Shown here in pieces: positions 1-25,822 of a stretch of DNA of 25,822 nucleotides (position 1 is the first letter of the stretch; each line of letters begins with the position of its first letter). The stretch is taken from positions 1 to 25,822 of IMG/VR virus record IMGVR_UViG_3300044912_000380. One strand, written 5' to 3'. The position numbers were made by a program, and so were the translations under genes. The notes beneath the pieces were generated by a model. That model saw only the letters and a program-made list of their open reading frames with translations. It was not told the origin of the DNA and did not search any database. Source of the stretch: a virus.

Positions 1-189
1 CAATTTATTCTGCACCGCTAAATCTAAAAGATACTTACCGCTATTTAGCCGTAAAAACTTCCGATTAAATAAAATCGAAACAGGGGCAGTTTAGAGAGTG
101 TTCTCGCCCAATGTCGTAAGTAAGAACCCTCACAAAATTTGTCAGTGCTAACTGATACAATAACTAAATAAACAAACGAAAGGAAAACT
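1..189. other. Non-coding leader region before the first gene
   Basis: I find no convincing coding sequence here. The stretch is AT-rich and ends with the first copy of the conserved phage promoter (140-161) and an AACGAAAGG leader directly before the gene at 190. The beginning may be the tail of an intergenic region cut by the window edge. Confidence 0.6.
140..161 (+). promoter_or_regulatory. Phage promoter P1 (TGTCAG ... TACAAT)
   Basis: TGTCA at 140-144 lies exactly 11 bp before TACAAT (156-161), with an extended -10 TG at 153-154. The predicted start near 168 gives a short leader containing AACGAAAGG before the ATG at 190. It is one of ten copies in the left arm with identical spacing. 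No CRP-like palindrome is visible in phase upstream. Confidence 0.8.
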
Positions 190-354
190 ATGTTAAACAT
201 AATCGACAAAACCGATTTCTATGAAATCGCAGACGAGCAACATTTTTGTTGTGATGAAAGTCAATTTAAGTATTACTGTATCGAACACCTAGAATTTATG
301 GGTTGCTACTTTTGCGGATTTGACTATGACAAAGATTGCGAGGAACAACACTAA
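190..354 (+). CDS. Small cysteine-rich protein, 54 aa
   Basis: It starts at ATG after the leader AACGAAAGGAAAACT and is the first gene of the P1 unit. The product is acidic with CC (residues 20-21) and a later CxxC in GCYFCGF plus single cysteines, which suggests a small metal-binding knuckle. The stop overlaps the next ATG (TAATG), so translation is probably coupled. I do not recognise the family. Confidence 0.75.
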   Translation: MLNIIDKTDFYEIADEQHFCCDESQFKYYCIEHLEFMGCYFCGFDYDKDCEEQH

Positions 355-497
355 TGATTAACTCAGTATTAACAATAGATTGCCAAGATTGCCACGGACA
401 CGGAGTAATCTTTTTTGGTAATGATAATGATTTTGATTGCGAACCTTGCGATTGCGTAGATGACGGCTCACTATTTTGGAACGGAGAAAATGACTAA
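354..497 (+). CDS. Small zinc-finger-like protein, 47 aa
   Basis: The start overlaps the stop of the upstream gene (TAATG). The product carries CQDCHGHG, which resembles one CxxCxGxG repeat of the DnaJ zinc-binding domain, followed by CEPCDC. Four or five cysteines in so short a chain argue for zinc binding. The J domain is absent, so it is not a DnaJ. Its function is unknown; it may be an adaptor or a host-interaction protein. Confidence 0.75.
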   Translation: MINSVLTIDCQDCHGHGVIFFGNDNDFDCEPCDCVDDGSLFWNGEND

Positions 498-700
498 TGT
501 ATAAATTAACTTGTGCTTATGACGGACACGCTCCTCATTGGTCAGCAGAATACGAAAGCGAATTTGGTGCGTGGGAAAACTTTTTCTTATTCACCGATTG
601 GGGTTTTGCTAACGAATACTCAACTGTAAATATTTACACGCCAACAGGCAAATGCTATACAAAAGTTTTCTATCGTAGTGGAATGGTGGCAGTAAAATGA
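497..700 (+). CDS. Hypothetical protein, 67 aa
   Basis: It is coupled to the upstream gene by TAATG and overlaps the following ATG by 4 bp. The product is rich in aromatic residues (many Trp, Tyr and Phe), as expected for a compact beta-sheet domain. No catalytic motif or membrane segment is visible. I do not recognise the family. Confidence 0.75.
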   Translation: MYKLTCAYDGHAPHWSAEYESEFGAWENFFLFTDWGFANEYSTVNIYTPTGKCYTKVFYRSGMVAVK

Positions 701-888
701 TGACACGAAAAGATTATGTCGCGGTTGCAGAAATTCTAAAGTTCGCAAGCGATAAAGCGCACCCAGCGTTATTTTCTAAAATGGTTAATGACTTTGCGGA
801 AATGTTCGCAAAAGATAATGACCGATTTGATGTAAAACGATTTCACGAAGCGAGTGGGTATCATGTCCCAAAATTCACTTCGAGATAA
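697..888 (+). CDS. Hypothetical phage protein, 63 aa
   Basis: It begins MMTRKDYVAVAEIL and contains DNDRFDVKRFHEASG. This arrangement is seen in small proteins of unknown function common in actinobacteriophages (a helix, then a 'DNxRFDxxRFxxAxG' end). The start overlaps the upstream stop (ATGATGA), so it is operonic. A helical, probably soluble protein; its role is unknown. Confidence 0.75.
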   Translation: MMTRKDYVAVAEILKFASDKAHPALFSKMVNDFAEMFAKDNDRFDVKRFHEASGYHVPKFTSR

Positions 889-994
889 AGTAAAGCGAAT
901 TCAGGAATTGCGTCGCAGTAATGCGGCGCAACCTGTTCGCAATAAGAAAAAATATTTTCGAAAGATCAAACATAAAAATAAATATGCAGAGTAA
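863..994 (+). CDS. Small basic protein, 43 aa
   Basis: This short reading frame starts inside the 3' end of the previous gene (ATG at 863) and runs to TAA at 992-994. The product is very basic (MSQNSLRDKVKRIQELRR at the start, with a lysine-rich tail), consistent with nucleic-acid binding. Overlapping layout and composition support it, but there is no independent evidence of expression. Confidence 0.5.
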   Translation: MSQNSLRDKVKRIQELRRSNAAQPVRNKKKYFRKIKHKNKYAE

Positions 995-1003
995 TGCATA
1001 GCT

Positions 1004-1085
1004 ATGCAGGCCCGCAATACTGCGGGGTTATCCACAGGTTTACGGGGTTATCCACAACCCCCTGGAATTTGTGAGATTAATCACA
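1004..1085. promoter_or_regulatory. Regulatory cassette A: two DnaA boxes plus CRP/GlxR-like site
   Basis: Two perfect DnaA boxes (TTATCCACA at 1028-1036 and 1048-1056) sit in direct repeat, 20 bp apart. TTTACG (1039) and CTGGAATTTG (1062) form the recurrent phage module. The perfect palindrome TGTGAGATTAATCACA at 1070-1085 matches the CRP/GlxR consensus. The block is a diverged duplicate of 2800-2888 and precedes promoter P2; the palindrome centre is 64 bp upstream of the P2 -10 centre. Confidence 0.75.
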
Positions 1086-1122
1086 AAATAAATAAGATAA
1101 AGCTTGGGCGTGTTGCACAATT

Positions 1123-1144
1123 TGTCAGTGCCCTAGTGTATAAT
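1123..1144 (+). promoter_or_regulatory. Phage promoter P2
   Basis: TGTCA (1123-1127), 11 bp, then TATAAT (1139-1144), preceded by TG. It drives the gene at 1176 through a leader with AACGAAAGG. Confidence 0.85.
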
Positions 1145-1175
1145 ACTCTTATACCAACAACGAAAGGCAATAAAA

Positions 1176-1379
1176 ATGATAGTAGAACACAATCTAAAGT
1201 TTGTAACAGAGTTTGCAGACAATCATCCAGTAACTCAACAGGTTATGGCACTTGATGAGGATACTCGTATCTTTATGCTAGAGTCTATGCTAAAAGACTT
1301 AGTAGCACCACGCCTACAACCAATTCTTGATGAAATAAATGCTAATGGCTCTTACGCAATACTAAAGGTGGCAGAATAA
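1176..1379 (+). CDS. Hypothetical protein, 67 aa
   Basis: It is the first gene of the P2 unit; ATG follows ACGAAAGGCAATAAAA. The product is predicted helical and acidic, with no membrane segment or metal motif. Its stop overlaps the ATG of the next gene. An overlapping frame from 1004 to 1255 is rejected because it runs through the promoter. Function unknown. Confidence 0.8.
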   Translation: MIVEHNLKFVTEFADNHPVTQQVMALDEDTRIFMLESMLKDLVAPRLQPILDEINANGSYAILKVAE

Positions 1380-1639
1380 TGGGATACAATACAGCATTAG
1401 ATTTATCTGAAGAATTAGATTTGGAAGTAGCATTAGGCTATCACTTACAGGGTAATCATTACCCACCCGTTCCACTTTCTATGGTGCCAGTATGTATCGA
1501 AGCAATAGATTTTGCTCATGATGACATGTGGGATGAAACTATCGAAATGCCTGATGGGATTACTTACAAGGGTGAGACATGTGCGCCAGTGTGGGCGATC
1601 ATCGAGGCTCACCACTTACACGCTTGGCTACCTGAGTGA
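1379..1639 (+). CDS. Hypothetical actinophage protein, 86 aa
   Basis: It begins MGYNTALDLSEELDLE, then YHLQGNHYPPVPLSMVP and an Asp/Glu-rich middle with a single MWDETIEMPDG segment, ending in a His-rich tail (EAHHLHAWLPE). Small proteins of this layout are frequent in actinobacteriophage left arms; no function is known to me. It is translationally coupled (TAATG) to 1176-1379. The stop overlaps a CRP-like palindrome at 1635-1650. Confidence 0.85.
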   Translation: MGYNTALDLSEELDLEVALGYHLQGNHYPPVPLSMVPVCIEAIDFAHDDMWDETIEMPDGITYKGETCAPVWAIIEAHHLHAWLPE

Positions 1640-1650
1640 CTAAGGTCACA
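1635..1650. promoter_or_regulatory. CRP/GlxR-like palindrome upstream of P3
   Basis: AGTGACTAAGGTCACA matches TGTGA-N6-TCACA with one mismatch, and its inner arms GTGAC/GTCAC are perfect. Its centre is 65 bp upstream of the P3 -10 centre, the same distance as in cassette B. Confidence 0.55.
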
Positions 1651-1688
1651 CAATAACTTTCTCAAATACTGAGACAGGGCTAGACTAA

Positions 1689-1710
1689 TGTCAGACCCCA
1701 ATGCTATACT
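1689..1710 (+). promoter_or_regulatory. Phage promoter P3
   Basis: TGTCA (1689-1693), 11 bp, TATACT (1705-1710) with an extended TGC immediately before. The leader has AAGAGG rather than the usual AACGAAAGG before the ATG at 1740. Confidence 0.8.
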
Positions 1711-1739
1711 ACAACCCTAACAAAGAAAAGAGGCAATAA

Positions 1740-1922
1740 ATGACAATCAACGACAAGTTGTATCAGGTAGGCGATTTATTCACTACCCTTAAGTCAAAGA
1801 AAACAGGTGTGATTAAAGAAATCCACCCACAAACATCTGGCTCGGTGCGTGTGCTATTGGAAATGCCCAACAAGGAAACTCGTTGGACTTCCGTATCCGC
1901 TCAAACACTACTAGGCGTTTAA
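1740..1922 (+). CDS. Small beta-rich protein, 60 aa
   Basis: A single-gene unit between P3 and P4. The sequence (YQVGDLFTTLKSKKTGVIKEI, then alternating beta strands) resembles a small SH3/KOW-like barrel such as those found in small phage proteins. The resemblance is by pattern only. No catalytic residues are visible. Confidence 0.8.
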   Translation: MTINDKLYQVGDLFTTLKSKKTGVIKEIHPQTSGSVRVLLEMPNKETRWTSVSAQTLLGV

Positions 1923-1932
1923 TTTAATGGGA

Positions 1933-1969
1933 GGGGGGTCGCAGAAATGTCAGACCCCCCTGCTATAAT
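1933..1969 (+). promoter_or_regulatory. Phage promoter P4 embedded in a GC-rich hairpin
   Basis: TGTCA (1948-1952), 11 bp, TATAAT (1964-1969) with TGC before it. GGGGGGTC (1933-1940) and GACCCCCC (1953-1960) form an 8-bp inverted repeat whose loop contains most of the TGTCA element. It may end transcription from P3 while P4 starts a new unit, although no T-run follows the stem. Confidence 0.75.
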
Positions 1970-2008
1970 TACTTCATCAACCCAACCCACAACGAAAGAA
2001 GGAAACAA

Positions 2009-2431
2009 ATGGCACGACAGAAAGCAATTAGCGTAAAGATAGCAACACCAAAGGTAATCAAGGCACTAGAAACTCGCTTGACAAAGTTAAATGCCGATTA
2101 CGCATCACAAGAAGCCAACGAAGCAAAGCACGAAAAGGCTTTAGAAAAGTGGCGCAAGGAAGTAGCAAAGTTTGCTTTTGCTAATTTCGCTAAGGCAGAA
2201 AACCTACGCACAAACTATCGCTCATGGAACAAGACACTTAATGTTGATTTTGATTTAACAGTTAATGAGTCAGACTTTCCTAAAGAGCCTGAGAAGGACT
2301 ACGAAGTTCTCCATCGCCACTCATACAATGAGATGAAAGAGGAGTTGGAAAACGCAATTCGTATTCTAAAGATGACAGATGAGGAAACAGTAAGCACAAG
2401 CACTTACAATGCTATTGCTCGTTATCTGTAA
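2009..2431 (+). CDS. Hypothetical helical/coiled-coil protein, 140 aa
   Basis: It starts at ATG after AACGAAAGAAGGAAACAA, driven by P4. Residues about 15-70 are Ala/Lys/Glu-rich and predicted to form long helices (for example KALEKWRKEVAKF). The C-terminal half contains another amphipathic helix (YNEMKEELENAIRILKM). It is probably a soluble coiled-coil protein. I do not recognise a family. Confidence 0.8.
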   Translation: MARQKAISVKIATPKVIKALETRLTKLNADYASQEANEAKHEKALEKWRKEVAKFAFANFAKAENLRTNYRSWNKTLNVDFDLTVNESDFPKEPEKDYEVLHRHSYNEMKEELENAIRILKMTDEETVSTSTYNAIARYL

Positions 2432-2527
2432 ATAAAATCGTTCTCGCATAACGATAAATTGCGAACGACCTGAGTAAGTCGCCAAACTGCTCTCCTTTCG
2501 GGGACAACTACTAACAAAGGTAATAAA
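2432..2527 (+). other. Short structured intergenic leader
   Basis: It contains an imperfect hairpin (CGTTCTCGC with GCGAACG around 2439-2467) and a CCTTTCGGGG stretch. No TGTCAG promoter is visible, so the downstream gene is probably read through from P4, with this segment as an inter-cistronic structure. Confidence 0.4.
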
Positions 2528-2782
2528 ATGAAAAATAGATTTCGTGTAGAAATTTATGATGAAAACAAGTTAAATGATTTAACAATCTATTCAGAACAGG
2601 GTGTTGATAAAGAATACTTAACTGAGTTAGTATTTTCTAATCGGCGTAACTTCTTTGGTAATGTTCGTGCTTATGTCTATGATACATTGAAGAAGACTAA
2701 GACTACTGCTCTTTACCTCCCGTCCGAAGTTGTTAACTTCAATCGCAAAAACCAATTAACTAGGGATGAGTTAGGTCTATAA
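2528..2782 (+). CDS. Hypothetical protein, 84 aa
   Basis: ATG follows AACAAAGGTAATAAA. The sequence looks like an alpha/beta domain (FRVEIYDENKLNDLTIYS, then a polar middle). No metal site, signal or membrane segment is seen. It lies just before regulatory cassette B. Function unknown. Confidence 0.8.
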   Translation: MKNRFRVEIYDENKLNDLTIYSEQGVDKEYLTELVFSNRRNFFGNVRAYVYDTLKKTKTTALYLPSEVVNFNRKNQLTRDELGL

Positions 2783-2799
2783 AGATCTAACACCAGTTG

Positions 2800-2888
2800 C
2801 ATATGCAGCTGGCCCGCAAAGCTAAGGGGTTATCCACAGGCTTACGACCACTTGTGGATAACCCTGGAATTTTGTGAGATTAATCACA
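2800..2888. promoter_or_regulatory. Regulatory cassette B: inverted DnaA boxes plus CRP/GlxR-like site
   Basis: TTATCCACA at 2830-2838 and its reverse complement TGTGGATAA at 2853-2861 are perfect DnaA boxes facing each other. The TTACGAC...CTGGAAT module lies between and after them (2842, 2864). TGTGAGATTAATCACA at 2873-2888 is identical to the palindrome in cassette A; its centre is 65 bp upstream of the P5 -10 centre. The flanks GGCCCGCAA and GGGGTTATCCACAGG are shared with cassette A. Confidence 0.75.
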
Positions 2889-2926
2889 TGGATCAATTCG
2901 GACATATTGTAACTAATCATAGACAA

Positions 2927-2948
2927 TGTCAGTGGCATCTGTTATACT
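2927..2948 (+). promoter_or_regulatory. Phage promoter P5
   Basis: TGTCA (2927-2931), 11 bp, TATACT (2943-2948) with TGT before it. TAGACA at 2920-2925 is also a fair -35 box at 17 bp. The leader carries AACGAAAGG before the ATG at 2980. Confidence 0.85.
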
Positions 2949-2979
2949 TACAACTAATCAAACAAACGAAAGGTAAAAA

Positions 2980-3987
2980 ATGGCTCATAATCTAGAAATG
3001 GAAAATGGCGAAGTTGCATTCGCACTTCGTGGCGCACCTGCATGGCACAACCTTGCAAATCGCATCTTTACACAAGATGAAGATGTTACAACTCAAATGA
3101 TGTTAGATGAGGCAAAACTTTCCAACTGGAATGTTCGCTTGTCTCCACTAACTGACCATATCTCAGATACATGGAATGATGTATCTAATGCTCAATTAGT
3201 TATTCGTGACAACCCATTCAACAATGGCACTGATGTACTGGCAACTGTTGGAAAGCGTTACAAGCCTGTACAGAATGAGGAACTATTCGCATTCGCTGAT
3301 GCAATTCATGATGCTAATGCTGATTGCCGTTGGGAATCTGCTGGCTCACTTCGTAGCGGTAAGGTTGTATTCGGTACAGTGGATATTCCTCGCACAATGG
3401 TGCTTGACCCACAAGGCGCAAATGATGCAACTAAGTTGTATCTAATTGTTTGGACATCTCATGACGGGTCAGTTGCTGTTCAGGCTGCTGTTACTCCTGT
3501 TCGTGTTGTATGCCAAAACACTCTTAACCTTGCAATGAAGAATGCTAAGCAATCTTTCAAGATTCGCCACACGCAATCTGTTGAAGGTCGCATCCAAGTT
3601 GCTCGTGAAACTCTTGGGCTTGCTCTTGGGTACTTTGATGAATTCGAGAAAGAGGCTCAGGCTCTTTATTCTCAATCAATCACTGATGCTGAATTCTCAA
3701 AGTTAATTCAGACAATTTATCCTAAGCCTGATAAGGATGCTGCTAAAGTTGCATTGACTAAGTGGGAAAACAAAGTCGTGCTCCTTGATGAGTTGTACCA
3801 TAACTCACCAACCAATGCTAATATCAAGGGAACAAAGTGGGGCGCATTCAATGCACTTACTGAACGCCTTGATTACTATCGTTCAGGTCGTGGAAATTCT
3901 GAAACACTTATGGCGGGTGCATCAGGCTTCGACCCAATTCTAACCGCAGAAAAAAATAAAATTAAAAAATTAATTTCTGCGTTCTAA
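2980..3987 (+). CDS. DUF932 / TIGR03299 phage-plasmid-like protein, 335 aa
   Basis: The largest left-arm gene. It matches the DUF932 pattern: N-terminal MAHNLEMENGEVAFALRG and PAWHNLANRI, a central VGKRYKPVQNEELFAFAD segment, then TPVRVVCQNTLNLAM and a C-terminal NKVVLLDELYH region. Members are widespread in actinophages and plasmids and resemble the plasmid protein family that includes YubP/YfjQ. The biochemical role is not established; it has been linked by context to DNA metabolism or to host takeover. Length is typical. It has its own promoter P5, with DnaA boxes and a CRP-like site upstream, and is followed by a weak terminator and tRNA-Asp. Confidence 0.93.
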   Translation: MAHNLEMENGEVAFALRGAPAWHNLANRIFTQDEDVTTQMMLDEAKLSNWNVRLSPLTDHISDTWNDVSNAQLVIRDNPFNNGTDVLATVGKRYKPVQNEELFAFADAIHDANADCRWESAGSLRSGKVVFGTVDIPRTMVLDPQGANDATKLYLIVWTSHDGSVAVQAAVTPVRVVCQNTLNLAMKNAKQSFKIRHTQSVEGRIQVARETLGLALGYFDEFEKEAQALYSQSITDAEFSKLIQTIYPKPDKDAAKVALTKWENKVVLLDELYHNSPTNANIKGTKWGAFNALTERLDYYRSGRGNSETLMAGASGFDPILTAEKNKIKKLISAF

Positions 3988-4002
3988 ATAAATAAATTCC
4001 TG

Positions 4003-4030
4003 AGCATGAATAAAAACTGCTCACAATTTT
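4003..4030 (+). terminator. Weak intrinsic terminator after the DUF932 gene
   Basis: TGAGC and GCTCA form a 5-bp stem with a long A-rich loop, followed by CAATTTTTT. The short stem makes it a modest terminator. Confidence 0.45.
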
Positions 4031-4035
4031 TTCCA

Positions 4036-4112
4036 GGTCCATTAGCTCAGTTGGTTAGAGCGCTACCCTGTCACGGTAGAGGTCGACGGTTCAAGTCCGT
4101 TATGGATCGCCA
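4036..4112 (+). tRNA. tRNA-Asp (anticodon GTC)
   Basis: A full cloverleaf: acceptor GGTCCAT with ATGGATC (one G-U pair), D-arm GCTC/GAGC, anticodon stem CTACC/GGTAG with loop CTGTCAC (anticodon GTC), T-arm GACGG/CCGTT with loop TTCAAGT, discriminator G and an encoded CCA. Phage tRNAs usually compensate for codon-use differences or for host tRNA cleavage. No integrase is present nearby, so a role as an attachment site is unsupported. Confidence 0.97.
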
Positions 4113-4141
4113 AGCGCCCTCAAATCTAAGGGGGCAAAAAG

Positions 4142-4157
4142 TGTGTTACGACTCACA
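4142..4157. promoter_or_regulatory. CRP/GlxR-like palindrome upstream of P6
   Basis: TGTGTTACGACTCACA has one mismatch to TGTGA-N6-TCACA. It overlaps a TTACGAC...CTGGAA module (4146-4172). Its centre lies 54 bp before the P6 -10 centre. Confidence 0.55.
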
Positions 4158-4184
4158 TAAAAATCCCCTGGAAATCCTTGATAA

Positions 4185-4206
4185 TGTCAGTCGGATCCTG
4201 TATAAT
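4185..4206 (+). promoter_or_regulatory. Phage promoter P6
   Basis: TGTCA (4185-4189), 11 bp, TATAAT (4201-4206); TTGATA at 4178-4183 is a plausible -35 box at 17 bp. The ATG at 4214 is 7 nt after the -10 box, so the mRNA should be leaderless, unlike the other left-arm units. Confidence 0.8.
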
Positions 4207-4213
4207 TCTACTC

Positions 4214-4831
4214 ATGACCAACGAACTAGTATCAAGTAAGTATACATTTGTCTGTGACCCAGATGAATGCGATTCATTAATAGAACTAACATCATCTGAT
4301 GGATTTGGCTTTCCTTCAGGTGTGACAACGCTCACATGCCCATGCGGACGCAAGACCACATTATTGTCAGTGGAGCATGCTACAATTACACCAACAACAA
4401 CGAAAGAGGATAAAATGGAAACAACAACAGACAATCACTACTTGACACGGGAATTTCTTGAGTCACAGTTGGTTGATAACAAGGCCCGCATTACACAGTT
4501 AGAAGAGCACATCCAGCGTATAACTCAGCGTGATTATGCAACTGCAGGAACTCTAAGCAAATTGCGTGATGACATGAAGGTATTCACACTCGAAGGCCTT
4601 GATGACGAATCTCTTACAGAATTTCAAGCAGAAGAAATTGCTGGCATCTGTGGATTTGAACTAACAAATGAGTTTGAACTAGAAGTAACAGTTCTATATT
4701 CAATTACAGTTAATGCTCGTGATGAAGAGAGTGCACACAATCTAATTCATGATATTGATTTTGACACCGTGTCTTATGACTCAGACGGTATTAGTTGGCT
4801 ATCATCATCTGTAGATAGAATTGAGGGCTAA
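4214..4831 (+). CDS. Zn-ribbon/coiled-coil protein with an internal second start (206 aa, or 139 aa from 4415)
   Basis: Starting at the P6 leaderless ATG (4214), residues 1-67 form a small zinc-ribbon-like unit (FVCDPDECDSLIEL ... TCPCGRKT). The frame continues without a stop through promoter P7 and an AACGAAAGAGG leader to a second ATG at 4415 that heads a 139-residue protein: TREFLESQLVDNKARITQLEE (helical, coiled coil), then an acidic domain. The two halves look like separate actinophage proteins of unknown function fused by loss of the intervening stop. Both forms are probably made. An upstream in-frame ATG at 4178 lies before the -10 box and is unlikely to be used. The stop overlaps the next ATG (TAATG). 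Confidence 0.8.
   Translation: MTNELVSSKYTFVCDPDECDSLIELTSSDGFGFPSGVTTLTCPCGRKTTLLSVEHATITPTTTKEDKMETTTDNHYLTREFLESQLVDNKARITQLEEHIQRITQRDYATAGTLSKLRDDMKVFTLEGLDDESLTEFQAEEIAGICGFELTNEFELEVTVLYSITVNARDEESAHNLIHDIDFDTVSYDSDGISWLSSSVDRIEG
4321..4336. promoter_or_regulatory. CRP/GlxR-like palindrome inside the 4214 gene, upstream of P7
   Basis: TGTGACAACGCTCACA matches TGTGA-N6-TCACA perfectly although it is coding sequence. Its centre is 55 bp upstream of the P7 -10 centre. Confidence 0.55.
4365..4386 (+). promoter_or_regulatory. Intragenic phage promoter P7
   Basis: TGTCA (4365-4369), 11 bp, TACAAT (4381-4386) with TGC before it, followed by a leader with AACGAAAGAGG before the ATG at 4415. 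It lies wholly inside the reading frame that starts at 4214. Confidence 0.78.
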
Positions 4832-5034
4832 TGTACTTTGAACTCACCGCTCCTGATAGGCTCTCCATGGAGAGGGCCTATTGGGATGCACAAATTACAG
4901 GGCTCGACCCACAAGCAATGTCTCCGTTGACATTCAACATTGGAACTGGTAGTATTGAGAAAGTAAGTAGACTTAGAGATAAGTATAACTTAACTGAATC
5001 TTATGTATCAGACTACGAAACCACAGGTTATTAA
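4831..5034 (+). CDS. Hypothetical protein, 67 aa
   Basis: It is coupled to the upstream gene by TAATG. The product contains LTAPDRLSMERAYWDAQITG, then a Thr/Ser-rich part ending YVSDYETTGY. It is soluble, with no recognised domain. Part of the P6/P7 operon that runs to 5754. Confidence 0.75.
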   Translation: MYFELTAPDRLSMERAYWDAQITGLDPQAMSPLTFNIGTGSIEKVSRLRDKYNLTESYVSDYETTGY

Positions 5035-5043
5035 GGAGAGATT

Positions 5044-5190
5044 ATGTCAGACTATAAGGATGGCTGGGATGACGGGTATAAGTTTGCCCGTGAAGAAATA
5101 ATGGAGAAGTTATCAGAAATTGATATCAACGATATTGATTCTTGGATTCTTGACCGTCTTTCTGAGATGATCGAAGGCGGTTCTCTATGA
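5044..5190 (+). CDS. Small acidic helical protein, 48 aa
   Basis: ATG follows AAGGAGAGATT, a strong ribosome binding site. The product begins MSDYKDGWDDGYKFAREEI, a 'DGYxDGY'-type repeat often seen in tiny phage proteins, followed by helices. The stop overlaps the next start (ATGA). Function unknown. Confidence 0.75.
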   Translation: MSDYKDGWDDGYKFAREEIMEKLSEIDINDIDSWILDRLSEMIEGGSL

Positions 5191-5387
5191 GAGACAGAGA
5201 ATTCATTCCATGTGATGCATGTGGATCAGCAGATGCAATGTATCTAGTTAAACTAGTAGATGGTGAGTTAGCTTTTTGCGGTCACCACTACAATAAAAAC
5301 AAGGCAGGCCTAGACAAGGTAGCCTATGAAGTGATAGAATTAGACAAGATAGAACTAGCAATACCTACTTTAGAAACGGCGGAATAA
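5187..5387 (+). CDS. DUF7455-like zinc-binding protein, 66 aa
   Basis: It contains CDACGSADAMYLVKL, then GELAFCGHHYNKN. The CxxC followed by CxHH about 20 residues later is the pattern of small actinobacterial and phage zinc proteins of the DUF7455 type. It probably folds as a single zinc ribbon. No biochemical role is known. Operonic, with a 4-bp overlap upstream. Confidence 0.8.
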   Translation: MRDREFIPCDACGSADAMYLVKLVDGELAFCGHHYNKNKAGLDKVAYEVIELDKIELAIPTLETAE

Positions 5388-5388
5388 A

Positions 5389-5754
5389 ATGGGCGACAGA
5401 GCAAACTTTGGATTCAGAGATTCCAAGGAAAATGTAGTATTTTTATATGGACACTGGGCTGGGTATAACATGCTAGCCAAGTTAGCAAATGCAGTACAGG
5501 CAGCGGAGTCCCGTTGGCAGGATGAGTCATATGCAACACGCATTGCTATATCACATCTAATTGGAGAAGACTGGAACCAAACATTATCGTGGGGTATATA
5601 TGTCAACCAATTGGGAGACAACGAACACAAGGTACCTGTAATTGATTGGACAAACCAAACATTTACACTCTACGAAGAGGACCTTGAAACAGTTGTATTT
5701 AGTTCATCCTTAGCATCATTTGTAGACAAATACAGTCGACTAGTTATGGTATAA
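5389..5754 (+). CDS. Hypothetical actinophage protein, 121 aa
   Basis: It begins MGDRANFGFRDSKENVVFLYGHW and contains YATRIAISHLIGEDWNQTLSWGIYV and GDNEHKVPVIDW. I know this layout from proteins of unknown function that recur in actinobacteriophages. Alternating strands and helices suggest one compact alpha/beta domain without signal or membrane parts. Last gene of its operon; its stop codon overlaps a candidate promoter (TATAAT at 5750-5755) for a downstream small RNA. Confidence 0.85.
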   Translation: MGDRANFGFRDSKENVVFLYGHWAGYNMLAKLANAVQAAESRWQDESYATRIAISHLIGEDWNQTLSWGIYVNQLGDNEHKVPVIDWTNQTFTLYEEDLETVVFSSSLASFVDKYSRLVMV

Positions 5755-5755
5755 T
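5750..5755 (+). promoter_or_regulatory. Extended -10 box for the candidate small RNA
   Basis: TGG followed by TATAAT overlaps the stop codon of the upstream gene. The expected +1 near 5762 coincides with the start of a hairpin (AGGAC-TAAG-GTCCT, 5762-5775). The upstream element AGTCG at the TGTCA position is only a weak match. Confidence 0.5.
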
Positions 5756-5761
5756 TAGACT

Positions 5762-5908
5762 AGGACTAAGGTCCTGGTTTTAATAGGAAATATAATGGTG
5801 CGTCTATCAGTCTTCGGGCCAGGCGCTAAGTAAAGCGGGTTTATTTCTTTCGTTGGAAATCCAGGCAGCCATTATTCAAGACCCCCAGTTAAGCTGGGGG
5901 TTTTTCTT
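5762..5908 (+). ncRNA. Candidate small RNA complementary to the shared AACGAAAG leader
   Basis: Between a -10 box and a strong terminator lies about 147 nt without a substantial gene. It would begin with a 5-bp hairpin and contains CTTTCGTT (5847-5854) within TTCTTTCGTTGG, the reverse complement of the CAACGAAAG leaders that carry most left-arm ribosome binding sites. A 12-codon frame (5795-5833, MVRLSVFGPGAK) with AGGA upstream could be a leader peptide instead. Assignment as a small RNA is inference from sequence only. Confidence 0.45.
5882..5908 (+). terminator. Strong intrinsic terminator
   Basis: CCCCCAG-TTAAG-CTGGGGG stem followed by TTTTTCTTT, the clearest rho-independent terminator in the window. 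It ends the operon of 4214-5754 and any small RNA started at 5762. Confidence 0.92.
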
Positions 5909-5940
5909 TGCCCTCAAAGACATGAGGGTAGCATATTGTC

Positions 5941-6017
5941 TTTACGACTGTCAATTATATTCCCTGGAATTTGGTGTGATCTTGACCACAAAGCTGAATC
6001 ATGTGGCATGTATCACA
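5941..6017. promoter_or_regulatory. Module plus two CRP/GlxR-like palindromes upstream of P8
   Basis: TTTACGAC (5941) and CTGGAATTTGG (5964) form the recurrent module. TGTGATCTTGACCACA (5975-5990) and TGTGGCATGTATCACA (6002-6017) each have one mismatch to TGTGA-N6-TCACA, 27 bp apart centre to centre. The second is flanked by perfect CATGTG/CACATG arms; its centre is 45 bp from the P8 -10 centre. Confidence 0.6.
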
Positions 6018-6035
6018 TGCCAATTCTATTCCATT

Positions 6036-6057
6036 TGTCAGTGGTCCAATGTATAAT
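6036..6057 (+). promoter_or_regulatory. Phage promoter P8
   Basis: TGTCA (6036-6040), 11 bp, TATAAT (6052-6057). The leader has CAACGAAAGGATATAAA before the ATG at 6085. Confidence 0.85.
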
Positions 6058-6084
6058 TATCACATATCAACGAAAGGATATAAA

Positions 6085-6819
6085 ATGCCAAATTGGGTAT
6101 TTAATGGATTAACTATTGAAGGTAATCCTGAGCAAGTTAAATCTTTAATCAAGCAGATGAATAAGCCATTTGTTTATTCTATTACTGCATTAGGTGATTT
6201 ATCATATGATGTCAAGCAGACTAAGTATGTTAATCCTATCTTTGCTTTTCATAATATCTATAACTATAGAGATGCTGGTATTACTGATGAGGTATATCAT
6301 GGACAACCTCCTCGTTCCACCGATTTTTCTCAGGCAATGAAGTTTGAGACCAATGACTGGTACAACTTTAATGTGCGTGAGTGGGGAACCAAATGGGATG
6401 TTGCTGTAGCCGAGGATAATAAGTATCCTGATACAACTATTGAAGAAGCAGAAAATGGCGAGAACTATGTAGTTCATTACAACTTTAACACTGCATGGTC
6501 ACGACCTCTTGGTGCTATCTCTAAACTATCTGCACAATACCCTAATCTACTATTTACTTTATCATATGAAGAAGAAACAGGTTGGGGTGGGGAAATGGAA
6601 TTCCTCCGTGGAGAAGTTATCTCAGAATCAGAATACGATAACATGTGCCGTGATTGTGATGCAACTGACCAAATGGAATACTGCGACAATGACTGCGGTG
6701 AAATCTGTGGCAACTGCAACTGGCTAGGCAATGCTGACCTAGAGGCTGTCGCAATTTGTCAGACCCATAAGATATACTTAGACACTAAAGTACCCGAATA
6801 TAGAAAGGCGGAAGCATAA
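6085..6819 (+). CDS. Api92-like ferredoxin-fold domain protein with C-terminal Cys cluster, 244 aa
   Basis: The start at 6085 directly follows the AACGAAAGG leader; the longer frame from 6001 would run through the promoter. Residues 1-190 match the phage/plasmid family with a ferredoxin-like Api92 domain (related to DUF1281): MPNWVFNGLTIEGN at the start, FAFHNI, then WYNFNVREWGTKWD and a late GWGGEMEF. The C-terminus adds a cysteine cluster (CRDCD, YCDNDCGEICGNC, then a single Cys), probably zinc-binding. The family is found on mobile elements; its function is unknown. First gene of an operon reaching 8607; its stop overlaps the next ATG. Confidence 0.88.
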   Translation: MPNWVFNGLTIEGNPEQVKSLIKQMNKPFVYSITALGDLSYDVKQTKYVNPIFAFHNIYNYRDAGITDEVYHGQPPRSTDFSQAMKFETNDWYNFNVREWGTKWDVAVAEDNKYPDTTIEEAENGENYVVHYNFNTAWSRPLGAISKLSAQYPNLLFTLSYEEETGWGGEMEFLRGEVISESEYDNMCRDCDATDQMEYCDNDCGEICGNCNWLGNADLEAVAICQTHKIYLDTKVPEYRKAEA

Positions 6820-7031
6820 TGGAAGCATTTACAGATACAGTAGGAGAACATATCCTTGGAGCAATTCAAGTAGATATTGAGCAAGCATTATTTGAAGATT
6901 GGAATAATGCTAACTTAGATGAGGGAGAAGCATTTGCTGAATGGAGATTTATGCAATTTGCTCCTGATAACTTAAAACAATCATACAATGAATACTATGG
7001 TTATATTGAAGGAGATGAATTCTGCTTATGA
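6819..7031 (+). CDS. Hypothetical acidic protein, 70 aa
   Basis: Coupled by TAATG to the Api92-like gene. Very acidic, with Trp and Tyr scattered (EDWNNANLDEGEAFAEWRF) and YNEYYGYIEGDEF near the end. It could act as a DNA mimic or an adaptor, but only composition suggests this. Confidence 0.75.
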   Translation: MEAFTDTVGEHILGAIQVDIEQALFEDWNNANLDEGEAFAEWRFMQFAPDNLKQSYNEYYGYIEGDEFCL

Positions 7032-7174
7032 TTACCTGCCAAGAACTAATTGATTATATCTATGATGACAACTTAATCCATTTTGATGACAGAGATACAT
7101 CAGATGATTGTGATTGTCACATTCACATAACACTTAATACTATGATTAAATATATGGAGGCAATAGAATGCTAG
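7028..7174 (+). CDS. Small acidic protein with CDCH motif, 48 aa
   Basis: The start overlaps the upstream stop (ATGA). The sequence contains DRDTSDDCDCHIHITLN, giving Cys-x-Cys-His-x-His, a possible metal site. Operon position supports reality; function is unknown. Confidence 0.65.
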   Translation: MITCQELIDYIYDDNLIHFDDRDTSDDCDCHIHITLNTMIKYMEAIEC

Positions 7175-7317
7175 GTTATACATTAGATGATCTTGATGAA
7201 ATGAGGGCTGTTGTTACTAAGGCTTTTTATGATTCTAAAGGAATGCCGACTGAAAAAGGATTAGAAAAGACAGCAGACTTTTTAGACGGGCTTTGGGCGG
7301 AGGGTTACTTTGACTAA
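7168..7317 (+). CDS. Small helical protein, 49 aa
   Basis: The start overlaps the end of the previous gene by 7 bp, with ATGGAGGCAATAGA upstream as ribosome binding site. The product is helical and acidic (LDDLDEMRAVVTKAFYDSKG). No recognised domain. Confidence 0.65.
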   Translation: MLGYTLDDLDEMRAVVTKAFYDSKGMPTEKGLEKTADFLDGLWAEGYFD

Positions 7318-7516
7318 GTCATCACATTTTATGGAGTATCTAAAGATACATAAGATTAGCTTAGAACAAGATTTAGAAGATGCTAGAAATAATATTCCTA
7401 TTCCTGAAGATGAATACTTCGAATCAGATAGTTATTATATGGGTGCCATTGATACTATGGAACATATTTTGTCAGTGGCCTCTGATATAATGAATAACAA
7501 CGAAAGGGTATATTAA
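7310..7516 (+). CDS. Hypothetical protein, 68 aa (TTG start)
   Basis: TTG at 7310 follows GGCGGAGGG at good spacing; the alternative ATG at 7331 lacks a clear ribosome binding site. The chain is helical (EYLKIHKISLEQDLEDARNN). Its 3' end contains promoter P9, which starts the next unit. Function unknown. Confidence 0.7.
   Translation: MTKSSHFMEYLKIHKISLEQDLEDARNNIPIPEDEYFESDSYYMGAIDTMEHILSVASDIMNNNERVY
7470..7491 (+). promoter_or_regulatory. Intragenic phage promoter P9
   Basis: TGTCA (7470-7474), 11 bp, TATAAT (7486-7491) with TGA before it, then AACGAAAGGG before the ATG at 7516. It lies inside the 7310-7516 gene and boosts the 7516-8607 genes. No CRP-like palindrome is in phase upstream. 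Confidence 0.8.
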
Positions 7517-7719
7517 TGAACATATCATCTAGAGAAGTTACTTATCGTTCCGCCGTCGAACAAATCTTTTTTGAGGACGGGACCGAATTAGTAATCACAA
7601 TTGGTGCTCCTGCCGAAGGCGGAGGAGATATCGATATTAAATATGATTGGGTAGAAGGAAAGCCTGATTGGGCAAACAACTTAAATGAATTAACACTAGT
7701 GAACTATGAGGTAATCTAA
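7516..7719 (+). CDS. Hypothetical beta-rich protein, 67 aa
   Basis: First gene after P9 and overlapping the upstream stop. The pattern (VTYRSAVEQIFFEDGTELVIT, then a Gly-rich GAPAEGGGD loop and KYDWVEGKPDW) suggests an all-beta domain. No recognised family. Confidence 0.75.
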   Translation: MNISSREVTYRSAVEQIFFEDGTELVITIGAPAEGGGDIDIKYDWVEGKPDWANNLNELTLVNYEVI

Positions 7720-7991
7720 TGAATGCAGAAGACATTGGGCTCCCGCCCCATTTGCAACGCATGGTCAATGCAGGTGTTAGTGGATTAGATATAATGCACG
7801 GAGAACTAAAGAATCTAATGTTAATTGCTGAGCAAGACCTAGCAAGCGCATTAGAGCAGGAGGAGTTGTCTGAAGAGGCAATGGATTCCATGGTCCGCAC
7901 AGAATGTGAAGGGCGCTTAGACATGCTAGTAGAACTATATAATCTAACATACCAACTATCATTTGCGATTGGAGCACGGAATGAAGCCTGA
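7719..7991 (+). CDS. Hypothetical helical protein, 90 aa
   Basis: Coupled by TAATG. Mostly acidic helices (IMHGELKNLMLIAEQDLASA, then EEAMDSMVRTECEGRLDML). It is soluble and may dimerise through coiled coils. Its 3' end overlaps the next start at 7981. Function unknown. Confidence 0.75.
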   Translation: MNAEDIGLPPHLQRMVNAGVSGLDIMHGELKNLMLIAEQDLASALEQEELSEEAMDSMVRTECEGRLDMLVELYNLTYQLSFAIGARNEA

Positions 7992-8295
7992 CGATAAAGA
8001 TAAACTAAACAAATGTCTAGAGATTCTAGATAGCACAGACCTAGGTCTATCATTAGTTTGGTTGTGGACATGGTCGACAATTAACGGCATTCTAGAGGAT
8101 GAGACCTATGTTGCCAAGGCAACCCAAGAAGACATGTGGAACCACCTGTGTGAGGCCGTGGAGGCTGGTATGGGGTTCTCTCTAGAGTGGGGCGCTGAAC
8201 AACATAACGAAGAAGTTTTGGATTGGATGTTAAGCAGGGAATACATTGTTGACCCTGAAGATGAAGAGGAGGAGGACGAAGATGAAGATGAGTGA
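7981..8295 (+). CDS. Hypothetical protein with very acidic tail, 104 aa
   Basis: I prefer ATG at 7981, preceded by GGAGCACGGA, over the further-upstream ATG at 7963 that overlaps more of the previous gene. A Trp-rich core (LVWLWTWSTINGIL) is followed by LCEAVEAGMGFSLEWG and a tail of Asp/Glu only (last 17 residues). Such tails occur in histone-like or DNA-mimic proteins, but the function is unknown. Confidence 0.75.
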   Translation: MKPDDKDKLNKCLEILDSTDLGLSLVWLWTWSTINGILEDETYVAKATQEDMWNHLCEAVEAGMGFSLEWGAEQHNEEVLDWMLSREYIVDPEDEEEEDEDEDE

Positions 8296-8425
8296 TGAGT
8301 ATCTAAACGATCAACTTAGTAAGGCCCAAGCCTTGCTATGGGGTGGCTCCGAAACAGAAAACATCGAGGCACACAATATCATTTCTAAACTAATCAAAGA
8401 TAAGATAGAACAGGTGGGGCTATGA
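8282..8425 (+). CDS. Small helical protein, 47 aa
   Basis: The start (ATG at 8282, or 8288) lies in the acidic tail codons of the previous gene. The product is helical and ends just at the next start (ATGA overlap). No recognised motif. Confidence 0.6.
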   Translation: MKMSDEYLNDQLSKAQALLWGGSETENIEAHNIISKLIKDKIEQVGL

Positions 8426-8607
8426 GACAAGACTATAAAATCTACGGAGACCGCATTCAGAAGTTTTATGTGACAATTAATGCTGAGTCACATGACCTTG
8501 CGTGGGAGGCAGCCGAAAGGATTCCTGCAGAGGGCTGGACAGAAATACCAACTAATGACTTAATTGAGCCATACAATGTAGTAGAACTAGAAAGTATAAC
8601 TAAATAA
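8422..8607 (+). CDS. Hypothetical protein, 61 aa
   Basis: Overlaps the upstream stop by 4 bp; ribosome binding site GGTGGGG. The pattern FYVTINAESHDLAWEAAERIPAE is a beta-alpha unit frequent in small actinophage proteins (one strand, one helix over a conserved 'A..A'). Last gene of the operon; a hairpin follows. Function unknown. Confidence 0.75.
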   Translation: MRQDYKIYGDRIQKFYVTINAESHDLAWEAAERIPAEGWTEIPTNDLIEPYNVVELESITK

Positions 8608-8610
8608 AGA

Positions 8611-8657
8611 TAGCTTTGGCCGTTATGGACAATTCGGACATAACGGTCATTAAGCTA
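8611..8657 (+). terminator. Long hairpin after the 6085-8607 operon
   Basis: CCGTTATG (8620-8627) pairs with CATAACGG (8639-8646), extended by TAGCTT and AAGCTA outside. There is no T-run, so it may be a transcript-stabilising structure or a weak terminator. Confidence 0.6.
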
Positions 8658-8692
8658 AGGGACACGGGCAAAAATATTGCTTTACGACCCTA

Positions 8693-8721
8693 TTTACAAA
8701 ACCCCGAAATTCGGATATAAT
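8693..8721 (+). promoter_or_regulatory. Canonical promoter of the Lsr2-like gene
   Basis: TTTACA, 17 bp, TATAAT: a normal housekeeping-type promoter, unlike the TGTCAG promoters nearby. A TTTACGAC module (8681) overlaps it. The leader has AGAAAGGA before the ATG at 8755. Confidence 0.75.
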
Positions 8722-8754
8722 ATATATAACAAAGATCTAGAAAGGATCAAACAA

Positions 8755-8907
8755 ATGACATCAACACCAACAACAACTCGTGAATACCTAAAGGCCCAGG
8801 GAATTACTGTAGGAAAGCGTGGTCGCTTTTCAGCTGCAGCTCTAGGCGTTATCAGCAAGGCAGCACAAGAGGGCGTAGTCTTCACAGACAAGAAGAACGT
8901 CAAGTAA
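8755..8907 (+). CDS. Lsr2-like DNA-binding mini-protein, 50 aa
   Basis: ATG at 8755 is chosen because it follows AGAAAGGATCAAACAA. The product carries TREYLKAQGITVGKRGRFSA, close to the C-terminal DNA-binding half of Lsr2, where an RGR motif inserts in the minor groove of AT-rich DNA. The dimerisation half is missing; many actinophages encode such reduced forms. Proposed role: counter-silencing or local silencing of phage or host promoters, by analogy. It has its own promoter and is followed by a GC-rich hairpin. Confidence 0.72.
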   Translation: MTSTPTTTREYLKAQGITVGKRGRFSAAALGVISKAAQEGVVFTDKKNVK

Positions 8908-8921
8908 TAAGCTAAGTGTGG

Positions 8922-8962
8922 GGTTCCTCCTCTCTGTGGGAAAACGGGAAAGGGGAGGAACC
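8922..8962 (+). terminator. GC-rich hairpin after the Lsr2-like gene
   Basis: GGTTCCTCC and GGAGGAACC form a perfect 9-bp stem around a 23-nt loop. No T-run follows, so termination is likely but not certain. Confidence 0.6.
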
Positions 8963-8978
8963 TCGCTTCATTTACAAA

Positions 8979-9000
8979 TGTCAGTGGTCAATGGTATAAT
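8979..9000 (+). promoter_or_regulatory. Phage promoter P10
   Basis: TGTCA (8979-8983), 11 bp, TATAAT (8995-9000) with TGG before it; TTTACA at 8971-8976 could act as an additional -35. The leader has AACGAAAGGCGG before the ATG at 9021. Confidence 0.85.
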
Positions 9001-9020
9001 CAAAACGAAAGGCGGAACTC

Positions 9021-9365
9021 ATGGCTAAAGCGAACGAATTCAAAGCGGCAGAAAAACTAACAGACTATCTAAATAATGCTAACTTCTCACCAGCAGTAAT
9101 GGCTAATGTACTAACAACTGAACATACCTTGTATACACAAGACAGGCTAATGGAACTAGTTAGATATATTATCCAATATAATTCCCTTAGATTAAAGTCA
9201 GAATGGGATAAAGGATATACATCCGAAGGATTGCTTTTAGCAGATGCGCTCAATGATATGCTGGAAGCAAAATATGGAGCGGTGGATAGAAACCTAACAA
9301 TAGACTCTTTGAAAGAAACAAGAGTAAGAGATAGCAAGTATGTAATGGATCTAGATTCATTCTAA
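9021..9365 (+). CDS. Hypothetical helical protein, 114 aa
   Basis: The last rightward gene, in its own unit from P10 and ending in a strong terminator. The product is helical and basic at the start (KANEFKAAEKLTDYLNN), with a second helical block LRLKSEWDKGYTSEGLLLAD. Soluble; no recognised family. Confidence 0.8.
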   Translation: MAKANEFKAAEKLTDYLNNANFSPAVMANVLTTEHTLYTQDRLMELVRYIIQYNSLRLKSEWDKGYTSEGLLLADALNDMLEAKYGAVDRNLTIDSLKETRVRDSKYVMDLDSF

Positions 9366-9378
9366 TATAATTTCCCCT

Positions 9379-9419
9379 ATGGGGCATATGGCTTTAATTA
9401 GCTATATGTCCCATTTTTG
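9379..9419. terminator. Intrinsic terminator closing the left arm
   Basis: ATGGGGCATATGGC pairs with GCTATATGTCCCAT (two G-U pairs) around a short TTTAATTA loop, followed by TTTTTGT. It ends rightward transcription. Confidence 0.85.
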
Positions 9420-9508
9420 TATGCCCAAATTATGGGCCAAATTTTCTCTTTACGACGCATGTAAAAATACGCTGGAATTTGTAGCAAATCAAATAAAATC
9501 TGTCAAAA

Positions 9509-9549
9509 TCTGTATAGAATATCTCATTATATGAGACAAATTATACAGA
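9509..9549. repeat. 41-bp interrupted palindrome
   Basis: TCTGTATA (9509-9516) mirrors TATACAGA (9542-9549), and TCTCAT (9522-9527) mirrors ATGAGA (9531-9536), sharing one centre at 9529. It suits a dimeric protein binding site or cruciform. Confidence 0.7.
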
Positions 9550-9794
9550 ATTAGACATAATTTTTTGCCATAAATATGGGCCAAAATTGCTCTTTACGAA
9601 CAAATAAAAAAATTTCCTGGAATATCTATTTACAAATATTGGCCAATATGCTTTCATATGGGCCCTATTGACATTACGAACATTAATTGATAGGGTTCCA
9701 TTACATACATATGTTTAACTATATATAATGATAGTATTTGGATCTAAATTGATAGTATGATTCTCCACTTTACTCCACAATACTCCACTAAATA

Positions 9795-9809
9795 AGCCTC
9801 TAGGAGGCT
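9795..9809 (-). terminator. Possible terminator of the leftward operon
   Basis: AGCCTC-TAG-GAGGCT perfect 6-bp hairpin followed on the minus strand by TTATTTA. Short stem, so modest confidence. Confidence 0.4.
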
Positions 9810-9853
9810 CATACAAGGGAGATTAAAGGGAGGGGGATAGAATAGTTAGGGGA

Positions 9854-10132
9854 TCAATTTCCTCTTATGTTGGCATTATAATAGCCACCTGTAGGATTAT
9901 TTATCCAATCTTGCAATTGGTCTGCATCCATTGTATATACTGCAGATCCACCTAATTTAAAGGATATGTCTACTTCATACGAACCATCGCCATTTGGCTG
10001 ATATGTTACCTTACCTATGGAACCATCAAATTCATTACCATTAGGGTCTATATCTGAGTTCTCTATATCTCTCAGATCTTCCGTCTCTTCTTGGACCGCC
10101 TTCATTACATCAGCTATCATTATCTTCTTCAT
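9854..10132 (-). CDS. KTSC-like small protein, 92 aa
   Basis: The C-terminal 55 residues (VTYQPNGDGSYEVDISF, then AVYTMDADQLQDWINNP and GGYYNANIRG) follow the KTSC domain pattern: two strands, 'Y.V....', a helix, and a final 'YFN..I'. KTSC proteins are small and of unknown function, sometimes fused to lysyl-tRNA synthetase-like domains. The ATG is 6 nt after TATAAT, suggesting a leaderless mRNA. Confidence 0.6.
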   Translation of the reverse strand: MKKIMIADVMKAVQEETEDLRDIENSDIDPNGNEFDGSIGKVTYQPNGDGSYEVDISFKLGGSAVYTMDADQLQDWINNPTGGYYNANIRGN

Positions 10133-10138
10133 GAGTCT

Positions 10139-10144
10139 ATTATA
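10139..10144 (-). promoter_or_regulatory. -10 box of a leaderless unit (gene at 10132)
   Basis: On the minus strand TATAAT ends 6 nt before the ATG, so +1 should fall at or beside the A of ATG. A clear -35 is not seen. Confidence 0.6.
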
Positions 10145-10505
10145 CCTCTTTCAATCCACAATTCTTGCATACATTATCTTTAAATAAATGTACTGCCAAG
10201 GAGGTATCTTCTTGTTTCTTATCTGTTCTCTTGAATATATCTCTTAGTAGGTCTATAGGGGAAGTCTTATCTTCTTCTGGTAGCCCGCCGTGTTTGTGCA
10301 ATATCTTTAGTAGGACGCCTGCTACGAATAGATCATCGCTAAATGCCGCCCATGGGAATAATATATCAAATGGGTCAATTGGGACAGATAGGTACATAAC
10401 GCACAAAACGGCTATGATCTTGATATGTAGGGGACATCTATCAAACTGAGCCTTATATGGCTTAAATACCTGATTTAGGTTTTTAATTAGTATCCACCCA
10501 TACAT
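10140..10505 (-). CDS. DUF1232 (YkvA-like) membrane protein with Cys tail, 121 aa
   Basis: Residues about 27-70 contain YLSVPIDPFDILFPW, then SDDLFVAGVLLKIL, matching the DUF1232 signature (YxxxPxDxxPD...DD). This family usually has one or two membrane-associated helices; function unknown. The C-terminus adds HLFKDNVCKNCGLKEV, a CxxC zinc-knuckle tail. It overlaps the upstream 10487 gene by 19 bp and ends next to the 9854 gene promoter. Confidence 0.8.
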   Translation of the reverse strand: MYGWILIKNLNQVFKPYKAQFDRCPLHIKIIAVLCVMYLSVPIDPFDILFPWAAFSDDLFVAGVLLKILHKHGGLPEEDKTSPIDLLRDIFKRTDKKQEDTSLAVHLFKDNVCKNCGLKEV

Positions 10506-10696
10506 TCATTTCTAGTGTGATATAGCCTGATCTTAGTCAATATCTTCTTAGTTGGAGCATTCAATGGCTCCTTGCATGCACCGCATGCCATATCCCATTC
10601 ACCGCTAAAGAAGTCATATTTAGCTCCCTTAAAGTTGGCATATTTATGTGCCACAAAAGTAGCAAAGGGATCAGGTATTTCTAAGTTCTGCAGCAT
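10487..10696 (-). CDS. Small zinc-finger-like protein, 69 aa
   Basis: It contains CGACKEPLN followed by YHTRNEC, a possible CxxC...HxxxxC site. It starts at an ATG 6 nt downstream of TATAAT (leaderless) and overlaps the DUF1232 gene. Unknown function. Confidence 0.7.
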   Translation of the reverse strand: MLQNLEIPDPFATFVAHKYANFKGAKYDFFSGEWDMACGACKEPLNAPTKKILTKIRLYHTRNECMGGY

Positions 10697-10702
10697 GTAT
10701 TT

Positions 10703-10731
10703 ATTATAACATTTATGTCAGGTACTGACAA
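10703..10731 (-). promoter_or_regulatory. Leftward promoter with TGTCAG inverted repeat
   Basis: On the minus strand TTGTCA, 17 bp, TATAAT. The -35 is part of a perfect inverted repeat TGTCAG-TAC-CTGACA (10716-10730), reusing the TGTCAG element of the rightward promoters. The gene ATG follows 6 nt after TATAAT. Confidence 0.75.
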
Positions 10732-10768
10732 GGGGGTATCTACTTTTCGACTTCACTTTCGGTCAATA

Positions 10769-10936
10769 TTAAGAAGATAATCCTTTAAATGAATGACATT
10801 CACATACACCTACTACATCATATCTACATGTATCTACTTCTGCTAAATCATTATACTTAGCTACTTTAGAACAGTAGTAACATTTCTCTGGCTCTTCCGC
10901 CTCTAGATAGGCTTCAAGGTTATCTAATATGCCCAT
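10769..10936 (-). CDS. Small Cys-rich protein, 55 aa
   Basis: I chose ATG at 10936 (MGILDNLEAYLEAEEPEK), preceded by AAGGAATAAGTAGC and 1 nt beyond the upstream stop, over a start at 11026 that would overlap the previous gene by about 90 bp. CYYCSK, a single Cys and CECH give a probable zinc site. Unknown function. Confidence 0.7.
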   Translation of the reverse strand: MGILDNLEAYLEAEEPEKCYYCSKVAKYNDLAEVDTCRYDVVGVCECHSFKGLSS

Positions 10937-10937
10937 G

Positions 10938-11135
10938 CTACTTATTCCTTGGGATGAGACTCTGTGGTCCTTCTGTGCCGAATAGAGACTTCTTGATAGG
11001 TACGCAATTAGGTACTTGCTTGCCACCCTTATCTTTCATTCCTACCTGCTTATATCCGCTCCAACAGGCTTTTTGAATGTTGTCCCACTTGTCTTCATCT
11101 TCGTTGTCTGATAAATAATCCATTGTATTGTCCAT
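10938..11135 (-). CDS. Small phage protein with GMKxKGGKxVPNCVP motif, 65 aa
   Basis: Acidic N-terminus, then ACWSGYKQVGMKDKGGKQ and VPNCVP. The 'CW.GY...GMK.K.GK.VPNCVP' segment is a recurrent motif in phage proteins, often at the end of structural or prohead-associated proteins, and here stands alone. The start is 6 nt after TATAAT with TGC before it, suggesting leaderless expression. Confidence 0.75.
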   Translation of the reverse strand: MDNTMDYLSDNEDEDKWDNIQKACWSGYKQVGMKDKGGKQVPNCVPIKKSLFGTEGPQSLIPRNK

Positions 11136-11141
11136 ACTCTT

Positions 11142-11147
11142 ATTATA
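11142..11147 (-). promoter_or_regulatory. -10 box of a leaderless unit (gene at 11135)
   Basis: Extended -10 TGC-TATAAT on the minus strand, 6 nt before the ATG. Confidence 0.65.
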
Positions 11148-11194
11148 GCATATCCCAGATAAGTAAAACTGGTCACGTAGTGACTAGGCTGTCT

Positions 11195-11998
11195 CTACTT
11201 TTCGACTTCACTTTTTCGCCTTTTATATTCAGTAATAGCAGGTAATATATTATTATATTCTTCAGCTACATAGTCTGCTTCTTGGAATAAGATTCCGATG
11301 ATACCCCTTTTTTCTGCATCATCCAGAAACTCAAAGAACTCTTCCATTGTAAAAAAGTCTAGATCCATGCATGTGTCTTCTGCTGGGTGCCTACACTCAT
11401 TGTCGTTTTCGCACTCATATTTACCATCAACAGGACTTTCACTTAGTATTGGCGCTATTGATATTACAACAGATTGATCCTCAATTTCAAAGCGGTTTGC
11501 TTTGTACCAAACGTAGGGAACTATCATGGCAAAGCTGTTCTCGGCGCAGTTATTAAAAACTGTTTCATTTGTGGTGGATACAAAGAATTCATTTGAACTT
11601 ACTTTTTTAAACTCTTTTGCGTACTCAAGCATGTAGTTTGATCTAACTATGCTTGGTGAGCTATCATTTGGCTCTGACAGAATACCTCCGTACGATTGCT
11701 CAAACTTGTTAATATAACCAGTCAAGAAGTTTATAGCAAGTACGCCCTTAGATATGCTGTTGATAGAAGAACATATCATTGATAGGTATTGGGCTGATAT
11801 GGTATATGGCCTGATTGCTATAATGTACTTAAACTTACTTTTTACATCTATAATCCTAGATATTTTTGTAAAGTAATCTCCCATTGTTGGGCCAAATGGA
11901 TACATAACCCCATCCATGCCAGCACTTTTTAGTTCGTTAACCCTACGCTCAAGGGATTCGTTTGTTTGTATGTTTCTTTCAAACCAATACATTTTCAT
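11195..11998 (-). CDS. Luciferase-like flavin monooxygenase homologue, 267 aa
   Basis: Residues about 10-110 resemble the beta/alpha barrel of the bacterial luciferase-like family, best seen against SsuD-type enzymes: an ERRVNELKSAGMDGVMYPFG segment, then FKYIIAIRPYTISAQYLSMI, then SISKGVLAINFLTGY. Family members use reduced FMN or F420 to oxidise small substrates. This protein is shorter than the usual 330-380 residues and lacks an obvious full C-terminal cofactor region, while carrying an added Cys-containing segment (ECENDNECRHPAEDTC). It may be a reduced or repurposed enzyme. It overlaps the upstream membrane-protein gene by 4 bp. Confidence 0.65.
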   Translation of the reverse strand: MKMYWFERNIQTNESLERRVNELKSAGMDGVMYPFGPTMGDYFTKISRIIDVKSKFKYIIAIRPYTISAQYLSMICSSINSISKGVLAINFLTGYINKFEQSYGGILSEPNDSSPSIVRSNYMLEYAKEFKKVSSNEFFVSTTNETVFNNCAENSFAMIVPYVWYKANRFEIEDQSVVISIAPILSESPVDGKYECENDNECRHPAEDTCMDLDFFTMEEFFEFLDDAEKRGIIGILFQEADYVAEEYNNILPAITEYKRRKSEVEK

Positions 11999-12225
11999 AA
12001 TGAAATTTTGCTAACTGGCTCTTTAGACCAACGTAAAAATGATTTGATGTAGACAACTGTGTATGCAACAGCTGCAAATATAAATCCGTATTGACCAGTG
12101 GTCACTGCGTAGATAATCCACAAGCATTCGTTGAATATGAGCCATAACCATGCCCATTTCTTTTTATGACCTACAAAATATATGCCTGTTACACCTATTG
12201 CTGCTAATACATATGACCAATACAT
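11995..12225 (-). CDS. Small membrane protein (PnuC/holin-like), 76 aa
   Basis: Three hydrophobic stretches: 2-18, 24-41 and 46-62, with KKKWAWLWLIFNECLWIIYA in the middle. Phage proteins of this pattern resemble a fragment of PnuC-type nicotinamide riboside transporters; a holin-like role is another possibility. Leader with AAGG 8 nt before the ATG; -10 box TATAAT at 12251-12256 on the minus strand. Confidence 0.7.
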   Translation of the reverse strand: MYWSYVLAAIGVTGIYFVGHKKKWAWLWLIFNECLWIIYAVTTGQYGFIFAAVAYTVVYIKSFLRWSKEPVSKISL

Positions 12226-12250
12226 TTTAAAACCTTATCTATAGATATCT

Positions 12251-12256
12251 ATTATA
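12251..12256 (-). promoter_or_regulatory. -10 box of the 12225 gene unit
   Basis: GG-TATAAT on the minus strand, giving a leader of about 20 nt with GATAAGG as ribosome binding site. Confidence 0.5.
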
Positions 12257-12268
12257 CCATTAGTTTCA

Positions 12269-12877
12269 TTAAAATGGTTGACTGAAATTTTTTCTTCTAA
12301 AACCATCATTATTTGGAAATGGAATATCTTCTGTACCACCAATAAATTCTTTTATCTTTTTACCAATTTCTGGATCTGACAGCTCAACCTCTAAATAATT
12401 ATCTTTATCTTTAAAAAAGTCCTTTACCTTGTCTAAATGCTTTTGCCTTATTGCGTAGAGCTCATCTTCGTCAAGATCTTGAATCTTATTCTTACCTGTT
12501 TTAATATACATATTGCAGTAAGCTTCTTCGAATGGGAAAGGGTCTCTACTAATACCCATTCTATCAATATAATGGTTTTTCATCTTTATCATGGAAGCCA
12601 CCCAATCATCAGCTGGCCTTGTTATATTTATGTACTTAGCATCTGGAAACATTTCATACAGACTATCAAACACTAGGCATGTTGGCATATCAACATGGGC
12701 ATCAGAGTAGGGCAATGATTTAAAGTGATCTAGTATTCCTTCAGCATTTTCAGAAAATTCCCCTAATTTTACTGTTTGAATATTATAGAAATGAGTTGTT
12801 TTAAATCCCTGATCCTTTACAAATTCAGCAAATGATTGGGTTGCATTTCTGCCTAAGCTTACACATAGTACTTTCAT
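12269..12877 (-). CDS. Sulfotransferase-family P-loop protein, 202 aa
   Basis: The N-terminus MKVLCVSLGRNATQSFAEFV is the 5'-phosphosulfate (PAPS) loop in the Sulfotransfer_4-type variant (GxGRtGTxS). DAKYINITRPADDWVASM (about 79-96) is the 3'-phosphate binding strand and helix with the conserved Arg (87) and Trp (92). The family transfers sulfate from PAPS to hydroxyls or amines of small molecules or sugars. The substrate is unknown. A tiny zinc-finger gene overlaps its start by 4 bp. Confidence 0.82.
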   Translation of the reverse strand: MKVLCVSLGRNATQSFAEFVKDQGFKTTHFYNIQTVKLGEFSENAEGILDHFKSLPYSDAHVDMPTCLVFDSLYEMFPDAKYINITRPADDWVASMIKMKNHYIDRMGISRDPFPFEEAYCNMYIKTGKNKIQDLDEDELYAIRQKHLDKVKDFFKDKDNYLEVELSDPEIGKKIKEFIGGTEDIPFPNNDGFRRKNFSQPF

Positions 12878-13011
12878 TTAGATATTATATCATTTTTTGT
12901 TTGATTTTCATGATATTGAATATGGTAGTCTCTTAACTGGTGGGTAACGGCACAGTAACATATTGGACAACTTGTAATCCATTGAGATTTGTCTTCCCAA
13001 TGCTTAGGCAT
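12874..13011 (-). CDS. C2H2-type mini zinc finger protein, 45 aa
   Basis: It contains SCPICYCAVTHQLRDYHIQY followed by H: CPxC, 12-13 residues, then HxxxxH, a classical single C2H2-like finger. The ATG overlaps the stop of the gene upstream (TAATG) and its stop overlaps the sulfotransferase ATG (ATGA), so it is fully embedded in the operon. Possible nucleic-acid or protein binder. Confidence 0.75.
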   Translation of the reverse strand: MPKHWEDKSQWITSCPICYCAVTHQLRDYHIQYHENQTKNDIISK

Positions 13012-13667
13012 TAAATCTCAATATCATAGTATCTCTGGTATAGAATGTTTATTCCACGCTGTATCTCTTCAATATCTTTGCTGTATTTGTCTGCAAGGAT
13101 ACCTTCTACCTTCGCCTTACTTTCACTTTGGCTTCTAGGGAAGTTGCCCAGCTCTTTGTGAAACCACACATCTCCCCAATCAGATTGTTTTTGATCTGAT
13201 AAAATTTCTGCCAACATCTGTTCTTTTGTTAGGCTTTTGGTTATAACTAACTTCGAGGTGTCTTCATGAAACTTGACAATCTTTTTACAAGTTTCATTGT
13301 GGTCTTCAGTAAAACGATGAAATGGAGCTATAAAAAATTTAGGCGACTCTATTAAATATTCTACGTACTCTTTGTATCTTGATATAATTACATCTAAATT
13401 ATTGTTATCTGAATCTATACCATCATTATATAGACTATTTTTATGAACATAATCTCTGTATACCTTGGAGGATACTATTGAGGCAAACGCATCTCTTACT
13501 GGCACTATAAATGGATCTGCCCCTTTGTACTGTTTAAGAGTATTTATGTCATGACTTCTTACTGTTTTTATCTGCACATCATCCATAGATTTATCAATAA
13601 CAGTTGACAAATATACGTTACCAGATCTTTCTAGTCCGTCTAAGTAAATTACCCTATTTCTATCCAT
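13011..13667 (-). CDS. Sulfotransferase-like P-loop protein, 218 aa
   Basis: The start MDRNRVIYLDGLERSGNVYL contains a P-loop of the 'GxxRSGNTYL' sulfotransferase type; DPFIVPVRDAFASIVSS (about 51-67) is the expected second motif (Arg58, Asp59). A role in sulfating a glycan, lipid or peptide is inferred. Its ATG lies 4 nt after the 3' end of a tRNA-like gene, whose CTGGAG end supplies the ribosome binding site. Confidence 0.7.
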   Translation of the reverse strand: MDRNRVIYLDGLERSGNVYLSTVIDKSMDDVQIKTVRSHDINTLKQYKGADPFIVPVRDAFASIVSSKVYRDYVHKNSLYNDGIDSDNNNLDVIISRYKEYVEYLIESPKFFIAPFHRFTEDHNETCKKIVKFHEDTSKLVITKSLTKEQMLAEILSDQKQSDWGDVWFHKELGNFPRSQSESKAKVEGILADKYSKDIEEIQRGINILYQRYYDIEI

Positions 13668-13671
13668 TATG

Positions 13672-13742
13672 CTCCAGGTGAAGGAATCGGACCTTCATTG
13701 TCGGTTTCGGAAACCGCTCTACGACCATTATAGGAACCTGAA
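13672..13742 (-). tRNA. tRNA-Arg-like gene (anticodon CCG)
   Basis: On the minus strand a cloverleaf can be drawn: acceptor TTCAGGT with ACCTGGA (one G-U), D-arm CTAT/GTAG, anticodon arm GCGGT/ACCGA with loop TTCCGAA (anticodon CCG), variable CAAT, T-arm GAAGG/CCTTC with loop TCCGATT, discriminator G. Odd points: base 1 is U, the T-loop has C at 55, the outer anticodon pair is mismatched, and no CCA is encoded. It may be a diverged or decayed phage tRNA. Confidence 0.6.
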
Positions 13743-13745
13743 ATT

Positions 13746-14111
13746 CTATTCTGCTTTGCTTAGGAATTGATCTTCCCATAATCCAATTAGGGATTTGTTA
13801 CCAATATCGTCAAAGTAGTAACGCTTTGCGTTACTATCATGTGTCCAACCATACCATGTATCTCCTTCACACCAACTCAATGATGCTGTCTCCATAGATT
13901 CTGGGTCACTCATAATGCTATCTAAATGATCATATAGGTGAACTTCATCGAAAATATATTCTCTAAGGCTTGTCCAACTGAATATACGTCTTGCTAACCA
14001 TTCAATCATTATCCAACCATCCTCTGCTGTTGTAGCCAAGCCATATAGTTTAAGAATATAAATAGGCCTAGCATAATTATAAAGAATGGCTTCACTTTGC
14101 ACACCACACAT
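13746..14111 (-). CDS. Hypothetical protein, 121 aa
   Basis: Starts MCGVQSEAILYNYARPIYIL; rich in Trp, Tyr and acidic residues (DGWIMIEWLARRIFSWTS, later SWCEGDTWYGWTHDSN). No membrane signal or catalytic motif I recognise. The start overlaps a tiny upstream gene (14092-14184). Transcription continues into the tRNA-like gene. Confidence 0.65.
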   Translation of the reverse strand: MCGVQSEAILYNYARPIYILKLYGLATTAEDGWIMIEWLARRIFSWTSLREYIFDEVHLYDHLDSIMSDPESMETASLSWCEGDTWYGWTHDSNAKRYYFDDIGNKSLIGLWEDQFLSKAE

Positions 14112-14184
14112 TATTATCTGACATAGTCTGGTGGTTATCCCAATACTCTATGTTTTCTCTGTACATTCCGCATTTATTGCACAT
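14092..14184 (-). CDS. Cys-rich micro-protein, 30 aa
   Basis: MCNKCGMYREN at the start and VWCAK at the end: CxxC and a third Cys. It overlaps both neighbours by 11 to 20 bp. A mini zinc knuckle is plausible. Confidence 0.5.
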   Translation of the reverse strand: MCNKCGMYRENIEYWDNHQTMSDNNVWCAK

Positions 14185-14284
14185 CTTCTTTTGGATCCTT
14201 TTCCCATTTAAGCTTTCCATCTTTATATACTGGCCAATATCCTAATGAACGCCAATCCATTTTCATAATCTTAGGCTCTTTCAT
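14174..14284 (-). CDS. Micro-protein, 36 aa
   Basis: Basic/aromatic (MDWRSLGYWPVYKDGKLKW). The start overlaps the upstream stop (ATGA) and the end overlaps the next start by 11 bp. Unknown. Confidence 0.5.
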   Translation of the reverse strand: MKEPKIMKMDWRSLGYWPVYKDGKLKWEKDPKEDVQ

Positions 14285-14412
14285 ACTGCCACCTGAATTG
14301 GAATCATTGCAGTACATCTTTCACAATATTGATATGTTGAGCCAGTATAGGGACATGTGCCAGCATCTACAAGAGTATGTCCAGCTATTCGGCAAACTAT
14401 TTTTTTTATCAT
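14281..14412 (-). CDS. Small zinc-ribbon protein, 43 aa
   Basis: Contains CRIAGH, then CPYTG and YCERCTAM: Cys/His at the start and a CxxC at the end, the arrangement of a family of tiny zinc proteins recurrent in actinophages. First gene after a consensus promoter (TTGACA/TATAAT, 17 bp), with almost no leader. Confidence 0.75.
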   Translation of the reverse strand: MIKKIVCRIAGHTLVDAGTCPYTGSTYQYCERCTAMIPIQVAV

Positions 14413-14420
14413 TATAGTTT

Positions 14421-14449
14421 ATTATATAATATAAACTAAATACTGTCAA
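14421..14449 (-). promoter_or_regulatory. Consensus leftward promoter
   Basis: TTGACA, 17 bp, TATAAT on the minus strand, the best promoter match in the right arm; ATG at 14412 follows 8 nt later. Confidence 0.85.
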
Positions 14450-14454
14450 TAGAT

Positions 14455-15237
14455 TTATTTTTTATTAAAATTAATTAAAGCTTCTTCAAGTGCGTGGTAA
14501 GGTTCACCCAAAGCTGAAGTTATTCCTGTTCCAGTGTGCATAAATAAAAAGATGTATGTTTTATTTCCAGACAAAACTTCATTAACTGAATGAGAGGTCA
14601 AGCAGGGAAGAAAAACTATGCTACCAGCAGATGGCTTTATTGAATATCCCAGATCATCAAAGACAATCTCTCCACCTTCGTAGTTATCGTTAAGATATAT
14701 AAGAGATGTCCAGTCCATAGTGTTTTTTGGATTCAATATATTTCTATCTATATGTGGTCCCATGCCACCGCCAGTTCTATACTTTCTAATACAATAGTTT
14801 CTGGTTATGTGGTGAGGCAAATCATTATTTGTTTTTTCTGACCAAATTTTTAAGGCGTTTATGTAGTCATCTTCTATCATCTTAATAGCTGGCAAAGATT
14901 TCTGATGATCTACGCTATTACTAGCATGTTCAGATATATCTTTTTTTGGCCAAAAGTTGTTATTATCGTTGTAAGACAAATCCCAATCTAGTAGCTTAGA
15001 AACACCTCTCAACGAGTGTTCATTATCTGGAAATATTTGCTCCCATTTTGTCATATCGTATGGGTCTAAGCTAACTGGATAACCATCAATCCATGTAGTC
15101 CATGATGGAAAAACTTTTAGAATTTCTGGGTTTTCGTTGTTTAATTCTACAAAATCTAAAAACTCTTTAGCTTTAGGAAATGCATTTTCTATGTATATTA
15201 CGCCACCAGGCATGTCGTGAATTATAGGAGTAGTCAT
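14455..15237 (-). CDS. 2OG-Fe(II) oxygenase (prolyl-4-hydroxylase type), 260 aa
   Basis: The C-terminal half shows the double-stranded beta-helix core: GGGMGPHIDR gives Fe ligands His162 and Asp164, SLIYLNDNYEGGEIVFDD is the typical strand pair, SIVFLPCLTSHSVNEV supplies His216, and Lys226 is the candidate 2-oxoglutarate anchor. These enzymes hydroxylate proteins, peptides or small molecules. The N-terminal 140 residues are specific and unassigned. The ATG lies 6 nt after TATAAT, so the mRNA should be leaderless. Confidence 0.9.
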   Translation of the reverse strand: MTTPIIHDMPGGVIYIENAFPKAKEFLDFVELNNENPEILKVFPSWTTWIDGYPVSLDPYDMTKWEQIFPDNEHSLRGVSKLLDWDLSYNDNNNFWPKKDISEHASNSVDHQKSLPAIKMIEDDYINALKIWSEKTNNDLPHHITRNYCIRKYRTGGGMGPHIDRNILNPKNTMDWTSLIYLNDNYEGGEIVFDDLGYSIKPSAGSIVFLPCLTSHSVNEVLSGNKTYIFLFMHTGTGITSALGEPYHALEEALINFNKK

Positions 15238-15243
15238 AGAATA

Positions 15244-15249
15244 ATTATA
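15244..15249 (-). promoter_or_regulatory. -10 box of a leaderless unit (oxygenase at 15237)
   Basis: TGC-TATAAT on the minus strand, 6 nt before the ATG; it lies in the end of the upstream gene (15245-15433). Confidence 0.65.
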
Positions 15250-15433
15250 GCACCTCTTTGTTTATTGCTTCTTTAATGACTGGGTCCAGCCTGTCCCAAT
15301 GACCATTTTCGCTACCCTGATAAGCTACACCAGTTTCTCTATCAATCAAAAGCCATTTTTCTGGACACTTAGTTTTAACCTGCAATGTAACAGATTTTAA
15401 TATAGTTTTAAATTTAAATCCAGGTCTCAACAT
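15245..15433 (-). CDS. Hypothetical protein, 62 aa
   Basis: Contains KCPEKWLLIDRETGVAYQG, then HWDRLD. It overlaps the GroES gene end by one base in tandem. Probably a small beta domain; function unknown. Confidence 0.7.
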   Translation of the reverse strand: MLRPGFKFKTILKSVTLQVKTKCPEKWLLIDRETGVAYQGSENGHWDRLDPVIKEAINKEVL

Positions 15434-15730
15434 TTATCCTTTTATTGCGAGCACACTTTTTGTATTTAGAAGTAAGTACTTTTCTCCATCTGCATCTTCA
15501 ATGTCAGTTCCGCTATTTTGATTATAATAAACTGTATCATCAACTTTAAGTCCAGATATAGGAATCAGCTCTCCCTTGTAGTTGTATTCTCCATTGCCTA
15601 AATCTAAAATCTTTCCAGTTCTAAGGTTAGATTCACTTAATGAAGCCATGAGCACTATGCCAGAAGAGGTAGTCCTGTCCTCTACTTTATCTTCTTTAAT
15701 TAATAAGAGGTTGCCAAATGGCTTTATCAT
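15434..15730 (-). CDS. groES: Co-chaperonin GroES (Cpn10), 98 aa
   Basis: The sequence follows Cpn10 from end to end: PFGNLLLIKEDKVED, a mobile loop (TTSSGIVLMAS) equivalent to the GroEL-binding loop, GKILDLGNGEYN, KVDDTVYYNQNSGTDIE and a final KYLLLNTKSVLAIKG. Length is normal for the family. It would cap the host GroEL to assist folding of phage proteins, as known for T4 Gp31. No groEL is nearby, so it must use the host chaperonin. Confidence 0.9.
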   Translation of the reverse strand: MIKPFGNLLLIKEDKVEDRTTSSGIVLMASLSESNLRTGKILDLGNGEYNYKGELIPISGLKVDDTVYYNQNSGTDIEDADGEKYLLLNTKSVLAIKG

Positions 15731-15740
15731 CTAAGTATTC

Positions 15741-15902
15741 CTATTCTTCAAAAAATTCTTGGGTTTCCCAAAATTTATCTTTTTTGTATTGCTCTTGAAT
15801 TCTTTTTGCATTAAAAATAAAAGACATATCTCGATAAAGCTTAAAGCCTAAATATGCTGATAAAACAAATACAATTAATCCAATTATAATAAAGTTATTC
15901 AT
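15741..15902 (-). CDS. Single-pass membrane protein, 53 aa
   Basis: Residues 4-19 (FIIIGLIVFVLSAYLG) form a transmembrane helix, followed by a charged cytoplasmic tail with KRIQEQYKKDKFWETQEFFE. ATG sits 6 nt after TATAAT (leaderless). Could be a spanin-like or regulatory peptide; nothing confirms it. Confidence 0.7.
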   Translation of the reverse strand: MNNFIIIGLIVFVLSAYLGFKLYRDMSFIFNAKRIQEQYKKDKFWETQEFFEE

Positions 15903-15908
15903 ACTACT

Positions 15909-15914
15909 ATTATA
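15909..15914 (-). promoter_or_regulatory. -10 box of a leaderless unit (gene at 15902)
   Basis: TG-TATAAT on the minus strand, 6 nt before the ATG. Confidence 0.65.
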
Positions 15915-15940
15915 CATTCTTAGGATAATATTGTCAATGC

Positions 15941-16477
15941 TTATATTTCTTTATTTAGTGAATTAACAACTAGATCAACATCGCTTATTTTGACATAACC
16001 GCCTAAGCTTAAAACTATTCTATTCTTTGTTCCTACTACTGGGGTGCTCATGTGAGCCCATTTAGAAGCAATGTTTATCCAAGACTGTCCTTCTTCTATA
16101 CTGTACTCTTTACCATCTACCACTGGCATTCCACCGCCATCTGGCTTGGACACTAAAAAGTTAAGCCTAAAGTGCTCGTAACCATCAATTGTTGAATCTC
16201 TATGTGGGTGTACAAATCCACTTTCACCATTTACTCCTATAAAAATTCCATAAACTGGCTCTTCTAAAAATGAATTTATTCCAATCTCTTTAAATTTTTG
16301 AGATCTTATTGTTTTTAAGTAATCTGTTACTGGTGTATCAACATTAGTCACGCTGCAGTATCTTCTTGCGTTACCATTGTTTTTAAAGAACTTATCGTTG
16401 TCAAAGTTGTTAAGGACAAAGTCAATTACGGCTGCAGATTCTTCTGTGCTCAATACTGATTCTGTTTTAATTTTCAT
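15941..16477 (-). CDS. 2OG-Fe(II)-type oxygenase, 178 aa
   Basis: GFVHPHRDS (88-95) supplies His92 and Asp94; NFLVSKPDGGGMPVV is the expected strand and glycine turn; WINIASKWAH provides His142; NRIVLSLGG provides Arg153 for the 2-oxoglutarate carboxylate. A complete double-stranded beta-helix dioxygenase of minimal size. It overlaps the next oxygenase gene by 11 bp, so both are likely co-translated. Confidence 0.85.
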   Translation of the reverse strand: MKIKTESVLSTEESAAVIDFVLNNFDNDKFFKNNGNARRYCSVTNVDTPVTDYLKTIRSQKFKEIGINSFLEEPVYGIFIGVNGESGFVHPHRDSTIDGYEHFRLNFLVSKPDGGGMPVVDGKEYSIEEGQSWINIASKWAHMSTPVVGTKNRIVLSLGGYVKISDVDLVVNSLNKEI

Positions 16478-17030
16478 TTAAAACCTCTTCTGGAATTATA
16501 TCTACCACTAGATGAACTCTATCGGTATCACCATCGTTAAAAACTGAATGATAGGCAGTGTTATTTATTTCCCAACACTCGCCAACTTTCATAAACTTAA
16601 GCTCATCATTGACTGTATATGAAACCTTATCATTTGTTAAAATTGGTATGTGAAATCTTCTTACATTGGAAAGATACCAGCCTGAATCCCTGTGATGCGG
16701 CACATTTTTTTTAGAGGGAAGCTTGATATACATAACTCTTGCAACTAGCCCAGGATGAATACTCAATAGTGAATCAATTATATGTTTTATTTCAAGGTAG
16801 TGCTCTTCCTTGACATACTTTTTTTCTACATTAATTTCAGATCCTGGAGTCCACGTCAGAGGAAAGTTTTGAATCATGTAGGTATATGTGTCTTTGTGCT
16901 CTTTAAACATATGTTGCCTGCTTGTATCAATAGCCCACTCTTTATCAAACCTAGACACTGATTTTGATATCTCAGACACATCAAATGTGTCTATATATCT
17001 ATAACTAGATACATTATTTTTCATCTTCAA
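16467..17030 (-). CDS. Aspartyl/asparaginyl beta-hydroxylase-like oxygenase, 187 aa
   Basis: Strong family pattern: RVMYIKLPSKKNVPHHRDSG with His113 and Asp115, then RRFHIPILTNDKVSY with Arg125 and His127, KVGECWEINNTAYHSVFND with His161, and RVHLVVDI with Arg171. This is the Asp_Arg_Hydrox-type fold; homologues hydroxylate protein side chains or small molecules. It overlaps a sulfotransferase gene upstream by 17 bp. Confidence 0.88.
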   Translation of the reverse strand: MKMKNNVSSYRYIDTFDVSEISKSVSRFDKEWAIDTSRQHMFKEHKDTYTYMIQNFPLTWTPGSEINVEKKYVKEEHYLEIKHIIDSLLSIHPGLVARVMYIKLPSKKNVPHHRDSGWYLSNVRRFHIPILTNDKVSYTVNDELKFMKVGECWEINNTAYHSVFNDGDTDRVHLVVDIIPEEVLNEN

Positions 17031-17817
17031 TTTCCTTTAGGTGCTTGTATACTGAATAGTCTATGTAGTTATTTTCTATTATTTTTTCTTTTTCTGAATC
17101 TGTTAGCAGGCTAAGTAGTTCTGAACTAGACATAAGATTTCCATCTCCATAATTAGCAGTGCCAATGTTAATCTTATTTTCTGCAAACTTTATATCTACG
17201 TTATAATTATCTTTAAACCAACTATTTATTTCTTGTTTAAATAAGTCTATGTTGTCTAAAGTAGATTTTATCTTAAACTTATTTATTTGAGACATTGCGT
17301 TTTCTAGTGTCGTATGATCGTTTTCTACAAACCAAGTAAACGCTTCCCCCTTTTTTAAAAATGGGTACATCAGATCCTCGTAATGATCTTTGTAAAAGGT
17401 CATAGGATTAAAAGATCTTTCGTCTGCTGGATTACAAATAAATCTAGACTGATAGTTATTGTGTAGTTCAAAGTTAGGGTCCTCAAACAAATAGTATCTT
17501 AGCTTTTCTATCGGGAGGCTTTTTTCAGTATACTCAGGCCTATTATAAAGAGCCTTATTGTATACGAAATTAAAGTAGCTTACTCTTGCCTCAATTGGAT
17601 TTCTTACTATAGTTGCAACGTCAAGGCTAGGAACTTTTTCTATGGGATAAGTACCAGCATGCATAGATATGTAAGGCTTATTAACAAATCCATTGTTATT
17701 TGGAAAGTGGGTAGTAATATGATGAGCTATATTATTTTCATCTAATGACTCTTTTATATTTTTAGATATATACTGTCCCGCTGTTTTGGGTATGTGCAAA
17801 AAGTAAAGTTGTTTCAC
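17014..17817 (-). CDS. Sulfotransferase (Sulfotransfer_2-type), 267 aa
   Basis: LHIPKTAGQYI (7-17) is the PAPS 5'-loop signature shared with heparan-sulfate 2-O and bacterial carbohydrate sulfotransferases. DVATIVRNPIEARVSYFNF (66-84) holds the 3'-phosphate motif with Arg72. The remainder is helical as expected. Likely sulfates a glycan on the host surface or on phage material. It overlaps the oxygenase genes on both sides (4 and 17 bp), linking sulfation with oxidation. Confidence 0.87.
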   Translation of the reverse strand: MKQLYFLHIPKTAGQYISKNIKESLDENNIAHHITTHFPNNNGFVNKPYISMHAGTYPIEKVPSLDVATIVRNPIEARVSYFNFVYNKALYNRPEYTEKSLPIEKLRYYLFEDPNFELHNNYQSRFICNPADERSFNPMTFYKDHYEDLMYPFLKKGEAFTWFVENDHTTLENAMSQINKFKIKSTLDNIDLFKQEINSWFKDNYNVDIKFAENKINIGTANYGDGNLMSSSELLSLLTDSEKEKIIENNYIDYSVYKHLKEIEDEK

Positions 17818-18641
17818 AGATGCATCTCATTCCACTTGTTTAGGCTTCTTCCCTGGGCAAATGAAGCTTCCTTATGTCTTTCCCTGAGTATGTCTTTCCA
17901 CTCTTCTTCAGTATGCTGAGATTTTTCCATGTGCCAATCTTCAGATCCTGGATACTCATACCTCCAATAAGCTCTTATGAGAGCCTTTGAGCCATTTTTA
18001 GCTATCATTGGGCTGTGGTAAAAGGGATGTCCAGAAGGAAACATTACAAGATCGCCTGCGCCTGGCTTGTAAAATATATGATTAATCAGAGTTTCTTTAT
18101 CATCGCTTAACTCTATAAGATTTATTCCTCCGTCATCATAATCATCATTTAAGTAAAAAAGACATGTTGTTCCAAACTTTAGTCCAGGGTCTTTTCTTCT
18201 TTCTTCCTGAAAATCAGTATGGTAATTCATTCCTTGAGCAGAGTTTACTCCCATGCCGTCTTTATAGTAGGCTATGTCAACAGAATCCCAACAAAAATTA
18301 TCATAGTCAACTTTTACTGAATCAAAGTAATTTTTAGAGGACTCATGAAAAACTTTAAATAGCTCTGACACATATTTATTATTTGATATATCATCATCCT
18401 TTTCAGCAAAATGATCGCTTGAGAAAACAGACCACTCATCTTCTGTAGGGAAAGACTCAAAGCATTTAGCTCTGGTAGGTATAAGTATGTGAAATCCAAA
18501 CTCATACCAGGGAATGGACTTATCGCTGTGGTTTGTTAAATAAAAATCTAGCATTTCTTTTGAGCCTTTAAAAACATTTTTAAAAACCCAAACTTTTTCA
18601 TGAAGTTTTTCTACTTCTACTTCATTGCCATTTATTATCAA
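17814..18641 (-). CDS. 2OG-Fe(II) oxygenase, 275 aa (TTG start)
   Basis: Core motifs: MNYHTDFQEE (His141, Asp143), TTCLFYLNDDYDDGGINLI, KPGAGDLVMFPSGHPFYHSP (His209), and ALIRAYWRY (Arg223). The C-terminal 45 residues (DWHMEKSQHTEEEWKDIL) are charged and family-specific. The start is a TTG with only a distant AAGG upstream. First gene of the four-gene overlapping oxygenase/sulfotransferase cluster 15941-18641. Confidence 0.88.
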   Translation of the reverse strand: MIINGNEVEVEKLHEKVWVFKNVFKGSKEMLDFYLTNHSDKSIPWYEFGFHILIPTRAKCFESFPTEDEWSVFSSDHFAEKDDDISNNKYVSELFKVFHESSKNYFDSVKVDYDNFCWDSVDIAYYKDGMGVNSAQGMNYHTDFQEERRKDPGLKFGTTCLFYLNDDYDDGGINLIELSDDKETLINHIFYKPGAGDLVMFPSGHPFYHSPMIAKNGSKALIRAYWRYEYPGSEDWHMEKSQHTEEEWKDILRERHKEASFAQGRSLNKWNEMHL

Positions 18642-18663
18642 CTTAAAACACCTAACCTTAAGT

Positions 18664-18686
18664 AACGCTAATGTATTATTAAGCGT
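18664..18686 (-). terminator. Hairpin before the oxygenase cluster
   Basis: On the minus strand AACGCT(T)AAT pairs with ATTAGCGTT around a short loop with one bulge. It may end the 19513-18689 unit; no long T-run. Confidence 0.45.
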
Positions 18687-18688
18687 TG

Positions 18689-18826
18689 TTATTTCTTAGG
18701 ATGCTTTGGAGTATATTCTCCAATAACAGCTTTTATCCTACCGTCTTTTCTTAATCTTACTATTTTGCCATCACGAATAACTGTATCGTTAAAAGGTATT
18801 TGTCTGCCAAATTTTTTTGGAGGCAT
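18689..18826 (-). CDS. Small basic protein, 45 aa
   Basis: MPPKKFGRQIPFNDTVIRDG, then KIVRLRKDGRIKAVIGEY, ending in HPKK. Strongly basic, with a beta-hairpin-like core; the ATG overlaps the upstream stop (TAATG). Probably a nucleic-acid binder; unknown. Confidence 0.65.
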   Translation of the reverse strand: MPPKKFGRQIPFNDTVIRDGKIVRLRKDGRIKAVIGEYTPKHPKK

Positions 18827-19008
18827 TATACTTTTTTTCTTCCAGTTTTTCTAGGCGCTTGAGGAACAGCTGGAGTCTCTCTTCTAATTCCGTGCTTATT
18901 GACATCAATCTTAATTGGTGGTCTTTTTGGTTGTATGCCAGATTTAAATTTACCCTGAGAAGGATTCTTTTTTGTTGCCTCTCCAGAGTTTACAACATTT
19001 TCTGACAC
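18826..19008 (-). CDS. Basic, disordered protein, 60 aa (GTG start)
   Basis: Pro/Lys/Arg-rich, low complexity (PSQGKFKSGIQPKRPPIK, later PAVPQAPRKTGRKKV). The GTG start overlaps the stop of the micro-protein upstream (TAGTG). Likely a disordered nucleic-acid-binding tail. Confidence 0.6.
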   Translation of the reverse strand: MSENVVNSGEATKKNPSQGKFKSGIQPKRPPIKIDVNKHGIRRETPAVPQAPRKTGRKKV

Positions 19009-19115
19009 TATGCGCCCTTAATTTGTGATATTGTCACAACGTTTCTGCTAGCTGGTGACTCAGCAGATTCGTTTTGAATTTCTTGCTCCAAACCACATCC
19101 ACAATCTTTACACAT
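19008..19115 (-). CDS. Micro-protein of the MCxxCGC type, 35 aa
   Basis: Begins MCKDCGCGLEQE. The MCxxCGC opening equals the metal-binding N-terminus of HypB-type nickel proteins and of tiny actinobacterial proteins of unknown function. The remainder is polar. It overlaps both neighbours, TAATG upstream. Confidence 0.65.
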   Translation of the reverse strand: MCKDCGCGLEQEIQNESAESPASRNVVTISQIKGA

Positions 19116-19207
19116 TACTGATTCCTTTGATCTGATACATCCTGGATGTTAACTTCTTTAACTCCAGTTTCGCTTCCTACGCTTTCGCAACCGCATTCAA
19201 TGCACAT
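19115..19207 (-). CDS. Micro-protein of the MCxxCGC type, 30 aa
   Basis: Begins MCIECGCESVGSETG, the second of three relatives. It overlaps the following ATG at its stop and lies immediately after the 50-aa gene. Confidence 0.65.
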   Translation of the reverse strand: MCIECGCESVGSETGVKEVNIQDVSDQRNQ

Positions 19208-19208
19208 A

Positions 19209-19361
19209 TTACTTTGGACCCTGAGCCTGCGCTTGGTTTGAAACGTCTGTTGATGGGAATGCTGCCTTTGGATCAGATGCATACTGCTCGTTATTTCCCC
19301 ATACTGTTGAATCGTTTACCTTTGGTGATGTAAATCCGTTTAAATCTTTTCCGTCTGACAT
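19209..19361 (-). CDS. Small polar protein, 50 aa
   Basis: Gly/Ser/Asn/Pro-rich (MSDGKDLNGFTSPKVNDSTV). ATG follows AGGAGTAATAAA, the strongest ribosome binding site of the region. A -10-like TGC-TATAAT lies at 19419-19424 on the minus strand. It could be a flexible substrate or structural peptide; unknown. Confidence 0.65.
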   Translation of the reverse strand: MSDGKDLNGFTSPKVNDSTVWGNNEQYASDPKAAFPSTDVSNQAQAQGPK

Positions 19362-19408
19362 TTTATTACTCCTATAGGTTGTTTATTTAAGCGGGACTAG
19401 TATTCCAC

Positions 19409-19513
19409 TTATTCCTCTATTATAGCATTTAGTTGATTAGGATCAACCTCTGTTTTAGGCTCTCTTTCATTGCCAGGCCCAACATGGTCAGCGCATCCAC
19501 ATATCCAGCACAT
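19409..19513 (-). CDS. Micro-protein of the MCxxCGC type, 34 aa
   Basis: Begins MCWICGCADHVGPGNE, third relative; it starts 6 nt after the radical SAM stop, so probably co-transcribed with it. The tail is acidic and helical. Confidence 0.65.
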   Translation of the reverse strand: MCWICGCADHVGPGNEREPKTEVDPNQLNAIIEE

Positions 19514-19519
19514 TGATGA

Positions 19520-20518
19520 CTACCCCCATATTGCAGCTGAGCATTTGGTGCACATATTTGAGTATGAGTCTTCTATCATGTCAAACCTTGCTTTGCTAAG
19601 CCATATTTCTTTTAGGCTAGAATTGTTGGAGTTTCCATAAACAGTTTTGAAATCAAAGTCGGCACAACAAATAAACAAATCCCCATTTGGATTAATGTGT
19701 ATCCACTCATTAGTTCTGCTTCTAACACCCAATCCACCATTACATCCAATAACCTTTTTGCCTTCTCCCGCCAAATATTTATTAATGGCTGAAGTCTGAT
19801 CAATTATTCCTGAGTCAGCAAGGTGTCCTGCCCTGTCGTAAAGGTGGTGTGCTGGAAAAACATCAATTGATGGGAATATAGATTTAAGCAGGATAACTTC
19901 CTGAGCTAAATCGCCAGACTCTACATCTAAGTTTAGATCTGGAGCTCCAGGTAGTATATCTAACCATCCACCATTTTCAACTAATGAGTTACTATTTAAT
20001 CCGTTTACCATTAAATAAAATCTATTTTCTAATGATAATTCCTTTAGCTCTTCTGCTGCATACAAAACGTTATCTACCATTTTGTCAAACATTTTTTCAT
20101 TTAAGTTTACATACTTAGACCATCTGGTTTTATCTCCAGATGGTATATTTAAAAGTATTCCCCCTACTACATCTATATTCTTTTTAATTATATCAACTTT
20201 TTTCTTTGTAAGTGGGGTGCCATTTGTAAGGATGTTTATAGTAAAGTTATACTTCCTATATAAATCAAACATCTCTTCAAAGTTTTTATAAAGAAGAACT
20301 TCATTGTAGTTGGCTGTATAAATATTTTTTAGATTAGGATCAACAAAATCGCCTTTGCCATTATGAAGTTGAGATAGTATGTTTTCTAACTCCCCCAACT
20401 CCATATCTCTAATGGCAGACTTTGGATTTCCTTCATAAGAAACTGGGCAAAACCAGCAACCAGCATTACATAGACCGTTGACATCTATTTGTACTGCACT
20501 GATCTTATATTGTGACAA
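19520..20518 (-). CDS. Radical SAM / SPASM-domain enzyme, 332 aa (TTG start)
   Basis: CNAGCWFC (Cys17, 21, 24) is the CxxxCxxC motif that binds the SAM 4Fe-4S cluster. ILTNGTPLT and ILLNIPSGD are later strands of the barrel. The C-terminus is SPASM-like: Cys259, CC at 284-285 followed by ADFDFKTVYGN, SLKEIW and CTKC (323, 326), an auxiliary cluster site. Such enzymes modify peptides or sugars (for example sactipeptide/RiPP maturases, aminoglycoside and sugar dehydrogenases). The TTG start has no clear ribosome binding site and lies directly behind the Dps-like gene. Confidence 0.9.
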   Translation of the reverse strand: MSQYKISAVQIDVNGLCNAGCWFCPVSYEGNPKSAIRDMELGELENILSQLHNGKGDFVDPNLKNIYTANYNEVLLYKNFEEMFDLYRKYNFTINILTNGTPLTKKKVDIIKKNIDVVGGILLNIPSGDKTRWSKYVNLNEKMFDKMVDNVLYAAEELKELSLENRFYLMVNGLNSNSLVENGGWLDILPGAPDLNLDVESGDLAQEVILLKSIFPSIDVFPAHHLYDRAGHLADSGIIDQTSAINKYLAGEGKKVIGCNGGLGVRSRTNEWIHINPNGDLFICCADFDFKTVYGNSNNSSLKEIWLSKARFDMIEDSYSNMCTKCSAAIWG

Positions 20519-20519
20519 C

Positions 20520-20990
20520 TTAGTCTTTTAATGACTTCCATGGGTTTGGAGGAAGCTTTAAGCTCGATTCCAAGAACCAGTTCCACTCTTGATGAGCAGA
20601 TAGTCGATCAGATAGATATGAAGACAGTCCGTACTCGTTGTTCTCATTTGAAACAGAGATCAAGTTCTTGATATCTTCAATCATTTTTTTATTAATTGGT
20701 ACTAGATGAATGGCCATCTCAACACCACAATAAGTATCTGGCTTAACGTTTCCTAGGGTTTGGTACTTTGCGTAATCTTCAATAGTGTATGAAGCTTCTG
20801 CACCTAGTCGTCTCAACCAAGTAGACGTATCGTTAACAGCTTTTTCTGAGTTTTGATAGATGTCCTCATAAACAATTCTAGACTGTCTCATCAAAACAGA
20901 TTCTGTATTCCAGAAAAAGCCTCTTACTAAATCAGTATATACAACTGAATTAGCCTGAAAAGCTTTTAACAGGTTAATTAGATTTTCCAT
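20520..20990 (-). CDS. Dps/ferritin-like protein, 156 aa
   Basis: Four-helix Dps pattern: NLLKAFQANSVVYTDLVRGF, then FWNTES in place of the HWN of Dps, YEDIYQNSEKAVNDTSTWLR, RRLGAEASYTIEDYAKYQTL matching the Dps 'RxLG..P..t..ey', and a final helix with SAHQEWNWFLES. Length is typical of Dps (150-180). Dps shells store iron and protect DNA from oxidants. The usual N-terminal His of the ferroxidase centre appears replaced, so activity is uncertain. Confidence 0.7.
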   Translation of the reverse strand: MENLINLLKAFQANSVVYTDLVRGFFWNTESVLMRQSRIVYEDIYQNSEKAVNDTSTWLRRLGAEASYTIEDYAKYQTLGNVKPDTYCGVEMAIHLVPINKKMIEDIKNLISVSNENNEYGLSSYLSDRLSAHQEWNWFLESSLKLPPNPWKSLKD

Positions 20991-21006
20991 TTTATTCCTT
21001 TATTAT

Positions 21007-21129
21007 CTACCTTTTATAAATTTTATTATAACAGGTCTTGCATACTTGTATCATCTTGCTTTCTGTAGAAGTTATATATTTAGCTTCTCCAGTACAATCT
21101 TTTATTTCGCATTTATCTAAAGAATTCAT
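21007..21129 (-). CDS. Small zinc-ribbon protein, 40 aa
   Basis: CEIKDCTGEAKYITS, then VCKTCYNK: C-x4-C and CxxC, a complete two-knuckle zinc ribbon. Short gap to neighbours; the ribosome binding site is poor. Confidence 0.65.
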   Translation of the reverse strand: MNSLDKCEIKDCTGEAKYITSTESKMIQVCKTCYNKIYKR

Positions 21130-21136
21130 TAATTAA

Positions 21137-21358
21137 TTATTTAATCTTCCCACCGAATTTAGCCCATAATCTTTCGTGAAGAAAGAAAAAAAGCATCTCT
21201 AGAGAAAGATAAGATAAACCGTATAGGCCAACATATTCCCATTCTGCTTCTCCAGTAAAATATTTAAGAGTAAAATAAATTATTCCAGATACAAAAGTAA
21301 AATGTACAAAAGGCCAACTGATAGTCTTTAGCAACGACCTTCTCTTAGAGTCCATCAC
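21137..21358 (-). CDS. DUF2061 membrane protein, 73 aa
   Basis: RRSLLKTISWPFVHFTFVSG, then a second hydrophobic segment with GLYGLSYLSLEMLFFFLHER and W: the DUF2061 signature 'RSLxKxxSWR...E...FxxHERxW' with two membrane helices. Function unknown; family usually in bacteria. The start overlaps the PAKKA gene end. Confidence 0.85.
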   Translation of the reverse strand: MMDSKRRSLLKTISWPFVHFTFVSGIIYFTLKYFTGEAEWEYVGLYGLSYLSLEMLFFFLHERLWAKFGGKIK

Positions 21359-21549
21359 TTCACTGCCTTCTTGGCTGGTGCCTTCTTGGCTGGTGCCTTC
21401 TTGGCTGGTGCCTTCTTGGCTGGTGCCTTCTTGGCTGGTGCCTTCTTGGCTGGTGCCTTCTTGGCTGGTGAGCTTAGCTCTTTTAAAATTAATTCAATCT
21501 CTGATTCAACTGATTTGAACCATAACCAATTTTTTAACTTATTTAACAT
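21355..21549 (-). CDS. (PAKKA)n repeat protein, 64 aa
   Basis: A 28-residue helical head (NKLKNWLWFKSVESEIELIL) precedes seven PAKKA repeats and a final AVK. Such tails occur in histone H1-like and mycobacterial HU proteins and bind DNA or anchor to polyphosphate/membranes. The head is not HU. The repeats are encoded by near-identical 15-bp units, hence prone to length change. Confidence 0.75.
   Translation of the reverse strand: MLNKLKNWLWFKSVESEIELILKELSSPAKKAPAKKAPAKKAPAKKAPAKKAPAKKAPAKKAVK
21365..21469 (-). repeat. Seven perfect 15-bp tandem repeats
   Basis: Unit GCCTTCTTGGCTGGT on the + strand, repeated seven times with no mismatch, coding for PAKKA. Perfect identity implies recent expansion. 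Confidence 0.95.
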
Positions 21550-21710
21550 GATGCCTCTTTTTCTTTTAGTTTTCTAATTACTAAACTCAAAACCTCTCTT
21601 GGTCTCCAGTCTGGCGGTATCTCCAAGCTTTCCATTTCCTGTATTAGCTCGTTTAAAACTTTTTTCTGAATCACATGAAAGTGATCCCATTCATTATTTA
21701 ATTGTACCAT
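21543..21710 (-). CDS. Small helical protein, 55 aa
   Basis: Begins MVQLNNEWDHFHVIQKKVLN; helical, charged, with SLEIPPDWRPREVLSLVIRK in the middle. Its stop region overlaps the PAKKA gene start by 7 bp. Unknown. Confidence 0.65.
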   Translation of the reverse strand: MVQLNNEWDHFHVIQKKVLNELIQEMESLEIPPDWRPREVLSLVIRKLKEKEASC

Positions 21711-21712
21711 TT

Positions 21713-22342
21713 TTATAAAGACTTAGCAATCTCTTTATTTCTGTCAGCATTTATTAAAAATCCTACCCTAGGGCCTTTAGCCCAAACCTTGTGTGTTGTA
21801 TTTTTTGGGAAAAATAACAAGTCTCCAGGATTTAGTTCGTAAACTACCTTAGAGCTTTTGCCTTTTATTTCCCAAAACGAAGTTCCAATTGATTGAAGAT
21901 AGCAAGCTGGCCAAGGGTCGCTATGCTCATTAACAACTCTTTCTCCAAGTGAAACTTTTATTCCTTCACTATGCCATAAAGCTTCGCATGTACAGTTTCT
22001 GGCGTCCCACTCTTTATAATAACCACAATCTGCAAAATCATAATCATACCCTGATTCTAAATTTATTTTCTTTAAAAAGTTTTTTATTTCTGGAAAGTCT
22101 TTCCATATCAAACCCGTTTGTGGGGCGAGCCAGAACGGGTGCTGAGTTAAAATATTTCCATTGACACCTACACTGTCATCCTGACTTCTAACTTTTTCTT
22201 CAAGCTCTATGTTCTTGTCAATCGTTTGCCTGTATATAAAATTTAATGTGTCTTGCCAATTAAACTCTGTTTTAAAATATTCTTTAATAAGTACAGCTTC
22301 TTCTGTAACTGCTGCTTCTTTAAATGTTGATAGTAGGCTCAT
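21713..22342 (-). CDS. JmjC/cupin-like Fe(II) oxygenase homologue, 209 aa
   Basis: EHSDPWPACYLQSIGTSFWE (139-158) gives His140 and Asp142; VYELNPGDLLFFPKNTTHKV gives the cupin strand with His184; Arg192 follows. HxD...H with 'PGDLLFFPkntTH' is the JmjC/cupin_8 arrangement used by protein and small-molecule hydroxylases. It has an extra Cys-rich loop (DARNCTCEALWH). The fifth Fe(II)-type oxygenase in the arm; separated from the Ig-like gene by a strong hairpin. Confidence 0.75.
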   Translation of the reverse strand: MSLLSTFKEAAVTEEAVLIKEYFKTEFNWQDTLNFIYRQTIDKNIELEEKVRSQDDSVGVNGNILTQHPFWLAPQTGLIWKDFPEIKNFLKKINLESGYDYDFADCGYYKEWDARNCTCEALWHSEGIKVSLGERVVNEHSDPWPACYLQSIGTSFWEIKGKSSKVVYELNPGDLLFFPKNTTHKVWAKGPRVGFLINADRNKEIAKSL

Positions 22343-22354
22343 GTCTATTTACCC

Positions 22355-22388
22355 TTTTAAGGGCAGTGGTTTCCCACTGCCCTTAAAA
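22355..22388 (-). terminator. Perfect 15-bp hairpin with GNRA tetraloop
   Basis: On the minus strand TTTTAAGGGCAGTGG pairs with CCACTGCCCTTAAAA around a GAAA loop. It lies between the Ig-like gene stop and the next gene. There is little U-tract on either strand, so it may be a processing/stability element as well as a terminator. Confidence 0.7.
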
Positions 22389-22389
22389 A

Positions 22390-23577
22390 TTACTTGACTA
22401 GGGCAACCTTAGCTTTTGGATTCTTCTTGTTCCACTGAAGAGCCAACTTGTTAAATGCATCCTTCATTGACTTAATTGCTGCAGCATTATCTGCAGTCAA
22501 CTTAGCAATCTGTGCATCCTTAGCGAGTAGAGCAGCATCTGATGCTAGCTTAGCAGCAGCAGCTTTATCTGTCTCTACCTTAACTGCTGCAGCAAGTGCT
22601 GCATCAGCGGCGATCTTTGCATCAGCAAGGGCCTTGTCTGAAGCAGCCTTAGCAGCAACTGCATCCGCAGCAGCCTTTAGTACTGCAGCATCAGCAACTG
22701 CCTTAGCAGCGAGTGCTGCATCCTTAGCAGCCTTTTCAGAAGCAAGTTCTGATACTAGATCACGAACTGCAATCTCTGCAAATGGAGCAAGTGTCGGAGC
22801 GGTCAAGCCAACTACTGCTGCTGCAACTGCATCTGTTGATGTTGTTGGAGCAAATGTAATTAGTGAGCGTGTTCCTGTTGTTGGAAGAGTAGCCTTAAAG
22901 GTTGCTGTTCCAAAATCTGTTAGTGTAGCACCAGTTGTTACTGTTGCTGTATCCATAACTGCTGTTGAAGCAAATACGGTTGCTGTGATTGACTTACCAG
23001 ATACCTTATTGCCAAATGCATCTGTTGCAGTCACAACGATGTCTTGCTTGGTACCAGCAGCACCTGCTGTAGGTGCAGAAACTGATAGATTATTGATTAG
23101 ACCAGCAGTACCCTGTACATAGTATGTTACCGTTACTGGACCATTTGTAATTACAATTGTTCCAATTGCTGTTGTCTTTGTGTAGACATAGAATGTTGCA
23201 GTTGTTCCTGTGCCAGTTGCAACTGTCAAAGATGATGATCCTGATGTTGCTCCTACTGGTGCAGCAGATGAGTGTAGTGCAGAAACAATTGTTGCATTTG
23301 TTGCTGTTGCTGTTACATTTGTTCCAGCAGTTACTGTTGCTACCAACTGTACAACATCTGTGTTGTCAATTGTGTTATCTGAAGGTACTGGACGTACGAT
23401 TGCAGTCGTTAGTGCTGTACCAGCAGTTGCTGGTGTGCTAAAAGCTGCAGGCGATGCTGAAGCATTCCATGTTGTTGCTACAACTGACATGGTGTTAGCA
23501 CTTGCAGGTGTTGCTACCATTGTGCCCAAAGTCATGGCTGCAACCATGGCTAGTGCGATTTTCTTAAATGAGTTCAT
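22390..23577 (-). CDS. Secreted Ig-like / coiled-coil surface protein, 395 aa
   Basis: Residues 1-27 form a Sec signal peptide ending PASA. Residues 28-160 are Thr/Ala/Val-rich beta strands; 165-258 resemble an invasin-type Ig-like (Big_1) domain with DAFGNKVSGKSITATV. Residues 268-375 are an Ala/Lys/Asp-rich heptad-like coiled coil (KAVADAAVLKAAADAV). The basic C-terminus KKNPKAKVALVK may bind wall polymer. The architecture matches abundant exported proteins of small freshwater actinobacteria and probably came from a host. Codon use and higher GC differ from neighbours. Possible role: altering the infected cell surface or decoration of virions. A strong AAGGAGA precedes the ATG. Confidence 0.8.
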   Translation of the reverse strand: MNSFKKIALAMVAAMTLGTMVATPASANTMSVVATTWNASASPAAFSTPATAGTALTTAIVRPVPSDNTIDNTDVVQLVATVTAGTNVTATATNATIVSALHSSAAPVGATSGSSSLTVATGTGTTATFYVYTKTTAIGTIVITNGPVTVTYYVQGTAGLINNLSVSAPTAGAAGTKQDIVVTATDAFGNKVSGKSITATVFASTAVMDTATVTTGATLTDFGTATFKATLPTTGTRSLITFAPTTSTDAVAAAVVGLTAPTLAPFAEIAVRDLVSELASEKAAKDAALAAKAVADAAVLKAAADAVAAKAASDKALADAKIAADAALAAAVKVETDKAAAAKLASDAALLAKDAQIAKLTADNAAAIKSMKDAFNKLALQWNKKNPKAKVALVK

Positions 23578-23625
23578 TTAATTTATTCTCCTTGTTTCCT
23601 CTGTTATCTTTGCGATTACAGAAAT

Positions 23626-23820
23626 TTAGTGTAGTGCATTTACTTTTACATGGAAAGAGCAGGGATCTCCTCCCTCTTCCCATTCTTGCATTTCTTCATC
23701 TGTTAGAGGCGGACCATCGTGTGTATCGCAAAATACATCTGAGACCCAGCCTCTATCGTAACCATTTTTGAGCCATATCTCAAACTCTAAATGATTTGAA
23801 TCTATGTTTTCTAGATCCAT
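23626..23820 (-). CDS. Hypothetical actinophage protein, 64 aa
   Basis: Contains EFEIWLKNGYDRGWVSDVFC, then THDGPPLTDEEMQEWEEG and DPC. Small proteins with a 'WxxxGYDRGW...FCxTHDG' core recur in actinophages; function unknown. Overlaps the thioredoxin gene by 10 bp. Confidence 0.8.
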   Translation of the reverse strand: MDLENIDSNHLEFEIWLKNGYDRGWVSDVFCDTHDGPPLTDEEMQEWEEGGDPCSFHVKVNALH

Positions 23821-24113
23821 TCTGAAAGTTCTTCTAGCATTACATGCTTAGGTTTTGCTCCAGTAATAGTCTTTACTGGTTTCCCCGACTTAAATAGTAC
23901 CATATAAGGGATAGAAGATACAGAGTATTCTGCTGATTTTATAGGATTTTCATCAACATTTAGCTTTCCTACCCAGAGACCGCACTCATTTGATATCTCA
24001 TCCAGTATAGGAGATATCATTTTGCAAGGACCGCACCATGGTGCCCAAAAGTCGATAAGAACTAAAGCGTGAGAATCTAGAACCCTATCAAAGCTTTCAT
24101 CTGTAACAATCAA
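23811..24113 (-). CDS. trxA: Thioredoxin, 100 aa
   Basis: A complete single-domain thioredoxin with WCGPC (Cys27, Cys30) and the cis-Pro loop SSIPYMVLF (Pro69). Length is normal. It would reduce protein disulfides using host thioredoxin reductase; several phages use thioredoxins for nucleotide reduction or as polymerase factor. No signal peptide, so cytoplasmic. Linked by overlap to the small gene downstream and 1 bp from the gene upstream. Confidence 0.95.
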   Translation of the reverse strand: MIVTDESFDRVLDSHALVLIDFWAPWCGPCKMISPILDEISNECGLWVGKLNVDENPIKSAEYSVSSIPYMVLFKSGKPVKTITGAKPKHVMLEELSEWI

Positions 24114-24114
24114 C

Positions 24115-24324
24115 TTAATCTCCTTTTAATTCATCCGCTGCATTATTGAACTTATTCATAAATGTTTGAATTACCCAAATTGCAGTCTCACCTGCATTAG
24201 CAGCCATTGCCTTGGAGGCTTCTTCTGTTCTATCCTCAATTGCTAAGGCGTTGTACCATTTCTGGTACAACTCCTCACCAATATCTTTAATGATTTCTTC
24301 AAGTACAGTTAACTTATTATCCAT
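24115..24324 (-). CDS. Small helical acidic protein, 69 aa
   Basis: Helical throughout (LEEIIKDIGEELYQKWYNAL, then EEASKAMAANAGETAIWVIQ). The start overlaps the protease gene by 8 bp. Unknown function; possibly an accessory to the thioredoxin or protease. Confidence 0.7.
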   Translation of the reverse strand: MDNKLTVLEEIIKDIGEELYQKWYNALAIEDRTEEASKAMAANAGETAIWVIQTFMNKFNNAADELKGD

Positions 24325-25279
24325 TTACTGCCTTTGATAGATTAAATAGATAGACACTCTGACCTGCAGAATTTTGTACTGGATCAGAAGATGACTTCAT
24401 CAATGCAATAAGTTGAGTAGATGTCAAAGTCGGCTTTACTGACTTTAAGTAAACATATTTTGCAGCGACAACTTGAACTGCAACTGATGTTCCATAAGAG
24501 TAACCAGCAACATTTCCAGGATATATAGTCGGCTGGTGGATTTCTCCCCATAGATCTACTAGATTCTTATCGTAGTTACTTACCAAAGAAATCTGTGGCT
24601 TATCTAGGTTGATTGTTTCAACACCGCCTACTGCAATTGAGGCGCTAATGCATGCTGGCCACTCAATTTTGCCAAGCATCTGAGCATTTCCAGCACTGTT
24701 TCCAGAAGGGAAAAATGTTGGAATTCCAGAATCACTTAGACTAGAGATAACTGAATCTAAAGCAGTTGGTGAACAGTATGCAGATGCAGCACTCTTTTTA
24801 ATAACTGGAGCACTTGCACCATTTGATGATGCAACGGCTACAATATTGTACTTATTCTTGTTGTTATTAACCCAGGTAAGTGCCTTAACAAGTGTGTTAA
24901 GTCCGTATGTCTGTGGCTTTCCAGCCTTAGTGTTACCAACAATTCTTACAAAAACAATGTTTAAGTTTGGATTGCTTGCAATTGCTGCAGAAACCATTTG
25001 AGTTCCATGGTTAAAATCAGAATTAGATAAAATATTTGCAGGAAGAACGGAAGCTCCGTTGCCTTCCATAAATGTTTTACCATTTGGACATGAAGGCCAA
25101 TCTAAAATACAAACTTCTGCAACAATTCTTGACTTGATTGAAGGAATTGAAGTATCCAAGGCTGTATCCAAAATAGCGATAGTTGGAACAGATGTTTTTG
25201 TCTTTAGGTTTGCCTGAGCTGGCATAGTTGTAATAGCGATTAGTGTGGCAGCAAGTGCCATAGTTATTAGTTTTTTCAT
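24317..25279 (-). CDS. Secreted subtilisin-family (S8) serine protease, 320 aa
   Basis: Start chosen at 25279 (MKKLITMAL): it directly follows a TTGACA/TAGAAT promoter and opens a Sec signal peptide (1-23, ending AQA). Catalytic residues of subtilases are in place: Asp38 in AILDTALD, His91 in NHGTQMVSAA, oxyanion Asn194 in SGNSAG, Ser265 in YGTSVAVQV. The P after GTSxA is replaced by Val, a divergence. Compact, no C-terminal extension. It would cleave proteins outside the membrane, perhaps host surface proteins or phage structural proteins. Confidence 0.9.
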   Translation of the reverse strand: MKKLITMALAATLIAITTMPAQANLKTKTSVPTIAILDTALDTSIPSIKSRIVAEVCILDWPSCPNGKTFMEGNGASVLPANILSNSDFNHGTQMVSAAIASNPNLNIVFVRIVGNTKAGKPQTYGLNTLVKALTWVNNNKNKYNIVAVASSNGASAPVIKKSAASAYCSPTALDSVISSLSDSGIPTFFPSGNSAGNAQMLGKIEWPACISASIAVGGVETINLDKPQISLVSNYDKNLVDLWGEIHQPTIYPGNVAGYSYGTSVAVQVVAAKYVYLKSVKPTLTSTQLIALMKSSSDPVQNSAGQSVYLFNLSKAVNG

Positions 25280-25286
25280 AAAGCCT

Positions 25287-25315
25287 ATTCTACTAAATAC
25301 GACAGAAGTTGTCAA
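25287..25315 (-). promoter_or_regulatory. Consensus promoter of the protease gene (leaderless)
   Basis: TTGACA, 17 bp, TAGAAT on the minus strand; the ATG at 25279 follows after 7 nt, so +1 falls at the start codon. Confidence 0.82.
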
Positions 25316-25319
25316 TGGG

Positions 25320-25499
25320 TTACGAGTTAGGGTTAGGACTCTTTCTTGGGTACCATTTACCAGAGTCTATGTTTTTTGCTTCGGCTGCTTGGATCTGAGT
25401 GTTAATTACATTGCTCATGATCTCGTGCATTATATCTAATTCAATTCTAAGCTTATAAAGCTCAAGCTCTAGCAAATCAATTCTTCTTTGTGATCTCAT
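25320..25499 (-). CDS. Small coiled-coil protein, 59 aa
   Basis: Begins MRSQRRIDLLELELYKLRIE: a heptad helix, then a polar tail ending PRKSPNPNS. The ATG overlaps the stop of the zinc-ribbon gene upstream (ATGA). Unknown. Confidence 0.7.
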   Translation of the reverse strand: MRSQRRIDLLELELYKLRIELDIMHEIMSNVINTQIQAAEAKNIDSGKWYPRKSPNPNS

Positions 25500-25708
25500 T
25501 CTTCTTCTTCTCTATCCAGTGGCGTTGGTGCAGTTGCCAGTGTGCCACAATTAGCACACTCCATGTCTAAGAAATAAGTTGCAATTTCGCAACTATCAAA
25601 AATAACTTTAAGGTTCCATATTTCGCAACCACAAGGACACACATGTGTTGGGACACCTCTTATGTCCATTGATTTTGAATAGTCTGGCCTTAAGTCGTTT
25701 ATGTCCAT
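25496..25708 (-). CDS. Zinc-ribbon actinophage protein, 70 aa
   Basis: VCPCGCEIWNLKV and then MECANCGTLATAPTP: two CxxC-type knuckles forming a ribbon. This layout recurs in small actinophage proteins. ATG at 25708 is preferred: TATAAT ends 6 nt before it, giving leaderless mRNA; an ATG at 25723 lies upstream of the predicted transcript start. Confidence 0.82.
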   Translation of the reverse strand: MDINDLRPDYSKSMDIRGVPTHVCPCGCEIWNLKVIFDSCEIATYFLDMECANCGTLATAPTPLDREEEE

Positions 25709-25714
25709 TAAGTA

Positions 25715-25743
25715 ATTATACACTAAACTTGAATGTATGTATA
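25715..25743 (-). promoter_or_regulatory. Promoter of the zinc-ribbon gene (leaderless)
   Basis: TATACA, 17 bp, TATAAT preceded by TG on the minus strand, inside the 3' end of the gene at the window edge. Confidence 0.7.
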
Positions 25744-25822
25744 GGGGGCAGCTACGCTCATATTAAACTCAGTTGCTGCTTCTAATGCAGCCTTTAGTCT
25801 AAGTCTAGGGTTTCTTTGCTTC
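25723..25822 (-). CDS. C-terminal end of a gene cut by the window edge
   Basis: An open frame enters from the right edge and stops at 25723-25725. The visible residues are basic (RNPRLRLKAALEAATEF, later APYTYIQV). Too short to identify. Confidence 0.5.
   Translation of the reverse strand, partial: KQRNPRLRLKAALEAATEFNMSVAAPYTYIQV

Follow-up and report, generated by a model that had tools for sequence, protein, structure and literature searches.

The 25,822-nucleotide stretch of viral DNA analysed here (the window) raises the question of what an AT-rich, gene-free region at positions 9366-9853 does at the point where a long minus-strand gene arm and a short plus-strand arm converge. The last plus-strand gene stops at 9365 and the opposing minus-strand gene at 9854, in agreement with the preliminary description of this DNA, and the sole open reading frame of at least 50 aa inside (9379-9534, 51 aa) is cut through by indels in relatives. 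That description called the region origin-like; what stands of this proposal is that a control region, conserved and carrying repeats, separates the convergent arms, but an origin is not the best-supported function of the region and the left end of a direct terminal repeat (DTR) is favoured. Judging from comparative sequence analysis, the region is most probably the left terminus of a phage genome that has a long (~12 kb) DTR, combined with the terminators of both converging gene arms.

Phage identity and genome organization

The window covers part of a phage genome of ~115 kb that maps as a circle. Record IMGVR_UViG_3300032332_000934 (G005) is self-closing, with a 113-bp end overlap and 114,853 bp of unique sequence, and two genomes of similar length, G004 and G006, are permuted relative to it. 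Most genes lie on one strand, and the short arm lies opposite. The nearest matches of DNA polymerase III alpha and of the portal protein were found in the family Stanwilliamsviridae (Streptomyces cluster BE phages; 55-60% identity), and on the basis of these two similarities the phage was placed next to this family. From the relatives and the lake metagenome type we infer that the host belongs to freshwater Actinobacteria. Since the portal gene lies more than 30 kb away, a packaging site beside portal genes was rejected for the region.

Anatomy of the convergent intergenic region

The following features were distinguished, with offsets counted from the predicted left end of the DTR.

9379..9418, plus strand: intrinsic terminator of the short arm, a 15-bp stem followed by a T run
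9423..9455, minus strand: CGTAA module 3, CGTCGTAAAGAGAAAATTTGGCCCATAATTTGGGC, with TCGTAA at 9450-9455, offset +244
9492-9566, no strand: imperfect palindrome with 36-nt arms, 75% complementary, 130-200 bp within the predicted DTR
9567..9599, minus strand: CGTAA module 2, TTCGTAAAGAGCAATTTTGGCCCATATTTATGGC, with TCGTAA at 9594-9599, offset +100
9635..9649, no strand: AATATTGGCCAATAT, a near-invariant short palindrome found once per genome (conservation 0.99)
9669..9679, minus strand: CGTAA module 1, CGTAATGTCAA, offset +20, common to other clades of the family
9698..9705, minus strand: predicted left DTR end, TGTAAT (9705-9700) and then the cut, at 9699/9700 or 9698/9699, from which the DTR would extend toward lower coordinates and past the window edge
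9729-9737 and 9750-9758, plus strand: TGATAGTAT direct repeats, of the form (A/G)ATAGTAT in many relatives
9763..9788, no strand: iteron array of three CTCCAC (GTGGAG on the minus strand) with a 10-bp period, offset -69 to -89
9795-9809, no strand: small hairpin AGCCTC-TAG-GAGGCT, the stem of which is kept by paired changes in distant relatives
9817..9839, plus strand: purine tract GGGAGATTAAAGGGAGGGGGATA, C-rich on the minus strand, at the right edge of the conserved module
1..9699, no strand: predicted part of the DTR inside the window, carrying the short plus-strand arm of small genes

The three CTCCAC copies start at 9763, 9773 and 9783, with a period of exactly 10 bp and beside the small hairpin, and the two TTTACGA modules (9449 and 9593) and the direct repeats (9729 and 9750) are likewise present as first described. 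The spaced CTCCAC triplet is expected about 0 times per 115-kb genome, and the region is its sole site genome-wide. The heptamer TTTACGA was discarded as a genome-wide signal, its count being at chance level outside the terminal region; both copies of the region lie inside a pair of 44-nt repeats that are 80% identical and 144 bp apart. The terminator stem at 9379..9418 retains 14-15 of its 15 pairs in nearly all relatives, paired changes included, and the hairpin at 9795-9809 is a possible terminator of the long minus-strand arm.

Conservation among related viral contigs

A search with the left-hand gene as query recovered 47 viral contigs of up to 117 kb, and roughly 45 viral contigs keep the region. 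Identity of the intergenic DNA is 84-100% in some 40 contigs and ~70% in two distant ones, and every one of the 22 searched records contains this DNA exactly once. Few contigs carry a match to the right-hand gene, so that the conserved module was taken to end near 9840. Conservation is highest in the two TGATAGTAT repeats, the three CTCCAC copies, the GGGCCAAA..TTTACGA modules and the GGCC palindrome.

Comparison with relatives had been proposed as a check on the repeats and on the palindrome, with different results for the two. The iterons proved nearly invariant, whereas the large palindrome at 9492-9566, although it exists, is variable and decays to 19 of 36 pairs in contig L006 and 10 of 22 in L044; it was therefore dropped as the key element. 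This decay, together with the circular map of G005, also ruled out a protelomerase-type site. Neither of the genes flanking the iteron region matches a known family, a blastn comparison of the surroundings with annotated phages gave no match, and no relative of the left-hand gene was found in the bacterial genomes searched.

Genome ends in Stanwilliamsviridae

Phages of this family have DTRs, and for cluster BE1 read pile-up and 2-fold depth served to map the genome ends (PMC5764925). In all six records compared (BillNye, Yaboi, Annadreamy, Gilson, Wakanda and TomSawyer), the right end lies exactly 46 bp past the start of TATGGGCGCACTA, at TAT/CATACAT (the slash marking the cut), and that of Daubenski agrees. 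The left ends of Boydwoodruffvirinae directly follow TGTAAT(G) in 9/9 phages and lie in or beside the convergent gap; those of Jay2Jay, NootNoot, Tomas, Enygma, LilMartin and Targaryen were placed by means of the right-end motif and the record length, with a possible error of 1 bp. A perfect inverted pair of DnaA boxes is located at about -93/-69 in eight of these nine phages, Tomas being without it. The DTRs of Yaboi, TomSawyer and Daubenski contain the short arm, with TCGTAAA copies of uniform orientation clustered within the initial 700 bp, and Yaboi and NootNoot have a TGTGGATAA pair together with TCGTAA repeats. Loccivirinae (BillNye, Annadreamy, Gilson, Wakanda) share the right-end motif and have the left end near a GGTAAT-type sequence by the convergent gap, TGTAAT not directly preceding the end in all cases; they differ in a DTR of 0.8-2.3 kb, in a hairpin at or beside the left end, and in having neither DnaA boxes nor a GTGGAG array. 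No paper that describes conserved terminal motifs or terminal DnaA boxes for these phages was found in the open-access literature searched. For Jay2Jay, the terminal repeat printed in Table 1 of PMC5764925 is 10,778 bp, the value of Paradiddles, versus ~11,439 bp from the right-end motif.

Predicted ends of the phage

The right-end motif occurs once per genome in G003, G004, G005, G006, G009 and others of the clade, at 11.5-13.5 kb from the region and outside the window. Close relatives share the minus-strand TGTAAT of the region, whose last base is at 9700, 69 bp away from the CTCCAC array. The DTR lengths thus implied, computed for twelve genomes or contigs, are 11,470-13,475 bp, compared with 10.7-12.8 kb in Boydwoodruffvirinae. 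In a contig near-identical to the window (G038) the implied DTR is ~12,305 bp, which would place the right end ~2.6 kb before window position 1.

Among 125 unique contexts of the GTGGAG triplet, 50 have TGTAAT within 90 bp, and in 50/50 of these its distance to the last GTGGAG is 69 bp (30 cases) or 70 bp (20 cases); because related sequences are not independent, this register is given as a statement of constraint and carries no P value. It is not universal, since the other 75, which come from a more divergent group, lack TGTAAT in that range. The first 330 bp past the predicted end contain, over 28 contexts, 78 CGTAA in forward orientation and 0 in reverse (TTACG). No contig was found to end exactly at either predicted cut, where short-read assemblies are not expected to break. 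A different arrangement was observed in the divergent contigs L290, L284 and L255 (95-119 kb; polymerase 53-54% identical): the CTCCAC triplet has a CGTAA site only ~30 bp away, with no intervening TGTAAT, and two or three DnaA boxes lie at 60-80 bp on the opposite side.

The window's clade and Boydwoodruffvirinae (Yaboi, TomSawyer, Daubenski, NootNoot) thus have in common an end in or beside the convergent gap with TGTAAT(G) directly before it, one-way TCGTAA(A) repeats within the DTR, an identical right-end motif, and a GTGGA-containing box ~69 bp ahead of the end. In the same place, however, the window's clade has three tandem GTGGAG with a 10-bp period, whereas Boydwoodruffvirinae have inverted perfect DnaA boxes, which are not present as such in the window's clade. 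The latter also has the additional CGTAATGTCAA module at +20, and its gene-free gap is shorter (490 bp versus ~1.2-1.6 kb in most Boydwoodruffvirinae).

Under the left-terminus reading, replication would yield concatemers in which a single DTR copy joins adjacent genomes. The left end would be made by the phage terminase just past TGTAAT(G) on the minus strand, at 9698-9700, and the right end at the TAT/CATACAT site, ~12 kb farther along. Candidate binding sites are the phased GTGGAG array, which lies outside the DTR, and the CGTAA repeats of uniform direction within it; they may position the terminase or an associated protein, for example the small terminase subunit or a protein resembling DnaA. 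The sequences show the conserved layout, the constant spacing, the orientation bias and the agreement with relatives whose records end at these motifs, whereas cutting at the predicted left end, the pairing of proteins with repeats and the way the DTR is duplicated are inferred.

A possible replication origin and DnaA boxes

The best surviving alternative is a replication origin, in which the iterons would serve as boxes for an initiator (DnaA or a phage initiator) and the adjacent AT-rich DNA would melt; it is possible though unlikely as the function of the region, and could coexist with a terminus. The AT-rich composition and the lack of genes fit it, and what keeps it in consideration is that DnaA boxes stand at the corresponding place in relatives. 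Besides the inverted pair of Boydwoodruffvirinae, many DnaA boxes surround the equivalent end in the bridging contigs L337 and L346, the ends of which have TGTAAT and CGTAATGTCAA at +20 as in the window's clade (L346 polymerase 65% identical). In L260, DnaA boxes separate the GTGGAG array from the end without disturbing the register, and the first iteron of G005, TTCTCCACA, differs by one mismatch from TTATCCACA. From the boxes at the ends of Boydwoodruffvirinae, L337, L346 and L260, the iterons of the window's clade are plausibly diverged or substituted DnaA-type boxes.

A canonical DnaA box is nevertheless absent from 9366-9853, the perfect boxes of the genome occur instead in promoter-like cassettes repeated within the short arm, and the replication genes are tens of kb distant. 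Cumulative GC skew, suggested earlier as a check, does turn over here: the detrended curve has its maximum at the region or at most ~0.6 kb from it in G004, G005 and G006. An origin would give a minimum, however, and a maximum has the polarity of a terminus, although skew cannot settle between the two because it also tracks gene direction. The left-terminus reading is favoured over an origin because of where the region lies, its TGTAAT site, the right-end motif that pairs with it at 11.5-13.5 kb and the family architecture. A composite replication-packaging site, in which DnaA-like initiator boxes would stand in register, ~69 bp from the terminase cut, and one array would both start replication and mark the cut in the concatemer, is a still more doubtful proposition.

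The cassettes lie at 1000-1180 and 2790-2980, each preceding a small gene or a DUF932 gene, and consist, in this order, of a hairpin (CCCGC..GCGGG), a perfect DnaA-box pair (TTATCCACA), a TGTGAGATTAATCACA palindrome of the CRP/GlxR type and a promoter-like sequence. Relatives have three to four cassettes each, and very few perfect DnaA boxes of the genome lie outside them. Possible functions are host-regulated early promoters or origins, and within the window the cassettes are a better DnaA-box candidate than 9366-9853.

Transcription-based explanations

It is very unlikely that the region is merely a border of convergent transcription, made of the terminators of two operons and with no added role: the arms do converge, with a conserved terminator hairpin of the plus arm and a smaller hairpin at the other side, but the hairpins span a small share of the region, and termination needs no near-invariant iterons, no 69/70-bp register and no one-way CGTAA repeats.

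Equally improbable is a rightward sigma-70 promoter driving a small RNA with CUCCAC repeats and a G-rich tract. The earlier remark that promoters are not the explanation was slightly too strong, given weak rightward sigma-70-like hexamers at 9668-9696 (seen by eye) and at 9700-9729 (ATTACA-18-TATAAT), and TTGACA-17/18-TATGCT-like hexamers in several relatives. Such promoter-like matches are, however, as numerous as expected by chance, L346 is without the -10 element and yet keeps CGTAATGTCAA, the hairpin is followed by no U run on that strand, and a search of Rfam gave nothing of note.

Comparison with other phages and significance

Bacteriophages T5 and SPO1 have genomes with fixed ends. Lambda, which is without a DTR, has a terminase that cuts beside directly repeated binding sites (the R sites of cosB). 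In T7, a DTR phage, an inverted repeat lies near the left end; the palindrome of the window lies within the predicted DTR and is not conserved, unlike a T7-type hairpin left end. No sequence relation of T5, SPO1 or lambda to the window was seen, and the repeats described here are only putative terminase-binding sites. How ends are formed and duplicated in long-DTR phages (T5, SPO1, cluster BE) is, to our knowledge, largely unsolved. The repeats of T5 and SPO1 measure 10-13 kb (PMC5764925).

The two-end signature, with TATGGGCGCACTA..TAT/CATACAT on the right and the GTGGAG array, 69-70 bp, TGTAAT and one-way CGTAA on the left, would make termini predictable in uncultured contigs, which is useful where phage contigs assemble as permuted circles, and it names specific sites in culturable Streptomyces phages. 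DnaA-type boxes at the end raise a link between replication and packaging that is testable.

The short arm includes a DUF932-family gene (2980-3987, plus strand), of the same kind as one annotated as DUF945 in the Yaboi DTR. By the terminus, the long arm (14455-25315, minus strand) carries, along with many unknowns, genes resembling those of 2OG-Fe(II) oxygenases, a radical SAM protein and a subtilase.
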